NCBI RefSeq assembly: GCF_030811715.1
Contig: NZ_JAUSRH010000017.1
Span: 1-64,000 of the forward strand
DNA length: 64,000 bases
Origin: Sinomonas atrocyanea
GTDB taxonomy: Bacteria > Actinomycetota > Actinomycetes > Actinomycetales > Micrococcaceae
Reading direction: 5' to 3'
The notes beneath the pieces were generated by a model. It made no database searches and had not been told where the DNA came from. It worked only from the letters and a program-made list of their open reading frames with translations. This document shows, piece after piece, positions 1-64,000 of this stretch. The position numbers and the translations under genes are program-made. Numbering within the stretch: the first letter of the stretch is position 1; each line of letters opens with the position of its first letter.

Positions 1-36
1 GTGTTGATGCTGGCAACGTCTACGCTTCTCAACGAG

Positions 37-90
37 ACAGACCTGTCTGTTCCGTCAGAACGTTTATATAGGTAGACAGACCTGTCTGTC
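37..90. promoter_or_regulatory. Two TetR-type operators upstream of the first gene
   Basis: Two inverted repeats with the same core, ACAGAC-CT-GTCTGT, lie at 37-50 and 75-90; the second extends by one pair to 16 bp. Their centres are 39 bp apart. An AT-rich stretch containing TATATA (65-70) lies between them and is a likely -10 box. The layout is typical of an autoregulated TetR gene, and a divergent gene probably lies left of the window. The repeats are seen directly; regulator binding is inferred. Confidence 0.75.
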
Positions 91-102
91 CAGAGTGCTA
101 CC

Positions 103-864
103 ATGGACGGCATGAACGGTCGAGACAACGGCCGGGCCCCGGAGGCCGCGGCACGCAAACCTGCCCGCGAGCGGATCCTAGAGACCGCCTACGAGCTATT
201 CGCCAAACGTGGCATCAGGGACGTGGGGATCGACGAGATCATCGCCAGGTCGGGAGTCGCCAAGGCGACGTTCTACCGGCACTTCCCCTCGAAGGAAGCC
301 CTCGTGCTGGCCTACATGGACCGCTGGTACCAGGTGCGCCACGACGCCATCGAGGAAGCCATCGCCCACGCACACAACCCGGACGACGCCCTCCTGGCGG
401 CCTTCAACGTGCTCGACGACTGGTTCAGCCGCGGCGCGGCCGAGGTCAACACGTTCCTGCACGTCATGATCGAGTTCGGGGCCGAGCACCCCTTGGGCCA
501 GGCGGCCATGGCCCATCTCGCCGCGATCCGCGAGCGCCTCGCCGCCCTGGCCGACGCGGCGGGGCTCGACGACCCAGACGGCTTCGCCTGGTCCTTCCAC
601 ATCCTCACCAAGGGTGCCATGGTCGCCTCCATCGAGGGGGACCAGCGCGCCGCCCTCCGCGCCCGCAACCTGGCGCGCGTGCTCATCGACCTCCACAGGC
701 CGGACCGGCGCCCCGCCGCCCGAGCCGTAGTGAAGACGACGGGGCACGCCTCCGAGCAGAACAAGGCCGGCGGCAGGGAAAGGTCCGGCGGCAGGGAGCC
801 CGCGTCCGTGCGGGAGCGTGGGGACTCCGCCTCGGTGCGCAGACTCGACGACGCGCGCCGCTGA
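103..864 (+). CDS. TetR/AcrR family transcriptional regulator
   Basis: A DNA-binding repressor of about 253 residues. The N-terminal helix-turn-helix covers roughly residues 20-70 and includes the classic 'ATFYRHFPSKEAL' recognition-helix end. The ligand-binding helical part follows to about residue 200. The last 50 residues are Arg/Gly/Ser-rich, low complexity, and longer than in most family members, so they may be disordered. ATG at 103 is used; a second ATG nine bases later (112) is also possible. The two palindromes directly upstream suggest it represses itself and probably a divergent gene outside the window. The effector is unknown. Confidence 0.9.
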   Translation: MDGMNGRDNGRAPEAAARKPARERILETAYELFAKRGIRDVGIDEIIARSGVAKATFYRHFPSKEALVLAYMDRWYQVRHDAIEEAIAHAHNPDDALLAAFNVLDDWFSRGAAEVNTFLHVMIEFGAEHPLGQAAMAHLAAIRERLAALADAAGLDDPDGFAWSFHILTKGAMVASIEGDQRAALRARNLARVLIDLHRPDRRPAARAVVKTTGHASEQNKAGGRERSGGREPASVRERGDSASVRRLDDARR

Positions 865-870
865 GCTACT

Positions 871-907
871 CGCCTGCCGCGAGTCGCTTCTACGCCTGCC
901 GCGAGTC
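871..907. repeat. Short tandem direct repeat
   Basis: The 15-mer CGCCTGCCGCGAGTC occurs at 871-885 and again at 893-907, a period of 22 bases. It covers the 3' end and stop of the minus-strand proline-rich gene and the space after the TetR gene. No function is apparent. Confidence 0.5.
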
Positions 908-1204
908 TGGGGGAACCGGCCCGCCGGGAGGGAACGGCTCCCCGGGGGCTGGGCGCCCCGGAGACGGCAGGCCGGGCTCCGGTGCCCCGTCCGGGTCGAA
1001 AGGCGGGAACGTGTCCGGCCCGGGATCCGGCGGGATGCTCGGCCCCGGCGGAACGCCCGGCTCCTGCGGGCGGTGCGGCGGCGCCGGCTCGGGCGGCACC
1101 GTCTCGAGCGCCGGGGCGCAGGAGGAGAGCGCAGAGCTGTCCGCGACCGAGCTGACCTCGACCGCGCAGACGGTGGAATCGATGGTTGCCTCGATGGTCT
1201 TCAT
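890..1204 (-). CDS. Small proline-rich protein of unknown function
   Basis: About 104 residues. The first 35 are a short ordinary sequence beginning MKTIEATIDS with two Cys; the remainder is a Pro/Gly/Asp-rich tail with many PxP repeats, probably disordered. The start was chosen because AAGGAGGT lies five bases before the ATG, which is a near-perfect ribosome binding site and the main evidence that the gene is real. It faces the CsbD gene divergently. I recognise no family, and no signal peptide or membrane helix is evident. Confidence 0.5.
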   Translation of the reverse strand: MKTIEATIDSTVCAVEVSSVADSSALSSCAPALETVPPEPAPPHRPQEPGVPPGPSIPPDPGPDTFPPFDPDGAPEPGLPSPGRPAPGEPFPPGGPVPPDSRQA

Positions 1205-1272
1205 CCCCACCTCCTTCCCCCTGCGGGCGCCCTTACACAGTCCGGGCCGGGCCGACTCGTCCCTCGGCCGAT

Positions 1273-1298
1273 GTTTGACCCCGGGGCCCGGGGGGAAA
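1273..1298 (+). promoter_or_regulatory. Candidate stress-sigma (SigB/SigF type) promoter
   Basis: GTTT (1273-1276) and GGGAAA (1293-1298) are separated by 16 bases, close to the known GTTT-N14/16-GGGWAW pattern. It lies about 100 bases before the CsbD gene, a family controlled by SigB in Bacillus. The match is by eye in GC-rich DNA and could be chance. Confidence 0.4.
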
Positions 1299-1399
1299 CG
1301 GGAGGGCATGCGGCGCGGGGAGCACTCCCCGCAGCCCGCGGCAAGAACCGGAGGGAGGGGGCACTCCAGCCCCTTCTCGCATCCCAGAAGGAGGAAGCC

Positions 1400-1585
1400 A
1401 TGGGTATCGGAGACAAGTTCGAGAACAAGGCCGAAGAGCTCAAGGGCAAGGCCAAGGAAGGCGCCGGCGAGGCCACGGACAACCCGGACCTCCAGGCCGA
1501 GGGCAAGGGCGACCAGGCGAAGGCCGGCGTCAAGCAGGCCGGCGAGCACATCAAGGACGCCGCCAAGGACATCACCGGCCACTGA
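1400..1585 (+). CDS. CsbD family stress protein
   Basis: A 61-residue, highly charged protein built of Lys/Glu/Ala/Gly repeats such as 'KAEELKGKAKEGAGEAT', the signature of the CsbD family. Members are small cytoplasmic proteins induced by general stress; the biochemical role is unknown. The length is normal for the family. The ATG follows AAGGAGG with good spacing (1388-1394). It lies 85 bases before a GlsB-type membrane protein, also a stress family, so the two may be transcribed together. A candidate stress-sigma promoter lies upstream. Confidence 0.92.
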   Translation: MGIGDKFENKAEELKGKAKEGAGEATDNPDLQAEGKGDQAKAGVKQAGEHIKDAAKDITGH

Positions 1586-1670
1586 GGCCGCCCCGAACGG
1601 TTCACCTCGCGGACCCGTCCGACGTGATCGGTCCGGAATACATCGAGTCCCCCTCAGAAGGAGCTAATCC

Positions 1671-1931
1671 ATGGGCATCATCGCGTTCCTCATCCTCGGC
1701 CTGATCGCCGGGGCGATCGCGAAGGCCATCCTCCCCGGCCGTCAGGGCGGGGGCATCCTCATCACCATGCTGTTGGGAGCGGTGGGTGCCCTCCTCGGAG
1801 GCTGGATTGGAAGTGCGATCTTCGGCGTCGGGCTCGCGAACTTCTGGAGCCTGCAGACGTGGATCGTTGCGATCATTGGCTCGCTGATCGTCCTCGGCAT
1901 CTACGGCGCAATCACGCGCCGACGGGCCTGA
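1671..1931 (+). CDS. GlsB/YeaQ/YmgE family stress membrane protein
   Basis: 86 residues forming three hydrophobic helices separated by Gly-rich turns. 'GLIAGAIAKAILPGRQGGG' after the first helix is the family signature. These small inner-membrane proteins are associated with general stress or asparagine-glutamine regulated loci; the molecular role is unclear. The AGAAGGAG ribosome site lies 9 bases before the ATG. The short distance to CsbD suggests joint expression. Confidence 0.9.
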   Translation: MGIIAFLILGLIAGAIAKAILPGRQGGGILITMLLGAVGALLGGWIGSAIFGVGLANFWSLQTWIVAIIGSLIVLGIYGAITRRRA

Positions 1932-2066
1932 GGTCCAGTAGCCGACCCTCGACGGCGGCGGCTCGCCCACCCGGGCGGGCCGCCGCCGTCGTGCGTCCGG
2001 CCCCCGCAAGGCAATACATAGCAACATCGGGTGCATATTGGACAACTTCCGGGCTAGGATGTGGGC

Positions 2067-3347
2067 GTGACGCCCCAAGAGACTGAGCTGACCGCAGAGA
2101 CCCAGACCGCCCTCGAGCGTGCCGACGCCGCCCACCGCCACGAGGCACTCTTCTCCGAGCGCGCCCACAACATCAGGCAGTCGGCGGTCCGGGACGTGTT
2201 CGACATCTCGATCCGCCCGGGCCTCGTCTCCCTGGCGGGCGGCTCCCCGAGCCTGACCCGCCTCCCGCTCGGCCTCGTCGCAGAGACCGCACAGCGGGTC
2301 ATCATGGACCACGGGATGGAGGCGCTGCACTACGGCGGCGGCAAGGGCACCCTCGCGCTGCGCGAGCTGATCTGCGAGATCATGGCCGAGGAGGGCATCC
2401 TGGGCGCCTCACCCGAGGACGTTGTGGTGACCACCGGCTCGCAGTCGGCCCAGGACATCGCGGCCAAGGTCTTCTGCAACCCGGGCGACGTGGTGCTCGC
2501 CGAGGACCCGACGTACGTGGGCGCGCTGAACACCTTCGAGGCGTACCAGGTCCGGGTCGAGCCGGTCGGGATGGACGAGGACGGGCTCGTGCCCGAGCTC
2601 CTCGAGGCGCGCATCGCCGAGCTCGAGGCCGCCGGCAAGACCATCAAGCTCCTCTACACGATCCCGAGCTTCAACAACCCCTCCGGCATCACCCTGGCGG
2701 CCGAGCGGCGCCAGCAGGTCGTGGACATCTGCCGCGAGCACAACATCCTCGTGCTCGAGGACAACCCCTACGGCATGCTGCGCTTCGACGGGCGTCCGCT
2801 CACCCCGCTGCGCGCCGACAACCCGGACGACGTCATCTACTGCGGCTCGTTCTCCAAGATCTTCTCCCCCGGGGTCCGGCTCGGCTGGGCGCTCGTCCCC
2901 AAGCACCTCTACCGGCGCTTCTACCTCGCCGCCGAGGCCGTGGTGCTGTGCCCCTCCATGCTCAACCAGATGCTCGTCACCGAGTTCTTCCGCTCCTTCG
3001 ACTGGCGCGCGTACCTCGCCGAGTCCCGCGCCGTCTACGCCGAGCGGTGCGCGGCCATGCTGCACGCGCTCGGGGAGCATTTCCCGGCCGAGGCGACGTG
3101 GACGACGCCGAGCGGCGGCTTCTTCGTCTGGGTCACCCTCCCCGACGGAGTCGACACCTATCCCCTGCTCCACGAGGCGATCGACGCGGGCGTCGTGTTC
3201 ATCCCCGGCGCCGCGTTCACGCCGTCGGACGCGCCGAGCCCGAAGCTGCGGCTCGCGTTCTCCGGCGTGGCGCCCGAGCAGATCCGCGAGGGCGTGCGGC
3301 GCCTTGGCCCGGTGGTGCGGGCCGCCGTCGAGGCGAACGCGCGCTAG
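2067..3347 (+). CDS. PLP-dependent aminotransferase (class I/II, 2-aminoadipate/AraT-like)
   Basis: A 426-residue cytosolic aminotransferase of fold type I. Visible motifs are 'NNPSG' around residue 204 and the Schiff-base lysine in 'GSFSKIFSPGVRLGW' at about 264. The layout matches the stand-alone domain related to MocR regulators (LysN/2-aminoadipate transaminase type), which transfers amino groups from aromatic or branched amino acids to 2-oxoglutarate. The start was moved from GTG 2061 to GTG 2067 because a -10 box TAGGAT (2055-2060) ends exactly six bases before it, indicating a leaderless transcript. Substrate specificity cannot be read from sequence. Confidence 0.88.
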   Translation: MTPQETELTAETQTALERADAAHRHEALFSERAHNIRQSAVRDVFDISIRPGLVSLAGGSPSLTRLPLGLVAETAQRVIMDHGMEALHYGGGKGTLALRELICEIMAEEGILGASPEDVVVTTGSQSAQDIAAKVFCNPGDVVLAEDPTYVGALNTFEAYQVRVEPVGMDEDGLVPELLEARIAELEAAGKTIKLLYTIPSFNNPSGITLAAERRQQVVDICREHNILVLEDNPYGMLRFDGRPLTPLRADNPDDVIYCGSFSKIFSPGVRLGWALVPKHLYRRFYLAAEAVVLCPSMLNQMLVTEFFRSFDWRAYLAESRAVYAERCAAMLHALGEHFPAEATWTTPSGGFFVWVTLPDGVDTYPLLHEAIDAGVVFIPGAAFTPSDAPSPKLRLAFSGVAPEQIREGVRRLGPVVRAAVEANAR

Positions 3348-3379
3348 GCGCTGCCCGCCCCGACCGCCGCGGGCGAGGA

Positions 3380-4945
3380 CTACCCGCCGATGGCCCGGAG
3401 GGCGTTCACCTGGCCCTTTCCGTAGAACGAGGTGGCCCCCGCGCCGCCCTGGCACACCTGCGGAGCGCCGCCGTCGAACGCCGGGAACGGGGCGTAGATC
3501 GACAGGTCCGCCGGGCAGGCCATCGGGTCCGCGGTGTTGGCGATCCTCGCCGCAACGGCTCCGGGGTTCGTCACGCCCGAGCTCACGATGAGCGCGGCAA
3601 GCCCGGCCACATGTGGCGAGGCCATCGAGGTCCCCTGGAGGTAGCAGTACGTCGCGCCCGAAGGGTCGACGACCGGGCGCAGGCATCCGCCCATCAGGGC
3701 CTTCGGCCACGTCGACAGCACGCGCCCGTTGGGGGCCGCGGCCGTGGGCTGCAGGATGGAGTCTCCGCCGGGGGCCGCGACGTCGACGACTCCGACGCCG
3801 TAGTTCGAGAAGAACGACTTGAGGCCGAGGTTGCCCGTGGCCGAGACCGTCACGACGCCGGGGACCTCGGCCGGCACGACAGCGCAGGCATTGGTGATGT
3901 CACGCGTCACGGGCGTGGTGTCGTCCGGGCTCGTGGCGTCCTGGGTCGGATGGGCGAGGTCGTCGGACTGGTTGTCCGCGGCCGCGACCACCGTGACTCC
4001 CTGCTGCTCGGCGTAGCGGATGGCGCGCCGCTCGGCCTCCCAGATGGCCCTCTGGCCCGGATCGTTCTTGCAGTTGAAGAGCCACGGGTCAGCGAAGTAG
4101 CTGTTGTTGGTGACCTGGATGCCGTGGTCAGCTGCCCACATGAACGCGCAGACGATCGCCTCCGGGTAGAAGAGACCCGCCGCGTTGCCGGCCTTGATGC
4201 CCGCGAGCTTCACGTTCGGGGCCATGCCCACAATGCCGATGCCGTTCTTGGCTGCCGCGAGCGTGCCGGCCGTGTGGGTCCCGTGGCCGTTGTCGTCCAT
4301 CCACGCGCTCGGCGCCGTGTTCTCGACCCCGCCCACGCACGAGGCTGAGCGCGAGAAGTCGACGTTCGGCGCCAGGTCCGGGTGCGACCAGTCGAGTCCC
4401 GTGTCGATGTCGCCGACCACGACCGACGGGCTGCCGCCGTTGACCGCCCGCGCCTCGGGAGCGTGGATCTGGTCCATGTCCCATTGCAGGGCGGAGAGGC
4501 TGTCCGATCCCGGCGCAGGGACCGGAGGAGCAACGGGGGCCGCCGCATCCCCGGAGGCCTCGGCCTGGAGCGCCACGCCGAACGCCGACGTGCCGGCCGC
4601 CGCGTCGACGCTCGGGTCTGCGGCCCGGAGCCTCGCAGGGAAGTCCGACGCCGCCGAGCTCACCACCGCGACGCCGATGGCACCGTAGTCCTTGATGAGC
4701 GTGCCGCCGGCCGACGCGATCGCGCTGAGGGACCTGCCGGCGGCCTTCCCTCCGGAGGCGTAGAGCACGAGGTAGTCCTGGGCGGCCCGCGCCTGCTGGG
4801 CCGCGGGAGCCGTGGTCGCCGACTGCGCGGCCGCTGCGGCCGAGGAGGTGCCCGCGGCGAGGGCGGCGGGGGCTGCCCCCGCGACCGAGAGCCCTGCGGC
4901 GAGGCCCGCACAGGCCAGAGACCGTGCGAAGGTACGTGATCGCAT
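3380..4945 (-). CDS. Secreted subtilisin-like serine protease (S8 family)
   Basis: 521 residues. A signal peptide covers about residues 1-31 (Arg-rich start, hydrophobic core, Ala-x-Ala end). An Ala-rich propeptide-like segment follows, then the catalytic domain from about 155. The triad is visible: Asp181 in 'DIDTGLDWSH', His221 in 'NGHGTHTAG', Ser440 in 'GTSMASPH'; the oxyanion Asn is probably Asn325. Several Cys pairs suggest disulfides in the exported enzyme. No C-terminal anchor is seen, so it is probably released outside the cell. It is transcribed alone and ends 32 bases from the convergent aminotransferase. Confidence 0.93.
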   Translation of the reverse strand: MRSRTFARSLACAGLAAGLSVAGAAPAALAAGTSSAAAAAQSATTAPAAQQARAAQDYLVLYASGGKAAGRSLSAIASAGGTLIKDYGAIGVAVVSSAASDFPARLRAADPSVDAAAGTSAFGVALQAEASGDAAAPVAPPVPAPGSDSLSALQWDMDQIHAPEARAVNGGSPSVVVGDIDTGLDWSHPDLAPNVDFSRSASCVGGVENTAPSAWMDDNGHGTHTAGTLAAAKNGIGIVGMAPNVKLAGIKAGNAAGLFYPEAIVCAFMWAADHGIQVTNNSYFADPWLFNCKNDPGQRAIWEAERRAIRYAEQQGVTVVAAADNQSDDLAHPTQDATSPDDTTPVTRDITNACAVVPAEVPGVVTVSATGNLGLKSFFSNYGVGVVDVAAPGGDSILQPTAAAPNGRVLSTWPKALMGGCLRPVVDPSGATYCYLQGTSMASPHVAGLAALIVSSGVTNPGAVAARIANTADPMACPADLSIYAPFPAFDGGAPQVCQGGAGATSFYGKGQVNALRAIGG

Positions 4946-5084
4946 CGTGTGCCTTTCGTCCCGCTGGAACGCCTGGGTGCGGGCGACGCTTCAGCCTGAA
5001 CCTCCGCGACGAAGACTAGTGACGCGAGCTTCCACAAGGGAAGAGTCCGCTGCCACTAGCGCACATCATGCAGTCATGCCCTTG

Positions 5085-5786
5085 TCATGTCCGTTCATAG
5101 ACCCACGGCAGGCTGGAGATGGTGAGCCGGTGGCGCCCGCTCCCGGCTGCCCGGGGGTCCCCGTACTGCGCGTCGCCGGCCCAGAGGACCGCCTCGATCC
5201 GCCCCTCGGCGTCCACGAGCTGGTAGCTCGCAAACCGGGCCGCCGGCCGCTGCACGCTCCCCAGGGCCTCCTCGACCGAGCCGGCGCCGGCCAGGCCGTG
5301 CAGCGTGAGCCACGTCGGCGGGAACAGCACCATCTCTCCCGCCGCGTGCCGCTCGAGGGCAACACCCGGCCGGAGCCATGCGGAGTCCACGTGCTCGTCG
5401 GCGCTCAGCAGCATCTCCCCGCCCGGGTCGCGGGCGAGGAAGAACCACGTGGTGAGCCTCTTGGGGGCGCGCGCCGGCGGCACCCAGCGGGAGAGCTCCA
5501 CGAGGTGCGACTCGGCCAGGACCAGCCCGGTCTCCTCGCGGGTCTCCCGCACGGCGGCCCGGCGCACGGCGGCCGGGGCGGCCGAGGAGGGGTCGTCGTC
5601 GTGCGCGGCGGGCTCCTCGGCATCGTCCGGGTGGGAGTCCTCGGGGTCCACCCGGCCGCCGGGGAACGCCCAGGCGCCGCCGAAGGAGCCGGCCACCGGC
5701 CTCTCGAGGAGCAGGACCTCGAGCCCGGCCTCCGCATCCCGCACCACGACGACGGTGGCCGCGCGCCCCACGATCGGTGAATCCAT
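5085..5786 (-). CDS. NUDIX hydrolase (NUDT19/NUDT8-like)
   Basis: 233 residues. The Nudix box is split: 'FPGGRVDPED' at about 40 is separated from 'AVRETREETGL' at about 77 by a roughly 25-residue acidic/Ala insert. This arrangement is typical of the coenzyme A/acyl-CoA diphosphatase branch (NUDT7/8/19) rather than MutT. Expected activity is cleavage of a nucleoside diphosphate-linked substrate, with CoA derivatives the best guess. The ATG lies six bases after a minus-strand -10 box TACAGT (5793-5798), so translation is probably leaderless. It is divergent from the multicopper oxidase. Confidence 0.85.
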   Translation of the reverse strand: MDSPIVGRAATVVVVRDAEAGLEVLLLERPVAGSFGGAWAFPGGRVDPEDSHPDDAEEPAAHDDDPSSAAPAAVRRAAVRETREETGLVLAESHLVELSRWVPPARAPKRLTTWFFLARDPGGEMLLSADEHVDSAWLRPGVALERHAAGEMVLFPPTWLTLHGLAGAGSVEEALGSVQRPAARFASYQLVDAEGRIEAVLWAGDAQYGDPRAAGSGRHRLTISSLPWVYERT

Positions 5787-5815
5787 ACCGTCACTGTAGG
5801 CCTACGCTGGAAGAC
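5787..5815. promoter_or_regulatory. Back-to-back leaderless promoters
   Basis: Only 29 bases separate the start codons of the NUDIX and multicopper oxidase genes. A minus-strand -10 box TACAGT occupies 5793-5798 (six bases to ATG) and a plus-strand -10 box TACGCT occupies 5803-5808 (seven bases to GTG). The -35 region of each promoter would therefore fall on the start codon of the other gene, so the two should compete for polymerase. No good -35 is visible in either direction. Confidence 0.65.
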
Positions 5816-7279
5816 GTGCCCCTCACCCGCCGTGCCTTCCTCCGCGCAGCCTCCGCCGCCGCCGTGCTCGCCCCCGCCGCCCCCGCGCTGGCCGGGTGCG
5901 GGGGGACCGAGGACGTGCCGACTGTGCCGTTCGGCGCGCGGCTGCCCATCCCGCCGCTCGATCAGGGCACCGTCGAGACATCGGACGGGGGCCCTGTGCG
6001 CACGTTCCGGCTAGCGCCGCAGGCTGGCACGCACGAGTACGTCCCCGGCAAGGCCGCAGAGTCGATGGGCTACAACGGCGCCTACCTCGGCCCGACCCTG
6101 CGCGCGGCCCGCGGCGAGAAGGTCCGCATCCGCATCGAGAACCGCCTCTCGGAGGCCACGACCGTGCACTTCCACGGCATGGCGCTGCCCGCGGCAGCGG
6201 ACGGCGGCCCGCACGCCATGATCGATCCGGGCGGCTCCGCGGCCCCCGAATGGACCATCGACCAGCCCGCCGCGACGCTCTGGTACCACCCCCATCCGCA
6301 CGGGAGCACCGAGAAGCAGGTGGGGCTCGGGCTCGCGGGCCTGTTCCTCCTCGACGAGGCGCACGACGGCGGCCCGGCGGCCGCGCTCCCGCACCAGTAC
6401 GGCGTGGACGACATCCCGCTCATCATCCAGGACCGCCGCCTCGACGGCAGCGGCAAGGTCACGTTCGACCCCTCGGGAAACTCGCTCGGCACACTCGGCA
6501 ACTCGATCGCCGCGAACGGCACGCTCGGCGCCGTGCTGCCCGTGACCACCCAGCGCGTGCGGCTGCGGATCCTCAACGCGAGCGCAGGCCGGTGGTTCAG
6601 GTTCGGCTTCGCCGACCGCCGGCGCTTCCACATGGTGGCGTCCGACGGCGGGCTGCTCGCCGCGCCGCTCGAGCTCGATGCCGTGCAGCTCTCCCCCGCG
6701 GAGCGGGCCGAGATCGTGGTCGAGCTCAGGCCCGGCGAGTCCGTCATGCTGCGCTCGTTCGCCCCGGACCTGGGCCGGGTGAGCCCGCCGGACGCATTCG
6801 GCGGCGGCCGGGACTTCGATGTGGTGAGGCTCGACGCCGCGGCCAGCCTCGCGCCGTCGTCCGCCCTGCCGTCTGCGTTCGGCGCGCTGCCCGCCCCGGT
6901 CGAGGCCCGCACCGCCACCTCGCGCTCGTTCACGTTCAGCGGCCGCCAGATCAACGGCAGGACGATGGACATGGGCCGGATCGACTTCACCGCGGCGCCC
7001 GGCGCTCCCGAGGTGTGGTTCGTGGACAACGTCAACCCCTACCAGCACAACCTGCACGTCCACGGGGTCCAGTTCCGGCTCCTCGACATCAACGGCGCGC
7101 CGCCCCCGCCCGAGCGCGCAGGCTGGAAGGACACCATCCCGCTGCTGCCCAGGGAGCGGAACCGGATCGCGTTCCGCATGCCCCGGTACGCCGACGCCGA
7201 GCACCCGTACATGTACCACTGCCACCTGCTCACCCATGAGGACCAGGGCATGATGGGGCAGTTCACCGTCGGTACCTAG
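5816..7279 (+). CDS. Multicopper oxidase (CueO/CotA-like), Tat-exported lipoprotein
   Basis: 487 residues. It begins with Arg5-Arg6 in 'TRRAFLRAA' (twin-arginine signal) and has a lipobox LAGC with Cys28, so it is probably exported folded and lipid-anchored. The copper motifs are present: 'HFHG' at about 120, 'WYHPHPHG' at about 155, 'HNLHVHG' in the C-terminal domain and 'HCHLLTHEDQGMM' near the end, which supplies the type 1 and trinuclear ligands. Likely roles are oxidation of Cu(I), phenols or metals. GTG 5816 was chosen over an upstream in-frame ATG because it fits both the signal peptide and the leaderless -10 TACGCT. The stop overlaps that of the convergent permease within CTAG. Confidence 0.92.
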   Translation: MPLTRRAFLRAASAAAVLAPAAPALAGCGGTEDVPTVPFGARLPIPPLDQGTVETSDGGPVRTFRLAPQAGTHEYVPGKAAESMGYNGAYLGPTLRAARGEKVRIRIENRLSEATTVHFHGMALPAAADGGPHAMIDPGGSAAPEWTIDQPAATLWYHPHPHGSTEKQVGLGLAGLFLLDEAHDGGPAAALPHQYGVDDIPLIIQDRRLDGSGKVTFDPSGNSLGTLGNSIAANGTLGAVLPVTTQRVRLRILNASAGRWFRFGFADRRRFHMVASDGGLLAAPLELDAVQLSPAERAEIVVELRPGESVMLRSFAPDLGRVSPPDAFGGGRDFDVVRLDAAASLAPSSALPSAFGALPAPVEARTATSRSFTFSGRQINGRTMDMGRIDFTAAPGAPEVWFVDNVNPYQHNLHVHGVQFRLLDINGAPPPPERAGWKDTIPLLPRERNRIAFRMPRYADAEHPYMYHCHLLTHEDQGMMGQFTVGT

Positions 7280-9009
7280 CGGGTGCCGCCGCCCTCCGGG
7301 GGCCGGGGTCCGTCCGGGTCCCCGGCGGCCGCGGCGTCCGCAGCCGCCGCGGTCGGCGCGTCGGCGTCGGGCGCGTCGATGGCGGCGAACTCGAACTCGT
7401 CCTCGCCGACCGCGGCGGCGATGTCCTCGGGCTTCATGGCCAGGCTCACGGCGTAGTAGAAGATCACGAGGCTGAAGCCGACGACGAAGAGGATGTCGAC
7501 CCATTCGGGGAGGATGTTCAGCGACCCGGTCCCGTAGCGTCCGAGCAGGCCCAGGACGACCAGGCCGATCAGCCAGGGCCAGATCCACGAGGCGGCGCGC
7601 CAGTCGAGGTCCCGGCGGAAGCGCAGGGACTTGGACCGGTGCAGCGCGATCTCGAAGATGACGCGGCCGATCAGGATCGCCGTGAGGATCTTCCAGATTG
7701 CCTCGAACCCGGACCAGTAGATGATGAGGTTTGCCGCGACGAACCCGAACGGGGTCAGGACCTGCGGCCACGGCACCCGGTAGGGGTGCTCGCGGCCGGC
7801 GTGCTGGCGGATGAGCGCCTCGAGGGAGACCGGGGCGAAGGCGTACATGATGGCCGTGGCGTCGGTGACGAGGCCCACGAGGGACTGCCAGCTCGGGAAC
7901 GGCAGGAGCGCGATGAGACCGATCACGAACGCGAGCACGATCGACCCGAACGGCACTCCGCGCTTGCTGACGGACGTGAGCCACGGCGGTAGGGCGTCGT
8001 CCTCCCCCAGCGCGTAGGAGATGCGGGCCGAGGTGCCGATGTACACGAGTCCGGTCCCGAACGGGGAGACGACCGCGTCGATCAGGAGGACGGTGGCGAG
8101 CCAGCCGGCGCCGGCGGCGAGGGCGAGGTCGTAGTACGGGCCGAAGGCGCCGGCGCCCAGCGGATTGTCCCAATTCTGGGCCACGTTGGCGGGATTGATT
8201 GCACCGATGAAGGCGACCTCGAGCAGGATGTAGACCGCCGCGCCGATGAGCATGGCGGTGATGATGGCCCGGGCGACGTCCTTCTTCGGGTTCCTCGCCT
8301 CGCCGGCCATCTGCGCTGCCTGCTCGAAGCCCTGCAGGGCGAAGACGACGCCGAGCGGGAGCGCGGCGAAGATCCCGTGGACCCCGTGGGGCGCGAAGCC
8401 GCCCGCACCCTGGCTGAAGTTCTGCGGGTGGAAGGTCAGGGCGATGATCACCACGATCGTCAGCGCGGGCACCGCGGCCTTCCAGATGACCACCGCGATG
8501 TTGCTGTCCGAGAGCCATTTGGCCCCCAGCAGGTTGACCACGGTGAACACGGCCAGGGCCAGTACCGCGATGAGGAGTCCGACGGGGGTGAGCGTCGAGT
8601 CGGCGTTGACGAGGTCGATGCCCTTGGCCCAGGGGGCGCTCTCGAGGTACGTGATGGCGCCCTCGACCTCGATCGGGGCGATCGTCACGGCCTGGAGGTA
8701 GCCGACCCAGCCCGCGGAGAACCCGGCGAGCGCCCCGAACGCGTAGAGGGGGTACCGGGCCGTCCCGCCGGCCACGGGGTAGGCGGCGCCGAGGTCCGCG
8801 TGGATCAGGGCGAGCACGATCAGCATGACCGCCGCGATGAGCCACGAGATGATCGACGCCGGCCCGGCCGACTTCGCGGCGCCGAGCGCCCCGAGCAGCC
8901 AGCCGGATCCGATGATCGAGCCTAGCGAGACGAACATGAGTCCCCAGAACCCGACGACACGCTTGAGGGGATGTCCGCCGTGCGTGGGGGTGACGACTTC
9001 CTGCGCCAT
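7276..9009 (-). CDS. APC family amino acid/polyamine permease
   Basis: 577 residues with about 12 hydrophobic segments between residues 20 and 530. The N-terminal 'GSIIGSGWLLG' is the substrate-binding helix 1 motif of the amino acid-polyamine-organocation superfamily. Transport of an amino acid or amine is expected; the substrate is unknown. The C-terminal 50 residues form an Asp/Ala/Pro-rich cytoplasmic tail, unusual for the family. The ATG was chosen for its ribosome site (GAAAGGGG on the minus strand) and for starting just before helix 1; the frame stays open far upstream but that part is not coding-like. A four-copy 16-bp repeat lies upstream. Confidence 0.9.
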   Translation of the reverse strand: MAQEVVTPTHGGHPLKRVVGFWGLMFVSLGSIIGSGWLLGALGAAKSAGPASIISWLIAAVMLIVLALIHADLGAAYPVAGGTARYPLYAFGALAGFSAGWVGYLQAVTIAPIEVEGAITYLESAPWAKGIDLVNADSTLTPVGLLIAVLALAVFTVVNLLGAKWLSDSNIAVVIWKAAVPALTIVVIIALTFHPQNFSQGAGGFAPHGVHGIFAALPLGVVFALQGFEQAAQMAGEARNPKKDVARAIITAMLIGAAVYILLEVAFIGAINPANVAQNWDNPLGAGAFGPYYDLALAAGAGWLATVLLIDAVVSPFGTGLVYIGTSARISYALGEDDALPPWLTSVSKRGVPFGSIVLAFVIGLIALLPFPSWQSLVGLVTDATAIMYAFAPVSLEALIRQHAGREHPYRVPWPQVLTPFGFVAANLIIYWSGFEAIWKILTAILIGRVIFEIALHRSKSLRFRRDLDWRAASWIWPWLIGLVVLGLLGRYGTGSLNILPEWVDILFVVGFSLVIFYYAVSLAMKPEDIAAAVGEDEFEFAAIDAPDADAPTAAAADAAAAGDPDGPRPPEGGGTR

Positions 9010-9099
9010 GGTGGCCGCCCCTTTCCGGGTTGAAGCCTGCCGGACCCTGCGGCCCGCCCCCAATGACTCCTCGAAGATAAGCCCGCCCTGATCTGCACG

Positions 9100-9163
9100 G
9101 AAGGGTCTGCGCGTCAAAGGGTCTGCGCACGAAAGGGTCTGCGCACAAAAGGGTCTGCGCGCC
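9100..9163. repeat. Four tandem 16-bp repeats between divergent genes
   Basis: Four uninterrupted 16-bp units with the shared core AAGGGTCTGCGC start at 9100, 9116, 9132 and 9148; variation is confined to the first base and the last three or four. They lie between the permease (minus) and the epimerase (plus), about 30 bp before the epimerase -10 box. They could be an operator array or a slippage-prone microrepeat. Confidence 0.85.
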
Positions 9164-9192
9164 CCGGGCCCTGCCCCACCCTGGCCGTGGGG

Positions 9193-9198
9193 TAGGTT
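9193..9198 (+). promoter_or_regulatory. Leaderless -10 box of the epimerase gene
   Basis: TAGGTT ends six bases before the ATG at 9205, and no ribosome site is present. This matches the actinobacterial leaderless pattern TANNNT-N6-RTG. Confidence 0.6.
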
Positions 9199-9204
9199 CG
9201 CACC

Positions 9205-10173
9205 ATGAGCCGCGTCGTCGTCATCGGTGCCACTGGGCACATCGGGTCCTACCTCGTGCCGCGCCTCGTGCGCGCGGGCCACGACGTCGTGGCGGTGAGC
9301 CGCGGGAACCGGGAGCCGTACGTCGACACCGCCGAGTGGGCCCTGGTGGAGCGCGTCACCGCGGACCGGGGCGCCGAGGAGGCGGCCGGCACGTTCGGCG
9401 GCCGGATCGCCGCCCTGGAACCCGACGCGGTGGTGGACCTCCTCTGCTTCACCCCCGAATCGGCGCAGCACCTCGTGGACGCCCTGCGCGCCACGCGGCC
9501 GCTCCTGCTCCACTGCGGGAGCATCTGGGTCCACGGCCGTGCGCTGCGCCTCCCCGTCACCGAGGACGAGCCGCGCACCCCGTTCGGCCCCTACGGGACG
9601 GGCAAGGCCCGGATCGAGGAGCTACTCCACCGCGAGACGCGCACCGGCGGGGTGCCCGCCGTCGTGCTGCACCCGGGCCACATCTCGGGCCCCGGCTGGC
9701 CCGTCATCACGCCCGCGGGCAATCTGGACGCCGAGGTGTGGCGGCGTCTGGCCACCGGCGAGCCGCAGGCGCTGCCGGACCGGGGCCTCGGGATCCTGCA
9801 CCATGTCCATGCCGACGACGTGGCGCAGGCCTTCGAGCTCGCGCTGCACCGGCCCGCGGCGGTCGGCTCGAGCTTCCATGTGGTCTCGGCGCAGGCCATG
9901 ACGCTGCACGGGCTCGCCGCCGGCGTCGCGGCCTGGTTCGGCCGCGAGCCCGTGCTCGAGTTCGTGGACGCCGCGGAGTTCGAGCACCGGTACGGGGCCG
10001 AGCATGCACGGGCCACGTACGAGCACACCGAGCGGAGCATCGCCGCGAGCATCGCCCGCGCCCGCGAGGTGCTCGGCTACTCGCCGCGCTACTCGTCGCT
10101 CGAGGCGCTCAAGGAGGCGCTGCGGTGGCTCGTGGACCACGGCCAGGTCGAGGTGGGCAGCCAGTCGTTCTGA
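9205..10173 (+). CDS. NAD-dependent epimerase/dehydratase family protein
   Basis: 322 residues. The N-terminal 'VIGATGHIGSYL' is the extended-SDR Rossmann motif GxxGxxG. The region around residues 110-140 has Ser followed by a 'PYGTGKA' element in place of the usual YxxxK, so the catalytic Tyr-x-x-x-Lys is probably 'YGTGK'. It would act on a nucleotide sugar or a similar hydroxy/keto substrate in the cytosol. ATG 9205 is leaderless. It converges on the DUF3817 gene with a 27-base gap. The exact substrate cannot be inferred. Confidence 0.82.
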   Translation: MSRVVVIGATGHIGSYLVPRLVRAGHDVVAVSRGNREPYVDTAEWALVERVTADRGAEEAAGTFGGRIAALEPDAVVDLLCFTPESAQHLVDALRATRPLLLHCGSIWVHGRALRLPVTEDEPRTPFGPYGTGKARIEELLHRETRTGGVPAVVLHPGHISGPGWPVITPAGNLDAEVWRRLATGEPQALPDRGLGILHHVHADDVAQAFELALHRPAAVGSSFHVVSAQAMTLHGLAAGVAAWFGREPVLEFVDAAEFEHRYGAEHARATYEHTERSIAASIARAREVLGYSPRYSSLEALKEALRWLVDHGQVEVGSQSF

Positions 10174-10200
10174 CCCGGCCCGTCGGCGGCGCCGGCCGCG

Positions 10201-10701
10201 TCAGCGGCCCCACTCGGTCGGCGGCCCGACCACGAGCAGCGCGGTGACGATCAGGGCCACGGCGGCCGCCATGCCGACGCCGAGCGCGACGGGGTGCGCG
10301 AGGAGCACCCGCAGGGCCCGGCTCGGGAAGGCGCGGTCGCGGGGATCGTCGGTGGGCTCCCGGCGCCAGGCCCCCTCGAGGTGGCCGCGGCGCTCGAGCC
10401 AGCGGTCGAACGGATAGGTCGCGTACGGCACCACGGCGGTAGCCACCGCGGCCGCGATACGGGCCAGGGGCCAGCGCTGGTTCACGCCCACGAGCGCGGC
10501 CGTCACGGCATAGGAGACGAACACGATGCCGTGCACCATGCCCGCCACCTGCACGGGCCAGTCGCCGAGCCTCACGGCGTACTTGAGCACCATGCCGAGG
10601 ATCAGCAGGGTCCAGGTGGCCATCTCGGCGAGGGCGAGGGTCCGGTAGAGGGAGCGGGGCGTGGCGGCGCGCGGCCGGTCCAGGGTCTTCAACGTGGTCA
10701 C
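10201..10701 (-). CDS. DUF3817 family integral membrane protein
   Basis: 166 residues with four hydrophobic segments and the 'LYRTLALAEMATW' and 'HGIVFVSYA' motifs typical of DUF3817 (YdzA-like) proteins of actinobacteria and Bacillus. The function is unknown. The C-terminal half adds a charged loop and one further membrane helix. GTG at 10701 was preferred to longer reading frames because the conserved domain begins just after it; a weak -10 (GAGGAT, 10708-10713) lies six bases upstream, so it may be leaderless. Confidence 0.78.
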   Translation of the reverse strand: MTTLKTLDRPRAATPRSLYRTLALAEMATWTLLILGMVLKYAVRLGDWPVQVAGMVHGIVFVSYAVTAALVGVNQRWPLARIAAAVATAVVPYATYPFDRWLERRGHLEGAWRREPTDDPRDRAFPSRALRVLLAHPVALGVGMAAAVALIVTALLVVGPPTEWGR

Positions 10702-10792
10702 CTGACCATCCTCGCCGAGGCGCACGACGGCGCGCGTCCACCTTTCGGTTGATCCTCGCCCCGGGCGGGGCTTCCCCGGGGAAGGGCCTCGG

Positions 10793-11731
10793 TCAGTAGC
10801 CGGCGGCGGCGTCGACGAGGCCCTCCAGCTGCTGGCCCGCCGAGTACCGGCGCAGGTTCTCGGCGAAGCGCTCACCGAGCAGCGGGCGGATCATCTCGAT
10901 CGTGTCCGCGGCGTGCGGGGTGATGAGCGCGTGCGGCTCGTCCCAGAGCGCGTGGCCGTCGGGCAGCGGCTCGGGGTCCGTGACGTCGAGCGCCGCGCCG
11001 GCGATCGTCCCGGACCGGAGCGCCGCGACCACCGCGTCGGTGTCGACGAGGCCGCCTCGGGCGATGTTCACGAGGATCGCGGTGGGCTTCATGAGCGCCA
11101 GCTCGGGGGCGCCGATGAGCTTGGAGGTGTCCGCGGTGAGGGCCGCGGCGACCACCACGACGTCGGCCTCCGGCAGCAGCTCGGCGAGGTGGGCCGGCGT
11201 CGTCGTGCTCCTCGCCCCGGCGACGGAGGCGCGCGTGCGGCGCACCACGTCGACGTCCATGTCGAAGACCCGGAAGAGGCGCAGGATCTCCAGGCCCACT
11301 CCGCCGGCGCCGATCACGAGCGCGCGCATCCCGTGCAGGGACGTGCCGGTCGCCGGACCCCAGGAGCGGGCGCGGGCGCGCTCGGGCAGGTGGCGCAGCA
11401 GCGCGAGGGAGAGGGCGAGCGCGTGCTCCGCGACCGGCTTGGCGTAGGCCCCCTTGGCGCTGGTCCACACCTTCCCCGGGTGCGCGGCGAGCGCGTCCGC
11501 ATAGGCCTCGATCCCGGCCGAGGGCAGCTGGACCCACCGGATCGAGGGAGTCGCATCGAGCACCCCGAGGAGGTCGTGCTTCGGGTTGCCGTGGTCGAGG
11601 GCCAGGACCTCCGGCTCCCCGTCGAGCCCGACCAGGGCTGCCCCTCCCGCCTCGATCGCCTCGGTCATGAACGGCAGCAGCTCGCCGTGGACGGCGACGC
11701 GGACGGGCGCGGACGGGGTCTGTGTGGTCAT
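10793..11731 (-). CDS. D-isomer-specific 2-hydroxyacid dehydrogenase
   Basis: 312 residues, NAD(P)-dependent and cytosolic. The Rossmann motif 'GAGGVGLEIL' lies at 141-150. The catalytic trio is visible: Arg225 in 'NIARGG', Glu254 in 'DPEPLP' and His273 in 'TPHAAD'. It resembles the phosphoglycerate dehydrogenase/glyoxylate-hydroxypyruvate reductase group and lacks an ACT domain, so a role outside serine synthesis is likely. ATG 11731 lies six bases after a minus-strand TAGTCT -10 box (11738-11743). It is divergent from the 2H phosphoesterase. Confidence 0.9.
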   Translation of the reverse strand: MTTQTPSAPVRVAVHGELLPFMTEAIEAGGAALVGLDGEPEVLALDHGNPKHDLLGVLDATPSIRWVQLPSAGIEAYADALAAHPGKVWTSAKGAYAKPVAEHALALSLALLRHLPERARARSWGPATGTSLHGMRALVIGAGGVGLEILRLFRVFDMDVDVVRRTRASVAGARSTTTPAHLAELLPEADVVVVAAALTADTSKLIGAPELALMKPTAILVNIARGGLVDTDAVVAALRSGTIAGAALDVTDPEPLPDGHALWDEPHALITPHAADTIEMIRPLLGERFAENLRRYSAGQQLEGLVDAAAGY

Positions 11732-11763
11732 AGGGCCAGACTAGCGGCGCCTACGATCAATGC
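11732..11763. promoter_or_regulatory. Second back-to-back leaderless promoter pair
   Basis: A minus-strand TAGTCT at 11738-11743 and a plus-strand TACGAT at 11752-11757 each end six bases before a start codon (ATG 11731, GTG 11764). The whole divergent control region is 32 bases. Confidence 0.65.
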
Positions 11764-12255
11764 GTGCACCGCTTCGCGATCGTCCTGCCCCTGGCTCCCA
11801 TGGCCGTCGGCGAGCGCTACGCGGTGCGGGACTGGCCCCTGCACATCACCGTGATGCCCGTGTTCACGACGTGGGCGAGCGCTGCGCAGCTCGCGGCGGA
11901 CATGGGTGCGGTGGCCGCCCGGACGGCACCGATCACCGCCGTCGCCGGCCCCGGGGAGCTGTTCGGCCCGCGGCACGACACCCCGGTGGCCCTCGTGGAT
12001 TCCCCCGAGGTCCGGGCCCTCCACCGCGACCTCGTCGAGGCGCTGGACATCCATGTGCCGACGTTCCGGCGCCCCGACTTCGCCGGCGACGGCTACCGCG
12101 CCCACATCACCGCGACCAGGCGCGGCGCCGCCGAGGAGGGCCGGCCGCTGCAGCTGGGCCAGCTCGCGCTCGTCGACATGGAGCCCGAGCCGGGTCAGGG
12201 GCGGCCTCTGGTGGTCGCGGTCGCCGGGCTCGCCCCGCCGGGGGGCGGCGCCTGA
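11764..12255 (+). CDS. 2H phosphoesterase (2'-5' RNA ligase / cyclic phosphodiesterase family)
   Basis: 163 residues. Two HxT motifs, His27-Ile-Thr29 and His114-Ile-Thr116, lie about 87 residues apart and form the paired active site of the 2H superfamily (LigT, CPDase). Members act on 2',3'-cyclic phosphates or 2'-5' linkages in RNA or small nucleotides. The length is right for a single-domain member. GTG 11764 is leaderless. The gene ends 13 bases from the convergent LysR gene. Confidence 0.85.
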   Translation: MHRFAIVLPLAPMAVGERYAVRDWPLHITVMPVFTTWASAAQLAADMGAVAARTAPITAVAGPGELFGPRHDTPVALVDSPEVRALHRDLVEALDIHVPTFRRPDFAGDGYRAHITATRRGAAEEGRPLQLGQLALVDMEPEPGQGRPLVVAVAGLAPPGGGA

Positions 12256-12268
12256 GCGGCACGCCGGT

Positions 12269-13192
12269 CTACGGTGCCGTGTGGAGGGACTCCTGGGCAC
12301 GTTCGGCGGTCGAGCGGAAGACCTCGGCGGCCTGCTGCGCCGCCGGGCTCAGGCGGCGGCCCGCGAGCTGGGCCAGGAGGATCCTCCGGGTGGGCGAGTT
12401 CACGATCGGCACGGTCGCGATGTCGGGACGCAGCGCGCTGAGCGCGAGCCGAGGTGCCAGGGCGATCCCGAGGCCCGCCGCGACCATGCCCTGGGTCTCG
12501 TTGTAGTCGTTCGCCGCCAGCGCGATGCGGGGTTCGAAGCCTGCCCCGCGGCAGAGGCGGCTGAGGACATCGGCCACCGGATGCTCGTCGCGGACCACCC
12601 ACTCCTGCTCCCGAAGCCGGCCCACGCGCACCGGACCGCCGCTGGCGAGGGCGTGCTCGCGGGGCACGAGGAGCACGGTCGGGTCCTCCATGAGAGGCGT
12701 GATGGCCAGCTCCTCGTCCTTGATGCGCTCCCACGGGTAGTCCCACAGGAGGGTCAGCTCGATGTCCCGGCGCTTGAGCCGCTCGATGAGCCCCGCGCGC
12801 CGGGCGCTGGCCACCGTGACGGCGACCCCGGGATGGCGCGCGCGGAAGGCGAGCACCACGTCCGGCATGAGGGAGGCGCCGACCGTGGGGAAGGTGCCCA
12901 GGCGCAGCTGCCCCCGCCGCAGGCCCGCGAACTCGCCCATCTCGGCGTGCGCCGCCTCGATCGTCCTGTCGATGTCGTCCGCGTAGCGCAGCAGCGCCGT
13001 GCCCGCCTCGGTGAGGACCACGCCTCGGGGGTGCCGCTCCACGAGCGCCACGCCCATCTCGCGCTCGAGCTTGGAGATCTGCTGGGAGACCGCGGACGTC
13101 GTGAAGGACAGGGCCGCCGCGGCGGAGGTCAGGGAGCCCAGACGGCCCACTTCCCGCAGGAGATGGAGCCGCCGCAGATCGAGATCAGCCAT
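12269..13192 (-). CDS. LysR family transcriptional regulator
   Basis: 307 residues with a winged helix-turn-helix at about 6-65 ('LTSAAAALSFTTSAVSQQISKLE') and a LysR substrate-binding domain from about 90. It faces the PrpF-like/DctA-like operon and is its most likely regulator. The promoter appears leaderless (TAAACT at 13199-13204, six bases to ATG), and an inverted repeat overlaps the expected -35, pointing to negative autoregulation. The ligand is probably the organic acid used by the operon. Confidence 0.92.
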   Translation of the reverse strand: MADLDLRRLHLLREVGRLGSLTSAAAALSFTTSAVSQQISKLEREMGVALVERHPRGVVLTEAGTALLRYADDIDRTIEAAHAEMGEFAGLRRGQLRLGTFPTVGASLMPDVVLAFRARHPGVAVTVASARRAGLIERLKRRDIELTLLWDYPWERIKDEELAITPLMEDPTVLLVPREHALASGGPVRVGRLREQEWVVRDEHPVADVLSRLCRGAGFEPRIALAANDYNETQGMVAAGLGIALAPRLALSALRPDIATVPIVNSPTRRILLAQLAGRRLSPAAQQAAEVFRSTAERAQESLHTAP

Positions 13193-13206
13193 GGCCCGAG
13201 TTTAGC

Positions 13207-13230
13207 AAGAGTAGAGGGAGGTCTACTTTT
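13207..13230. promoter_or_regulatory. LysR operator candidate
   Basis: AGTAGA-N6-TCTACT (13210-13227), with two further A/T pairs outside it, lies between the lysR -10 and the divergent operon. It covers where the lysR -35 should be (13222-13227). Confidence 0.55.
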
Positions 13231-13315
13231 CTGCGATTGTGCTGAAGCTTCGATGGCTCGATCGTAGAAGGAGCAGGCGCTGTGAGGCGCGCCACCCAGC
13301 GTGAAGGAGAGGACC

Positions 13316-14443
13316 GTGCAACTCCGCGGCCATTGGTACCGAGGCGGCACGAGCAAGTGCTGGCTCTTCGACGCCCAGGACGTCGCCCGGCACGCCGGCA
13401 GCCCCGCGGAGGTGCTCCACCTGCTGGCCGACGCGTTCGGCGCGGCGGATGCCCGGCAGCTCGACGGCGTCGGCGGCGGGACGTCGACCACCTCGAAGGC
13501 CGCCGTCATCACCGCGACCCCGGAGGGCCCCTCGGACCTCGACTACCTCTTCGCGCAGGTGGGGATCGGTGACCCCACCGTCGAGCTGGGGTCCAACTGC
13601 GGCAACTGCGCCACCGCCATCGCCCTCTACGCCGTCCAGTCCGGCATCGTCGCCGCGCAGGAGGGCACCACCCGGGTCCGGATGCGCAACCTCAACACCG
13701 GGGCCGTGCTGACGGGGACCATCGCGACTCCCGGCCGCTGCGTCCCCACCTCCGGCCGGGCGACCGTGCCGGGCAGCAGCGCGCTCGGAGTCCCCGTGAG
13801 CCTGTCCTTCCACTCCCCCTGGGGCGGGACGACCGGCAGCGTGCTGCCGACCGGCGAGCCGGTCGACGCGCTGGCGGTGGGACGGGCCACGCTGAACGTG
13901 ACCATGGTGGACGCCGGCGCCCCCGCAGCCCTGCTCCGGGCCGACGAGCTCGGGATCGACCTGTCCTCCATGGGCGCCGGCCTCGGGGGGCACCTCCCCC
14001 AGCTCGTCTCCGCCCGTGCCGCCGCCGGCCTGGCGATGGGCCTGAGGAAGCCGGAGGACCCGCCGCAGAACGCCATCCCGAAGGTCGGGGTGGTGGCCCC
14101 CGCGGCGGACTACACCGCAGCCGACGGCTCCCTCGTCACGGCCGGGAGCCACGACCTGCGCGTGCGCATGCTCTCGATGCTCGCGCCGCACCCCGCGATC
14201 GGCCTGACCTCGGCGGTCGCGGTCTCCCTCGCCGCCGCGGTGCCCGGATCGTTGGTGGCCGACGTGCTGCCGCAGTCCCGCACGGGCCAGCTGCTGCGCC
14301 TCGGCACCCCCGCCGGTGTCATCACCACCGAGGTGGTCACCGACGGCTCGGGAGCAGTCACCGAGGTCGCCCTCCACCGGGCGGCACGCCAGCTCGCGGT
14401 CGCCGACATCGACGTCGCACGCTCCATGGCCCAGACGGCCTGA
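13316..14443 (+). CDS. PrpF-like isomerase (2-methylaconitate/aconitate or oxalomesaconate isomerase family)
   Basis: 375 residues of the PrpF/DUF453 family, which has a diaminopimelate-epimerase fold. Motifs are 'YRGGTSKCW' near the N-terminus, 'GGGTSTTSKAAV' at about 60 and 'SNCGNCATAI' at about 90. Enzymes of this family isomerise C-C double bonds in tricarboxylates by proton transfer. GTG 13316 was chosen because AAGGAGAGG ends just before it (13304-13312) and the conserved sequence begins eight residues later. It is followed 55 bases on by a dicarboxylate-type carrier, suggesting uptake and use of an unsaturated tricarboxylic acid. The exact substrate is unknown. Confidence 0.85.
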   Translation: MQLRGHWYRGGTSKCWLFDAQDVARHAGSPAEVLHLLADAFGAADARQLDGVGGGTSTTSKAAVITATPEGPSDLDYLFAQVGIGDPTVELGSNCGNCATAIALYAVQSGIVAAQEGTTRVRMRNLNTGAVLTGTIATPGRCVPTSGRATVPGSSALGVPVSLSFHSPWGGTTGSVLPTGEPVDALAVGRATLNVTMVDAGAPAALLRADELGIDLSSMGAGLGGHLPQLVSARAAAGLAMGLRKPEDPPQNAIPKVGVVAPAADYTAADGSLVTAGSHDLRVRMLSMLAPHPAIGLTSAVAVSLAAAVPGSLVADVLPQSRTGQLLRLGTPAGVITTEVVTDGSGAVTEVALHRAARQLAVADIDVARSMAQTA

Positions 14444-14498
14444 CCCCTCTCCCCCCGGCCCCGCCACCAGCTGCGGGCCCCACCCAGGAAGTTGTTCA

Positions 14499-15809
14499 AT
14501 GAAGATCAAGTCCATCCTCGGACACCTCTATGTCCAGGTCCTCGTCGGCGTCGCGCTCGGCATCCTCGTCGGCGCCCTCTGGCCCGACCTCGGCTCCACG
14601 CTCCAGCCCCTCGGCGACGGCTTCGTCAAACTGGTGAAGTTCCTCATCGCCCCGATCGTCTTCTGCACGATCGTCAGCGGGATCACCTCGCTGACGGACA
14701 CCAAGAAGGTCGGGCCGACCCTGCTGCGCTCGCTCGGGCTCTTCTACACCCTCACGGCGCTGGCCCTCGCCCTCGGCCTCGCCGCGGTCCTCCTCTTCCA
14801 GCCCGGGGCCGGGATGCACATCGATCCCGCCCACCTCAACTCGTCCGTCGCGTCGAAGTACACGAGCCAGCTGCCCAGCAGCAACCCCGCCGACTTCCTG
14901 CTGAACATCATCCCCGCCACGTTCGTGGGGGCCTTCGCCAACGGCGAGGTTCTGCCCGTGCTCCTGGTCGCCCTCCTGTGCGGCTTCGCGTTCACCAAGC
15001 TCGGTGCGCCCGGCCGGCTCGCCCTCGACGTCGTCAACAGCTTCAACAAGCTCCTGTTCGTCGTCTTCGGCTACGTCATGAAGGTCGCCCCGATCGGCGC
15101 CTTCGGTGCCATGGCCTTCACCGTCGGCAAGTACGGCGCCCACTCGATCGGCAACCTCGGGATGCTCATCGTGGCCTTCTACGCGGCCTGCATCGCCTTC
15201 GTCGTGATCGGCCTGGGCATCCTCGCCAAGGTCACCGGGTTCAGCCTCTGGCGGCTCCTGCGCTACTTCAAGGACGAGTTCCTGATCGTCCTCGCCACCT
15301 CCTCCAGCGAGCCCGTGCTGCCGCGTCTGCTCGCCAAGCTCGAGCGGATCGGCTGCGAGCGCGGCGTCGTCGGGCTCGTCGTCCCGACCGGCTACTCGTT
15401 CAACCTCACCGGGACCGCCGTCTACCTCACGCTCGCCTCGATGTTCATCGCCCAGGCCTGCGACATCCACCTCAGCTGGGGCCAGATCCTCCTCATGCTC
15501 GGCATGATGCTGCTGACCTCGAAGGGCGCAGCCGGGGTCAGCGGCAGCGGTTTCGTCGCGCTCGTCGCCACGCTCACCGTCATGCCCACGCTCCCGGTTG
15601 CGGGCGTTGCGCTGATCGTTGGGATCGACCGGTTCATGAGCGAGGCGCGTGCCCTCACGAGCACGGCCTGCAACATCGTCTCCTGCATCGCCGTCGCACG
15701 CTGGGAGAAGGCCCTGGATGCGGAGGTCCTGCAGGCCGAGCTCACCTCCGGCTTCGTCCCCACCGAGACCGAGAAGCAGGCGCTCGCCGCCGCCGTCCCC
15801 GCCCACTGA
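14499..15809 (+). CDS. Dicarboxylate/amino acid:cation symporter (DctA-like)
   Basis: 436 residues with eight main membrane segments and two re-entrant loops. The serine-rich HP1 tip 'LATSSSEPVLPRL', 'TGYSFNLTGTA' (helix 7) and 'SKGAAGVSGSGF' (HP2) are the glutamate/C4-dicarboxylate carrier signatures. It should import di- or tricarboxylates with H+ or Na+. It is the second gene after the PrpF-like isomerase. ATG 14499 follows AGGAAG. The strong hairpin after it at 15823-15884 is the likely terminator. Confidence 0.93.
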   Translation: MKIKSILGHLYVQVLVGVALGILVGALWPDLGSTLQPLGDGFVKLVKFLIAPIVFCTIVSGITSLTDTKKVGPTLLRSLGLFYTLTALALALGLAAVLLFQPGAGMHIDPAHLNSSVASKYTSQLPSSNPADFLLNIIPATFVGAFANGEVLPVLLVALLCGFAFTKLGAPGRLALDVVNSFNKLLFVVFGYVMKVAPIGAFGAMAFTVGKYGAHSIGNLGMLIVAFYAACIAFVVIGLGILAKVTGFSLWRLLRYFKDEFLIVLATSSSEPVLPRLLAKLERIGCERGVVGLVVPTGYSFNLTGTAVYLTLASMFIAQACDIHLSWGQILLMLGMMLLTSKGAAGVSGSGFVALVATLTVMPTLPVAGVALIVGIDRFMSEARALTSTACNIVSCIAVARWEKALDAEVLQAELTSGFVPTETEKQALAAAVPAH

Positions 15810-15822
15810 CCCAGACAGGCCT

Positions 15823-15884
15823 CCCGGCGCCGGCTCGCGCAGCTCGCAACACGCACCCCGAGAGTCGGGGGAGCCGGCGCCGGG
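15823..15884. terminator. Long two-stem hairpin after the symporter gene
   Basis: A perfect 14-bp inverted repeat (15823-15836 with 15871-15884, CCCGGCGCCGGCTC) encloses a second hairpin CCCCGA-GAG-TCGGGG (15856-15870) that stacks directly on the right arm. No U tract follows. It probably ends the prpF-dctA transcript, but its size and position 31 bases before a tiny Cys-containing gene leave room for a cis-regulatory role. Confidence 0.65.
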
Positions 15885-15915
15885 AACACGTATCCTAGGA
15901 CAAAGGACGAAGACC

Positions 15916-16029
15916 ATGGCACCCACAGCACTGGACACGATCGAGACCATCGCTATCGAGGACGACCCCTGCACCGGCGGCCCGCAGGCCGGCGAGTGCG
16001 TCTACTGCTCCGGCCCGGAAACCGACTGA
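15916..16029 (+). CDS. 37-residue cysteine-containing peptide, unknown
   Basis: A very short gene reading MAPTALDTIETIAIEDD followed by a tail with three Cys, including a CxxC ('CVYCSG'). ATG 15916 follows AAAGGA at a workable distance. The acidic N-terminal part plus a Cys/Gly/Ser/Thr-rich end resembles the leader-core layout of modified peptides, but no modification enzyme is visible nearby. A metal-binding peptide is an alternative. It sits alone between a terminator-like hairpin and a convergent small gene. Confidence 0.45.
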   Translation: MAPTALDTIETIAIEDDPCTGGPQAGECVYCSGPETD

Positions 16030-16043
16030 ACAGGGCCCCAATG

Positions 16044-16277
16044 CTAGGCGGCGGCTGGACCCGAGGCCCGTCGGTGGACCTCGTACTCCTCGAACTCGAT
16101 GATGCGCCGCTCGCCCGCCGGCGATTCCGCCCAGAAGAGGCCCATGCTCGGGTGGATCTCCAGCACCCGGCCGGCAAAGTGCCACACGCCGCCCACTCTC
16201 GCCTCGATGTCCATCCCGGCGCTGAGCTCCCTGCATGCCCTGATACGTCCCGGTGCCACGCCGTGTGCCGTCGCCAT
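16044..16277 (-). CDS. Small conserved protein, paralogue of the protein at 37064-37288
   Basis: About 77 residues. ATG 16277 was preferred to one 18 bases upstream because GGAGG lies five bases before it. After a variable N-terminus comes a single beta-rich domain: a 'G-x-x-IEARVGG' strand, an aromatic-Ala-Gly-x-Val turn, Pro, Gly-x-Phe-Trp, paired Arg-Arg, then Tyr/Phe-Glu-Val/Ile. The same order of residues occurs in the second small protein of this window. The pattern suggests a small beta-barrel (SH3/KOW-like) domain; the function is unknown. It lies downstream of the RpiR gene on the same strand. Confidence 0.6.
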   Translation of the reverse strand: MATAHGVAPGRIRACRELSAGMDIEARVGGVWHFAGRVLEIHPSMGLFWAESPAGERRIIEFEEYEVHRRASGPAAA

Positions 16278-16397
16278 CGTTGCCTCCGCTGTCATCGTGG
16301 TCTCCGCTCGTCGATGCCTCCGCGATGCTTATACCCCGCCGGCCGGCGGAATATCCGACCGGTTGCGCGGCGGGGCGGCCAGCCGGCGCCGGCCGCC

Positions 16398-17300
16398 CTA
16401 GGGCATGTGGCGCGGCGCGGATCTGTGGAGCAGGTTGAATCTCTCCCAACTGCGTTCCACGGCCATCAGGCTCGTTCGGGTGCGCTCGTCGTCGAGCTTG
16501 GCGAGGGCCGCCACGATCCCCTGCTGGACGGCCATGGCACCTGTGAGCGAGGGGAAGAACGAGATGCTCTCCGCCGGCGTGAGCACGACCTCGTCGGCTG
16601 ACTTCTCGAGCGCCAGCGAGAGGTTGTCCGCCAGGACCACGACCTTGGCGCCATTGGCCTTCGCTTCCGTTGCCGCAGTCACAGCGACGTCGTACAGGCG
16701 CCAGTACGAGCAGACCACGAGGGTGTCCCCCGACCTCATCCGGGCCACGGCGTTGGCGAGGCCCGCCGGATTGTCCAAGAGGGACCGGGCCGGGTAGCCG
16801 GCGATCTGCATGTTGTGCACGAAGGCGTGGCCCACGGCGGCATAGCTCCCCTGCGCGGTGACGTAGATGTTCTCGGAGCGGGCCAGGAGATCGACGATCC
16901 GCCCGATGCGCTCCTCGTCCACGCCGCGCAGGAGGCTCGCCAGGGAGTCCGCGTCCTGGCGGAGCGAGGCCCGGAAGGGAGAGTCCTCCGTTCGATGGCT
17001 CTCGGAAACCTCGAGCACCGACAGGTGGGCCAGATAGCGCGCCCTCAGGTCTCGCTGCAGGTCGGGCCACCCCGCGTAGCCGAGCCGCTGGGCCATCCGC
17101 GTCACGCTCGAGACGCTCGTCTGCACCAGTTCGGCGAGTTCCGCCGCCGGGGCGAACGCGGCCTTTGCCGGCTGGCTGGCAATCAGGGCGAACACCTGAT
17201 GAGCGCTTCCTCCCAACGCTTTGTCCGGCAGCAGGGAACGCAGCCAGTCCTCCACGGAGTCAGCCTCGCCGACCCTTGCCACCGTTTCGTTGCTGGCCAC
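16398..17300 (-). CDS. RpiR/MurR family transcriptional regulator with SIS domain
   Basis: About 300 residues from GTG 17300. An N-terminal helix-turn-helix (about 15-90, with 'TSVSSVTRMAQRLGY') is followed by a SIS domain (about 125-260) that binds phosphosugars or similar ligands. GTG 17300 was chosen because an AAGGGAAGGGG site precedes it; longer readings would translate through the operator. It faces the MFS/GAF/amidohydrolase operon and is its likely repressor. The operator at 17326-17348 overlaps both promoters. Confidence 0.9.
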   Translation of the reverse strand: MASNETVARVGEADSVEDWLRSLLPDKALGGSAHQVFALIASQPAKAAFAPAAELAELVQTSVSSVTRMAQRLGYAGWPDLQRDLRARYLAHLSVLEVSESHRTEDSPFRASLRQDADSLASLLRGVDEERIGRIVDLLARSENIYVTAQGSYAAVGHAFVHNMQIAGYPARSLLDNPAGLANAVARMRSGDTLVVCSYWRLYDVAVTAATEAKANGAKVVVLADNLSLALEKSADEVVLTPAESISFFPSLTGAMAVQQGIVAALAKLDDERTRTSLMAVERSWERFNLLHRSAPRHMP

Positions 17301-17325
17301 ACAGCCCCTTCCCTTGAAAAAATCA

Positions 17326-17367
17326 TTGCAGAAAGGCATTGTCTGCAAAAGACCTTGCGCCTACGAT
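17326..17367 (+). promoter_or_regulatory. Promoter and RpiR operator of the MFS operon
   Basis: A good promoter reads TTGTCT (17339-17344), 17 bases, TACGAT (17362-17367). The inverted repeat TTGCAGA-N9-TCTGCAA (17326-17348) covers its -35. On the minus strand, TTGCAG (17343-17348) and AATGAT (17321-17326) with a 16-base spacer could serve rpiR, so one operator would control both directions. Confidence 0.65.
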
Positions 17368-17421
17368 TTCGGATCAAGCGGATCGAACCGTCCGATCACG
17401 CTATCCCCCAAGGAGCAAGCA

Positions 17422-18819
17422 GTGTCCCTTTCCGCAAGGCTAGACCGGCTGCCGCTCAGCAAGCCGCACTATGCCCTCCTCCTCATCGGAGGCCTCGGGT
17501 ACACCTTCGATGGCATGGACAGCGCAATCGTCGCCTTCCTCATGCCGGACGTCCGTCATGTCTTTGCCCTCTCCTCCGGGCAGCTGGGGCTCGTTGCATC
17601 GGCCGCCCCGTTCGGCTTCCTCTTCGGCGCTTTCTTCGCCGGCTACCTCGGCGACAAGCTGGGCCGGAAGAAGGTCATGATGTACTCATTGGCCCTGTAT
17701 GCGGTCGCCTCGCTCGTGGCCGCGTCCGCGTGGAACTTCGAGGTCTTCCTCATCGCCCGGATCCTCGCCGGCGCGGGCGCCGGCGCCGAGAGCGCCATCA
17801 TCGCCCCGTTCCTGTCCGAGTTCGTGCCCCGCCATCGGCGCGGCTGGTTCATCGGCGCCCTGTCCGGGTTCTTCTCCTTCGGCTTCGTCGCGGCAGCGCT
17901 CATCGGCCGCTTCATCGTCCCGGAGATCCCGCAGGGCTGGCGCTGGGCCCAGGTGATCACCTTCCTGCCCATCGTGATGCTGCTCTGGTGGCGGCGCTCC
18001 CTGCCCGAGTCGCCGCGCTACCTGCAGAACCTCGGCAAGGCGGGCGAGGCCGAGCACGTGGTGGCACGCTTCGAGCAGCGGGTCCTCGACGCCACCGGCT
18101 CCGCGCTCCCCACGCCGGATCCGCACCATGCCGAGGAACCGGCTCCGGTGAAATTCTCCTTGGGCAAGGCCATCGCATTCCTCTGGGGACCGAGGATGTG
18201 GCGGATCACGGCTGTCACCTGGCTGATCTGGTTCGTCATCACCTTCTCCTACTACGGCTTCTTCTCGTGGATCCCCACGCTGCTCATCAGCAAGGGCCTC
18301 ACGGTCACCAGCAGCTTCACGTTCTCCCTGTACATCTACCTGGCCCAGATCCCCGGGTACTTCAGCGCGGCATGGCTGAATGAGAAGCTCGACCGCAAGT
18401 TCACCATCGCCATCTACCTCGTCGGCTCCGCAGTCAGCGCCTTCTGGCTCAGCGCGATGACGGACACGCTGTGGATCACCGTTGCCGGCATCGCGCTCTC
18501 GTTCTTCCTCAATGGCACCTACGCCGGCGTGTACGCGTACACCCCCGAGGTCTACCCGACGTGGCTGCGCGCCACGGGAGTCGGCCTGAGCTCTTCGTTC
18601 GGACGCGTCGGCTCCATCACCGCTCCCCTGATCATCGGAGTCTTCGCGACCCAGTGGGGCTTCGCCGGAGTCTTCGGCATGACCACGGCGGTCCTCGCGG
18701 CCGGCGTCATCTGCACCCTGCTCTTCGCCGTCCGCACCGCCGGACGCTCACTCGAAGACATCACCGCCCAGGAAATCATCGGCAAGGAGAAGCCCGCTGA
18801 ATACCCAGCAGCCCACTGA
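17422..18819 (+). CDS. MFS transporter (organic acid/aromatic acid:H+ symporter type)
   Basis: 465 residues with 12 predicted membrane segments. 'GYLGDKLGRKKVM' between segments 2 and 3 and 'PESPRYL' after segment 6 are the metabolite:H+ and sugar-porter signatures. Substrate import is expected. GTG 17422 follows AAGGAG at six bases. Its 3' end overlaps the start of the GAF-protein gene, and the amidohydrolase comes next, so the three form an operon for an amide or cyclic-amide compound. The substrate is unknown. Confidence 0.88.
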   Translation: MSLSARLDRLPLSKPHYALLLIGGLGYTFDGMDSAIVAFLMPDVRHVFALSSGQLGLVASAAPFGFLFGAFFAGYLGDKLGRKKVMMYSLALYAVASLVAASAWNFEVFLIARILAGAGAGAESAIIAPFLSEFVPRHRRGWFIGALSGFFSFGFVAAALIGRFIVPEIPQGWRWAQVITFLPIVMLLWWRRSLPESPRYLQNLGKAGEAEHVVARFEQRVLDATGSALPTPDPHHAEEPAPVKFSLGKAIAFLWGPRMWRITAVTWLIWFVITFSYYGFFSWIPTLLISKGLTVTSSFTFSLYIYLAQIPGYFSAAWLNEKLDRKFTIAIYLVGSAVSAFWLSAMTDTLWITVAGIALSFFLNGTYAGVYAYTPEVYPTWLRATGVGLSSSFGRVGSITAPLIIGVFATQWGFAGVFGMTTAVLAAGVICTLLFAVRTAGRSLEDITAQEIIGKEKPAEYPAAH

Positions 18820-19249
18820 CATCCCCACCGTCGAAGACGCCATCGCCCGCACTGTCGGCTTCAGGCTCTTCACCGTCCTGGCCTTCCGCAACGACGGCCG
18901 GGAGATGGAGCGGATCCACTCCTCCCGTCCTGTCGAATACCCGGTGGGAGGGCGCAAAGAGGTCAGCAAGGACGTGGCCGCCGACTGGCTCCGAGCCAGC
19001 CTGGTGGAGCAGGTCCCCTTCTTCGGCAGGAGCAAGGCCGACGTCGACCGCATCTTCAAGGACGCCGAGCTGATCGCCAGCCTCGGGTGCGGCTCGATCA
19101 TCAATGTCCCCGTCATCGCTGACGGGAAGACCGTCGCGGTCCTGAACGTCCTCGATGCCGAGGGCGCCTACACCGACGACGACGTCGACACCGTACAGAA
19201 CATCGCCAGCGACGGCGCAGACGCGATCATCGCCGCCGCGAAGGAGTAA
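18797..19249 (+). CDS. GAF domain protein with probable CTG start
   Basis: A 150-residue single GAF domain, a small-molecule or redox sensing fold, with 'GCGSIINVPVIADGKTVAVLN' spanning about residues 99-119 as its core. Between the preceding in-frame stop and ATG 18905 the frame has no ATG, GTG or TTG, yet the coding-like sequence 'VEDAIARTVGFRLFTVLAF' continues upstream. CTG 18797 has AAGGAG (18784-18789) seven bases before it and lies inside the end of the transporter gene, implying coupled translation. Starting at ATG 18905 would delete the first 36 residues, including a GAF strand. It may sense or process the operon's substrate. Confidence 0.75.
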   Translation: MNTQQPTDIPTVEDAIARTVGFRLFTVLAFRNDGREMERIHSSRPVEYPVGGRKEVSKDVAADWLRASLVEQVPFFGRSKADVDRIFKDAELIASLGCGSIINVPVIADGKTVAVLNVLDAEGAYTDDDVDTVQNIASDGADAIIAAAKE

Positions 19250-19252
19250 GAG

Positions 19253-20476
19253 ATGCCCAACGACCTGCTCATCACCAATGCGCGCTACCTCGATGCTGCC
19301 GCCGGCGAGTACCGGAAGGGGGCCATCAAGGTCGTCAACGGCACCATCGCCGAGATCGGCACGGATCTGGCTGCCGTTGGCCAGGACACCCTCGATGCCA
19401 GCGGCAAGTTCGTCCTGCCCGGCCTGATCGACTGCCACGTCCACGTCACGGCCGCCACCGCGGACCTCACGCAGCTCGGCGAGTGGTCCCCGAACTACGC
19501 GGCCCTGAACACCGCGAAGCTCATGGGCGACATGCTGGACCGGGGCTTCACCACCGTGCGCGACGTCGCCGGTGCGGACTTCGGGCTCCATGACGCACAG
19601 GCCGAAGGGCTCCTGCGGGGACCGCGCCTGTTCTTCGGAGGCAAGGCGCTGTCCCAGACCGGAGGCCATGCCGACCCCAGGCCTCGGGGCCGGGCAGCCC
19701 ACGACGGCGGCTACTGCTGCCCCCACATCGGGCGCCTGGCGGACGGCGTCGACCAGGTACGCCATGCGGCCCGAGACGAACTGCGCAAGGGCGCGCACCA
19801 CATCAAGATCATGGCCGGCGGCGGTGTCGCCTCGCCAACGGACCGCATCGACTCCACCCAGTACTCGATCTCAGAGATCGAGGCCGCAGTCGAGGAGGCC
19901 GCCGCCGCCAACCGCTATGTCACGGCGCACGCCTACACGGGCCGGGCGATCAACAGGGCCCTCCGCGCGGGGGTGCGGGGCATCGAACACGGCAACCTGC
20001 TCGACGACGAGTCCTTGGAGCTGTTCAAGGAGCACAACGCGTTCTTGACCATGAACCTCGTGACCTACTGGGCGCTGGAGCGGGAGGGGCGCAACTTCGG
20101 GCTCTCCCAGGAGAACTGGGAGAAGGTGGCCGAAGTACTCGACGGCGGGTACGAGGCGCTCGGCAGGGCCCACGAGGCAGGCGTCAACCTCGCCTACGGG
20201 TCCGACCTCCTCGGCGGCATGCAGGCGCACCAGGCCAAGGAGTTCTCCATCAGGGGAAAGATCCAGCCGGCCATCGACGTCATCCGCAGCGCCACCACGA
20301 CCGCAGCGGCCCTCCTGCAGCGCGAAGGCCAGCTGGGAGTCATCGCCCCGGGCGCCCACGGCGATTTCGTGATCAGCAGCGAAGACCCCCTCGCTGACCT
20401 CTCGGTCCTCGCCGACACGCGCCTGGACTACGTGATCCAGGACGGTTCCATCGTCAGGGGCGGGAGCGCCTCCTGA
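19253..20476 (+). CDS. Amidohydrolase family protein (imidazolonepropionase/prolidase-like)
   Basis: 407 residues of the metal-dependent TIM-barrel hydrolase superfamily. Metal-site candidates in order are 'DCHVHV' at about 62, Lys in 'KIMAGGG' near 185, His in 'TAHAYT', His in 'GIEHGN' and Asp in 'YGSDLLGG' near 320. It probably hydrolyses a cyclic amide, dipeptide or carbamate-like bond in the cytosol. It starts three bases after the GAF gene with GAAGGAG inside that gene's end. It is the third gene of the RpiR-controlled operon. Confidence 0.87.
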
Positions 20477-20482
20477 CGAGAG

Positions 20483-20977
20483 TCAGCGCTCCTCGGCCCG
20501 GGGAGCCTCATCGCCTGCGGCCTTCGGCCCGCGCCGCCCTGGCCGGCTCGTAGCCAGGGCTCGGGCGATCCTCGGCTCCAGCCAGAAGACGAGCAGCCCG
20601 ACCGGGACCCACGCCCAGCTGCCCCACTCCGTGACCGCGTCCGCGGCCTCGTGACGGCCGTTGGGCATCCCCGCGCCCTCGGCCACGAGCTGGAGCGGGG
20701 CCCCGGCCGCGATGCAGAGCGAGAGGGCCACGGTCCCGGCGAACGCAGCCCTGACGAAGACCGCCTGCAGCGTCGGGGCCCCCTCCCGGGGACGGTGGTA
20801 CGCCAGGAGGACCAGCAGGAAGGCGATCCCCAGGACCACCGAGAGGAAGGTCCAGTCTCCGGGCTGGGCGAAGAACGCGGCACCTGCCGCCACGATGGCC
20901 GTGGTCAGGGCGCCCGTGTCCACCGTTCCCGGCTCCGAGGCTGAACGGGGCCCATCGGCCGCCCCTGGCATCGTCAT
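20483..20977 (-). CDS. Hypothetical membrane protein
   Basis: About 164 residues with four hydrophobic segments (roughly 30-45, 50-65, 85-105 and 125-140) and a charged Arg/Lys-rich C-terminus. I recognise no family. ATG 20977 was preferred over an upstream GTG because a CACAAT -10-like box (20984-20989) lies six bases before it, giving a leaderless reading. It converges on the amidohydrolase gene. Confidence 0.6.
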   Translation of the reverse strand: MTMPGAADGPRSASEPGTVDTGALTTAIVAAGAAFFAQPGDWTFLSVVLGIAFLLVLLAYHRPREGAPTLQAVFVRAAFAGTVALSLCIAAGAPLQLVAEGAGMPNGRHEAADAVTEWGSWAWVPVGLLVFWLEPRIARALATSRPGRRGPKAAGDEAPRAEER

Positions 20978-21063
20978 CCTGCCATTGTGGGCGGGCACAC
21001 GGGCTGCGGTGAAGACGACGCCGGCCCAGCCCCATGGAGGCGGCTCCTAGCGAGGAGGACGCC

Positions 21064-21726
21064 CTACGCGGCGGCGGCCTCGGCGGCCGACGCCGCGTGG
21101 CGCCCGAGCGCCTCGGCCAGCCCCGCGGCGTCGTGCGCCCCGGCGAAGGCCTCGGTGCCCGGCTCGAGGGCGCGCCCGGCGGCGAGCGGGCCGGCGTCGA
21201 CCGCGTCATAGCCGAGCGCGTCGACGAAGGTGAGCGCCCGTTCGCGGGCGGCGGCGTCGTCCCCGGCGACCGCGAGGGCACGGCGGCCGGGCGTGCCGGC
21301 GGGACGGCCGTCGGCCTCGAGCTCGTGGTAGCCGATGTGGTTGAGCGTCTTGACCACCCGCGAGGCAGCGAGGAAGTCCTGCACCACCTCGGAGGAGCCG
21401 CGGCCGGCCAGCTCGGGCATGGCGCCGTCCGTGGGCTCCCAGTAGTTCATGGCGTCGATGACCACCCTGCCGGCGAGCGCAGCCGGGTCGAGCGTGCGGT
21501 ACTTGTGCAGCGGCAGGGCGAGAACCACGAGGTCGGCCTGGGCCGCCTCGGCCGCGGTCACCGCGAGGGCGCCGGGGGTGATGATCTCCACGATGAGCGC
21601 GATGTCCTCGACCGGCTTCGCGGTGGCGATCCGCACCTCGTACCCGGCCTTGAGGGCTTCGCGCGCCACGGCGGTCCCGACGCGGCCCGCCCCGAGGACG
21701 CCGATGCTCCTGATGCCCTGCTCCAT
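21064..21726 (-). CDS. NAD(P)-binding F420 reductase-like protein
   Basis: 220 residues. It opens with 'IGVLGAGRVGTAVAREALKAG', a GxGxxG dinucleotide fold, and has the 'VVVLALPLHKY' and 'VIDAMNYW' strands seen in NADPH:F420 oxidoreductase (FNO) and pyrroline-carboxylate reductase-like proteins. A short Ala-rich helical end follows. It probably reduces or oxidises a small cofactor or metabolite. ATG 21726 places the nucleotide motif at the usual distance from the N-terminus. Confidence 0.82.
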   Translation of the reverse strand: MEQGIRSIGVLGAGRVGTAVAREALKAGYEVRIATAKPVEDIALIVEIITPGALAVTAAEAAQADLVVLALPLHKYRTLDPAALAGRVVIDAMNYWEPTDGAMPELAGRGSSEVVQDFLAASRVVKTLNHIGYHELEADGRPAGTPGRRALAVAGDDAAARERALTFVDALGYDAVDAGPLAAGRALEPGTEAFAGAHDAAGLAEALGRHAASAAEAAAA

Positions 21727-21878
21727 GCTGCCGCACTCCCGTCGATGTCGTGGACACGTCAACTACCTAGGACTTTCAACGCCCTGGCCGTCCCAGGCAT
21801 TCCGGCGCGGTTTGCGGCCGCCCGGGCGGGTAGTGGTTACGGATACGGGGGACGCAGAGCCGAAGGAAGGGCAGGACA
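21727..21878. other. Intergenic region without recognised gene
   Basis: Short open frames exist on both strands but none has a ribosome site together with a coding-like composition. I see no strong repeat here. Confidence 0.5.
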
Positions 21879-22037
21879 GTGAAGCGGCGAGCGACCGTCC
21901 ATGAACACCGGCAGGAATGGATCCGCAGGCAGAGGAACGAAAGGGTTCCCGCGCAGGGCAGGCAGCCCTCGCAGGGCGAACCGTCCCGCCAGGACCGCGA
22001 GGACACGGACTCCGGGCGGGACAGACGGGCGGCCTAG
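21879..22037 (+). CDS. Possible small basic protein
   Basis: A 52-residue frame starting at GTG, preceded by GAAGGAAGGG at 7-8 bases. It is extremely rich in Arg, Gln, Glu and Asp (begins MKRRATVHEHRQEWIRRQRN) and has no hydrophobic core. It ends just before the promoter of the YciI-like gene. Evidence is limited to the ribosome site and G/C-biased third positions; it may be a chance frame. Confidence 0.35.
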   Translation: MKRRATVHEHRQEWIRRQRNERVPAQGRQPSQGEPSRQDREDTDSGRDRRAA

Positions 22038-22062
22038 GGCCTTACCGGCTTAGGATCCGGGC

Positions 22063-22341
22063 ATGGAATTCGTAGTGCTCTACACGCTGCGCGACGGCGC
22101 CGACCGCGCGCGGGTCCTCGAGGTCTACCCGCGGCACAAGGCCTACTACGAGGCCTTCAGGGCCGACGGCGGCGGCCTCCTCGCGCTCGGCCCGTTCCAG
22201 ACGCCGGACCCCGCGGCCAGTTCCATGGGGCTCTTCAGCTCGCGCGAGGACGCCGAGCGGTTCGTCGCCGGCGACCCGTTCGTGCTCGAGGGCCTGGCCG
22301 AGCCGCGCGTCCTCGAGTGGAACGCCGTGCGGTTCACCTAG
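22063..22341 (+). CDS. YciI-like domain protein
   Basis: 92 residues of the dimeric alpha/beta-barrel-like YCII family. It has a central His ('PRHKAYYEAF') and a terminal 'LEWNAVRF' strand. Members are putative small enzymes or substrate-binding proteins; the function is unknown. ATG 22063 lies six bases after TAGGAT (22051-22056), so it is leaderless. A strong bidirectional hairpin follows. Confidence 0.85.
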   Translation: MEFVVLYTLRDGADRARVLEVYPRHKAYYEAFRADGGGLLALGPFQTPDPAASSMGLFSSREDAERFVAGDPFVLEGLAEPRVLEWNAVRFT

Positions 22342-22376
22342 GCCCGCTCGCGACTGAGCCCGCCCACACACGCAGG

Positions 22377-22408
22377 GGCGCGCCGCACCTCCCAAGGTGC
22401 GGCGCGCC
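22377..22408. terminator. Bidirectional hairpin terminator
   Basis: A perfect 14-bp stem with a 4-base loop (CCCA): GGCGCGCCGCACCT pairs with AGGTGCGGCGCGCC. It lies between two convergent genes, so it can stop both. There is no U tract, as is common in actinobacteria. Confidence 0.85.
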
Positions 22409-22448
22409 GTCGTGCACCGGAGCTCGCTGAGCGGCTCCGGCCGTCGCG

Positions 22449-23489
22449 TCAGAACGTCGCGGCGTCGATCACGAAGCGGTAGCGGACGTCCGAGGCGAGC
22501 ACGCGCTCGTAGGCCTCGTTGATCTGCTCCGCGGGGATGAGCTCGATGTCCGCGCCGAAGCCGTGCTCGGCGCAGAAGTCCAGCATCTCCTGGGTCTCCC
22601 GGATGCCGCCGATCATCGATCCGGCGAGCGTCTTGCCGCCGCCGATCAGGCTGAAGGCGTTGACGGCGAGGGACTCCGGCGGCGCACCGACGCTGACCAT
22701 GGCGCCGCCCGCGGCGAGCAGGCCGAGGTAGGCGTTGAGGTCGATCGGGGCGCTGACCGTGTTGAGGATGACGTCGAACGTGCCCGCGAGCTTGGCGAAC
22801 GTCTCGGGATCGGACGTGGCGTAGTAGTGGTCCGCGCCGAGCCGGAGCCCGTCCTCCTTCTTCTTGAGCGACTGCGAGAGCACGGTGACCTCGGCGCCCA
22901 TGGCGTGTGCGATCTTGACGCCCATGTGGCCGAGGCCGCCCAGGCCCACCACGGCCACCTTCTTGCCGGGGCCCGCGCCCCAGCGGTTCAGCGGCGAGTA
23001 GGTGGTGATGCCCGCGCACAGGAGCGGGGTCGCGACGTCGAGCTCGAGGCCGTCCGGGATCCGCAGGACGAAGTCCTCGGTCACCACCACATGGGTCGAG
23101 TAGCCGCCCTGGGTGATGGTGCCGTCGCGGTCCACCGCGCCGTAGGTGCCGACGTTGCCCTCGAGGCAGTACTGCTCGTTGCCCTTCTCGCAGTTCACGC
23201 AGTGGCCGCACGAGTTGACCATGCAGCCCACGCCGACGCGGTCGCCGACGGAGTGCTTGCTCACCTCGCTGCCGACCTCGGTGACGATGCCCGCGATCTC
23301 GTGCCCGGGCGTGAGGGGGTACTGCTGGGGACCCCAGTCCCCGCGGACGGTGTGGATGTCGGAGTGGCAGATGCCCGCGTATTTGATCTCGATGAGGACA
23401 TCCTGCGGTCCCAGCTCGCGGCGCTCGATGGTGGTCTTGACGAGCGGCTCTGCGGCGCCCGGGGCTGCGTAGGCGTTGACGGTGGGCAT
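22449..23489 (-). CDS. Zinc-dependent NAD(P) alcohol dehydrogenase
   Basis: 346 residues of the medium-chain dehydrogenase family, cinnamyl/YahK-like. Catalytic zinc ligands lie in 'GICHSDIH' (Cys about 38) and 'GHEIAG'. The four structural-zinc Cys are in '[15 protein letters not shown]' at about 95-109. The Rossmann motif is 'GLGGLGHMG' near 178. It interconverts alcohols and aldehydes, often aromatic. ATG 23489 has GGAG six bases upstream. It appears monocistronic. Confidence 0.92.
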
Positions 23490-23602
23490 GGTGACTCCAA
23501 TCCGTAGGGTGTTGAGTCTGCTTGATGCGGCAAACATCGCCCAGCATCCTACGCTACCGAGGAGTACAGTCGCATCATCCAGCGCGCTGCGAGGAGGCGG
23601 GC

Positions 23603-24409
23603 ATGGCTGTTCCGGACCGCTTCGGGCTGCTTCCTGCGGGGCCTCTGCTGCTCACCACGGAGGAGACGCGCCTCCTGTGGGCGTTCGTGCACGGCGACAT
23701 CATGGACGCGGCGGTGCGGGCCTGGCTGCGCGCGTCGCTGGGCTTCTGCCCCCGGCACACCTGGGCTTACGCCGTGGTGGAGATCGAGCTGTGGGAGGCC
23801 GGGGTCGGCGGCCGGGGCGGCCACCAGCCGTTCGACGTGTGCGTCCTGTACGAGGACCTCTGCCGCACCCTGTCCGCCCGGCTGGGCCGCCCACGCGGGT
23901 GGGGCCGCCGCGCCGAGGCCGCCCTCGCCCCGGCGCGCCGCTGCTACCTCTGCACCCAGCTCGCCGGGCCGCGGCGGGAGGGGTTCGCCCTCGGGTACGC
24001 GAATTCGAACAGCGCCGCGCTGGCGGCGGAGGCGAACCTCCTGCGCCACACCCGCCGCTGGTGCGCGGCGACGGTCGAGGAGTGGCTCCCCTCGGCCTGC
24101 CCGGCCTGCCTCGGCGGACGGTCCCCCGGGGCGGACGACGGCGGCGCGCGCCTGTGCCGCCTCCACCTCGCCGAGGCGGTGCGCACCCGGACGGCGGACG
24201 ACGCCGGGGCCGCCGCGCGGGTGGCCGAGGCTGCGGACCGGCTCGCCTCGCTCGCGCGGCGCCTCGCCGCCCTCGCCCGCTCGATGACCGCCGCCGGCGC
24301 ACCCGCCGACGCCGGGACGGAAGCGAGCTGGATCGAGGCGCTCGGGTTCTTCGGCGGCTGGCAGTTCCCCGCCTACCTTGCGGGGATCCCGGCAGACGGC
24401 GCCCCCTGA
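23603..24409 (+). CDS. Cys/His-rich protein, DUF6062-like
   Basis: 268 residues with repeated zinc-site patterns: 'GFCPRHTW' (FCxxH) at about 50, 'CYLC' near 115, 'CPAC' near 170 and 'LCRLHLAE' (CxxH) near 190. Each CxxC is thus followed by a later CxxH, suggesting two treble-clef or knuckle folds in a helical protein. This resembles DUF6062 as I recall it. The function is unknown; a role in nucleic acid or cofactor binding is speculation. ATG 23603 has GAGGAGG at five bases. Confidence 0.65.
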
Positions 24410-24424
24410 GCCGCGCCGGCCGCG

Positions 24425-24967
24425 TCAGCCGCCGAGCGACGCGGCCCACGCGTCGATGCGGGCCTTCACCTCGTCGTCGGAGAGGTCCTCGACCCGGGTC
24501 ATGATGGACCAGCGGATGCCGAAGGGGTCGCGGATGCTCGCGAACCGGTCCCCCGAGACGAAGTCGGTGGCGGGCTCCCGCACGGTCGCCCCGCCGGCCA
24601 CGGCCCGATCCACGGCGGCATCCACGTCCGGGACGTAGACAGCCAGGGAGTAGCAGTCATCGTCCCCGGCCGGCGGGAGCACGAGGTGGTACTGCGGGTT
24701 CGCGTCGCCGAGCTCGAGGCGGCCGCTGGGGAAGTCGAGGACGGCGTGCGCCACGAGGGGCCTGCCGTCGGGGGCGGGCATGTCCGTCCGGGAGAGGAGC
24801 CGGGCGCCGAACACGGCCTCGTAGAAGCCGATCGCGGCCTCGGCGCGGTCGACCACGATGAACGGCGTCAGCGAGGTCGAGCCGCGCGGCATCCCGTTGA
24901 CGGTGTGCTCGCCGTTGGCGGCGCGGCGGTGCGGGGCGGTGGCGGTCTCTTCTGTCTCTTCGCTCAT
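24425..24967 (-). CDS. VOC family (glyoxalase/PhnB-like) protein
   Basis: 180 residues with two beta-alpha-beta-beta-beta modules of the vicinal-oxygen-chelate fold. 'SLTPFIVVDRAEAAIGFYEAVFG' and 'DRFASIRDPFGIRWSIMT' mark the PhnB/YdcG-like branch. Members bind metals and small substrates or antibiotics; the exact role is unknown. The ATG lies six bases after a minus-strand TAGCGT (24974-24979), so it is leaderless and divergent from AraC. Confidence 0.85.
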   Translation of the reverse strand: MSEETEETATAPHRRAANGEHTVNGMPRGSTSLTPFIVVDRAEAAIGFYEAVFGARLLSRTDMPAPDGRPLVAHAVLDFPSGRLELGDANPQYHLVLPPAGDDDCYSLAVYVPDVDAAVDRAVAGGATVREPATDFVSGDRFASIRDPFGIRWSIMTRVEDLSDDEVKARIDAWAASLGG

Positions 24968-25033
24968 GCGGCCACGCTAACCGCCGCGCGGGCGGTCCTC
25001 TTGAAGAATTCCGCCACCGCCTAGGCTGTGCCT
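24968..25033. promoter_or_regulatory. Divergent leaderless promoters of VOC and AraC genes
   Basis: A minus-strand -10 TAGCGT (24974-24979) and a plus-strand -10 TAGGCT (25022-25027) each end six bases before their start codons. TTGAAG at 25001-25006 is a possible -35 for araC, with a short 15-base spacer. Confidence 0.6.
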
Positions 25034-25813
25034 GTGCAGCCGACATCTCGCGGGGAGCTGACCCCCGACCCGCGCGCGCCGATCACGAGGATCGCCCCGC
25101 CGGACTGGGCAGCGCACGCCGTGCGGCACCTCTGGATCGTCGAATGGGACCTCCCCGCGGGCGAGGCCGTCCGCCAGCTGGTCCTCGGCTACCCCGCGCT
25201 CAACATCGTCGCCGAGCCGGAGAAGTTCGCCGTCTACGGACCCACGACGTCGGCCTCCACCCGCACGCTCGCGGGGACCGGCTGGGGCGTGGGGCTGCTG
25301 CTGCGGCCGGCGGCCACACCGCTGTTCGCCGACCGGCCCGCGGAGTTCGCCGACGCCGAACGCGACCTCGACGCGCCCAAGGTGCACCGCGCCGTCGTGC
25401 GCGCCATGGGGTCTGGACAGCCGGCGGCGGCCCGCTACGCCGAGGCGGCGGACGCCGTGCTGCGGTGGGTCGTGGGGCTCCTGCCGGCCGCGGACCCGCG
25501 CGGGCTCGAGGCGAACCGCATGGCCGAGCTCGCCGACTCGCGGCCGGGGCTGCTGAAGGTGGCGGACCTCGCGGCCGCGATGGGGGCGTCCGAGCGCACG
25601 CTCGACAGGCTCGCCGCGGACTTCCTGGGCCCGACCCCGGCCGCGCTCATGCGCCGGCGGCGGATCCAGCTCGCGGCCGAGCGGCTGCGCGCCGATCCCC
25701 GCACGCCGCTCGCCAACCTCGCCCACAGCCTCGGCTACGCCGACCAGCCCCACCTCACGCGGGACTTCCGCGCCGTCCTCGGGATGACGCCGCGGGAGTA
25801 CGCGGGCCGCTGA
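25034..25813 (+). CDS. AraC family transcriptional regulator
   Basis: 259 residues with an N-terminal ligand-type domain (about 1-150) and a C-terminal AraC double helix-turn-helix (about 165-257). The second helix-turn-helix shows 'NLAHSLGYADQPHLTRDFRAVLG', truncated here to its recognisable part, followed by the usual 'TPREYAGR' end. The GTG at 25034 was chosen because TAGGCT ends six bases before it. It may regulate the divergent VOC gene or the FAD oxidase that ends five bases away. Confidence 0.87.
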   Translation: MQPTSRGELTPDPRAPITRIAPPDWAAHAVRHLWIVEWDLPAGEAVRQLVLGYPALNIVAEPEKFAVYGPTTSASTRTLAGTGWGVGLLLRPAATPLFADRPAEFADAERDLDAPKVHRAVVRAMGSGQPAAARYAEAADAVLRWVVGLLPAADPRGLEANRMAELADSRPGLLKVADLAAAMGASERTLDRLAADFLGPTPAALMRRRRIQLAAERLRADPRTPLANLAHSLGYADQPHLTRDFRAVLGMTPREYAGR

Positions 25814-25817
25814 GGGC

Positions 25818-26948
25818 TCACCGGGCGACGCGGAACTGCGACGGGACTCCCCCGGCGCCACAGGCGAGGTCCGCGGCGAGCTCGCCGATCACGGGCGCGA
25901 ACTTCGCCCCGTGCCCGGAGCAGGGGGACACGACCGTGATGCCCTCGGCGGAGTCGATGACGAAGTCTTCGGTCGGGGTGTTCGTGAATAGGCACGTGGT
26001 CTCCGCATAGGGCTCGGGGACCAGGCCCGGGAGGTACTCGCGCACGTACTCGACGACGCGGCGCCGGTTCTCGGGGTCGATCTGGCCGTCCTGCTCGGCG
26101 GCGGAGGGAAGGACCTTGCCGCCGTTGAACTCGGCGACCTTCAGCCCGCGGAAGCCGGCGTCGCGCCCACCGGGGAGCCCGTACGCCGTCCAGCGTCCGC
26201 GCATGTGGATGAACGTGGGCCACGCCGCGGCCTCCTCGGCGGAGGCGCCGGCGTAGGGGAAGTGGTAGGCCTGCTCCTGCCGGACCTCGAGGCGGGGCAT
26301 GGCGGCGAGGAACGCCCCGGGCAGCGGGAGCGCCCTGAGCAGCGGCGGCAGCCAGCCGCCCGCCGCGACGACGACCCGGCCGGCGCGCATCCTCCGCCCG
26401 TCCTCCGCGGTGATGATGAACGCGGACCCGTCGCGGACCACAGACTGGGCCGCCCAGCCGGTCTCGAGCCGGGCGCCGTGGTCGGCGGCTGCCCGGACCA
26501 GGGCCATGACCGTCTCCTGAGCATCGATGACGCCCGCGCCGGGATGCCACAGGATGTCGGTGTCGAAGGCGATCTGGGGCCACCGGCCGCGGGCCTCGTC
26601 GGCGCCGAGCAGTTCGTGCTCGATCCCGCACGCCTCGAGGACGGCGGCGAGGGCGGCCGGATCGCGCTCGGCGCCGTAGTCCACGGACCCGGTGGTGGTG
26701 ATGAGCTGGCGGCCGCTGAGCCGGGCCAGCTCCGCCCAGCCGTCCTCGGAGCGCCGGAGGAGGCGCGTGTAGAAATCGTCCTCGTAGGCGTAGCGGAAGA
26801 TGCGGGCGGAACCGTGGGAGCTCCCGCGCTCATTGGCCGGGGTGGTGCGCTCGAGGACGGTCACCTCGTGGCCGCGCGCCGCCAGGTGCCATGCGGTCGA
26901 GGCACCTGCCAGTCCGGCCCCGATGACAGCGTAGTCGGTCGATTCCAT
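25818..26948 (-). CDS. FAD-dependent amine oxidase, monomeric sarcosine oxidase family
   Basis: 376 residues. The FAD-binding 'VIGAGLAGASTAWHL' opens the protein. 'GSSHGSARIFRYAY' and 'SGHGAKFAPVIGE' match the monomeric sarcosine oxidase/N-methyltryptophan oxidase family. 'ETTCLFTNTPTEDF' carries the Cys that binds FAD covalently in that family. It should oxidise N-methyl amino acids or secondary amines, giving aldehyde and H2O2. ATG 26948 follows AGGAG at seven bases. It is the first of two such oxidases in the window. Confidence 0.88.
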   Translation of the reverse strand: MESTDYAVIGAGLAGASTAWHLAARGHEVTVLERTTPANERGSSHGSARIFRYAYEDDFYTRLLRRSEDGWAELARLSGRQLITTTGSVDYGAERDPAALAAVLEACGIEHELLGADEARGRWPQIAFDTDILWHPGAGVIDAQETVMALVRAAADHGARLETGWAAQSVVRDGSAFIITAEDGRRMRAGRVVVAAGGWLPPLLRALPLPGAFLAAMPRLEVRQEQAYHFPYAGASAEEAAAWPTFIHMRGRWTAYGLPGGRDAGFRGLKVAEFNGGKVLPSAAEQDGQIDPENRRRVVEYVREYLPGLVPEPYAETTCLFTNTPTEDFVIDSAEGITVVSPCSGHGAKFAPVIGELAADLACGAGGVPSQFRVAR

Positions 26949-27303
26949 GGCCCTGCTCCTGAGTCTTCTCGGCTGCTGTGCCTCCAGTAATCCATCAGGG
27001 GCTGGGTCTTCGCCAACCGGGTCCGCTGTCCGTGCCAACGTGTCCGTCTATTGCTGGCGTCAGGTCAGTCCACCGGGTCGGCTGTAAATGATTTCGCGAC
27101 GCTGGAGGAGCGTCTCGGGGCTGAGCCGAGCGAGGTCAGCGAGGCCCAGACGCAGTCCATCGAACCGGCCCTGGTCCTGGAGGCGCTCAAGCGCAGCGGG
27201 ACCCTCGCGGCCCACTTGGGTGATCCGCAAGGGTTCTGATGCACAGCCGAAGGCATGGCTCGGGTGCCGTTGCTTCGGACTGGTCTAGATTCTGGTGGCG
27301 ACC
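26949..27303. other. Gene-poor interval with possible gene remnant
   Basis: About 350 bases without a convincing intact gene. On the plus strand, 27051-27239 is a 62-codon frame starting at TTG, with G/C-biased third positions from about 27090 onward but no ribosome site or known domain. It looks like the tail of a decayed gene. Confidence 0.4.
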
Positions 27304-27337
27304 GCCGGTTCCCCAGGGCCCATGCCGGGGAACCGGC
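27304..27337. terminator. Hairpin terminator after the first aldehyde dehydrogenase
   Basis: A perfect 11-bp stem GCCGGTTCCCC / GGGGAACCGGC with a 12-base loop lies just beyond the minus-strand aldehyde dehydrogenase stop. Confidence 0.75.
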
Positions 27338-27348
27338 CGGCGGGTGGT

Positions 27349-28767
27349 TCAGCCCTTGATGATCTGGGGCTGGCCGAGGTGCTTGAGTCCTTCGACGCCG
27401 AATTCGAGGCCGTAGCCGGACTGCTTGGCGCCGCCGAATGGCACCCGGGGGTCGATGGCACCGTGCTCGTTGATCCACACAGTCCCGGCCTCGATCCGCG
27501 CAGCGACCTCGCGCGCCTTTTCGCGGTCACTGGACCAGACGGAGGCTCCGAGGCCGACCTCCAGGGCGTTGGCCATCTTCACAGCGTCCTCGATGTCGGT
27601 GTACTTGATGATCGGCAGCGCGGGGCCGAACTGCTCCTGGGCGACGAGGGGGTTGGTGTTGTCGATGTCGGCGACGAGGGTGGTGGGGTAGAAGTAGCCC
27701 TTTGCCTCCGGGTCGGGGTTTCCGCCGAGGAGGATGCGGGCGCCGGAGTCCTTGGCGGCCTGGACGAGGTCCTTCACGATCGCGTACTGCGAGGCGTTCT
27801 GGAGGGGGCCGAGGACGTTCTGCTCCTCCAGGCCCACGCCCATGGGGACGTTGGCGGCGTAGTCGGTGATGGCCTGGCAGACCTGGTCGTAGATGTCCTG
27901 ATGGACGTAGAGGCGCTTGAGCGCGGCGCAGGTCTGGCCGGTGTTGATGAACGCGCCCCAGAACAGGCCCTCGGCGATGGCCTTCGGGTCCGCGTCCGGG
28001 AGCACGATGCCGGGGTCGTTGCCTCCGAGCTCGAGGGTGAGGCGCTTGAGGGTGTCCGCGGAGGAGCGCACGATGGCCTTGCCCGTCGCAGTGGAGCCCG
28101 TGAACATGACCTTGTCCACGCCTGGGTGGCCGGCCAGGGCCTCGCCGACCTCGCGGCCGCCGGAGACGGCGGAGAGGACGCCGGCCGGGAGGGCCTCGTT
28201 GATGACCTTGACCAGGGCCAGGACGGACAGTGGGGTGTGCTCGCTGGGCTTGACGACGACGGTGTTGCCCATGCGCAGGGCGGGGCCCAGCTGCCAGACG
28301 GTGATCATCATCGGCCAGTTCCACGGCCCGATCGCGGCAACAACCCCGAGCGGGCGGTACGTCAGCACGGCCCGGGTGGTTCCATCGTCGACCACGGTTT
28401 CAGGCTCCAGCGGGGTGTCCGCGGCGGCGCGCAGCCACGCGACGCAGGCTCCGACCTCGAAGCGGGCGTTGGGGCCGTTGAGGGGCTTGCCCTGCTCGCG
28501 GGAGAGGATCCTTGCGAGCTCTTCGGCATGGGCCTCGATGGCGTCGGCAGCCTTGTTCAGCAGCGAGGTGCGCTGGGCATGCCCGAGGGCGGCCCACCCG
28601 GGCTGGGCAGCCTTTGCTGCGTCGATGGCTTCCTGGAGGTCGACGACACTGTGCTCCGGTGCCCGTCCGATGGGTTCTCCGGTGGCGGGATCGAGGATCA
28701 CGCGGCCGCCGTGGTCGGGCTGGATGGCAGTCAGCAGGGAATTGTTGAGATCAGTCTGTGCAGTCAT
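27349..28767 (-). CDS. Aldehyde dehydrogenase (succinate-semialdehyde dehydrogenase type), copy 1
   Basis: 472 residues, NAD(P)-dependent. The catalytic Glu246 lies in 'LTLELGGNDPG' and the nucleophile Cys280 in 'NTGQTC'; 'GPWNWPM' at 147-153 is the Asn-containing oxyanion motif. It oxidises the aldehyde released by amine catabolism to the acid. It shares long identical stretches with the enzyme at 37435-38847, so the two are recent paralogues. It is the last gene of a minus-strand operon with a phosphatase-like protein, an amine permease and an SDR. Confidence 0.93.
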   Translation of the reverse strand: MTAQTDLNNSLLTAIQPDHGGRVILDPATGEPIGRAPEHSVVDLQEAIDAAKAAQPGWAALGHAQRTSLLNKAADAIEAHAEELARILSREQGKPLNGPNARFEVGACVAWLRAAADTPLEPETVVDDGTTRAVLTYRPLGVVAAIGPWNWPMMITVWQLGPALRMGNTVVVKPSEHTPLSVLALVKVINEALPAGVLSAVSGGREVGEALAGHPGVDKVMFTGSTATGKAIVRSSADTLKRLTLELGGNDPGIVLPDADPKAIAEGLFWGAFINTGQTCAALKRLYVHQDIYDQVCQAITDYAANVPMGVGLEEQNVLGPLQNASQYAIVKDLVQAAKDSGARILLGGNPDPEAKGYFYPTTLVADIDNTNPLVAQEQFGPALPIIKYTDIEDAVKMANALEVGLGASVWSSDREKAREVAARIEAGTVWINEHGAIDPRVPFGGAKQSGYGLEFGVEGLKHLGQPQIIKG

Positions 28768-28849
28768 GGTCTTTCCTTGTTGTGGGTTGGTGCTACGGCT
28801 GGCCGTGTGGGTTCGGAGAGGGCGCAGCTCGAATTGTCTGGTGGTGGCT

Positions 28850-29677
28850 TCAGTTGGCGGGCTCCTCCATCGGGGCTCGGAAGTCGATTCGTTCGTCGAA
28901 GGCGATCTGGCCGGGCTCGACGGCGATGAGACCTCCGTCGACCGGGATGACCGCGGCGTTGAGGTAGGAAGCAGCTGGGGAGAGCAGCCAGCTGATCGCC
29001 TGTCCGATCTCGCTCGGTTCGGCTGGCCGGCGGCTCGGCGCGAACGCCGTCGCCATCGCGTAGGCTTCGTCCCTGGACACCCCGACGGAGGCGCCCAGTT
29101 CGGTCATCTCCGCATCAGCCATCTCTGTGCGCGTCCAGCCGGGGCACACGACGTTGGCGCGGACGCCGAGAGGGCCGTAGTCCACTGCTACGGATTGCAT
29201 CAGCATGGTCAGGCCGGCCTTCGTGGTGTTGTAGCCGGCAATGCCGGCGGTCGCACGAAGCGCGGCCGCCGACGCGACCCCGACAATCGCGCCCCTGGAA
29301 CTGATCAGATGCGGCAAGGCGGCCCTGGCCAGGCGGAACGGACCGGTCAGGTTAGTGGCGACCATGGCGTCCCAGTCTTCATCGGAGAGTTCTCGCGCAC
29401 CGCCCGCCCGCACGATCCCGGCATTCAGGACGAGGCCGTCGAGCCGGCCGAACTGGTCGATGGTTTCGGCGACGAGCCTGTTGATGTCTGCGGGCGAGTC
29501 CATGTCTGCCACTTTCGCGATGGCGCCTGTGTGTTCGGCGACTGCGTCCAGGGCGTCGGGTCGTCGACCGCAGATGACGACTTCCCAGCCCTGGGCCCGT
29601 AGGGCGGCTGCTGTGCTGGCGCCGATGCCGCTTCCACCGCCCGTCAGGATGGCTACCTGTCGGTCCTTCGTGGTCAT
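28850..29677 (-). CDS. SDR family oxidoreductase
   Basis: 275 residues of the classical short-chain dehydrogenase family: nucleotide motif 'TGGGSGIG' at 12-19, 'NAG' at 85-87, catalytic Ser137, Tyr149 and Lys153. It reduces or oxidises a hydroxyl/keto pair with NAD(P). It lies between the permease and aldehyde dehydrogenase genes of the same operon, so it probably handles an alcohol or keto intermediate. The start is uncertain: ATG 29677 has AAGGAG 12 bases upstream, while an in-frame GTG nine bases earlier is only three from it. Confidence 0.88.
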   Translation of the reverse strand: MTTKDRQVAILTGGGSGIGASTAAALRAQGWEVVICGRRPDALDAVAEHTGAIAKVADMDSPADINRLVAETIDQFGRLDGLVLNAGIVRAGGARELSDEDWDAMVATNLTGPFRLARAALPHLISSRGAIVGVASAAALRATAGIAGYNTTKAGLTMLMQSVAVDYGPLGVRANVVCPGWTRTEMADAEMTELGASVGVSRDEAYAMATAFAPSRRPAEPSEIGQAISWLLSPAASYLNAAVIPVDGGLIAVEPGQIAFDERIDFRAPMEEPAN

Positions 29678-29753
29678 GTGCTTCACATGCTCCTTGGCTA
29701 GCAGTTCGCCCCAGGAAGGGGCCCGTTGTGCAAGGTGGCGCTCAGGCCAGGAA

Positions 29754-29773
29754 ACCGGGGAGGTGTCCCCGGT
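29754..29773. other. Small hairpin inside the operon
   Basis: ACCGGGG-AGGTGT-CCCCGGT, a 7-bp stem between the permease and SDR genes. It could be an attenuating terminator that lowers expression of the downstream enzymes. Confidence 0.4.
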
Positions 29774-29802
29774 GACCGGGGCAGCCCAGCCGCGATCCTT
29801 CG

Positions 29803-31254
29803 TCAGATGACCTCTGCTGAGTAGTCGATCTGCGGTTTGGCGCGCCCGAGCACGATGCCTGCTGCCACGACGACGGGGATCAGGATCAGCAGCCATTCTG
29901 CGGCGCCGTTGCCGGCGCCCAGCAGGGAGCCGTAGTTGTCGAAGGTGAGGTATCCGATGTAGACGAAGACCACGACCGAGAGCGCTGGGGCGATTCTGGT
30001 CGCCCACATCCCAGTCTCCTCCGGGAGACGGACGAAGAAGGCGATCACGGCTACCGAGGTGAGGATGAGGATCGTGATGAAGGCGCCGGTTCCCAGGGCG
30101 CTGAACCAGGCGAAAACGGCGAGCGGGTCGCTGCCGGCCAGCAGGAAGGCGGAGACGACTGCGGCGATCACGATGCCGTTGTAGAGCCCGGCCTTGGCGG
30201 GTGCGCCCTTGCGCGAGACGTCGGCCAGGGACGCGTGCAGCACTCCGGCCCGGCCGAGGGCGAAGAGGTAGCGGGAGAACATGTTGGTCAGGCCCAGGAG
30301 CATGGCCAGGTAGCTGGTGACGACGAGGATCTGCAGGGCCATGCTCAAGGCGTCGCCACCGCTGGCGGCGGCGAGGTCGAAGATGAAGCCGGCGGGGTCC
30401 TGGGTCGCCGCCTGCTGGACGGCATCGGTGCCGACGGCACCCCCGATGGCCCAGGTCGAGATGGCGAAGAAGAGCCCGACGAAGGCGATCACCAGGTAGA
30501 GCGCCCTCGGGATCGTCTTGCGCGGGTTGACGGCCTCCTCCGAGAAGACCACGGTTGCCTCGAAGCAGGTGAAGCAGAGGAACGCGAAGAGGAGCGCGAT
30601 GCCCAGGCCCGGCCCGAAGAGGTTGGCGGAGGTGAAGCCGGCGAACGTGAAGACGCCCCAGCCGTGCTTGGCGATGAGTGATCCGACGAGTACAGCCACT
30701 ACGGTCGTCTCACCCAGGATCAGGACTCCGAGCACCCGGACGCTCGCGTCGATCCCTCCGATGGTCAGTGCAGTGGCCGCCGCCAGCAGGACCAGGATCA
30801 GGGCGAGCGGCGGTATGTCGAGGCCGGTGAGTGTCTTGAGCAGCTGTGCTGCGAAGACTCCGAACTGCGACCACAGGCCGACCTGCAGGCTCAGGTACGT
30901 CAGGATGGCGATCCCTGCCCCGGCTGTCGCCCAGGAACGCCCGAGGCCCTTGGCGATGTAGGCCACGAATCCGCCAGCATTGGTGATGTACCGGCTCATG
31001 CGCAGGTATCCGACTGCGAAGAGGGCGATCAGCAGGGCGGTGATCGCGTAGACCAGGGGGGTGGCGGGGCCGACCGCCGCGAAGATGACGGGGCCTGCCC
31101 CGACGATGGCGGCCACCGGGGCGGCGGCGGCGACCACGAAGAAGGCCACGGCGAAGACGCCGAGCTTGTTGCGCCGGAGGTGGCCGGCCTCTGCGGGCCG
31201 GGCGGTCTGGTGCGCGTCCATGCGCGCGGCGTCCGAGTTAGTGCTTTCGAGCAT
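29803..31254 (-). CDS. APC family amine/amino acid permease, copy 1
   Basis: About 483 residues with 12-14 membrane helices. Helix 1 carries 'APVAAIVGAGPVIF', and 'YITNAGGFVAYIAKGLG' lies in the first cytoplasmic loop region. It is very similar throughout to the permease at 39764-41209, which also sits in an amine operon. Uptake of a small amine or amino acid is inferred. Its start overlaps the end of the phosphatase gene: ATG 31254 (17-base overlap) is used, and ATG 31272 is possible. Neither has a strong ribosome site, so translation is probably coupled. Confidence 0.9.
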   Translation of the reverse strand: MLESTNSDAARMDAHQTARPAEAGHLRRNKLGVFAVAFFVVAAAAPVAAIVGAGPVIFAAVGPATPLVYAITALLIALFAVGYLRMSRYITNAGGFVAYIAKGLGRSWATAGAGIAILTYLSLQVGLWSQFGVFAAQLLKTLTGLDIPPLALILVLLAAATALTIGGIDASVRVLGVLILGETTVVAVLVGSLIAKHGWGVFTFAGFTSANLFGPGLGIALLFAFLCFTCFEATVVFSEEAVNPRKTIPRALYLVIAFVGLFFAISTWAIGGAVGTDAVQQAATQDPAGFIFDLAAASGGDALSMALQILVVTSYLAMLLGLTNMFSRYLFALGRAGVLHASLADVSRKGAPAKAGLYNGIVIAAVVSAFLLAGSDPLAVFAWFSALGTGAFITILILTSVAVIAFFVRLPEETGMWATRIAPALSVVVFVYIGYLTFDNYGSLLGAGNGAAEWLLILIPVVVAAGIVLGRAKPQIDYSAEVI

Positions 31255-32116
31255 CGTCTGTCGCTCTCTCATTCAGAGGAAAGGGGTTGGTGCATTGGGC
31301 TGTCTCGCCGTCGAGCAGCCTTGTTCTGAGCGCGGTGAGGACCGGGGGTGTGATCCCGAGGCCGTGCTCGAGGTAGGAGTTGCGTGATCCCCAGGTCCGC
31401 TCCACGCTCTCCCACGCCGCTTGCAGATAGGCAGGTCGTGCTTCCATGAGCGGATCGAGCCGCTTCTTCGTGGTCGCGTCAATCGGGACAGCGCGCCCGG
31501 CCGGGGTCCGGAGGACGTACTGGTTGGCGGGCCGCGAGCTCAGGAGGTAGTCCTCGACGATGGCCGCCTCCGGGGTCCCGAGAGCGGTCAGGAGGACGGC
31601 GATGGCCCAGCCGGTACGGTCCTTTCCCGCGGAGCAGTGGACCACTGCGGGAAGGCCGCCGTGGACCAACGAGGCCAAGAACCCCGCATACGGTGCCGGA
31701 TCGTCCGCGATGTCGACGGAGTACAGCCGGATCATGGCCTCTTCCGCTCCCGCTTCCGCCACGATGGCGGCCGCCTGTTCGGCCTGCCCTCTCCGGATGG
31801 CCGTCCAGAGCGATGCATCCTGCCCCCGGCCGCCCTCGGCAGGGAGCGCCGAAGACGCGGCCCTTTGGTGCAGCCGACCAGCGGCGTCCTCGATCTCCGC
31901 CTCCCATGTCTGCCGGAGGTCGATGAAGCGCGCGCCGAATCCGTCCAGCTTCTGCCGGTCGGCCGCCGAGGCGGAGCCGAAGTGCCCGCTCCTGAAGAGG
32001 ACGCCCCGCCGGATGGCCAGGCCTCCCCCTGCCGGCATGCCGCCGAGGTCGCGGAAGTTCCGGACTCCCTCGAGCCGCAGCCCGCCGGGGGCGTCTGGGA
32101 GTGTGACCTCGTTCAT
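31238..32116 (-). CDS. Tyrosine/dual-specificity phosphatase-like protein
   Basis: 292 residues. 'VVHCSAGKDRTG' at about 160 is the CX5R phosphatase loop (Cys nucleophile, Arg), and 'GVRNFRDLGG' near the N-terminus is typical of bacterial MptpB/LipA-like phosphatases. It hydrolyses a phosphomonoester such as phosphotyrosine, phosphoinositide or a small metabolite. Being first in an operon with an amine permease and aldehyde enzymes, and opposite a kinase/phospho-lyase operon, it may act on a pathway phosphate ester; that is inference. ATG 32116 is leaderless: TAGCCT (32123-32128) ends six bases before it. Confidence 0.85.
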   Translation of the reverse strand: MNEVTLPDAPGGLRLEGVRNFRDLGGMPAGGGLAIRRGVLFRSGHFGSASAADRQKLDGFGARFIDLRQTWEAEIEDAAGRLHQRAASSALPAEGGRGQDASLWTAIRRGQAEQAAAIVAEAGAEEAMIRLYSVDIADDPAPYAGFLASLVHGGLPAVVHCSAGKDRTGWAIAVLLTALGTPEAAIVEDYLLSSRPANQYVLRTPAGRAVPIDATTKKRLDPLMEARPAYLQAAWESVERTWGSRNSYLEHGLGITPPVLTALRTRLLDGETAQCTNPFPLNERATDDARKH

Positions 32117-32357
32117 ACCCATAGGCTAAACATGGGATGCTCCGTCTAACAAGAAGACAGAAAAATAGAGTTCGAATCTCTTGTCCCAACACTGGACATG
32201 CTGTTCAATCTTTCTCAGGGGCCGGATGACGACTTCCGGACTCAGCGGTCCAGACTCTGTACGGCATGTTCAAGATCGGGATGTCCGGTGCAAGGATGTG
32301 TTCAGGACACGGGTGGCTGCCCGCGACAGCGGGGGCCCGGAAGGAGCTGGGAAGATC
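32117..32357. promoter_or_regulatory. Divergent control region of the kinase/phospho-lyase island
   Basis: 240 AT-richer bases between divergent operons. On the minus strand, TTGTTA (32147-32152), 18 bases, then TAGCCT (32123-32128) is a promoter. The hexamer TGTTCA occurs at 32202, 32267 and 32299; the first belongs to an imperfect palindrome TGGACA-TGC-TGTTCA (32193-32207). These are candidate TetR sites for the adjacent regulator. Confidence 0.5.
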
Positions 32358-32975
32358 ATGAGCGAGAACACTGACAGGCCGCTGCCGCTGCGGGAGCGGA
32401 ACCGCCTGCGGACGCGTGGGGACATCCTCGACGCGGCCGCCGTGCTCCTGGGCACGGACGGGTACGCCGAAACCACCGTTGAGGCGCTCGGCCGCAGTAG
32501 CGGGGTCTCCCGCGGCACGATCTATGCGCACTTCCCCGGCGGCCGCGAGGAGATCGTGCAGGAGGTCTACCAGCGCGTCGCCGACGCGGTGTATGTCCAG
32601 GGCGTCACGCTCAGGGAGGGCGTCGAGGACCCGGCAGCGCGGATCACGGCGCTGGCGAGGGCGCTCGTCCAGGCCACCCGGGAGCCAGAGGGCCGCTTCT
32701 ACGGGGTCATGGGCCCCGATGTGATGCCAGTCGTCTCCAAGGTGATGGGTTCGACCTCGAGGTCGTTCCAGTCCCTCATCTCGCGGGACCTCAGCGCCGC
32801 CAAGGCCGCCGGCCAGCTCCCGGAGGAGGCCCCTGTCGAAGCCCTGGCCGCCACCCTCGTAGGGGCCATACGCAACGCCGGCGCCACGGCGGCGCTCGAG
32901 CCCGAGAAGTCGGAGCAGCTCATCGAAGCGATCCGCTGGCTCGTCGACGGCCTTCTTCAACGGGCGGCGGTCTGA
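32358..32975 (+). CDS. TetR family regulator of the aminoalcohol island
   Basis: 205 residues with the helix-turn-helix at about 15-62 ('SSGVSRGTIYAHFPGGREEI') and a helical effector domain. It is the first gene of the plus-strand operon (oxidase, kinase, HbpS-like, phospho-lyase) and divergent from the minus-strand permease operon, so it probably controls both. AAGGAG lies 11 bases before ATG 32358. The inducer is probably an amine or its aldehyde. Confidence 0.9.
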   Translation: MSENTDRPLPLRERNRLRTRGDILDAAAVLLGTDGYAETTVEALGRSSGVSRGTIYAHFPGGREEIVQEVYQRVADAVYVQGVTLREGVEDPAARITALARALVQATREPEGRFYGVMGPDVMPVVSKVMGSTSRSFQSLISRDLSAAKAAGQLPEEAPVEALAATLVGAIRNAGATAALEPEKSEQLIEAIRWLVDGLLQRAAV

Positions 32976-33013
32976 CCCGCGGGCGCCCCGCCCATCAACC
33001 ATGGAGGAACGAA

Positions 33014-34141
33014 ATGTCTCAAGAGAACTATGACGTCATCGTCGTCGGCTTGGGCCCGTGGGGCTCAGCTGCCGCATGGCACCTGTCCAGCCGCGGGAAG
33101 TCGGTACTGGCGCTGGATAAGTTCACCCCGCCCCACAAGGAGGGCTCGCACGGGGGCGCGACGCGTCTGGCACGCCAGTCCAGCAGCGCCGGCGAGCAGT
33201 ACACCGCCTTCACCAAGCGGACGTTCGAGCTCTGGGACCGTGTGGCAGCCGAGACCGGGACACAGATCCTGAACCGGACCGGGACGCTGTTCGTGGGCGA
33301 GCCCGGCTCGCTGTGGTTCGACAGGACCATCGGATCCCTGCAGGCCTCCGACTTCGAATTCGAGGCCATCGAGGCATCCGCCGCGCGCCGGCGATTCCCC
33401 TGGGCCCGGATCTCCGAGGCCGAGGTCGCCGTGTGGGAGCCGAACGGGACGGTAGCGCTCGTCGAGCCGGGGATCCGCGGCCTCCAGTCGGAGGCCCGCC
33501 GCCACGGTGCCGTCCTGCGCACCGGTGAGGAGGTTCTGGGGTGGGACGAGACCCCCGGGGGCGTCCTCGTCCAGACCGACCAGGGCCGGTACACCGCAGA
33601 CAAGCTCGTGGTCGCGGTCGGATCCAGGGCCAACCACCTCCTTCAGCTGGATCTGCCGTACAAGGTCGCCCGCCAGGTTCTGGCCAACTTCCGCCAGCCG
33701 CGCCCCGCCCTTCCCGCCGTGTACTTCGCCAAGCCGCCAGGGTCCACCGAGGCGCCGGCCTACGGCTGCTCGGAGCCCAACGGGGACTGGAAGTTCTCGG
33801 TCCCCGGGAAGGAAGACTGGATCGACCCCGACGACCTCGCCCAGGACCTGCGGTCCGGGGACCTCGAGAGGATCCTCCAGGTGCTCCACGACCGGATGCC
33901 CGGCATCGACCTCGAGCCGCGGTCCACCACGGTGTGCATGTGGGCCGAAGTCGAGGACGGGCACTGGGTGATCGGCCAGCACCCCCAGTCCTCGAGGGTC
34001 ATCATCGGCACCGGCGACATGGGCCGCGGATACCGGTACGCACCCGCGGTGGGCGAGATGCTGGCGGACCACGTCGACGAGGTCCCCCGTCCCGACACCG
34101 ACCTGTTCGTGCCCTCGCGCTTCGCCGCATCCAGGGCCTAG
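33014..34141 (+). CDS. FAD-dependent amine oxidase (N-methyl amino acid oxidase family), copy 2
   Basis: 375 residues. The FAD motif is 'VVGLGPWGSAAAWHL', followed by 'GSHGGATRLAR' and 'VCMWAEVEDGHW', whose Cys aligns with the covalent flavin Cys of monomeric sarcosine oxidase. 'GTGDMGRGYRYAPAVGE' replaces the usual GHGxKF motif, so its substrate may differ from sarcosine. It could remove N-methyl groups from, or deaminate, the amine fed to the next gene's kinase. GGAGGAA lies close to ATG 33014. The next gene starts 11 bases on. Confidence 0.87.
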   Translation: MSQENYDVIVVGLGPWGSAAAWHLSSRGKSVLALDKFTPPHKEGSHGGATRLARQSSSAGEQYTAFTKRTFELWDRVAAETGTQILNRTGTLFVGEPGSLWFDRTIGSLQASDFEFEAIEASAARRRFPWARISEAEVAVWEPNGTVALVEPGIRGLQSEARRHGAVLRTGEEVLGWDETPGGVLVQTDQGRYTADKLVVAVGSRANHLLQLDLPYKVARQVLANFRQPRPALPAVYFAKPPGSTEAPAYGCSEPNGDWKFSVPGKEDWIDPDDLAQDLRSGDLERILQVLHDRMPGIDLEPRSTTVCMWAEVEDGHWVIGQHPQSSRVIIGTGDMGRGYRYAPAVGEMLADHVDEVPRPDTDLFVPSRFAASRA

Positions 34142-34152
34142 CGGAGCACACC

Positions 34153-35106
34153 ATGACCACGACCACCATTTCCGAGCACGAGCTCGAGATCATCCGCACG
34201 ATCCTCTCCGCCGCCCCGGGATGGACGGACATCACCGCATACCCGCTCTCCGGCGGGAACGCGCATAAGAACTACCGGGTCGAGAGCAGCGACCGCAGCT
34301 GCGTCGTGAAGGTATGGAACAACTACTGGACCTCAGTCGGAGTATGTCCCGAGGCCGAGGTGGTCCTCCAGAACTCGAGGACCGCCGCAGAAGTGGGAGT
34401 GGGAGCTCCCGTGATCGCGGTGTCGACCGAACCACCCGGCATCGGCCTGGACTTCCTCACCGGCGGCCACCCACGGCTGCAGGAGGACCCTGACGCCGTC
34501 GAGAGGCTGGTCCCCGCACTCAAGCGCCTCCACAACTCCGGACGCCGTTTCGCCAACGCAGTCAATCCCTTCGAGGTCGCCCGGGAAAGGTTCGCCGCCG
34601 CCCGTGCCCGCAGCATCCCATTCCCCGCCGGCTTCGAGGTGATCGAGCGCATCATCGACCGCCTCGAGCACACCCTGGCCCTCGACCCCGCAGCGTTCGT
34701 CCCGTGCCATCTGGACATCTGGGACGCCAACATCGTCAAAGCCACACCCTCGGGGCCCTACCGCATCATCGACTGGGACCTCAGCGGCAACTCCGACCCC
34801 GGGTACGAGCTCGGCTTCGTCGCCGCGTTCAACGGCTTCGACCCCGAGAGGTCACAAGCCCTCTTCCAGGCCTACTTCGGCAGCGCGAACCCCGTAGCGC
34901 TGGCCCGCGCCAGGCTCTTCATGACGGTCGCCCACTGGTCGAACTGCGCCCTGTGGATCACCGCCTTGGGCAACACCGACCCCAACGAAGGCTCGGACTT
35001 CGAAGGCGAACTCCGGACCAGCTGGGAGGGGCTGCTCACCAGCGTCACCACAGCCGACTTCCACCACGCCATCGCGCAGGCAGCCAAGCCCGGCGCCCTG
35101 GTCTAG
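34153..35106 (+). CDS. Aminoalcohol kinase-like phosphotransferase (choline/ethanolamine kinase, APH fold)
   Basis: 317 residues. The glycine-rich loop '[11 protein letters not shown]' lies at 33-43 and Lys53 ('VVKVW') is the ATP lysine. The Brenner motif 'HLDIWDAN' has His186, Asp188 and Asn193, and 'IDWDLSG' supplies Asp207/Asp209 for Mg. This matches choline/ethanolamine kinases and hydroxylysine kinase better than antibiotic-resistance enzymes. With the phospho-lyase homologue downstream, it probably makes the O-phosphate of an aminoalcohol. GGAG precedes ATG 34153. The substrate is inferred from context only. Confidence 0.82.
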
Positions 35107-35176
35107 GCCCCTCTGCCAATGCCTCGGCCCCCGGGCCGGCACCACATCTGATCATCACAGCTCAAGGAGTACCCAA

Positions 35177-35575
35177 ATGACGGACATCTCTCTCAACGAA
35201 GCCCAGGAGGTGCTCCAGGCCGCGCACGAAGCGGCCTTGGAAGCGCAGACCAACATGAACATCGCGGTGGTCGATGCAGGAGGAAACCTGAAGGCCTTCA
35301 CCCGGATGGACGGGGCCTGGCTCGGCAGCATCGACATCGCGGTGAAGAAGGCTCGGACGGCACGCTACTTCGATATGCCGACCGGAGACCTCGGCGCCCT
35401 CTCCCAGCCCGGAGAGCCCCTCTTCAACATCGAGGTCTCCAACGGCGGCCTCATCACCTTCCCCGGGGGGATCCCGCTGCTCAAGGACGGCGCGGTCATC
35501 GGAGCGATCGGAGTCAGCGGAAGCACGGTCGAGGACGACCACTCCGTCGCAAGCGCAGGCGCGGCGGCGCTCTGA
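35177..35575 (+). CDS. HbpS/GlcG (DUF336) family protein
   Basis: 132 residues, a complete single domain with '[21 protein letters not shown]' near 26 (shown as the family's first conserved block) and '[19 protein letters not shown]' near 95. Related proteins bind haem or cobalamin or occur in glycolate, propanediol and amine catabolic operons (PduO C-terminal type). It lies between the kinase and phospho-lyase genes, hinting at an accessory role in that pathway. AAGGAG precedes the ATG by seven bases. Confidence 0.88.
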
Positions 35576-35655
35576 GCACCGGCGCGGTGACCGGCCCGCT
35601 CCAGGCGCCGGTCACCGCCGCCCACCGCACTTCACCCTTCACCCTGAGGAAAGCC

Positions 35656-36981
35656 ATGACACTCGAAACCACCGCAATCCAGACAACCGGGGCGCCCCCG
35701 GAGCACTCCCTGCTGGAAAGGCGGGGAAGGACCCTCGGCAGCCACTCCCCGCTGTTCTACACAGAGCCGCTGGAGATCGTTGAGGGAGAGGGCGTCTGGG
35801 TCCGCGACGCTGCAGGGAAGACCTACCTCGACGTCTACAACAACGTCCCACACGTGGGACACTCCAACCCGGCGGTCCGCGAAGCCATCGCAGCACAGCT
35901 GCTCAAGGTCAACCTGCACACCCGCTATCTGCACAGCCGTGTAGTGGAGTATGCAGAGAAGCTCCTTGCGACCTTCGACGAGCCCCTCGACCGCGTCTTC
36001 TTCACCAACAGTGGATCGGAGGCGAACGAACTCGCCCTGCGCATCGCCAGGCAGCACACCGGAAACACCGGAATCCTGATTTCCGACCACAGCTACCACG
36101 GCAACACCACCACCCTGGCAGAACTGACCACCGCGCTCAGGGTGAAGGAACCACTCGGTCCACATGTGCGGACGCTGACCATCCCGGACGCCTACGGACT
36201 CACCTCCGCCAAGGAGAAACGGCTCCTTGCACAGGGACTCACCGAGGTCGACGCGGCCATCGCCTCCCTCGAAGTGAGCGGACACGGGCTCTCAGCGATC
36301 CTGTTCGACCCCATCTTCTCCACCGAAGGCCTGTTGAAGACCCCCCGCGGCTACATCGAGGCCGTCGCAGAGCGGGTCCACGCTGCAGGCGGTCTGGTCG
36401 TCGCCGACGAAGTCCAGTCAGGATTTGGGCGCATCGGAGCCCACATGTGGGGGCACCAGGCCTACGGAACGACGCCCGATCTGGTCACCCTCGGCAAGCC
36501 CATGGGCAACGGCCATCCCGTCGGTGCAACCGTGACATCCGCCGCCCTCATGGACGAGTTCGGCGAGAACAACACCTACTTCAACACCTTCGCCGGGAAC
36601 CCAGTCTCTGCCTCTGCCGCCCTGGCCGTCCTGCAGGTCATGGAAGACCACAACCTACTGGACAGCACCCGGCGCCTCGGACGGTTCATCAACCGCGAAC
36701 TCCGCGCACTCGCCCTAGGCAATCCGCGCATCAAGAGCGTCAGGGGAACCGGCCTGTTCTTCGGCCTCGAAATCGTCAGGCCGACCGACTCAGAGCCAGA
36801 TCCCGAGACCACCAAGGCGATCGTCGAAGACCTCCGCAACAGAGGAGTCCTCATCGGCCGAATCGGCCGCCACGACAACGTGCTGAAGATGCGGCCGCCC
36901 ATCGTCTTCGAACGCCAGCATGCCGAGATCATGCTGGACCGCGTCCGACTTGCTCTGGAAGCCCAAGGCGTAGCCGACTGA
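35656..36981 (+). CDS. Class III aminotransferase homologue, probable aminoalcohol-phosphate phospho-lyase
   Basis: 441 residues, PLP-dependent. 'FTNSGSEANELALRIAR' and 'VVADEVQSGFGR' (Asp251) are class III hallmarks, and Lys281 in 'LGKPMGNG' is the Schiff-base lysine. At 60-69, 'VYNNVPHVGH' replaces the usual aminotransferase sequence; the Asn-Asn-Val-x-His-Val-Gly-His form is what I know from ethanolamine-phosphate and phosphohydroxylysine phospho-lyases and an Arthrobacter phospholyase. Expected reaction: O-phosphoethanolamine or a homologue to aldehyde, ammonia and phosphate. TGAGGAAAG precedes ATG 35656. Ordinary transamination is the alternative. Confidence 0.82.
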   Translation: MTLETTAIQTTGAPPEHSLLERRGRTLGSHSPLFYTEPLEIVEGEGVWVRDAAGKTYLDVYNNVPHVGHSNPAVREAIAAQLLKVNLHTRYLHSRVVEYAEKLLATFDEPLDRVFFTNSGSEANELALRIARQHTGNTGILISDHSYHGNTTTLAELTTALRVKEPLGPHVRTLTIPDAYGLTSAKEKRLLAQGLTEVDAAIASLEVSGHGLSAILFDPIFSTEGLLKTPRGYIEAVAERVHAAGGLVVADEVQSGFGRIGAHMWGHQAYGTTPDLVTLGKPMGNGHPVGATVTSAALMDEFGENNTYFNTFAGNPVSASAALAVLQVMEDHNLLDSTRRLGRFINRELRALALGNPRIKSVRGTGLFFGLEIVRPTDSEPDPETTKAIVEDLRNRGVLIGRIGRHDNVLKMRPPIVFERQHAEIMLDRVRLALEAQGVAD

Positions 36982-37063
36982 CACGCCGTGCATGGCCTGG
37001 TGATGCCCCGCCGGCTTGGGAACGATGAGCGAGCCCCAGAGACATACAGCCAGAGGAGCGACC

Positions 37064-37288
37064 ATGATGGAACAGACAAGCCCTCGGCATCCAGCCCTGA
37101 GACGGCGAGGCTGCTGGACACCGAGCGTCGGCGACCGAGTCGAGCTGCGCAAGGGCAAGACAACGTTTCAGGCCGGACAGGTCGAGACCGTCATGCCTGA
37201 TAATTCCGGGTTCTGGATCGCGCCTGAAGGGGTCGGCCAGCGCCGCTACGTCTTGGTCGGAGATGACTCCTTCGAGATCTGGGCCTAG
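37064..37288 (+). CDS. Small conserved protein, paralogue of the protein at 16044-16277
   Basis: 74 residues. The N-terminal 20 are basic; the rest is one compact domain: 'VGDRVELRKG', Phe-x-Ala-Gly-x-Val, Pro, Ser-Gly-Phe-Trp-Ile, Arg-Arg-Tyr, and a final 'FEIWA'. The spacing of Gly, Phe-Trp, Arg-Arg and the terminal Glu-Ile/Val matches the other small protein, so they are homologous. AGAGGAG sits seven bases before the first of two adjacent ATGs. It follows the phospho-lyase gene and may be its last operon member. Confidence 0.65.
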   Translation: MMEQTSPRHPALRRRGCWTPSVGDRVELRKGKTTFQAGQVETVMPDNSGFWIAPEGVGQRRYVLVGDDSFEIWA

Positions 37289-37434
37289 CCCTGCGACGGC
37301 TTCCAGAGAGAGGTCCCAGTCGGCCTCAGAGGATGACATGGGGCGCCTTCTTTGGCATATCGGAAGGCGATGACGGCACCAGGCCGGACCGTCCGACGAC
37401 GGCGCACGGCCCGGTGCGAGGCCTCTCCCCCGGG

Positions 37435-38847
37435 TCAGCGGCTGATGACCTTGGGGGCGGCGACCGCCTTGAGGCCGGCGACGCCGAATTCCTGCCCGTA
37501 GCCGGACTGCTTGGTCCCGCCGAAGGGCACGTCCGGGTTGAGGGTGCCGTGCTGGTTGATCCACACGGTTCCGGCCTGGATCAGCTTGGCGACCGCCACG
37601 GCGGCATCGATGTCATCGGACCAGACAGAGGCGCCTAGCCCCTGCTCGGAGGCATTGGCGCGGCGGATCGCGTCGTCGACGTCGGTGTACCTGATAACGG
37701 GGATGGCGGGCCCGAACTGCTCCTCGTCCACGAGACGCGAGCCGTCCTCGATGTCAGCGACGACGGTGGCCCGGTAGAAGAGGGGCCCGAGTTCGGGAGC
37801 GGGCTCGCCGCCGGCCACGATGCGGGCGCCACGGGCGCGGGCGTCGTCGACGAGGTCCTTGACGATGTCGAACTGGCTCTGGTTCTGCAGCGGGCCGAGC
37901 ACATTCCCGCCCTCCAGGCCGGGCCCCATGGGCAGTGCGCGGGCCAGCTCGGCGAGGGCCTCGACCACGTCGTCGTAGACGGAGTCATGGACGTAGAGGC
38001 GCTTGAGCGCGGCACAGGTCTGGCCGGTGTTGATGAAGCACCCCCAGAACAGGTTCTCGGCGATCGCCTGGGCATCGGTGCCGGGAAGGACGATGCCCGG
38101 GTCGTTCCCGCCGAGCTCGAGGGTGAGGCGGGCGAGGTTCTGGGCCGATGAGGCGACGATCTTGCGTCCGGCCTCGGTCGAGCCGGTGAACATGATCTTG
38201 TCCAGTCCACGGTGGGCGGCGATCGCGGCGCCGACCTCCCTGTTGCCGGACACCACGGTGAGGACGCCCTCGGGCAGGTGGCGGTTGAAGATCTCGGCGA
38301 GGGCGAGGACCGACAGCGGGGTGAAGCTGCTCGGCTTGGCCACCACCGTGTTGCCCATCCGCAGCGAGGGGGCGATCTGCCAGACCGTGATCATCATCGG
38401 CCAGTTCCACGGTCCGATGGCCCCGACGACGCCGAGGGCGTCGTAGTGCAGCTCGGAGCGGGCGCCGCCTGCCTCGAAGACGACCTCGGGTTCGAGGACA
38501 GTGTTCGCCGCGTTGCGGGTCCACACCGCGCAGGCGCCGACCTCGAAGCGGGCGTTGGGGCCGTCGAGGGGCTTGCCCTGCTCGCGGGAGAGGATGCGGG
38601 CGAGTTCCTCGAGGTTGGCCTCGAGGTCGTCCGCGATGGCGTTGAGGATGCGGGACCGCTCCGCGTGGCCGAGCGCGTTCCAGGCTGGCTGGGCGGCGCG
38701 GGCGGCGGTGATCGCTGCTTCGAGGTCGTCGAGCCCGTGGACGGGCGCGTGCCCGATGATCTCGCGGGTCGCTGCGTCCGGGATGGGGCGGCCGTGGCCT
38801 TCTGGGACGGTGATGGCGTTGAGGATCGACGTCGTCGTCGTGGTCAT
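37435..38847 (-). CDS. Aldehyde dehydrogenase, copy 2
   Basis: 470 residues; Glu244 in 'LTLELGGNDPG', Cys278 in 'NTGQTC', 'GPWNWPM' near 145. Large blocks are identical to the enzyme at 27349-28767, for example around the nucleophile and the cofactor domain, so this is a paralogue. AGGAG precedes ATG 38847 by seven bases. It closes a minus-strand operon APC permease, MoaF-like protein, aldehyde dehydrogenase, consistent with oxidising aldehydes produced by the neighbouring monoamine oxidase. Confidence 0.93.
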   Translation of the reverse strand: MTTTTTSILNAITVPEGHGRPIPDAATREIIGHAPVHGLDDLEAAITAARAAQPAWNALGHAERSRILNAIADDLEANLEELARILSREQGKPLDGPNARFEVGACAVWTRNAANTVLEPEVVFEAGGARSELHYDALGVVGAIGPWNWPMMITVWQIAPSLRMGNTVVAKPSSFTPLSVLALAEIFNRHLPEGVLTVVSGNREVGAAIAAHRGLDKIMFTGSTEAGRKIVASSAQNLARLTLELGGNDPGIVLPGTDAQAIAENLFWGCFINTGQTCAALKRLYVHDSVYDDVVEALAELARALPMGPGLEGGNVLGPLQNQSQFDIVKDLVDDARARGARIVAGGEPAPELGPLFYRATVVADIEDGSRLVDEEQFGPAIPVIRYTDVDDAIRRANASEQGLGASVWSDDIDAAVAVAKLIQAGTVWINQHGTLNPDVPFGGTKQSGYGQEFGVAGLKAVAAPKVISR

Positions 38848-38888
38848 GGTGGTCTCCTGTGGTGCTCTCTTCGGGGTTCGCCTGCGGG

Positions 38889-39704
38889 TCATTCGGCCGG
38901 GTACGGGGTGTCGTCGAGGATGGTGAACTGGCTGTCGAAGGGCAGGTGCACGGTGTCCAGGGTCGGCCCGTCCCAGCAGAACATCCGCCCGATGGAGCGG
39001 GCGTTGGCCAGGTCGATGACGACGATCGACTCGACCGGCATGACGGTCTCGCTCCAGTGGAGGAGGACGAGGCCGTCGGCGAGCTCGAAGACCTGGATGG
39101 GGTCTGCGTCGGCGAGGCCCACCTCGCCTCCCTTGACGCAGTGCCAGACGAAGGTGCCGGAGTTGAGGTAGATGTGCTCGTAGTGCTCGGTCGGGCTGTA
39201 GCGGTAGTAGATCCGCTTGCCGACGAGTTCGCTGGTGCGCTTGCGGGGCTCGATCTCGCCGGTGCCCGTGACGCGGCCGGAGAGGATCCCGGTCTGCAGA
39301 CGGACCTTGCCGTCGCGGTCGACGAAGGACGAGTCCGCGACTGTCACCCGCCCGTCCGACTGGTCGATCACCATGGAGACGTCACTGGCGTGGACGCCCT
39401 CGCCCTTGACGAAGTCGACGAAGAAGATGCCCGGGCGCACCTCCACGGCGCGGTAGGGATGGGTTCCCGACTGCCCGGTGCCCTTCCCGTCAGTGATCGT
39501 CCAGGTGATCTGTCCGTCGGCGAACGTGTGCTCGATCGTCCAGCCGTTCTCGAAGCGGACTTCGATGGGAGCTCCTTCGAGGCCAGCGCTGGCCGGCAGA
39601 CTGGGCTCGCCGAAGCCGTCGAGCATCATCGTGACGTCGGGCCACTGGTCGGTGGGGACGTAGCCCTGCTCGGTCGGGGAGAGCTGCTGAGGGGTGGTCG
39701 GCAT
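38889..39704 (-). CDS. MoaF domain protein
   Basis: 271 residues, beta-rich with no signal peptide. Two lipocalin-like halves are visible: about 40-150 ('VRFENGWTIEHTFADGQITW') and about 160-270 ('RIYYRYSPTEHYEHIYLN'), matching the N- and C-terminal MoaF domains. MoaF is known from the monoamine-inducible moa operon of Klebsiella; its biochemical role is not firmly established, but a fold that binds small hydrophobic ligands is plausible. Its place between a permease and an aldehyde dehydrogenase supports a monoamine pathway. AAGGA precedes the ATG. Confidence 0.82.
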   Translation of the reverse strand: MPTTPQQLSPTEQGYVPTDQWPDVTMMLDGFGEPSLPASAGLEGAPIEVRFENGWTIEHTFADGQITWTITDGKGTGQSGTHPYRAVEVRPGIFFVDFVKGEGVHASDVSMVIDQSDGRVTVADSSFVDRDGKVRLQTGILSGRVTGTGEIEPRKRTSELVGKRIYYRYSPTEHYEHIYLNSGTFVWHCVKGGEVGLADADPIQVFELADGLVLLHWSETVMPVESIVVIDLANARSIGRMFCWDGPTLDTVHLPFDSQFTILDDTPYPAE

Positions 39705-39763
39705 GGGAGTTCCTTACGTTGGTGGTTCTGCAGAGGAGTGTTGGGACTAGGGGGCGGACCCGG

Positions 39764-41209
39764 TCAGCCGCCGGCGGTGGCGATGCGGTCGAAGTCGATG
39801 TCCTTCTTGAGGAGCGGGAGGACCGCCCCGGCGGCGAAGGCCACGGGGATGGACCACAGCAGCTGCCTCGCGATGGAGCCGTCGCCGGAGAGCATCGCGT
39901 CGTAGTTCGCGATCGCGATCACCAGGACGGTGACCATGAGCACGACCGAGGCGGCCGGGGCGACCCGAGTGCTCCAGAATCCGCGCTCGAGCTTCTCGCG
40001 GATGAAGAAGACGAGGATGGAGACAGAGGCGAAGCCCATCATGACGATGAAGCCCACGGTGCCCAGGGCGACGAACCAGGAGAAGACGACCACGATCGGA
40101 TCGGCCCCGGACCAGAGGAAGGCCATGAGGATCACGGCGATCACCAGTCCGTTCACCAGGGCCGCGGCGGCGGGGACCTGCGACTTCTTCGACACCCGCG
40201 AGAGCGGCTTCGGCAGAGCCCCTCCCCGGGCGAGGGCGAAGACGTAGCGGGAGAACATGTTCTGAATCCCGATGAGCATCGCGATGAAGCTCGAGACGAC
40301 CAGGACCTGCATCGTGATGTCCAGCCACGGCCCGACGTACTTGGCGGCGACCGAGAAGACAATCCCGGCCAGGTCGTTTGCCGCAGCGTCCTGGACCTTG
40401 TCCGGGCCGACCGCCACGCTCACGGCCCACGTGGCCACGGTGTAGAAGATGCCGACGAAGATGATCACCGCGAACAGTGCGCGGGGAATGGTCCGACGAG
40501 GCTCGCGGGCCTCCTCCGCGAAGACGGTCGTGGCCTCGAAGGTCGTGAAGCAGGCGAAGACGAACAGCACCGCCACGCCGAGCCCGGGCTGGACCAGCTG
40601 GGACGGGGCGAAGCTCACCAGCGACATGTCCTTGCCGCCCGATCCCGCCACGATCCCGATGATCAGGGCGGCGATGGCAATGACCTCCAGGACCAGCAGT
40701 ACCCCGAGGATGCGCAGGTTCAGGTCCACTCCGCGCATGGTGAGCGCGGTGGTGATGATCAGGAACCCGAGCACCCATCCCCACACTGGCAGGTCCACGC
40801 CGAACAGACGCGAGGCGAGCTGCTGCGCGAATACCGCGAACTGGGCCCACAGCCCCACCTGGAGCGAAACGTACGTGACGATCACGATCCCGGCAGCGCC
40901 CGTGGCCGCGCGCCGTCCGAGGCCGCGCGAGATGTAGGCGACGAAGCCGCCCGCACTGACGATGTGGCGACTCATCTTCAGGTAGCCGACCGCGAAGACG
41001 GCGATGATGAGCGCGACCAAGACGTAGACGAGCGGGACGCCCGGACCCATGACGGAGAAGATCACCGGGCTCGCCCCCACGAATGCCGCCATCGGCGCCG
41101 CGGCGGAGACCACGAAGAAGGCGATTCCGATGCAGCCGAGGCTGTTGGACTTCAGTCGTGTCTCGCCGATGGACGGCGGCACCACGACCTCGTGCTGGGT
41201 ATTGCTCAT
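39764..41209 (-). CDS. APC family amine/amino acid permease, copy 2
   Basis: 481 residues and 12-14 membrane helices. It aligns end to end with the permease at 29803-31254 (for example 'GGFVAYISRGLGRRAATG' here). It is the first gene of the MoaF/aldehyde dehydrogenase operon; AAGGAGG lies five bases before ATG 41209. Import of a monoamine is inferred from the operon. It is divergent from a TetR gene, and the operator candidate at 41333-41340 lies between. Confidence 0.9.
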   Translation of the reverse strand: MSNTQHEVVVPPSIGETRLKSNSLGCIGIAFFVVSAAAPMAAFVGASPVIFSVMGPGVPLVYVLVALIIAVFAVGYLKMSRHIVSAGGFVAYISRGLGRRAATGAAGIVIVTYVSLQVGLWAQFAVFAQQLASRLFGVDLPVWGWVLGFLIITTALTMRGVDLNLRILGVLLVLEVIAIAALIIGIVAGSGGKDMSLVSFAPSQLVQPGLGVAVLFVFACFTTFEATTVFAEEAREPRRTIPRALFAVIIFVGIFYTVATWAVSVAVGPDKVQDAAANDLAGIVFSVAAKYVGPWLDITMQVLVVSSFIAMLIGIQNMFSRYVFALARGGALPKPLSRVSKKSQVPAAAALVNGLVIAVILMAFLWSGADPIVVVFSWFVALGTVGFIVMMGFASVSILVFFIREKLERGFWSTRVAPAASVVLMVTVLVIAIANYDAMLSGDGSIARQLLWSIPVAFAAGAVLPLLKKDIDFDRIATAGG

Positions 41210-41332
41210 GGGTCCTCCTTTGGACCTGCTGCCCTGTGCGGGCGAGAGATTGTGGGACGCCTCGTCGGGGGCGAGTGCCGAGGCTGCAAGCTGGGCGTCC
41301 GATGCGGAATGGGATCCCTGGACCCATATTGA

Positions 41333-41345
41333 GCATCTGCTTAGT
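41333..41345. promoter_or_regulatory. Operator candidate, GCA-N2-TGC type
   Basis: GCATCTGC (41333-41340) followed by TTAGT, in an AT-rich island within GC-rich DNA. The same GCA-N2-TGC core, once also followed by TTAGT, occurs twice before the paralogous TetR gene at 43833. Confidence 0.55.
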
Positions 41346-41418
41346 GATAGAGATTACGAGCGCCCCTGAGGGGTGTCAAGGGGGTCTGCCAGAGCCCGGG
41401 ACCGCCTAAGCTGAACCT

Positions 41419-42006
41419 GTGAGCCGCGAGAAACGACAGCCCAGTCATGGAGAGGGCAGGGAAGCGCTCCTCGAAGCGGCGGTGCGGGTCGGTGCCCGCA
41501 AGGGCCTGCGCGGGCTGACCTTCCGCGCCGTGGCCGAGGAAGCCGGCCTGAACAACAGCCTCATCGCCCACCACTTCGGCACCCGGGACAGGCTGCTCGC
41601 CGCGGCGCTCGAATGGACAGTCGACCGCCTGATCGGCGCTGCCGACCTCAGCGAGTACGCGACCGACTCCACTGCCTTCCGCGAGGCCCTCATTCGGAAC
41701 GTCCTGTCCCAGCCCGACATCGAGATCTTCCAGTTCGAGATGGTGATCGAGGCAACGCGGAGGCCCGAGCTCCAGGAAGCAGTCCGTGAGCTCTACGGCC
41801 GCTACGTGGCCGCCCTGGCCGCCGGCCGCACCGCTCTCGGAGCCGAGGACAACCCCGGCCTGAACCGTGCCATGTTCGCTGCCTTGGACGGACTCACCCT
41901 CCAGTACTTCTGCAGGGCGATCACCGCAGAACAGCTCTCCGAGGCGGTCGAGGCACTGGGGGTCGCCGTCGGCGGCCCCGTCCGAGACGCGCGGCTGGCG
42001 CCCTAG
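41419..42006 (+). CDS. TetR family regulator (monoamine island, paralogue 1)
   Basis: 195 residues with the helix-turn-helix at about 20-65 ('EEAGLNNSLIAHHFGTRDRL') and an effector domain ending in 'FAALDGLTLQYF'. The next TetR in the island has the same recognition-helix pattern (NNSLIAHHFG / NNTLISHHFG) and C-terminal motif, so they are paralogues. GTG 41419 is leaderless: TAAGCT (41407-41412) ends six bases before it. It probably controls the divergent permease/MoaF/aldehyde dehydrogenase operon. Confidence 0.9.
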   Translation: MSREKRQPSHGEGREALLEAAVRVGARKGLRGLTFRAVAEEAGLNNSLIAHHFGTRDRLLAAALEWTVDRLIGAADLSEYATDSTAFREALIRNVLSQPDIEIFQFEMVIEATRRPELQEAVRELYGRYVAALAAGRTALGAEDNPGLNRAMFAALDGLTLQYFCRAITAEQLSEAVEALGVAVGGPVRDARLAP

Positions 42007-42040
42007 CCTGCCCAAGGGCCCAGCCGAGGGGCGGGGGCCG

Positions 42041-43339
42041 CTACCGAACAGCGAGCTGTTCGGCGACGTCCCGCGCGGCGGTGAAGCCGCTCTCGATGGC
42101 GCCGTCGATGAATCCGCCCCAGCCGTTGGCGTAGTCGGACCCGGCGAGGTGGATCCGGCCCTCGGGCCGCTGGAGCTCCGGGAGGCTCTCGGACAGGTAG
42201 CCGGCGCGGTGCATGGGCCAGGTCTCGCGGGCGTACTCGTCCTGGACCCAGTTGTGGCCGGAGACTTCGAGGACCTCGATGGCGGGGATCCACCGGCGCA
42301 GGATCTCCTGCGCGGCGGCGGCGTCGTCGACGTCGACCGCCTCGGCGTCCGGGCCGAAGGCCACGAGTGTGGTGCTCTCGGCGTCGAGGTACTCGGCCTG
42401 GACGAAGTTCAGCGGCCAGTCCTGGGGGCCCATGGCCACGAAGCGCTCGTGGCGGCCCCTGACCTTGATCCAGAGCTTGGCTCCGAGGCCGAGCTGCCCG
42501 CGCTCGGCGGCCTCGCGCTTGCCCGCGGAGAGCTCCGGCTCGAACCGGACCGAGTTGAGCACGTGCAGCGGCACCGTGACCACCGCTGCCCTCGCGGTGT
42601 ATTCGGTGCCGTCGCGTCCGACGGCGGTGACCCCCTTCTCGTTGCGGCGCACCTCGGCGACGGGGGCGTTGAGCGTCAGCGTCGCGCCGCAGTCCTCGAG
42701 GATGGCCCGGGCGAGGGCCCCCGTGCCGCCCTGGACCTTGTAGGTCGCGCAGGTCTCGAACATGACCGGCCACTCGTGGAAGGCGGCGGCGGCCCAGCGG
42801 AGGGCCTGGGTGTAGGCGGCGTCCTGGATGCGGCCGTTGAAGTTCAGGGCCCAGAAGCTGCGCATGAGCTCGTCGGCGACGGTGTCGAGGCCGAGCTCGT
42901 CGATCTTCTCGGCGACGGTCAGCTGGTCGGCCGCCTTCACCGCCGGGTTGGCGAGCGGCTCGTACGGCAGGGGGACGAGCTGCCGGGACGGGGCGAGGAA
43001 GTCGCGGTTGGGCCCGTCGAGGATCGCCATCAGCTCCTCCGGTGAGCCCTGCCGCAGCTGGCCGCCTGCGTGCCAGTAGGCCTTCTCGAATTCGGGGGCG
43101 GTGACCACGCCGATGCCATAGCGGGTGAGCTCGGCCCAGACGTGGGGCTGGCTCCAGTGGACCCAGGTCCCGCCGAATTCGAGGCTGCGGCCCATCTTGG
43201 GCTCGAGCCAGGTCCGCCCGCCGATCCTGTCGCGGGCCTCGAGGATCTGGACGTCCAGGCCCTTCCGGCTCAGCTCGCGGGCGGCGACGAGGCCGGCGAA
43301 GCCGGCGCCGATGACGAGGACGTCGGAGGTGTTCTGCAT
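42041..43339 (-). CDS. Flavin monoamine oxidase
   Basis: 432 residues. The FAD motif is 'VLVIGAGFAGLVAAREL', followed by 'GGRTWLEPKMGRSLEFGGTW' in the substrate-proximal region and a C-terminal 'LAGSDYANGWGGFIDGAIESG' that closes on the flavin. This is the MAO/putrescine oxidase family: a primary amine becomes an aldehyde, ammonia and H2O2. It follows a cupin gene by 15 bases in one operon. Aldehyde removal by the nearby aldehyde dehydrogenase is the logical next step. Confidence 0.93.
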   Translation of the reverse strand: MQNTSDVLVIGAGFAGLVAARELSRKGLDVQILEARDRIGGRTWLEPKMGRSLEFGGTWVHWSQPHVWAELTRYGIGVVTAPEFEKAYWHAGGQLRQGSPEELMAILDGPNRDFLAPSRQLVPLPYEPLANPAVKAADQLTVAEKIDELGLDTVADELMRSFWALNFNGRIQDAAYTQALRWAAAAFHEWPVMFETCATYKVQGGTGALARAILEDCGATLTLNAPVAEVRRNEKGVTAVGRDGTEYTARAAVVTVPLHVLNSVRFEPELSAGKREAAERGQLGLGAKLWIKVRGRHERFVAMGPQDWPLNFVQAEYLDAESTTLVAFGPDAEAVDVDDAAAAQEILRRWIPAIEVLEVSGHNWVQDEYARETWPMHRAGYLSESLPELQRPEGRIHLAGSDYANGWGGFIDGAIESGFTAARDVAEQLAVR

Positions 43340-43354
43340 CTCGCTCGGGCCCCT

Positions 43355-43690
43355 TCAGCTGTAGACGAAGAACTCCGTGGTCGGCCTGACCACGGTCCAC
43401 CGGGTCTTGGCCCCCTTGTTGAACGAGGCCATGCTCCCATCGGTGAGGTCGAAGGTCTCCCCGCCGATCACCTCGATGCGCAGGTGGCCCTCGACGATGT
43501 AGAGGGTCTCGTCCTCCTCGAAGGCGAGGTCGAACGTCTCCGGCGCCTCTTCGGGCGTCACGGTCCAGATCCCGCCGGAGAGGGCGGGCCGCTCGCCGTC
43601 GCTCGGCTTGCGGAGCCACTGGACCTGGCCGACGGCGAAGGGCTCCGCCAGCTCCCGGTCGGTGTCGGCGTGGAAAATGTGGGCGCTCAT
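43355..43690 (-). CDS. Cupin domain protein (DUF861-like)
   Basis: 111 residues, a single beta-barrel cupin with 'GGIWTVTPEEAPETF' leading into the barrel and 'DETLYIVEGHLRIEV' as the first cupin motif. The usual metal His pair is largely replaced, as in the ureidoglycine-like DUF861 branch, so a binding role is possible. Two adjacent ATGs follow AAAGGAG; 43690 has better spacing than 43693. It is the first gene of the monoamine oxidase operon. Confidence 0.82.
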   Translation of the reverse strand: MSAHIFHADTDRELAEPFAVGQVQWLRKPSDGERPALSGGIWTVTPEEAPETFDLAFEEDETLYIVEGHLRIEVIGGETFDLTDGSMASFNKGAKTRWTVVRPTTEFFVYS

Positions 43691-43760
43691 CATCGCTCCT
43701 TTGCGAGGGGAAGGGCCGGTCACCTGTGGACGTGGCCCGTATCACTACGCCCACTACTCT

Positions 43761-43802
43761 GCACTTGCTTAGTTTTCAGTGTCAAGCTCTGCAGATGCAG
43801 AG
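43761..43802. promoter_or_regulatory. Tandem operators, GCA-N2-TGC type
   Basis: GCACTTGC (43761-43768, followed by TTAGT) and GCAGATGC (43791-43798, inside a perfect CTCTGC-AGAT-GCAGAG palindrome at 43787-43802) are spaced 30 bp centre to centre. They lie between the cupin/monoamine oxidase operon and the divergent TetR gene, and share a core with the site at 41333. Confidence 0.6.
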
Positions 43803-43832
43803 TTTTTGTGCGCGCGCCGGTAGCATCGACCC

Positions 43833-44387
43833 ATGACGGTCAGCGAGGTCAGGTACGGCACAGGGCGCGAGGCGCTCATCCGCGCGGTGGTGGATGTCGT
43901 GGCCGAGGAGGGCCTGGACGGACTGAGCTACCGGAAGGTGGCGCAGCGGGCGCGCGTGAACAACACCCTGATCTCCCACCACTTCGGTTCCAAGGAAGCA
44001 CTCCTCGAGGCGGCAACCGTGTGGGCCGTGCAGCGCACCCAGCAGCGGGCTGACCTCACGCTGGCAGCGGCCCTCGACCGCGACTTTGCCGAGACCCTCA
44101 CGCGGATCGTCGGCGAGGAGCCCAATCTGCAGGTCTTCCAGTACTACATGATCCTCGCCTCCCGCCGCAGCCCGGAGCTGCGCAGGATTGCCGGAAACCT
44201 CTACGAGAGCTACATCGGCATGGTCCAGGACGTCCTCGTCCGCTATGGATACCAGCCCGACCGGGCCGCGGCGCGCGCTGTCTTCGCCGCGCTCGACGGG
44301 CTCGTCATGCAGCAGGTCACCGTGGCGGAGCGCGAGGAGATCGTTGCGGCGATCGTGCGGCTCGGCTCGCTCCTCGAGAGGAAGTAG
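43833..44387 (+). CDS. TetR family regulator (monoamine island, paralogue 2)
   Basis: 184 residues; helix-turn-helix at about 18-62 ('RARVNNTLISHHFGSKEALL'), effector domain with 'FAALDGLVMQQV'. It is paralogous to the regulator at 41419. ATG 43833 lies six bases after TAGCAT (43821-43826), so it is leaderless. It is divergent from the cupin/monoamine oxidase operon and probably represses it through the tandem palindromes. Confidence 0.9.
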   Translation: MTVSEVRYGTGREALIRAVVDVVAEEGLDGLSYRKVAQRARVNNTLISHHFGSKEALLEAATVWAVQRTQQRADLTLAAALDRDFAETLTRIVGEEPNLQVFQYYMILASRRSPELRRIAGNLYESYIGMVQDVLVRYGYQPDRAAARAVFAALDGLVMQQVTVAEREEIVAAIVRLGSLLERK

Positions 44388-44403
44388 CCCGCCGAGGCCG
44401 GCG

Positions 44404-46017
44404 CTACCCCCGCTCGGCCGCCCGCAGCTCGCGCCGGAGGATCTTGCCCGAGGACGACTTCGGGATCGCGTCGAGGAACTCCACGACGCGGACCTTCTTG
44501 AAGGGGGCGACATGCTCGGCCACGAACGCGATGACGTCCTCGTCCCCGAGCTCGGCCCCCGGCTGGCGGACGACGAAGGCCTTGGGGACCTCCTCGCCGT
44601 CGTCCGCCCGCACCCCGATGACGGCGGCGTCCGCGATCTCCGGGTGGGTGAGCAGCACTGCCTCGAGCTCCGCCGGCGCGATCTGGTAGCCCTTGTACTT
44701 GATGAGCTCCTTGAGCCGGTCCACGATCGTCACGACGCCGTCCGCGCGCACCGTGGCGATGTCCCCGGTGCGCAGGAAGCCGTCCGGATCGATCGTCGCG
44801 GCGGTGGCGTCGGGCCGGTTGAGGTAGCCGAGCATCACCTGCGGCCCGCGGACCAGCAGCTGTCCCGGCGCGCTCACGGCCCCCGGGTCCCCGTCCGCGG
44901 GCGGCAGCGGGATCTCCTCGTCCGTGGCCGGGTCGAGCAGCTTGCACTGCGTGTTGGGCACTGTCACGCCGACCGAGTCCAGCGGCATGCGCCCGGCCTC
45001 CGAGAGCGGCAGGATGTGCGAGGCGGGGCTGAGCTCCGTCATCCCGTAGCCCTGCAGCATCGCGCACCCGAGGCGCGCGGCAACGGCGGCGCCGAGCCCG
45101 GCGTCCAGCGGCGCGGCCCCGGAGAACGCGACGCGGACACTCGAGAGGTCGTACCGCTCCACGAGCGGGTGCTTGGCGAGCGCCACCGCGATGGGCGGGG
45201 CGATGAACAGGTACGTGCAGCGGTGGTCCTGGGTGATCCGCAGGAACTCGGCCAGGTCGAACTTGGGCATCGTGACAAGCCGCGCCCGCTGCAGGAAGGC
45301 CGCGTTGACGAGCATCGTGAGCCCGTAGATATGGAAGAACGGCAAGACGGCCAGGAGCGTGTCCTCCCCCGTCACGCCCAGCAGCGGCCGGCCCTGGGCC
45401 ACGTTCGCCACGAGGTTGAAGTGGCTGAGCATCACGCCCTTGGGCGTGCCGGAGGTGCCCGAGGAATACGGCAGGACCGCGACCGCGTGCGGGTCCACGT
45501 GCATGTCCGGCGCGTGCAACCCGGCAGACAGCGCCTCCCCGAGCGAGGGGTGCGCGGCGCCGGAGGGTGAGGGGCCGCCGTCGAGCACCACGACGCGCTC
45601 GGGCGGGATGCCGGCCTCCTCCGCGGCGGGCTCGGCGCGGCCCAGGAACGGCGAGACGGTGAAGAGCCACGCGGCGCCGGCATCGGCGAGCTGGCGGCCC
45701 GTCTCCTCGGCCGTGTAGAGCGAGTTGACGGTGGTGACCGCCGCGCCGGCACGGAGGATCCCGTGGAAGACCACGGCGAAGGCGGGGATGTTGGGGCACA
45801 TGAGCCCGAGCGTGGTGCCCGGACCCACCCCGTGGGCGGCGAGCCAGCCGGCGAGGGCGTCGATGCGCGCCACGAGCTCGCGGTACGTGGTCTCCGCCCC
45901 GCTCGTGCCGTCCACCATCGCGACCCGGTCCAGCTCCTCCTCGGCGAGGCCGCCGAACAGGTACTCGTGGAGGGGGACCTCCGGGATCTCGACGTCCGGG
46001 TACGGGCTCGCGAACAT
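44404..46017 (-). CDS. AMP-forming acyl/aryl-CoA ligase (4-coumarate-CoA ligase-like)
   Basis: 537 residues of the ANL superfamily. 'LPYSSGTSGTPKGVMLSH' is the ATP/AMP P-loop motif, 'LQGYGMTELSP' is motif A5 and 'RTGDIATVRADG' precedes the hinge. Lys in 'SSSGKILRR' near the C-terminus is the adenylation lysine. It activates an aromatic or medium-chain acid to its CoA ester. AAGGAG precedes ATG 46017 by five bases. Next to an amine island it may activate the arylacetic or phenylpropanoid acids made by aldehyde oxidation. It is divergent from hipB. Confidence 0.9.
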   Translation of the reverse strand: MFASPYPDVEIPEVPLHEYLFGGLAEEELDRVAMVDGTSGAETTYRELVARIDALAGWLAAHGVGPGTTLGLMCPNIPAFAVVFHGILRAGAAVTTVNSLYTAEETGRQLADAGAAWLFTVSPFLGRAEPAAEEAGIPPERVVVLDGGPSPSGAAHPSLGEALSAGLHAPDMHVDPHAVAVLPYSSGTSGTPKGVMLSHFNLVANVAQGRPLLGVTGEDTLLAVLPFFHIYGLTMLVNAAFLQRARLVTMPKFDLAEFLRITQDHRCTYLFIAPPIAVALAKHPLVERYDLSSVRVAFSGAAPLDAGLGAAVAARLGCAMLQGYGMTELSPASHILPLSEAGRMPLDSVGVTVPNTQCKLLDPATDEEIPLPPADGDPGAVSAPGQLLVRGPQVMLGYLNRPDATAATIDPDGFLRTGDIATVRADGVVTIVDRLKELIKYKGYQIAPAELEAVLLTHPEIADAAVIGVRADDGEEVPKAFVVRQPGAELGDEDVIAFVAEHVAPFKKVRVVEFLDAIPKSSSGKILRRELRAAERG

Positions 46018-46146
46018 GGGTTCTCCTTCGAATCCAACGGATCGGCGCACGACGGCGGCACTCGCCGCTGTGGACATCGTGCTGTGCCGCCCGGGCCGGG
46101 GCAAGGGCTTGGGCAGCGGGGCAGCGGAAGGGAGGGTCCAGGGCAT

Positions 46147-46284
46147 CGGCAGGATCCTGCCGGATTGGGCTGTCGCTCCCCCGGGCGGCGCCCGCGGGGG
46201 CGGAGAGCGGCAGGATCTTGCCGGATGCCGCCGCGCGGGAGACACTGGGCACCTGAGCACGAGCCGATCGGCAGGATCCTGCCG
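46147..46284. promoter_or_regulatory. Three HipB-type operators at exact 61-bp spacing
   Basis: CGGCAGGATCCTGCCG, a perfect 16-bp palindrome, occurs at 46147-46162 and 46269-46284, with a one-mismatch copy (GATCTTG) at 46208-46223. Start-to-start distances are 61 and 61 bp. The last copy ends 12 bases before the hipB start. The antitoxin is the obvious binder, giving autoregulation and possibly repression of the divergent ligase gene. Confidence 0.85.
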
Positions 46285-46296
46285 GGAGAGGAAGCC

Positions 46297-46509
46297 GTGG
46301 ACGAACCCGCGCGGGACGCGCTGGCGGCGCTGGGCGCGGCCATCAGGGCCGCGCGCAAGGACGCCGGCATCACGCAGGCAACGTTGGCCGAGCTCGCCGG
46401 GACGTCGGAGCGGACGGTGCGGGACATCGAGCGCGGCTCGCCGAGCCCGAGCATCGGCTCGGTCGTCGCGGCCGCACGGGCGGTGGGCCTCACGGTCGGC
46501 GCGAGCTGA
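46297..46509 (+). CDS. hipB: HipB-like antitoxin (XRE family)
   Basis: 70 residues, essentially one Cro/C1-type helix-turn-helix at about 10-66 ('ITQATLAELAGTSERTVRDIERG'). It lacks the C-terminal extension seen in E. coli HipB, which is common in actinobacteria. GTG 46297 follows GGGAGAGGAAG, which begins inside the third operator. The stop overlaps the hipA ATG by one base (TGATG), so the two are co-translated. It binds DNA and is expected to neutralise HipA. Confidence 0.87.
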   Translation: MDEPARDALAALGAAIRAARKDAGITQATLAELAGTSERTVRDIERGSPSPSIGSVVAAARAVGLTVGAS

Positions 46510-47694
46510 TGTCCCGGGACCTCTCCGCGCTCCGGTTCATCAGCGAGGCGGACGTGTACAAGGCCGGCGTCCTCGCCGGCCGGCTCTGGCGCGACGAGCG
46601 CGCGCGCATCAGCTTCGCCTACCGCGAGGACTACGTCGCAGCGCAGGGGCGGCCGGTGGCCCGGACCCTGCCCGTGGGGCCGGAGGCAGTGGGGCCGCTC
46701 CACGGCCTCCCCGCATTCTTCGCCGGCCTCCTGCCCGAGGGCCACCGGCTCAGCGTGCTCCCGCTCCGCGGCGAAGACGAGCCTCGACGACGAGCTCACG
46801 CTCCTCCTCGCGGTCGGGGCCGATGTCCCCGGCGACGTGCAGGTGGTCCCCGCGGGCACGGTCCCGGAGGAGCCGGAGCCGCTCGCCGACCTCGATGCGG
46901 CGCCCGCGGACTTCTCGCGGCTCGCGGACGCCCTCGACCTGCACGGGCTGCCCGGCGTCCAGGACAAGGTCAGCGCCTCCATGCTCTCCGCCCCCGTCGC
47001 CTCCCCGCACCACCGGTGGATCCTCAAGCTCGACCCGCCCGGAACGCCGCACCTCGTGCTCAACGAGGCGCTGCACCTCAGGGCCGCACGCTCGCTGCGG
47101 ATTCCCGTCGCCTCCGCCCACGTGGTGCGCGACGCCCGAGGGGTTCCGGGGCTCCTCGTCTCTCGGTTCGACAGGATCCACGAGGACGGCCGCTGGCGCC
47201 GGCTCGAGCTGGAGGACGGCGCCCAGATCCTCGGGATGCTCCCCGCGGCGAAGTACTCCGTGGCGGCCGAGGAACTCGTCTCCGCGGTCGCGGCGGCGTG
47301 CCGGGCGCCGGCAGTCGCCGCCCGCAACCTGTACCTGCAGTTCCTGTTCGCCTGGCTCACTGGCAACGGCGACCTCCACGCCAAGAACGTGGCGGTCCTG
47401 ACCGGCCCGGCCGGTCATCGCGCCCCGGCGCCCGCCTTCGACCTTCCCAGCACCGTGCTCTATGGCGACATGTCGATGGCCCTCCCCGTTGCCGGACGCA
47501 CCAAGGGCCTGCGGGCCCGGCACTGGGCCGAGTTCGCCGCGACGATCGGCCTGCCCGAGCGCGCCGCCGCGTCCGCGACCTCACTGGCGCTCAAGGCGGC
47601 GGCCGGCGCCGACCTCGCGGCGCTTCCCTTCGAGGGCTCGCCGCTCAACCGCGCCCTCCGCGAGCTGCGGCACCGGAGGGCGGAGCTCGACTAG
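46509..47694 (+). pseudogene. hipA: HipA-like serine/threonine kinase toxin, frameshifted
   Basis: The first 84 codons encode the HipA N-terminal (couple_hipA) part ending 'LLPEGHRLSVL'. The rest continues in the +1 frame beginning 'RSAAKTSLDDEL'. Removing one C from the CCC at 46760-46762 restores a single 394-residue protein of normal HipA length. Kinase features lie in the second frame: 'GVQDKVSASM', Lys in 'WILKLDPP', 'NGDLHAKN' (catalytic Asp, Asn) and Asp in 'AFDLPS'. All catalytic residues are intact, so this is a recent mutation, a sequencing slip or programmed frameshifting. Intact HipA phosphorylates aminoacyl-tRNA synthetases and causes dormancy. Confidence 0.82.
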
Positions 47695-47717
47695 CCCGGA
47701 ACGGAGGCCGGGCGTCG

Positions 47718-48662
47718 TCAGGCCCCGGCGGCGGCGAACCGCTCGGCGAGCTCGCGCATGGCATCCCGCAGCTCCGGCGGGTCGATCACGGTGACCGGCC
47801 AGCCGAGCCGGACCACGTGGTAGGCCACGTAGTCGAGGTCGTCGGCGCCGGCGGTGAGGATGCTGGCCTCGCCGTCCGGCTCGACGACGGCCATCGTGGA
47901 CGGAACCCGCTCCGCGACCTCGTGGGCCGGGGCGTGGATGCGGACCTTCGCGACGAATTGGTACGGCGCCTGCGTGATGGACGACTGGACGTACTCGACC
48001 GCGTCCGGCGCCTCCCGGGGCCTGAAGCGCCAGCCGGTGCCGCGCGCGGCCGCCATCCGGTCGAGCCGGAAGGTCCTCCAGTCCTCACGGTCAAGGTCCC
48101 AGGCCATGAGGTACCAGCGCCTGGCCGCGGCCACGAGGCGGTAGGGCTCGACCCGGCGCTCGGACCGCTCGCCGCCGGACTTCGTGTAGTCGAACGTGGC
48201 CCGCTCCGGCGTGCGGATGGCCCGCGCGAGGGCCACCAGGACGTCGGCATCCACGGCCGTCACGGGGCTGTCCAGGCTCACGGTCGCCTCGATGACGCCC
48301 TTGACCTCGGCCCGCAGCCTAGCCGGGAGCACCTGGTCGAGCTTCGCGAGCGAGCGGACGGCCGCCTCGCCGAGCCCCGCGACCGTCCCTCCCGCGGCGA
48401 GCCGGAGGCTCACGGCCACCGCCACGGCCTCCTCGTCGTCGAGGAGCAGCGGTGGCAGCGCCTTGCCGGCGCCGAGCTGGTAGCCGCCCCCGGTGCCGTG
48501 CTCGGCCCGCACGGGGTAGCCGAGCTCTCGCAGGCGGTCCACGTCGCGGCGGATGCTGCGCGTCGTGACCCCGAGCCGCTCGGCGAGCTCCGCGCCCGTC
48601 CATACCGGGCGGGACTGGAGCAGGTTCAGCAGGCTCAGGACGCGCTGCGTCGTGTCATTCAT
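47718..48662 (-). CDS. WYL-domain transcriptional regulator (YafY-like)
   Basis: 314 residues: an N-terminal DeoR-type helix-turn-helix (about 5-60, 'ELAERLGVTTRSIRRDVDRL') followed by a WYL domain (about 140-215, with 'RRWYLMAWDLDREDWRTFRLDR') and a C-terminal WCX extension. WYL domains sense nucleic acids or small ligands and often control DNA-damage or defence genes. ATG 48662 was chosen because it starts just before the helix-turn-helix; a CATGAT box six bases upstream suggests a leaderless start. A 25-bp perfect palindrome lies 20 bases upstream. Confidence 0.9.
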   Translation of the reverse strand: MNDTTQRVLSLLNLLQSRPVWTGAELAERLGVTTRSIRRDVDRLRELGYPVRAEHGTGGGYQLGAGKALPPLLLDDEEAVAVAVSLRLAAGGTVAGLGEAAVRSLAKLDQVLPARLRAEVKGVIEATVSLDSPVTAVDADVLVALARAIRTPERATFDYTKSGGERSERRVEPYRLVAAARRWYLMAWDLDREDWRTFRLDRMAAARGTGWRFRPREAPDAVEYVQSSITQAPYQFVAKVRIHAPAHEVAERVPSTMAVVEPDGEASILTAGADDLDYVAYHVVRLGWPVTVIDPPELRDAMRELAERFAAAGA

Positions 48663-48681
48663 GGCTCCATCATGGACTCTG

Positions 48682-48706
48682 GCTGCGGACAGGATCTGTC
48701 CGCAGC
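48682..48706. promoter_or_regulatory. Perfect 25-bp palindrome upstream of the WYL regulator
   Basis: GCTGCGGACAG-GAT-CTGTCCGCAGC, 11-bp arms with a 3-base centre. It lies between the WYL gene and the divergent small gene. It is most simply the regulator's own operator covering its promoter. Confidence 0.75.
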
Positions 48707-48829
48707 GCACGTGGCGTGGGCCGCATCCCCAGCGGCTGAGGCAGCGGACCGCCCCTGTCCTGCACCCCCGGGACACTGGTCTCGGGACAGCAGGAAGCCC
48801 CGGGAACGGGCAGGGAAGAAGGAGTGGCC

Positions 48830-49078
48830 ATGGCCGCACAGGGAACAGTCCAGCAGCTTCACGGCATGGCGTGGACCGGCCCGGGGAGCACGCAGACGAG
48901 GACCCGGGAGGCGGGCCGGCTGGCCGAGGTGCTCCGCGCCGTCGTTCGCGGGTGGGCCAGCAGGTGGGAAGGCGCGGTCCGCGCCTGGCGCGGCGCGGAC
49001 CGGCGGGTGCTGGGGATCGACGAGAGCCGGGAGCGGGTGCGCCGGGACATCGCGCTGCTCGGACCGCGCCCGTGGTGA
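48830..49078 (+). CDS. Small hypothetical protein
   Basis: 82 residues. After a flexible N-terminus there is one long Arg/Ala/Trp-rich amphipathic helix (about 28-60) and a charged end. GAAGGAG stands six bases before ATG 48830, which is the main evidence. It is divergent from the WYL regulator and could be its target through the shared palindrome. I recognise no family. Confidence 0.5.
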   Translation: MAAQGTVQQLHGMAWTGPGSTQTRTREAGRLAEVLRAVVRGWASRWEGAVRAWRGADRRVLGIDESRERVRRDIALLGPRPW

Positions 49079-49107
49079 GCCCCCCCCGGTCCTCCCGGGC
49101 CGTGGGT

Positions 49108-50322
49108 TCAGGCGCGGGTGAGCAGCAGGCTCACGTTGTGGCCGCCGAACCCGAACGAGTTCGAGACGGCGGCCTCGACGCGAGCCCGGCGCGGGGCGCC
49201 GGCCACGACGTCGAGGTCGATCGCCGGGTCGAGGCGGTCGAGGTTGCGCGTGGGTGGGATGATGCCCGATTCCAGGGTGAGCGCGGTGAGGATCGCCTCG
49301 ACGGCCCCGGCCGCGCCGACGAGGTGCCCGAGCGCACCCTTCGGTGCGGTCACCGCCACCTGCTCGCCGAGGGCCTCGCGCACGGCGAGGGCCTCGCTGA
49401 TGTCGCCGATGTGAGTTCCGGTGGCGTGGGCGTTGACGTGCTGGATGTCGCCGCCGTCGATGCCCGCGCGGCGCAGGGCCTTGCGGATCGCCTTGATCTG
49501 CCCGACGCCCTCGGGGTCCGTGCCGGTGATGTGGAACGCGTCCGCCGTGACGCCGTAGCCGGAGAGGGCGGCGCGGGTGCGGGCCCGGCGGGCCCGCGCG
49601 TGCTCCGCGCGCTCGAGGACCACGACGCCGGCCCCCTCGCCGAGCACGAACCCGGTGCGGTCGGCGTCGAACGGCCGGGAGGCGGCCTCGGGGTCGCCCT
49701 GGGACTTCGAGAGGGCGCCGATCTGGGCGAACCCGGCGATGGTCAGCGGCGTGATCGCGGCCTCGGCCCCGCCCGCGATGACGATGTCCGCCTCGTCGCA
49801 CTCTATGAGCCGCGCCGCGTGGACGATCGCCTCGGCGCCCGAGGCGCACGCGGAGGAGGGCGCCATCGCGGCGGCGCGCGCGCCGTACTCGATGCTCAGC
49901 TGCGCGGCGGCCGCGTTGGCCATGAGCATCGGCACCGTGCGCGGGGAGACGCGGCGGGAGCCGGAGGACTCGAGGACGTCGTCCTGGGCCAGGAGGGTCT
50001 CCACCCCGCCGATGCCGGTCCCGATCACGACGGCGAGCCGGTCGCCGTCGACCTCCGGCGCACCCGCGTCGGCCCATGCCTCGCGGGCGGCGATGACGGC
50101 GGCCTGCTGGCTGCGGTCGAGCCGGCGCGCCCGGACGGGCTGCATGGCCTGCTCCGGCTCGACCGCGAGCCGGCCGGCGATGTGGACCGGGAGCGAGACG
50201 TCGAAGCCCGAAAGGGCGCGCACACCGGACCGGAGGGACAGGACGCCCTCCCAGAGCTCGGCCACGGTGCCGCCCAGCGGCGTGGTGGCACCCATTCCGG
50301 TGATGACGATCTCGGTCCCCAT
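49108..50322 (-). CDS. fabF: Beta-ketoacyl-ACP synthase II (FabF-like)
   Basis: 404 residues of the thiolase-fold condensing enzymes. The active-site Cys159 lies in 'PSSACASGAE', His299 in 'NAHATGT', Lys328 and His333 in 'KGALGHLVGAAG', the complete Cys-His-His set. It extends acyl-ACP with malonyl-ACP. No fatty-acid genes (fabD, acpP, fabH) adjoin it, unlike the housekeeping copy in actinobacteria, so it may be a specialised second copy. ATG 50322 has AGAGGA upstream; longer readings would run through the operators. The divergent TetR is its likely repressor. Confidence 0.9.
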   Translation of the reverse strand: MGTEIVITGMGATTPLGGTVAELWEGVLSLRSGVRALSGFDVSLPVHIAGRLAVEPEQAMQPVRARRLDRSQQAAVIAAREAWADAGAPEVDGDRLAVVIGTGIGGVETLLAQDDVLESSGSRRVSPRTVPMLMANAAAAQLSIEYGARAAAMAPSSACASGAEAIVHAARLIECDEADIVIAGGAEAAITPLTIAGFAQIGALSKSQGDPEAASRPFDADRTGFVLGEGAGVVVLERAEHARARRARTRAALSGYGVTADAFHITGTDPEGVGQIKAIRKALRRAGIDGGDIQHVNAHATGTHIGDISEALAVREALGEQVAVTAPKGALGHLVGAAGAVEAILTALTLESGIIPPTRNLDRLDPAIDLDVVAGAPRRARVEAAVSNSFGFGGHNVSLLLTRA

Positions 50323-50358
50323 GATGTCCTCTGCGTAGAAGAGCCCTCCGGCCGGCGC

Positions 50359-50402
50359 TTGTATGCCGTACAAGAGGGAAAGATGTTTGTACAGCATACA
50401 AT
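50359..50402. promoter_or_regulatory. Two operators TTGTA-N5-TACAA between fabF and tetR
   Basis: TTGTA-TGCCG-TACAA (50359-50373, extended by a further C/G pair) and TTGTA-CAGCA-TACAA (50387-50401) are spaced 28 bp. The second overlaps TACAAT (50397-50402), the leaderless -10 box of tetR, whose ATG is six bases on. The first lies in the fabF promoter region. The arrangement implies joint repression and autoregulation. Confidence 0.8.
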
Positions 50403-50408
50403 TCAGTC

Positions 50409-51026
50409 ATGGGTCCCGTCGAGACACGCGCTGCCGCCGCCGCACGGCGCCTCCTCGCGCAGCGCAAGGGCCGCGGCGCCGAGACGCGCCAGCGCATCGT
50501 CGACGCTGCGGCGGCGCTGTTCGCGGCCCGCCCCGCCGACTCCGTCACGGTCAGCCAGATCGCCGCCGCGGCCCGGGTCTTCCCGAACCAGATCACGTAC
50601 CACTTCGGCTCGAAGGACTCCCTCTTCATCCACGCCGCGTTCGTGCTGCTGCTGCGGGACGCCGGGCGCCTCGAGGGCGTGGGCACGCGGCTCTCGTCGG
50701 CCGAGGCGTTCCGGCGCGCCATGGCGCGGACCGTCCTCGTCACCCCGTCGCTGCCCGTGGTGATCAGCGCGCTCGCGCTCGCACGGGCCAAACCCAAGCT
50801 GAGCCCGGTGGTCAAGGGCCACCTGAGCCTGCTGTTCCGCATCTCGGAGCACTACCTCGAGAACATGCTCGCGCTGCGCGGCTGGGTGATCGACCGCAGC
50901 CTGCGCCAGGAGGTCAAGACGTTCTGGTCGGCCGCCTTCGGGGCCATCCTCATCGCCGAGTCCGGCTACCCCGGCACCCAGGCCGACCTCGACTTGGCCG
51001 GCACCCTGACCGTCCGGGAGGCCTAG
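50409..51026 (+). CDS. TetR family regulator, probably controlling fabF
   Basis: 205 residues; the helix-turn-helix at about 28-72 includes 'RVFPNQITYHFGSKDSLF'. The effector domain has a hydrophobic core suited to a fatty or acyl ligand, though this is inference. Divergence from FabF and two flanking operators suggest a FadR/FasR-like role sensing lipid status. ATG 50409 is leaderless. A GGGCACC/GGTGCCC hairpin follows the stop. Confidence 0.9.
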   Translation: MGPVETRAAAAARRLLAQRKGRGAETRQRIVDAAAALFAARPADSVTVSQIAAAARVFPNQITYHFGSKDSLFIHAAFVLLLRDAGRLEGVGTRLSSAEAFRRAMARTVLVTPSLPVVISALALARAKPKLSPVVKGHLSLLFRISEHYLENMLALRGWVIDRSLRQEVKTFWSAAFGAILIAESGYPGTQADLDLAGTLTVREA

Positions 51027-51047
51027 GGGCACCCACACGAGGTGCCC
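51027..51047 (+). terminator. Hairpin after the tetR gene
   Basis: GGGCACC-N7-GGTGCCC, a 7-bp stem starting at the base after the tetR stop codon. No U tract. Confidence 0.6.
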
Positions 51048-51172
51048 TCCCAGAGTCAGGTCCTGATGCTGGGCCCTCGTGGGTTACCCGAAGCCCGAGC
51101 TGGGCATAAGGACAAGGGACCCGTGTGCCGCTACCCTGAGCTGGCCCGCCAATGACCAGGAATGAGGACTCC

Positions 51173-52321
51173 ATGTCCGAGACGCCCGACACTCCCGCCA
51201 AGCGGCAGCTCGCCGGTCTCTTCACCGACACGCTCGGCCGGGCCGGAATCCGTTCGGTCCAGGCCCTCGCCGTCGGCGCCCTCCTGTGGGCCGTAGTGTG
51301 GGTACTCCTCAGGATCCCCCTCGTGGTGATCCCCGTGATCATCGCCGCGATCCTGGCCTCCGCGATCGCGCCCCTCGTCCACTGGCTGCACGTCCACGGG
51401 TGGCCCAGGGCGCTGGCTGTGCTGGCCTCCTTCGTGGCCATCCTCGCGGTCTTCGGCGGGATCATCACGGGGATTGTGTTCCTGATCCGAGCCCAGGCGC
51501 ACGAGCTGGCGGAGCGCTTCACGGCCGGCCTGGAGCAGCTCCACACCTTCCTCAACAACGGCCCGGCTCGCATCAGCGACCAGCAGATCACCCAGGCGCG
51601 CGATTCCCTCCAGCACTTCTTCACCTCCGGCAGCCTCGGAGCCGAGGCGCTCACCGGGGCCCGCACCGCGGGCGAGATCCTCACCGCGCTCATCCTCATG
51701 GCCGTGATCCTGTTCTTCTTCCTCAAGGACGGCCGGCAGATCCTCGACTTCATGCTCTGGTTCATGCCGCCGTCCCATCGGGACAAGGCCCGGCTCGCGG
51801 CGGACCGCAGCGCACACGTACTCGGCGGCTACGTGCGGGGCACCGTGCTGGTCGCCGCCGCGGACGCGATCATCGTGGGCACGGGCCTGGTGATCCTGCA
51901 CGTGCCCCTGGCCCCGGCGCTCGCAGTGTTCGTCTTCATCGGGGGGTTCATCCCGATCCTGGGCGCAACGCTCGCGGGCTTCCTCGCCGTCGGGGTGGCC
52001 CTCATCTCCAACGGCCCGGTCGTGGGGCTCATCGTCCTGATCGTGGTCCTGGTGGCGAACCAGATCGAGCACCACCTCCTGCAGCCACTCCTGATGGGCC
52101 GGGTCCTCTCGATCCACGGGCTGGCGATCATCCTCGCCCTCGCCTCCGGAACGGTGCTCGCCGGCATCATCGGCGCACTGCTGGCCGTGCCCGTCACGGC
52201 CGTGGCCTGGGCCATCATCAAGACCTTCACCGGCCGCGGCGAACCGACCGAGCCGGAGGAGCCGACGGGGCCGGTCGGGACAGACTTGGGCCCGGTTCCC
52301 ACGACGCATTCCGATTCGTAG
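51173..52321 (+). CDS. AI-2E family (PerM/TqsA-like) transporter
   Basis: 382 residues and about eight membrane helices in the characteristic pattern: two paired N-terminal helices, a long soluble stretch (about 100-160), then a dense C-terminal cluster with 'GFIPILGATLAG' and 'NQIEHHLLQPLLMG' signatures. Such proteins are putative exporters or Na+/H+ antiporters; quorum-signal transport is not general. ATG 51173 is favoured by GAGGA; an in-frame ATG 21 bases earlier is possible. A -10 box TACCCT lies at 51132-51137. Confidence 0.88.
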   Translation: MSETPDTPAKRQLAGLFTDTLGRAGIRSVQALAVGALLWAVVWVLLRIPLVVIPVIIAAILASAIAPLVHWLHVHGWPRALAVLASFVAILAVFGGIITGIVFLIRAQAHELAERFTAGLEQLHTFLNNGPARISDQQITQARDSLQHFFTSGSLGAEALTGARTAGEILTALILMAVILFFFLKDGRQILDFMLWFMPPSHRDKARLAADRSAHVLGGYVRGTVLVAAADAIIVGTGLVILHVPLAPALAVFVFIGGFIPILGATLAGFLAVGVALISNGPVVGLIVLIVVLVANQIEHHLLQPLLMGRVLSIHGLAIILALASGTVLAGIIGALLAVPVTAVAWAIIKTFTGRGEPTEPEEPTGPVGTDLGPVPTTHSDS

Positions 52322-52335
52322 CCTGCAGAGCAGGC

Positions 52336-52968
52336 TCAGCCCAGGCCCAGGAACGCCTGCCACAGCCCCACGATCACGACCGGCCCGAACAGGGTCCCGG
52401 CGACAACCTGGGCGAGCGTGTGGGCGCGGAGCACCACGCGGGCCCAGCCCACGGCGAGGACCACGAGCAGCAGCGGCCACCACGCCGGGCCGAACAGCAC
52501 GATGGCCGTGACCGCGGCCGACGACACGGCCGCGGCGTGGCCGCTCACCTTCCACCAGATGCTCACGATCGCGAGGACGGCGATCCCCGCGATGAGCGCC
52601 AGGACCATCGCGGTCACCGAGGGCGGCGCACCCGCCCAGACGAGGACGCCGAGCCCGAGCAGCACGCACACGATCGCCATGGCGAGCACGGGGGCGCGCT
52701 GGGACCTCTCGCTCACGTGGTGGTCCACCACCTTGCCGGCGTGCACGAGCGCGAGGAGCACCACGAACGGCAGCACGGACGTGAAGACCAGCGCGACCGC
52801 GCCGTACCACCAGGTGCCGGGCCAGCCGGGGCTCGCCGCCGGGCTCAGCAGGAGCTGGACGGCAATGGTGAATGGCGGCTGGAAGACCTCGCTGAGCACG
52901 CGCGCGACGGCGGCGGCGCTCCCCCGCGGGGACGGCGCCGGGGGCGTCGGGCGATGGCTGGCTAGCAC
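52336..52968 (-). CDS. PAP2 family phosphatase-like membrane protein
   Basis: About 210 residues with five to six membrane helices. The three PAP2 motifs are recognisable but altered: 'KVVDHHVSERSQRAP' (K-x6-RP-like), 'SGHAA' and 'RAHTLAQV' in place of R-x5-H-x3-D, with Gln where Asp is usual. It may dephosphorylate a lipid phosphate, but the lost Asp lowers confidence in catalysis. The start is uncertain: GTG 52968 has a -10-like box and weak ribosome site upstream; ATG 53034, which overlaps the transporter stop by one base, would add 22 low-complexity residues by coupled translation. Confidence 0.72.
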   Translation of the reverse strand: MLASHRPTPPAPSPRGSAAAVARVLSEVFQPPFTIAVQLLLSPAASPGWPGTWWYGAVALVFTSVLPFVVLLALVHAGKVVDHHVSERSQRAPVLAMAIVCVLLGLGVLVWAGAPPSVTAMVLALIAGIAVLAIVSIWWKVSGHAAAVSSAAVTAIVLFGPAWWPLLLVVLAVGWARVVLRAHTLAQVVAGTLFGPVVIVGLWQAFLGLG

Positions 52969-53033
52969 GGTTCCAGTCTTCCATGCCCGGACCCGCCCCC
53001 GGCGGCCGCTGCCGCCGTGGGTGTCCGCGGACA

Positions 53034-54488
53034 TCAGGGCGAGATGTGGTCCAGGTGCCGGTTGCGCGTATGCGGGGCGAACTGCACCAGGACCGCGGCG
53101 ATGACGAGGAACACCGAGATCAGCCCGAGCGCCCAGATCACCGGGAGCATCGGCAGGATCGGGGTGATGACCATGACGCCGATGCCGCCCCCGATGTGCC
53201 CCGCGCCGTCCACAATCGCGAAGCCCGTGGTCCGCGCACGGGTCGGGAAGGACTCCGCCGTGAGGGCATAGGTCGGCGAGACCCACAGGTTGAAGCCGGC
53301 GAAGATGAGGATGGCGCCGATCATCGCGACCCCCACGTTGGTGCCCGCGGCGGCCACGACGAGCGAGCCGATCACGGTCACGACCGCGCCGACGGGCAGC
53401 CAGTAGCGGCGCTCGAGCCGCTCGACGATCACGCTCATCACGGCGGCCTCGGCCACGAACCCGAGCGTGCCCACAGCGGCGATGACGCCGGCCTCGGGCG
53501 GCGGGTAGTGCAGGGCCGCGAGGACCACGGTGAAGCCGGCCGCGAATGCGTAGACCGTGATGTACCCGATGAACCAGACGAAGAAGAGCAGGACCATGCG
53601 CTTGACGTACAGCGGGTTGGTGAACAGGTCGCGGTACGGGACGGGCGACGGCGGCCTGGTCGCCCCGTGCACGTCGGTCACCACCGGCTCGGCGAGGGGC
53701 CCGTGCTTGGCGGCGCGCGCCTCCATGTCCTTCACCACGGAGTCGGCCTCGGCGAAGCGGCCCTGGCCGATGAGCCAGCGCGGCGACTCGGGCAGCTCGA
53801 ACCTCAGCAGCACCGCGACCGCGGCCAGGATGGCGCCGACCCCGTACATCCACCGCCACCCGGTCTCGAACCCGGGCCCGGCCATCGCGAAGGGGAGGCC
53901 GAGGGGCCACGGAGTGGCCGGTGTCGTGAGGATGAGGCCGAGCCAGATGCCCACGAAGGCGCCGAGCGCCGACATGATGAAGATGATCGTCGTGAACCGG
54001 GCACGCGCGTGCCGCGGGGCCATCTCGTTGATGTACGTGTTGACGATCGCGAGGTCCGCGCCGATCCCGATGCCGGTGACGGTGCGGGCGATGTTGAAGT
54101 TGGCGTAGTCGCCCACGAACGCGTTGTACAGCGAGCCCAGGCCGGTGATGAGCATCGTGATCATGAGCATGTTGCGCCGGCCGATGCGGTCCGCGATGGG
54201 GCTCAGCACGAGCGTCCCGACCACGTAGCCGGCCAGGTTGAGCAGCACGGGCAGCGGCAGCGCCTCGAGCGCCGTCTCCGGGGTGCAGCCCTTGTTGAGC
54301 TCGATGCACGTCTGGATGAACGAGACGTTGATGTCGAAGATGTCGTAGAACGTGAACAGGAACCCGAGGCCGATGATCCCGATGAAGAGATAGGACAGGC
54401 TCCACACCTCGAGCCGCTCGAGCCGGGCAATGATCTGCTGGCCGGTCGGGGCGGCGCTCACGGATCCGGCATCCATGGATGCAGCCAC
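53034..54488 (-). CDS. MFS transporter (sugar/organic acid:H+ symporter type)
   Basis: About 484 residues and 12 membrane helices. 'PIADRIGRRNMLM' (between helices 2 and 3), 'PESPRWL' (after helix 6) and an unusually hydrophilic first external loop containing two Cys are visible. It belongs with sugar porters and metabolite:H+ symporters. GTG 54488 was chosen because GGGAGG lies nine bases upstream; ATG 54476 is 12 bases inside. The stop abuts the PAP2-like gene. The substrate is unknown. Confidence 0.88.
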   Translation of the reverse strand: MAASMDAGSVSAAPTGQQIIARLERLEVWSLSYLFIGIIGLGFLFTFYDIFDINVSFIQTCIELNKGCTPETALEALPLPVLLNLAGYVVGTLVLSPIADRIGRRNMLMITMLITGLGSLYNAFVGDYANFNIARTVTGIGIGADLAIVNTYINEMAPRHARARFTTIIFIMSALGAFVGIWLGLILTTPATPWPLGLPFAMAGPGFETGWRWMYGVGAILAAVAVLLRFELPESPRWLIGQGRFAEADSVVKDMEARAAKHGPLAEPVVTDVHGATRPPSPVPYRDLFTNPLYVKRMVLLFFVWFIGYITVYAFAAGFTVVLAALHYPPPEAGVIAAVGTLGFVAEAAVMSVIVERLERRYWLPVGAVVTVIGSLVVAAAGTNVGVAMIGAILIFAGFNLWVSPTYALTAESFPTRARTTGFAIVDGAGHIGGGIGVMVITPILPMLPVIWALGLISVFLVIAAVLVQFAPHTRNRHLDHISP

Positions 54489-54616
54489 ATGGATCAACCT
54501 CCCGCAGCCCAGGGGTGGTGCTCGCTGCGCCAGAGACTGCCCTGGCTGCCGCCTCCATGGTGCGCCCGGCGGCGAGCCGCCACAAGCACTCAATCGACTG
54601 CCGGGGCGCCGTGCCG
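54489..54616. other. Intergenic region without gene
   Basis: It contains a small GGCGGC-GA-GCCGCC hairpin in the centre, possibly terminating the dehydrogenase operon, and the transporter ribosome site at 54498-54503. Confidence 0.5.
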
Positions 54617-54967
54617 TCAGTCCGCTGGGGAACCGGGGCGCACGTAGGTGAGGTCCCAGGGCTGCTGCCCGTGGGAGGACTCGACCCATCCGTCCCGGAC
54701 GATCTCGGCCCGCAGTTCGGTGAGGCTCGCCTCCAGCCCCGGGGCCCAGGCCTCGCGGGGCGCGGTCCGCCCGAGGGCTGGCCCGGCGAACGTCGCCCCG
54801 CGGTAGAGGATCCGCCCGCCGTCGGCCCGGGCCACGAACCGCATCGGCGAGCGCCCGTACTGGGTCGTGAGCGTGTACAGGATGCGCGCCCACCAGGGCA
54901 CCGACACGGGGTCCTCGAGCTCGATCCTGAGCGTGCGCGCGGTCCCCGGCTGCTGAGCCTTGCCCAT
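54617..54967 (-). CDS. Hypothetical protein at the end of the 2-oxoacid dehydrogenase operon
   Basis: 116 residues, no signal peptide or membrane helix. It has a conserved-looking core with 'VPWWARILYTLTTQYGRSPMRF' features (aromatic-rich near residue 25) and 'ILYRGATFAG'. I recognise no family. GAGGGAGG precedes ATG 54967, which is 21 bases after the E2 gene, so it is probably the fourth operon member. Confidence 0.65.
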   Translation of the reverse strand: MGKAQQPGTARTLRIELEDPVSVPWWARILYTLTTQYGRSPMRFVARADGGRILYRGATFAGPALGRTAPREAWAPGLEASLTELRAEIVRDGWVESSHGQQPWDLTYVRPGSPAD

Positions 54968-54988
54968 CGTCCCTCCCTCGGCCGGACG

Positions 54989-56470
54989 TCAGTCGAGCAG
55001 GAGCGCGGGCTCCTCCATGATCGCCGCGACGTCTGCCATGAAGCGGGCCGACAGGTCGCCGTCGACCACGCGGTGGTCGAAGGAGCCGCCGAGCGTGGTG
55101 ATCCAGCGCGGGATGACCTCGCCCGAGACCACCCACGGCTTCTGCCGGATGGTGCCGAACGCGACGATGGCCACCTCGCCCGGGTTGATGATCGGGGTGC
55201 CGATGTCGATCCCGAGCGCGCCGATGTTCGTGATGGTCATCGTGCCGCCCTGCATGTCCGCGGGCTTCGTCTTCCCGGCGCGTGCCGTCGTCGCGAGCTC
55301 ATTGAGCGCGATCGCGAGCTCGCGGAGCGAGAGGTCCTGCGCGTCCTTGATGTTCGGCACGAGCAGTCCCCGCGGGGTCGCGGCCGCGATCCCGAGGTTC
55401 ATGTAGTGCTTGATGCGGATCTCGTCGCCCTCCGGCCCGGCGACCCACTCGGAGTTGACGCTCGGGTTGCGGGCCGCGGCCCAGATGACCGCCTTGGCCA
55501 GGATGAGCAGCGGGGAGACCCTCACGCCCTCGAAGTCGCGGGACTTCTTGAGCCGCTGGACGAACTCCATGGTCCGCGATGCGTCCACGTCCACGAAGAT
55601 GCTCACGTGCGGGGCGCTGAACGCCGAGTCGACCATGGCCTTCGCCGTCGCCTTGCGCACGCCCCGGACGGGGACGATCTCGATGCGGCGCTCGCTGGGC
55701 CGCTTCGTGTGGTCCCAGAACGTGGGCGCCGCGGCCTGCTCGCGCTCGCGCTGGGCCTGGTAGGACTCGAGGTCGGCCCGGGTCACCTCGCCGCGCGCGC
55801 CGGTGGCCGGCACGTCGGAGAGGTTGATGCCGAGCTCCTTGGCGATCCGCCGGACCGGCGGCTTGGCGAGGACGCGGGAGAGGAGGCCGACGACGGCGTT
55901 CCCCGGCTCGGGCTTCTGGCTCGCCTCCGCGGCTCCGCCGACGAGGGGGGCGTGTCCGCTTCGCGACGCCCGCCACACCGCGCCCCCCTCGTCGGCTGCG
56001 CCGCTCGGGGTGCTCTCGGCTGCCGGGGTTGCCATCTGGGGGACGGAAGGGGCGGGTGCTGCGGCGGGCTGGCGGCGGGGGCGGCGCTTGGCCGCGTCCG
56101 CCTTCGGGCCGGACCCGACCAGCGGGCCGCTCTCCACCCCCGGCTCCTGCATCGTCGGGACCGGGGACTCTGCCGGAGGGGGCGGCGACGCGGGAGCGGA
56201 CGGTGCCGCCCCGCCGTCGTGCGTGGCGGCCGAGTCCCCGATGGCGATGATCGGCGTGCCCACCTCGATGGTCTCGTGCTCGCGGGCGAGGAGCTCGACC
56301 ACGGTGCCGGCGTACGGGCTGGGGAGCTCGACGAGGCTCTTCGCCGTCTCGATCTCGCAGATGACGTCGTTGATGGCGACCGTCTGGCCCGGCTGGACCT
56401 TCCAGGACACGATCTCGGCCTCGGTGAGCCCCTCGCCCACGTCGGGGAGGGTGAAGATCTGCTGCGTCAC
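54989..56470 (-). CDS. 2-oxoacid dehydrogenase E2 (dihydrolipoyl acyltransferase)
   Basis: 493 residues: a lipoyl domain with Lys44 in '[14 protein letters not shown]', a Pro/Ala-rich linker to about 170, an E3-binding peripheral domain ('[15 protein letters not shown]' near 205), and a catalytic domain ending in '[13 protein letters not shown]' with the His and Asp of acyl transfer. It moves the acyl group from lipoamide to CoA. One lipoyl domain is typical of branched-chain complexes. The GTG start has AGGAG seven bases upstream. It follows E1-beta by 10 bases. Confidence 0.94.
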
Positions 56471-56480
56471 GGGGCGGCTC

Positions 56481-57461
56481 CTAGTACGCGAAGGCGCGGT
56501 CGAGGGCTTCGAGGATGCGGTCGATGTCCGGGAGGTAGTGCTCCTCGACCTTCGCCACGGGGTAGGGCATGTGGAATCCGCCGACCCGGATGACGGGAGC
56601 CTCGAGCGAGAGGAAGGCGAGCTCGGCGACGCGCGAGGCGATCTCCCCGCCCATGCCGCCGAAGGTCGGTGCCTCGTGCGCGACGATGAGGCGGCCGGTC
56701 TTGGTCACGGACGAGACGATCGCATCGAAGTCGATCGGGGAGATCGAACGCAGGTCGATCACCTCGACGCTGTGCCCGTCCTCGGCGGAGGCCTCAGCGG
56801 CGGCGAGCGCCACGGGGACCAGCGGGCCCCACGCGACGACGGTCGCATCGGTGCCCTCGCGGACCACGTGGGCCCGGAACGGGTCCGCGCTCGCGCCGGG
56901 GTCCTCGGTGTCGACCTCGCCCTTGAGCCAGTAGCGGCGCTTGGGCTCGAAGACGATCACGGGGTCCTCGCACGCGATGGCCTGCTGGGTCATCCAGTAG
57001 GCGTCGTGGGCGTTGGAGGGGGTGACGATCCGCAGGCCCGCCGTGTGCGCGAAGAGCGCCTCGGGCGACTCGGAGTGGTGCTCGACCGAGCCGATGCCGC
57101 CGCCGTAGGGGATGCGGATGGTCACCGGGACGGTGAGCTGGCCGTTGCTGCGGGCGTGCATCTTGGCCAGCTGCGTGGTGATCTGGTTGAACCCGGGGAA
57201 CACGAACCCGTCGAACTGGATCTCGGCGACGGGGCGGTAGCCGCGCAGGGACAGCCCGATGCTCGTGCCGATGATGCCGGACTCCGCGAGCGGGCTGTCG
57301 ACGACCCGCTCGGGGCCGAAGTCGGACTTGAGGCCCTCGGTCACGCGGTACACGCCGCCGAGGGTGCCGATGTCCTCGCCCATCAGCAGGACGCTCTCGT
57401 CCTGCTCGAGCGCGGCCCGCAGGCCCGCGTTGATCGCCTTGGCGATGGTCATGGTGGGCAT
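56481..57461 (-). CDS. 2-oxoacid dehydrogenase E1 beta subunit
   Basis: 326 residues of the transketolase-like family. '[21 protein letters not shown]' near 24, '[20 protein letters not shown]' near 120 and the C-terminal transketolase domain ('[14 protein letters not shown]') are present. It completes the thiamine site with E1-alpha. ATG 57461 overlaps the E1-alpha stop (TGATG), so translation is coupled. Confidence 0.94.
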
Positions 57462-58687
57462 CAGCGGCTGCCTTCCCTCGTCGCCTCGGCGTCCGCGTCC
57501 GCGAAGCCTGCCTCGTAGTCGCGGTGCCACGCGAGCTCCTGCTCCACGAGCGGGTGGGGCTCCGCGTAGACGTTGGCGAAGGCCTCCGCCAGATTCGGCG
57601 CCGTGAAGCCGAGGATGTCGGCGCGGGCCTTGGCGGCGAGCGCGTCGCCGTCGGCGGCAACCTGCTCGAAGAACGCCTCGTCTGCGATGCCCTCGGCGCG
57701 CAGGTGCTTCTCGAACCGGGCGAGCGGGTCCTTGGCGAGCCAGGACTGCTCCTCGTCGCTGAGCCGGTACTTCGTGGGGTCGTCCGCGGTGGTGTGGGCG
57801 CCCTGCCGGTAGGTGTAGGCCTCGATGAGCACGGGCCCCTTGCCGGAACGGGCCCGCTCGAGGGCCCACTGGGTCACCGCGTACACGGCGAGCACGTCGT
57901 TGCCGTCCACGCGCACGCCCGGGAAGCCGTAGCCCTTGGCGCGGTTGAAGAGCGGGATCCGGGACTGCACCTCGGCGGGGACCGAGATGGCCCACTGGTT
58001 GTTCTGGCAGAAGAAGACCACGGGCGCCTTGAAGCTGGCGGCGAAGACCATGGACTCGTGCACGTCGCCCTCGGAGCTCGCGCCGTCGCCGAAGTAGGCC
58101 ACGACGGCGCCCGGCTCGCCAGCCTGCTCGCCGCGGGCCGCCGCCCGTGCCTGGTCGCGCTGCATCCCCATCGCGTAGCCGACGGCGTGGGGCGTCTGGG
58201 CCGCGAGGACGAGCGTGTACAGGTGGAAGCCGGTGGCGCGGGGGTCCCAGCCGCCGTTGGAGAGGCCGCGGAAGAGCCGCAGCAGCTCGGCGAGGTCCAC
58301 GCCGCGGGTGAGGGCGACGCCGTGTTCGCGGTAGGTCGGGAAGACGTAGTCCTGGGCCTGGGTGGCGGTGCCGGAGCCGATTTGGGCGGCCTCCTGACCG
58401 CGCAGCGGGACCCAGAGCGCGAGCTGGCCCTGCCGCTGGAGCGCCGTGGCCTCGGTGTCGAACCGCCGGATCATGGCCATCTGGCGGTACATGCCGCAGA
58501 GGGAATCTTCGCTCAGGCCCTTGATGGACGCCGCGAGCTTCGAGTCCGAGCGGAAGCGCCCGTCCTCGTCGAGGAGCTGGACCATGGCGCCGTGGCCCTC
58601 CGCGCCGTCATGGGCGTGGGCTTCGAGCTCCATCGCGAGCTCATCGGGGATGTCGCTGAACTCGGTCGTGGGAAGTTCTACTCGCAT
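57461..58687 (-). CDS. 2-oxoacid dehydrogenase E1 alpha subunit
   Basis: 408 residues. The thiamine diphosphate motif 'GDGASSEGDVHE' runs to 'NNQWAIS' at about 205-240, and 'YRQGAHTTADDPTKYR' is the phosphorylation-loop region. It decarboxylates a 2-oxo acid; sequence and operon structure (E1-alpha, E1-beta, E2, no E3) favour branched-chain 2-oxo acids over pyruvate. GAGGAGG precedes ATG 58687 by four bases. The promoter region holds a nested palindrome. Confidence 0.94.
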   Translation of the reverse strand: MRVELPTTEFSDIPDELAMELEAHAHDGAEGHGAMVQLLDEDGRFRSDSKLAASIKGLSEDSLCGMYRQMAMIRRFDTEATALQRQGQLALWVPLRGQEAAQIGSGTATQAQDYVFPTYREHGVALTRGVDLAELLRLFRGLSNGGWDPRATGFHLYTLVLAAQTPHAVGYAMGMQRDQARAAARGEQAGEPGAVVAYFGDGASSEGDVHESMVFAASFKAPVVFFCQNNQWAISVPAEVQSRIPLFNRAKGYGFPGVRVDGNDVLAVYAVTQWALERARSGKGPVLIEAYTYRQGAHTTADDPTKYRLSDEEQSWLAKDPLARFEKHLRAEGIADEAFFEQVAADGDALAAKARADILGFTAPNLAEAFANVYAEPHPLVEQELAWHRDYEAGFADADAEATREGSR

Positions 58688-58747
58688 ACCGCCTCCTCGC
58701 CTGCCGTGGGGACCGATCCCGGAGCACCGGGCGGTGGGCCGGGACAC

Positions 58748-58786
58748 ATATTCCCCGTCAGGAATGCATTCTGACGCCGGAATATA
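58748..58786 (-). promoter_or_regulatory. Promoter/operator of the 2-oxoacid dehydrogenase operon
   Basis: A nested dyad: outer ATATTCC (58748-58754) with GGAATAT (58779-58785) and inner GAATGCATTC (58762-58771), all centred at 58766.5. TATATT on the minus strand (58781-58786) is a likely -10, so a bound regulator would cover the transcription start. This is an AT-rich island in GC-rich DNA. Confidence 0.6.
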
Positions 58787-58846
58787 CGGGTCGGCCCAGC
58801 TGACACTCTACCGAGAGGAGCTGGGCCGCCGCGAAGTGGAATCCTG

Positions 58847-60001
58847 CTAGGAAGACTGCGGGACCTTTGTGAATGCCCTACAGAGGTCGAGGAAGCGCGA
58901 GTTCGCCTCGGATTCGCCGATGCTCACGCGGACGCCCTCGGTTCCGAAGGCGCGCACTGAGAGGGCGCGGGCGGCCGCCTGCTGGGCGAACTCGGGCGTG
59001 GCCTCGCCGAGCGCGAGCCAGACGAAGTTGCCCTGGGCGTCCGGCACGTCCCAGCCGAGCTCGCGCAGGCCCGCCGTGACGCGGTCCCGCTCGTCGACGA
59101 GCGTTTGTACCCTTCCTACAACATCGCCGAAGTGCTCGAGCGAGGCGACCGCTGCGGCCTCCGCGATCGAGGAGACGGCGAACGGGACGGCGGCGACCCG
59201 AAGGTACTGGGTCACCTCCGGATGCGAGATCGAGTAGCCGACCCTCAGTCCGGCGAGGCCGTGAGCCTTGGAGAACGTGCGCAGCACCACGACGTTCGGG
59301 TACTTCCGGTACAGCTCGATCCCGTCCACGGCCTCGGGGTCGCGGACGAACTCCTGGTACGCCTCATCCACCACGATCAGCACGCTGCCGGGGACCGACT
59401 CGATGAAGCGCTCCGTCTCGGCGCGGCGCAGGGCCGGGCCGGTCGGGTTGTTGGGGGTGCACAGCAGCACGACCTTGGTCCGGCCGGTGACGGCGGCGGC
59501 CATCGCGTCCAGGTCGTGCCGGCCGTCGGCCAGCACCGGCACCTGGACGCTGCGGGCCCCGGCCAGCCCCACGGAGATGGGGTAGGCCTCGAAGGAGCGC
59601 CACGCGTACACGACCTCGTCCGGGGTTCCATCGTCCTGCTGGCCGGCGAAGGCGGCGAGGATCTGGTTGAGGGCGCCGAGGCTGCCGCCGCCGGTGACGA
59701 TGTCATCGGCCGGGACGTCCAGGAACCCGGCGAGCGCGGTGCGCAGGCGGGTGGACACGGCGTCGGGGTAGCGGTTGATCGCAGACTCGCGGACGATCGC
59801 CTCAGCGACCGCGGGGAGCGGCCCGAGGGGGTTCTCGTTGGAGGACAGCTTGTAGCTCGTGAGGCCTTCCACGGGTGCGGGAGGGCGTCCAGCGGCGTAC
59901 TTGGGGAGCCGGTCCATGACGGGTCGGGGGGTGACGCCCGTGGTGCCGGCCGCGACGGCGGCGGCGTCGGCGCCGTCGTACTCGTTCAGCGGTGAAGTCA
60001 T
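58847..60001 (-). CDS. hisC: Histidinol-phosphate aminotransferase family (HisC or aromatic aminotransferase)
   Basis: 384 residues, fold type I PLP enzyme. 'SNENPLGP' near 54, 'CTPNNPTGP' at 181-189, Asp212 ('VVDEAYQEF') and the PLP Lys245 in 'TFSKAHGLAGLRVGY' are visible. It transaminates histidinol phosphate or aromatic amino acids. Standing apart from other his genes, it is more likely the second HisC-like copy of actinobacteria, often an aromatic aminotransferase. ATG 60001 lies seven bases after TAGGCT (60009-60014) and is leaderless. Confidence 0.9.
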   Translation of the reverse strand: MTSPLNEYDGADAAAVAAGTTGVTPRPVMDRLPKYAAGRPPAPVEGLTSYKLSSNENPLGPLPAVAEAIVRESAINRYPDAVSTRLRTALAGFLDVPADDIVTGGGSLGALNQILAAFAGQQDDGTPDEVVYAWRSFEAYPISVGLAGARSVQVPVLADGRHDLDAMAAAVTGRTKVVLLCTPNNPTGPALRRAETERFIESVPGSVLIVVDEAYQEFVRDPEAVDGIELYRKYPNVVVLRTFSKAHGLAGLRVGYSISHPEVTQYLRVAAVPFAVSSIAEAAAVASLEHFGDVVGRVQTLVDERDRVTAGLRELGWDVPDAQGNFVWLALGEATPEFAQQAAARALSVRAFGTEGVRVSIGESEANSRFLDLCRAFTKVPQSS

Positions 60002-60073
60002 GTCCTACAGCCTAGCGGCCGCCCTCCGGGCGTGCGCCGCGCGGGCGCCCCGGCCCTGTGGGAGCATAGGCGC

Positions 60074-60496
60074 ATGATGCGCTTCCTGCTGCACGTCATC
60101 GTCAGCGCCCTGGCCCTCTGGGTTGCGGCGTGGCTCCTGCCAGGCATGGACATCACTGCCGCGAACCCCGCCGGTGCCGCGTCTGCGGTCGCGGGAACGC
60201 CGGGCCGCACCGTGGCGATCGTGCTCGGCTACCTGCTCCTGGGCCTCATCTTCGGGCTCGTGAACGCCGTCGTGAAGCCGATCGTGAGCTTCCTGTCCCT
60301 GCCCATCACCTGCCTCACCCTGGGCCTGTTCGCGCTCGTGATCAACGCGGCGATGCTGGGGCTCACGGCCTGGCTCTCGAGCTACACGCCGGTGCACTTG
60401 ACCATCGATTCGTTCGTGACCGCCTTCATCGGGGCGATCATCGTGGCCATCGTCTCCGCGGTCACCGGCTGGGCCCTGGGTCTGCGAAAGGACTAG
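60074..60496 (+). CDS. Phage holin family IV-like membrane protein
   Basis: 140 residues with four membrane helices and the 'GLVNAVVKPIVSFLSLPIT' block typical of the phage_holin_4_2 family. Despite the name, such chromosomal genes are ordinary membrane proteins of unknown function and no phage is present here. Two adjacent ATGs exist; the first is nine bases after GGGAG. It is divergent from hisC. Confidence 0.87.
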   Translation: MMRFLLHVIVSALALWVAAWLLPGMDITAANPAGAASAVAGTPGRTVAIVLGYLLLGLIFGLVNAVVKPIVSFLSLPITCLTLGLFALVINAAMLGLTAWLSSYTPVHLTIDSFVTAFIGAIIVAIVSAVTGWALGLRKD

Positions 60497-60526
60497 AGGA
60501 GCCACCGCGGCTGCCGGCATCCTTGC

Positions 60527-61906
60527 CTAGCGCCAGCGCCCTCTGAAGGGCGTCACCGTGTCGGTGCCCGTGTACACGAAGCGCTCGCGCCGCGGCCCGG
60601 CGGTGCCAGCTCCCCCGGCCCCGGCAGCCCGGCCTCCCACCACACCGGCACCCACCACGCCCGTGCCGACCGCGGTGCCGAGGACGGAGGCGTATCCCCG
60701 CACGGACGGATCGCCCGACAGATCGAGGGCACGGGCGTCGTCGGCGTACCGCGTGATGTCATGCGCGCCCACGATGCCTCCACCGTCGGGGTGCTCCGGT
60801 GTGCGCACGTCCACGATGTTGGGCCGCGGGACCGGGAAGGACCCGGAGAGGGCCGGGACCACGTCGGCGTCATTGGAGACGTTCAGGACCGGGACGTCGT
60901 CGGGGATGCGGAACGGCGTGGGGATGCCGCCGAGGATGGTCACCGCGGCGACGGGATAGCGGGAGCGGAAGTCCTCGTCCTCGAGGAGGCCGAGGACGTG
61001 CAGCGAGCCCTGGCTGTGCGCGTTGAAGACCACGGAGTCGCCCGCTGCGAGATCCTGATCGGCGAGGGCGCGCTCGATCAGTTGGCGCGCGTGGCTGTCC
61101 CTTCCTTCCATGCCGTCGAGGTTGCCCTCCACGTCGAACACGCCGCCCTCGGGGTCGTCCGGGAACCAGGACTGCGTGCCCGGGACCGTGACCACGACTG
61201 CGGTGGAGCCGTCAGCCCGGGGGATGCGCTCCACGAGGACTGAGGACGGCGGTACGGGTGTCCCGTCCTCCAGTGGCGTCGCGCCCTGCGCCTGCTTCAG
61301 GCTTTCCCCGGCGTAGCCGAAGGTGGAGGCATCCCCGCTTCCGGGCGCCACCTCCCGGCGGACGACGCTGATGCGGTCCCCGGGCCCGCCGGCGGGCATC
61401 CACGGAGACAGCGCCGGCGAGGTCCGGCCCAGTACCCCGCCGGCCTCCCGCAGCGCCACCGCGCCGATCCTGCCGGGGGCGATCCCGATGAGCCCCCACA
61501 GGTACCCCGACGGGACCAGGCCCGAAACGGTGATCCGTGTGGCCAGCGGCAGCCCTGTCCCGACGGCGGCCCACTCCTCTGCCGCGAGGTAGCCGGCCTT
61601 CGCGGCGGCGACCCCGTTCTTCGCGTCACGGACGTCCAGCGCCGCGCGCATCGCATCCCCGACGAGATCGGCGGCGCGGGTGTCGAAGGCGGCGCCCGCC
61701 ACGCTGCCGGCGCAGGCGCCCCGCCAGGCTGCGGCCCGCGCCGACTCCAGCCGGCCCACCAGCGCATCGGCGAACGATGCCGCGGCCGCGAGGGACGCCA
61801 CGGCGTCCTCGAGCGCCTCGGTGTTCACCCGGAATGCCTCGCCGCCCGTGACCGTGAACGTCGAGGGATCGCGCACCGCCGCTCCTGGGGCCCCGTCCCC
61901 GCTCAT
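60527..61906 (-). CDS. WXG-like N-terminus with alpha/beta-hydrolase (lipase-like) domain
   Basis: 459 residues. The first 110 are Ala-rich helices with Trp61-Arg-Gly in a turn, resembling WXG100/ESAT-6-like hairpins. The C-terminal 230 form a lipase-like domain: nucleophile Ser298 in 'FNAHSQGS', Asp346 or 348 in 'NDADVV', His382 in 'GAHDIT'. A Gly/Ala tail follows. Its ATG overlaps the preceding gene's stop (ATGA). The pairing suggests a type VII-secreted hydrolase with its partner, but no secretion machinery is in view. Confidence 0.7.
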   Translation of the reverse strand: MSGDGAPGAAVRDPSTFTVTGGEAFRVNTEALEDAVASLAAAASFADALVGRLESARAAAWRGACAGSVAGAAFDTRAADLVGDAMRAALDVRDAKNGVAAAKAGYLAAEEWAAVGTGLPLATRITVSGLVPSGYLWGLIGIAPGRIGAVALREAGGVLGRTSPALSPWMPAGGPGDRISVVRREVAPGSGDASTFGYAGESLKQAQGATPLEDGTPVPPSSVLVERIPRADGSTAVVVTVPGTQSWFPDDPEGGVFDVEGNLDGMEGRDSHARQLIERALADQDLAAGDSVVFNAHSQGSLHVLGLLEDEDFRSRYPVAAVTILGGIPTPFRIPDDVPVLNVSNDADVVPALSGSFPVPRPNIVDVRTPEHPDGGGIVGAHDITRYADDARALDLSGDPSVRGYASVLGTAVGTGVVGAGVVGGRAAGAGGAGTAGPRRERFVYTGTDTVTPFRGRWR

Positions 61907-62427
61907 CGGCAGGCCGCTCCCGGCGCGGGCGCCGGGGCCAGGTCGGGCAGCCCGCGCGCGAAGACGGGTCCATCCGGTGCGGGAAGGCGCAGGGCCGGGG
62001 CGCGCGACGGCAGGGGGACGATGGGCCCGGTCGGCCCGTCGACGACGAGGCCCCGCGGGGGCGCCGCACCGGTGGCGGGGGACGCGAGCGCCGAGGGAGC
62101 GCCCCGGCAGCCGCCGGCCTCGGACTGCAGGGACGCCACGGTCAGCGCGAGGCCCGCCAGGGCGGTAGCGATCGCCGCGAGCTGCGCCGTGAGCGATGCC
62201 GTGGTCCCCTTGAATGCGGACGCGGCCGGCCCGTCCCAGTCGGCGGCGCCCGCGCGGGCCACCGCGGCGCGGGCCCCCTCGAGCTCCTCGTGGGCCGCGG
62301 CGAGCTGTGCCGCCGCTGCCCCCAGTTCCGCCTCGTCGTGCCCGCACGGCAGGGTGAAGCCCGTTCCTTCATCGAAGCCCGAGGCGGACCCACGCCCGCT
62401 GAAGCCGCTGCCGGTCGGTCCGCCCAT
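61903..62427 (-). CDS. WXG-motif helical protein, partner of the lipase-like protein
   Basis: 174 residues. Helices at about 31-62 and 68-105 are joined by Trp64-Asp-Gly66, the WXG turn of ESAT-6-like proteins; the C-terminal 65 residues are Pro/Ala-rich and probably disordered. The GGGAGGG site precedes ATG 62427 by four bases. It overlaps the downstream hydrolase gene by four bases. A YxxxD/E export signal is not obvious. Confidence 0.6.
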   Translation of the reverse strand: MGGPTGSGFSGRGSASGFDEGTGFTLPCGHDEAELGAAAAQLAAAHEELEGARAAVARAGAADWDGPAASAFKGTTASLTAQLAAIATALAGLALTVASLQSEAGGCRGAPSALASPATGAAPPRGLVVDGPTGPIVPLPSRAPALRLPAPDGPVFARGLPDLAPAPAPGAACR

Positions 62428-62622
62428 GGTTCCCTCCCCCGCTTCCAGCGCCCCTCGCGGCGCCGCATGCCACGACGCTAGGCGGACCCGACGGCCCGCG
62501 GCGACCGGCCGGCGTCGTATGTGGACAACGCCGCCGCCGAGCCGGCGGCGGGGCGCAGCAGCGGCCGCAACCGCTCGTCATCGCCTGCGGGACCCCGTGT
62601 CCGGCATGGAAGAATGGAGGCC

Positions 62623-64000
62623 ATGGCTGATTCCCCCTCGCGCATCCCGTCCGGACGTCTCTCCCTGGCCGTGGCCGGCGAGGACGCCGGCAGGCCCATC
62701 GCCCTCGGGCCGCTCGACGGCCGCTACCGGCCCGCGGTCGCGCCGCTGGTCGACTATCTGTCCGAGGCCGCCCTGAACCGGGACCGCGTGGCCGTCGAGG
62801 TCGAGTGGCTCATCCACCTCACGAAGAACTCCGTGCTCCCGGGCGCCGGCCCGCTCACGTCCGAGCAGGAGGCCGGGCTCCGCGCGATCGTCACCGAGTT
62901 CGACGCCGCGTCGGTCGCCGAACTGGCCGAGATCGAGGCCGTCACGGTCCACGACGTCAAGGCCGTGGAGTACTACATCGGACGCCGCCTCGAGGCCCTC
63001 GGCATCAAGGACCTGACCCCGATGGTGCACTTCGGCTGCACCTCCGAGGACATCAACAACCTCTCCTACGCCCTCGGGATCAAGGGCGCCGTGGAGGACG
63101 TCTGGCTGCCGGCGGCGCGGGCCCTCGTGGAGCAGGTGGCGCAGATGGCGCGGGCCAACCGCGACGTGCCGATGCTCTCGCGCACCCACGGCCAGCCTGC
63201 CACGCCCACCACCCTGGGCAAGGAGCTCGCGGTGGTCGCCCACCGCCTCACCCGCCAGCTCGACCGGATCGCGCGCACCGAGTACCTGGGCAAGATCAAC
63301 GGCGCCACCGGCACCTACGCCGCCCACTACGCCTCCGTGCCCGGCGCGGACTGGCAGCAGGTCTCCGAGACGTTCGTCGAGGGGCTGGGCCTGACGTGGA
63401 ACCCGCTGACCACGCAGATCGAGAGCCACGACTGGCAGGCCGAGCTGTATGCGGACATGGCCCGCTTCAACCGGATCCTGCACAACGTGTGCACGGACAT
63501 CTGGAGCTACATCTCGATCGGCTACTTCGCCCAGATCCCGGTCGCCGGCGCCACCGGCTCCTCGACGATGCCGCACAAGGTCAACCCGATCCGCTTCGAG
63601 AACGCGGAGGCGAACCTCGAGGTCTCCTCGGCCCTCCTCGACACGCTCGGCGCCACCCTCGTGACCTCCCGCTGGCAGCGCGACCTGACCGATTCCTCCT
63701 CGCAGCGCAACATCGGCGTCGCGTTCGGCCACTCCCTCCTCGCGATCTCGAATGTGGCGAAGGGCCTCGAGCGCCTCGACGTCGCCGAGGACGTGCTCGC
63801 GGCCGACCTCGACACCAACTGGGAGGTCCTCGCCGAGGCCATCCAGATGGTCATGCGCGCCGAGGCGATCGCCGGTGTCCCGGGCATGGACAACCCCTAC
63901 GAGCGGCTCAAGGACCTCACCCGGGGCCAACGCGTGGACGCGGCCCGCATGAAGGAGTTCGTCTCCGGGCTCGGCCTCTCCGCAGACGCCGAGGCGCGCC
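62623..64000 (+). CDS. purB: Adenylosuccinate lyase (3' part outside window)
   Basis: 459 codons are present; the gene continues beyond the edge. The fumarase/aspartase signature 'GSSTMPHKVNPIRFEN' is at about 312 and an active-site His lies in 'LSRTHGQPATPT' near 190. It cleaves SAICAR in purine synthesis and adenylosuccinate in AMP synthesis. The extended N-terminus ('PIALGPLDGRY') is the long E. coli-like PurB type. ATG 62623 has GGAGG three bases upstream and an AAGAAT box seven bases before it, so either start mode is possible. Confidence 0.96.
   Translation, partial: MADSPSRIPSGRLSLAVAGEDAGRPIALGPLDGRYRPAVAPLVDYLSEAALNRDRVAVEVEWLIHLTKNSVLPGAGPLTSEQEAGLRAIVTEFDAASVAELAEIEAVTVHDVKAVEYYIGRRLEALGIKDLTPMVHFGCTSEDINNLSYALGIKGAVEDVWLPAARALVEQVAQMARANRDVPMLSRTHGQPATPTTLGKELAVVAHRLTRQLDRIARTEYLGKINGATGTYAAHYASVPGADWQQVSETFVEGLGLTWNPLTTQIESHDWQAELYADMARFNRILHNVCTDIWSYISIGYFAQIPVAGATGSSTMPHKVNPIRFENAEANLEVSSALLDTLGATLVTSRWQRDLTDSSSQRNIGVAFGHSLLAISNVAKGLERLDVAEDVLAADLDTNWEVLAEAIQMVMRAEAIAGVPGMDNPYERLKDLTRGQRVDAARMKEFVSGLGLSADAEAR

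Follow-up and report, generated by a model that had tools for sequence, protein, structure and literature searches.

Within the window, by which we mean the whole 64,000-nucleotide stretch of Sinomonas atrocyanea DNA that was analysed, the plus strand of positions 32358-37288 encodes, in this order, a TetR-family regulator, an N-methyl amine oxidase (NMAO), a kinase (KIN), an HbpS-like protein, a phospho-lyase (LYA) and a small protein. The limits of this interval coincide exactly with the TetR start and the small protein's end. A divergent arm on the opposite strand carries a phosphatase, a permease and a short-chain dehydrogenase/reductase (SDR). Family-model matches and open reading frames place all the genes named in a first-pass annotation where it had them, including the HbpS-like protein between the kinase and the class III enzyme, the small family-less protein and the opposite-strand phosphatase. 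The features are as follows.

25818..26948, minus: DAO2, second N-methyl amine oxidase-like flavoprotein, peripheral (NF008425 249.3 bits, cut-off 257)
27349..28767, minus: ALDH1, aldehyde dehydrogenase (PF00171), proposed to oxidise the aldehyde product of LYA
28850..29677, minus: SDR (PF13561), also in the divergent arm of three further genomes (G002, G182, G227)
29803..31272, minus: APC-family permease, probable substrate uptake (relatives 97% in G002, 67% in G182/G227)
31238..32122, minus: Y_phosphatase3-type phosphatase (PF13350 184.5 bits)
32358..32975, plus: TetR-family regulator (PF00440 50.7 bits, cut-off 24; a 57% relative adjoins the TC1 phospholyase)
33014..34141, plus: NMAO, N-methyl amine oxidase, proposed N-demethylase (NF008425 265.5 bits, cut-off 257)
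34153..35106, plus: KIN, APH/choline-kinase-like kinase (PF01636 APH 56.1 bits, cut-off 23.2)
35177..35575, plus: HbpS/GlcG-like protein (PF03928 138.6 bits, gathering score 25)
35656..36981, plus: LYA, PLP-dependent phospho-lyase, class III (604 bits to PDB 5g4i; alternative GTG start 35587)
37064..37288, plus: small protein (alternative TTG start 37016)
37435..38892, minus: ALDH2, aldehyde dehydrogenase (PF00171 461 bits; 61-63% to TC1 ALDHs)
38889..39704, minus: MoaF-family protein (PF17409/PF10703; 45% relative in G182)
39764..41209, minus: second APC-family permease (PF00324/PF13520)
41419..42006, plus: second TetR-family regulator (PF17940/PF00440; 42% relative in G182)
42041..43339, minus: flavin monoamine oxidase-like protein (PF01593 214.7 bits)

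The LYA start is likely ATG 35656 rather than GTG 35587, because MT(L/S)ET stands at that point in close relatives. The small protein has no Pfam or other family match; G002 encodes two relatives of it, one adjoining ALDH1 and the other 3′ of LYA. ALDH1 has a relative directly 3′ of LYA in G182 and G227, and is 74% identical to two ALDHs of Paenarthrobacter aurescens TC1, one encoded beside hpa genes and one directly after the phospholyase. The permease at 29803..31272 gives a 35% match to an annotated APC permease (locus L044), and the flavin monoamine oxidase-like protein has relatives in the KIN clusters of Burkholderia (39%) and Sinorhizobium (34%).

The order TetR-NMAO-KIN-HbpS-LYA is common to four genomes of two genera, namely the window and G002, G182 and G227, and the phosphatase-permease-SDR arm recurs in the same three further genomes. 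Identity across the five operon proteins is 94-96% in G002 and 61-80% in G182 and G227, which belong to another genus. Among 345 family genomes, relatives of NMAO (E <= 1e-60) were found in four and relatives of KIN (E <= 1e-20) in those same four, at most five to six first-look candidates being scored per genome. Because order and divergent arm recur in three genomes and the oxidase and kinase relatives share these four, the arrangement is not chance. The Y_phosphatase3 and HbpS-like proteins are each present at all four NMAO/KIN/LYA loci and at none of 42 other LYA loci. Kept order, co-occurrence and the presence of an N-demethylase at 5/5 KIN-LYA loci bear out the earlier suggestion that the oxidase belongs with the kinase and lyase.

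The lyase chemistry is already known, because LYA is 62% identical over 437 residues to the crystallised TC1 phospholyase AAur_pTC20101 (chain 5G4I, identity confirmed over 446 residues), which we take to be A1RDF1 (PDB 5G4I, 5G4J). Residues 62-69 form the loop NNVPHVGH; NNV-x-H-VGH is presumably a feature of the PLP-dependent phospho-lyase family (A1RDF1/ETNPPL). Lys281, which lies in a GKPMGNG stretch and is invariant in 9/9 aligned sequences, would by analogy with the family be the PLP-binding lysine.

KIN scores 19.7 bits against the choline kinase model PF01633, under its gathering score of 29, and matches the choline/ethanolamine kinase family structure 3dxq with E 8e-14. Its catalytic motifs HLDxWDxxN and IIDWD are invariant in the four sequences aligned. 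The best NCBIfam match, the guanitoxin kinase GntI (NF041256), was rejected as an identity for KIN at 100.1 bits against a cut-off of 357.

NMAO exceeds the NF008425 cut-off and scores 210.9 bits against TIGR01377 (cut-off 479.65). It keeps Arg54, Lys260 and Cys308, and has Arg338 and Arg341 where monomeric sarcosine oxidase has His345 and Lys348; that family carries a covalent-flavin Cys, an O2-activating Lys and a carboxylate/anion-binding Lys348. DAO2 retains the GHG-x-K motif of ordinary relatives; a search of the other stretches with it gave above-threshold matches to NMAO genes only, at 26-28%.

Genes for C1 disposal flank the cluster in three relatives and point to demethylation. G182 carries a mycothiol formaldehyde dehydrogenase (667 bits, cut-off 513), Burkholderia carries FrmA (628, cut-off 544) and FrmB (477, cut-off 282), and Sinorhizobium carries FolD (483, cut-off 396) and PurU (337, cut-off 286) with a GcvT-domain flavin demethylase. 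No C1-disposal genes flank the cluster in the window, and neither the window nor the G002 and G227 stretches hold a counterpart of the G182 dehydrogenase.

We are fairly confident that the locus combines a kinase and a phospho-lyase with coupled N-demethylation. We would give an even chance to the fuller proposal that the operon serves to break down a beta-hydroxy amine bearing an N-methyl group, with N-methyl-beta-hydroxy-arylethylamines of the synephrine, halostachine or adrenaline type as the likeliest substrates. After import by the permease, KIN would place a phosphate on the beta-hydroxyl of the N-methyl amine, and the flavin oxidase NMAO would take off the N-methyl, releasing formaldehyde; its substrate at this step is probably the phosphorylated amine. 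The PLP enzyme LYA would then eliminate phosphate from the primary amine, and enamine hydrolysis would give arylacetaldehyde and ammonia. An ALDH would convert the arylacetaldehyde to arylacetate, to be finished by central phenylacetate or homoprotocatechuate routes. The observations behind this proposal are gene content, kept order, family membership and the association of relatives with C1 and arylacetate genes; from them we infer what each enzyme catalyses, which substrate is used, and that the kinase acts first, the oxidase second and the lyase last. Against the proposal, a remote KIN relative in Nonomuraea (28%) showed neither NMAO nor LYA nearby, and in Burkholderia the NMAO-KIN pair lacks a phospho-lyase, the neighbouring class III protein being ArgD-like.

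That the kinase acts before the oxidase is a little short of an even bet. The first-pass annotation had the oxidase demethylating first, and a route in which NMAO acts on the free amine, KIN on the resulting primary amino-alcohol and LYA last has a substantial, somewhat lesser-than-even chance. Monomeric sarcosine oxidase relatives use free secondary amines, and along the operon the oxidase gene precedes that of the kinase, which in turn precedes that of the lyase. However, the demethylated substrate would be that of ordinary kinase-lyase clusters, in which the kinase is of another type: KIN is present at 5 of 46 LYA loci, all five with an N-demethylase, whereas 41/41 loci without KIN have another kinase type and only 1/41 has a demethylase-like match within 11 kb. 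G002 retains both kinase types. Arginine also occupies the positions of the anion-binding Lys348 and neighbouring His345 in 5/5 kinase-linked oxidases aligned, against His and Lys in 5/5 others (DAO2 and four chosen from 136 plasmid records). The KIN/N-demethylase pairing and the oxidase's altered anion-binding residues both suggest that phosphorylation comes first. A bolder form of this reading, for which we hold only tentative expectations, is that an adrenergic-type amine route uses phosphorylation twice, as a tag for the flavin oxidase and then as the leaving group for the phospho-lyase, with the carboxylate pocket of NMAO rebuilt with arginines to hold phosphate; the Arg for Lys could instead serve another carboxylate.

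An aromatic substrate is slightly favoured in our judgment, and this link comes from relatives rather than from the window's own contig. Phenylacetate, homoprotocatechuate or tyramine genes lie in 12 of 16 LYA neighbourhoods read on plasmid records, 7 of these 12 being one conserved rhizobial operon. Such neighbours include an hpa operon in rhizobia, paa genes in Mesorhizobium, a homoprotocatechuate dioxygenase in Sphingobium and a tyramine oxidase in Phyllobacterium. The TC1 lyase cluster lies beside hpa genes, paa genes adjoin a block of KIN, demethylase and LYA in S. chiapasense, and one further genome (G284) has PaaZ, plus PaaK and PaaI close to cut-off. At the other family loci, tynA, hpaD or paaZ lies within about 10 kb in 6 of 23 and not in 17. 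Of 28 family genomes, 7 have hpaD, paaA or a Cu amine oxidase no more than 25 kb from LYA, with about 1.2 expected (4 of the 7 belong to a single genus and have only the Cu amine oxidase there); anywhere in the genome hpaD occurs in 25/28 and paaA in 28/28, and presence alone is uninformative. Generic aldehyde dehydrogenases aside, no paa, hpa or tynA match was found on the contig that holds the window (its 64 kb and the 19.7 kb that follow), and 35-40 kb of G002, G182 and G227 gave none except a weak 26% PaaE-like match. Arylacetate genes are likewise absent from the neighbourhood of a Ruegeria lyase with the same loop.

The first-pass annotation had proposed ethanolamine, 1-amino-2-propanol or hydroxylysine as substrates. 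These are now less supported: no neighbourhood read points to them, and pathways for arylacetates repeatedly adjoin members of the lyase clade. Ethanolamine is probably not what the operon degrades. Aliphatic substrates may still apply, because the TC1 relative was reportedly assayed as an O-phosphoethanolamine phospholyase. In such a version, which we consider possible though unlikely, KIN, NMAO and LYA would turn N-methylethanolamine (or N,N-dimethylethanolamine or methylated 1-amino-2-propanol), derived from choline or industrial amines, into acetaldehyde or propanal, with release of formaldehyde, ammonia and phosphate. Both solved kinases matched by KIN are of the choline/ethanolamine type, LYA is homologous to ethanolamine-phosphate phospho-lyase, and the chemistry and C1 genes fit equally well; however, no ethanolamine-specific genes were noticed in the annotated neighbourhoods read, and ALDH1 resembles the ALDH encoded beside the TC1 hpa genes.

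That the substrate of NMAO is an unrelated N-methyl amino acid or amine, the oxidase being merely co-regulated with a general amino-alcohol kinase-lyase pair, is improbable. Relatives of SolA and sarcosine oxidase are common (136 plasmid records) and the window encodes DAO2 as a second, yet KIN and NMAO relatives share the same four genomes and are adjacent in Burkholderia (37% and 53% identity), and in Sinorhizobium a demethylase different from NMAO adjoins KIN. Least credible by far is ordinary amine transamination by LYA as a true aminotransferase: its class III fold and Pfam class (Aminotran_3) would allow this, but LYA scores 604 bits against 5g4i and 311 against 6tor (presumably the human ethanolamine-phosphate phospho-lyase) versus at most 170 for any PDB transaminase, which upholds its annotation in the phospho-lyase group; the NNVP-x-VGH loop has His in 28/40 and Gln in 6/40 lyase loci (window included), and at 46/46 loci a kinase is encoded no more than 11 kb from LYA.

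Aryl amines with a beta-hydroxyl and often an N-methyl group (octopamine, synephrine, adrenaline and related drugs) enter soil and water. The octopamine and synephrine dehydratases (EC 4.2.1.87 and 4.2.1.88), which convert aryl beta-hydroxy amines to arylacetaldehyde and amine, are described without ATP. We know of no genes assigned to them, or to bacterial breakdown by a dehydratase-type reaction. Titles and abstract starts among the matches listed in our literature search, which covered few subscription journals, likewise gave no genes for such breakdown. The proposal that the combination is an undescribed variant fits this search, in which no match listed describes the combination or its likely substrate; the individual parts are known, and the new part is the gene combination. 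If correct, our proposal would name a gene set for aryl beta-hydroxy amine breakdown, change what a widespread lyase-kinase pair is expected to act on, and predict that the oxidase is unusual in recognising an amine that carries phosphate. Should phosphorylation come first, the locus would supply genes for the octopamine/synephrine dehydratase reactions, which have long been known as net activities only, and many bacterial "phosphoethanolamine phospholyases" would use aryl beta-hydroxy amines.

Among known systems, the TC1 phospholyase cluster (A1RDF1/AAur_pTC20101) resembles the window in its identical loop and in having a kinase, TetR, permease, SDR and ALDH nearby; unlike the window, it lacks NMAO, a KIN-type kinase, the HbpS-like protein and Y_phosphatase3, and sits beside hpa genes. 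ETNPPL/AGXT2L1 and 5-phosphohydroxylysine phospho-lyase belong to the enzyme family of LYA and probably perform an identical 1,2-elimination, whereas LYA is bacterial, shares its operon with a dedicated kinase and N-demethylase, and probably has an aryl substrate. NMAO shares with monomeric sarcosine oxidase and N-methyltryptophan oxidase the covalent-flavin Cys, the O2-activating Lys and one aligned Arg, and differs, like all kinase-linked oxidases aligned (n=5), at His345 and Lys348. GntI, from guanitoxin biosynthesis, is the best NCBIfam match of KIN, yet far under its cut-off. PbfA, the (R)-1-hydroxy-2-aminoethylphosphonate ammonia-lyase, is a class III PLP enzyme performing 1,2-elimination on a beta-hydroxy amine with release of water (PMC8154272). 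LYA is predicted to release phosphate, and its score of 199.8 bits with the PbfA model is under the cut-off of 525. With the octopamine and synephrine dehydratases the proposed route would share the net reaction from aryl beta-hydroxy amine to arylacetaldehyde, but it would be ATP-dependent and the methyl would leave as a C1 unit.

The plus strand from 32358 to 37288 carries, in sequence, a TetR regulator, the FAD-type N-methyl amine oxidase NMAO, the APH/choline-kinase-like protein KIN, an HbpS-like protein, the class III PLP enzyme LYA and a small protein, which bears out what the first-pass annotation had observed there (kinase, HbpS-like protein, class III enzyme, oxidase and small protein). 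A divergent minus-strand arm upstream encodes a Y_phosphatase3 protein, an APC permease, an SDR and the aldehyde dehydrogenase ALDH1. Further downstream, the minus strand encodes ALDH2, a MoaF protein, another permease and a monoamine oxidase; the genes for the last two flank a second, plus-strand TetR gene. GC content is 67–68% in the cluster stretch versus 67–73% across the window.

25818–26948, DAO2, second N-methyl amine oxidase-like gene, adjoining ALDH1
27349–28767, minus strand, ALDH1, aldehyde dehydrogenase
33014–34141, plus strand, NMAO, N-methyl amine oxidase
34153–35106, plus strand, KIN, kinase
35656–36981, plus strand, LYA, predicted phospho-lyase
37435–38892, minus strand, ALDH2, aldehyde dehydrogenase
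37435–43339, ALDH2, MoaF, permease, TetR and flavin monoamine oxidase
46509–49121, ORF with a HipA N-terminal domain match at its N terminus (42 bits)

The genes at 37435–43339 look like a neighboring monoamine module. Relatives of its MoaF, permease and TetR also lie near the cluster in genome G182 (L027); a literature search on MoaF gave nothing usable. A tRNA-Ser(gga) called by ARAGORN at 35555–35632 (minus strand, 78 bases) was rejected as a false positive because it straddles the HbpS/LYA junction, has no counterpart in three relatives and has no Rfam match; at gathering score, Rfam matched nothing in window positions 24000–44000. No common inverted repeat that could mark a shared operator was found upstream of TetR.

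Relatives of KIN (E ≤ 1e-20) and NMAO (E ≤ 1e-60) were found in the same 4 of 345 family genomes, and all four have the order TetR-NMAO-KIN-HbpS-LYA plus the divergent phosphatase-permease-SDR arm. Cluster identity to the window is 84–97% in G002 and 51–80% in G182 and G227, which belong to another genus and place an aldehyde dehydrogenase directly 3′ of LYA. The operon is real and conserved. G002 (L023) yielded no close relative of DAO2; that side of its ALDH1 is occupied by an amidohydrolase and an additional APH kinase. The small protein of unknown family occurs twice in G002, beside ALDH1 and after LYA (L023 5673–5861 and 15833–16054), and a different small protein follows the aldehyde dehydrogenase in G182 and G227 (L025 5938–6186, L028 5363–5593).

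Against the PDB, LYA scored 604 bits to 5g4i, 311 to the ethanolamine-phosphate phospho-lyase 6tor and at most 170 to every transaminase, scores on which a true aminotransferase was rejected and which uphold the phospho-lyase class assigned at first pass. The 5g4i chain is AAur_pTC20101, from plasmid pTC2 of Paenarthrobacter aurescens TC1, and LYA is 62% identical to it across 437 residues. Together, these comparisons indicate that LYA is a new member of the characterized phospho-lyase family. A tree of 40 lyases was read for neighbors only, its outgroup branch being too long for rooting. A phylum-wide LYA search (E ≤ 1e-115) returned only its own genome among 396, a weak negative with four first-look candidates scored per listed genome.

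We compared 46 LYA loci, from 27 family genomes, 3 more of the same genus and 16 plasmid records. KIN is present in five, and in each of these an N-demethylase gene lies no more than 11 kb away (NMAO in four, a GcvT-domain flavin enzyme in one). The 41 loci lacking KIN all carry a different, mutually related APH-type kinase, and a demethylase-like match lies within 11 kb in only one (L091); G002 has both kinase types. The association of KIN with a demethylase gave a Fisher p of 4e-6, uncorrected for shared ancestry, the five KIN-bearing loci representing approximately two lineages. Burkholderia, with KIN and without LYA, adds a third: in Burkholderia cenocepacia, NMAO (53%) adjoins KIN (37%) and this lyase is absent. 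Nonomuraea has a remote relative of KIN (28%) with no NMAO or LYA close by. Matches to KIN occurred in 22 plasmid records, of which three neighborhoods were fetched by that match; scans of genome contigs with KIN as query gave no confirmed relative. The HbpS and Y_phosphatase3 proteins are confined, among the 46 loci, to the four with NMAO, KIN and LYA. The AlphaFold model of KIN has a mean pLDDT of 51.

Were NMAO to act first, it would yield the same primary amino-alcohol that ordinary kinase-lyase clusters handle, and the kinase usual there would suffice; instead, a separate kinase type accompanies the N-demethylases. Residues in NMAO point the same way. Its Arg338 and Arg341 align with His345 and Lys348 of monomeric sarcosine oxidase, the latter being a carboxylate ligand. 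All 5/5 kinase-linked oxidases have Arg at both positions, where DAO2 and 4/4 other fetched relatives have His and Lys; NMAO retains Arg54, Lys260 and Cys308. Because of the distinct kinase and these arginines, we infer that KIN would act first and NMAO would then bind the phosphate of its product, the least secure step of the scheme.

Genes for C1 disposal, of three kinds, lie near relatives of these genes and are what a formaldehyde- or methylene-folate-releasing step would need. G182 has an S-(hydroxymethyl)mycothiol dehydrogenase downstream of the cluster, and Burkholderia has an S-(hydroxymethyl)glutathione dehydrogenase and S-formylglutathione hydrolase ∼5 kb from KIN, all passing curated cut-offs. 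Sinorhizobium chiapasense has FolD and PurU over curated cut-offs, together with an ETF-like gene and a sarcosine-oxidase-alpha/GcvT-type demethylase matched below them. Counting against demethylation, neither the window nor the fetched G002 and G227 stretches contain a counterpart of the G182 mycothiol enzyme.

The first-pass annotation had proposed ethanolamine, 1-amino-2-propanol or hydroxylysine as substrate; neighborhoods of the lyase clade point instead to arylacetate, homoprotocatechuate and tyramine genes. Sixteen plasmid loci were picked by rank and organism spread from 1906 matching records (among 30 listed, H4, H5, H10–H12, H14, H17, H19–H21, H26, H27, H29 and H30 were left unfetched, and H23 was covered through L039), with flanks of 9 to 15 kb, wider for L039 by an additional 25 kb (L096). 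Arylacetate-type context occurs in 12 of 16, seven of these being one rhizobial operon. TC1 has hpaE, hpaD-like, hpaH-like and hpaI genes within about 13 kb of the lyase and two aldehyde dehydrogenases, 82% identical, one adjoining the hpa genes and the other after the lyase. Other arrangements are permease-LYA-kinase-paaX-pcaF-paaABCDE-paaZ (Mesorhizobium AR07), aldehyde dehydrogenase-tyramine oxidase-TetR-permease-LYA-kinase-SDR (Phyllobacterium), a homoprotocatechuate 2,3-dioxygenase ∼6 kb from LYA-kinase (Sphingobium) and an hpa operon containing LYA-kinase (Rhizobium binae and six more rhizobial records). The S. chiapasense block (SDR, permease, monoamine oxidase, aldehyde dehydrogenase, C1 genes, demethylase, KIN, TetR, aldehyde dehydrogenase, LYA) is adjoined by paaX, pcaF, paaABC, paaE and paaZ, the distance from paaX being ∼15 kb to KIN and ∼18 kb to LYA. 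In the rhizobial hpa clusters (L046 5710–10269, L104–L109), the lyase is immediately preceded by another class III enzyme and by a Tm-1-like ATP-binding protein, with a HAD hydrolase as well in those that are annotated.

Arylacetate genes are absent from four plasmid loci, counted as misses (Pseudomonas L042, Ruegeria L045, Chelatococcus L047, Microvirga L048); in three of these, the NNVPHVGH loop lacks its His. On the Pseudomonas shirazica plasmid (L042 8883–18439), the kinase-lyase pair, which belongs to the loop-variant clade, has as a near neighbor, a few kb away, a class 1 integron carrying blaVIM-2.

The aromatic link is weaker in family genomes than in plasmid records. LYA occurs in 28, with neighborhoods fetched for 27 (G156, at a contig end, was left out). 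tynA, hpaD or paaZ lies within ∼10 kb of LYA in 6/23 other family loci, excluding generic aldehyde dehydrogenase, thiolase, flavin-reductase and a 23% HpaB-like match as markers; G284 has LYA-kinase-TetR-SDR-permease-PaaI-like-PaaK-like-TetR-paaZ, with PaaK and PaaI slightly below cut-off. Within 25 kb, hpaD, paaA or a Cu amine oxidase occurs in 7/28 genomes (four from one genus) versus 1.2 expected under uniform placement, ignoring contig ends; eight sub-cut-off hpaD matches were omitted, none within 25 kb of LYA. The window's contig has no paa, hpa or tynA match; other contigs of the genome carry hpaD and paaA, but these genes are found in 25/28 and 28/28 LYA genomes, respectively. ALDH1 matched 8yen best in the PDB, with phenylacetaldehyde dehydrogenase 4o5h tenth, ranks that point to no particular substrate, and the best 60 of 254 PDB matches to the SDR were general SDRs only. 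On the comparative evidence, an aryl β-hydroxy amine appears a better fit than the aliphatic compounds proposed at first pass. The earlier interpretation is thus partly supported, its lyase class more strongly than its substrates.

An Amidohydro_3-type gene near LYA in 10/46 loci, including G002 and G227 (L028 14584–16152; also L023, L031, L076, L080, L082, L086, L091, L092 and L094; Pfam checked in two), suggests that amide-linked precursors may feed the route. Three phosphatase families sit beside the kinases: Y_phosphatase3 in the window, HAD-IA in Rhizobium and histidine phosphatase in Burkholderia. Speculatively, they may recycle dead-end phosphates.

A literature search found nothing directly on the proposed pathway. 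Judged by sequence, the kinase, phospho-lyase and amine oxidase each appear to be a new member of a known family, and the new element would be their conserved N-demethylating combination.
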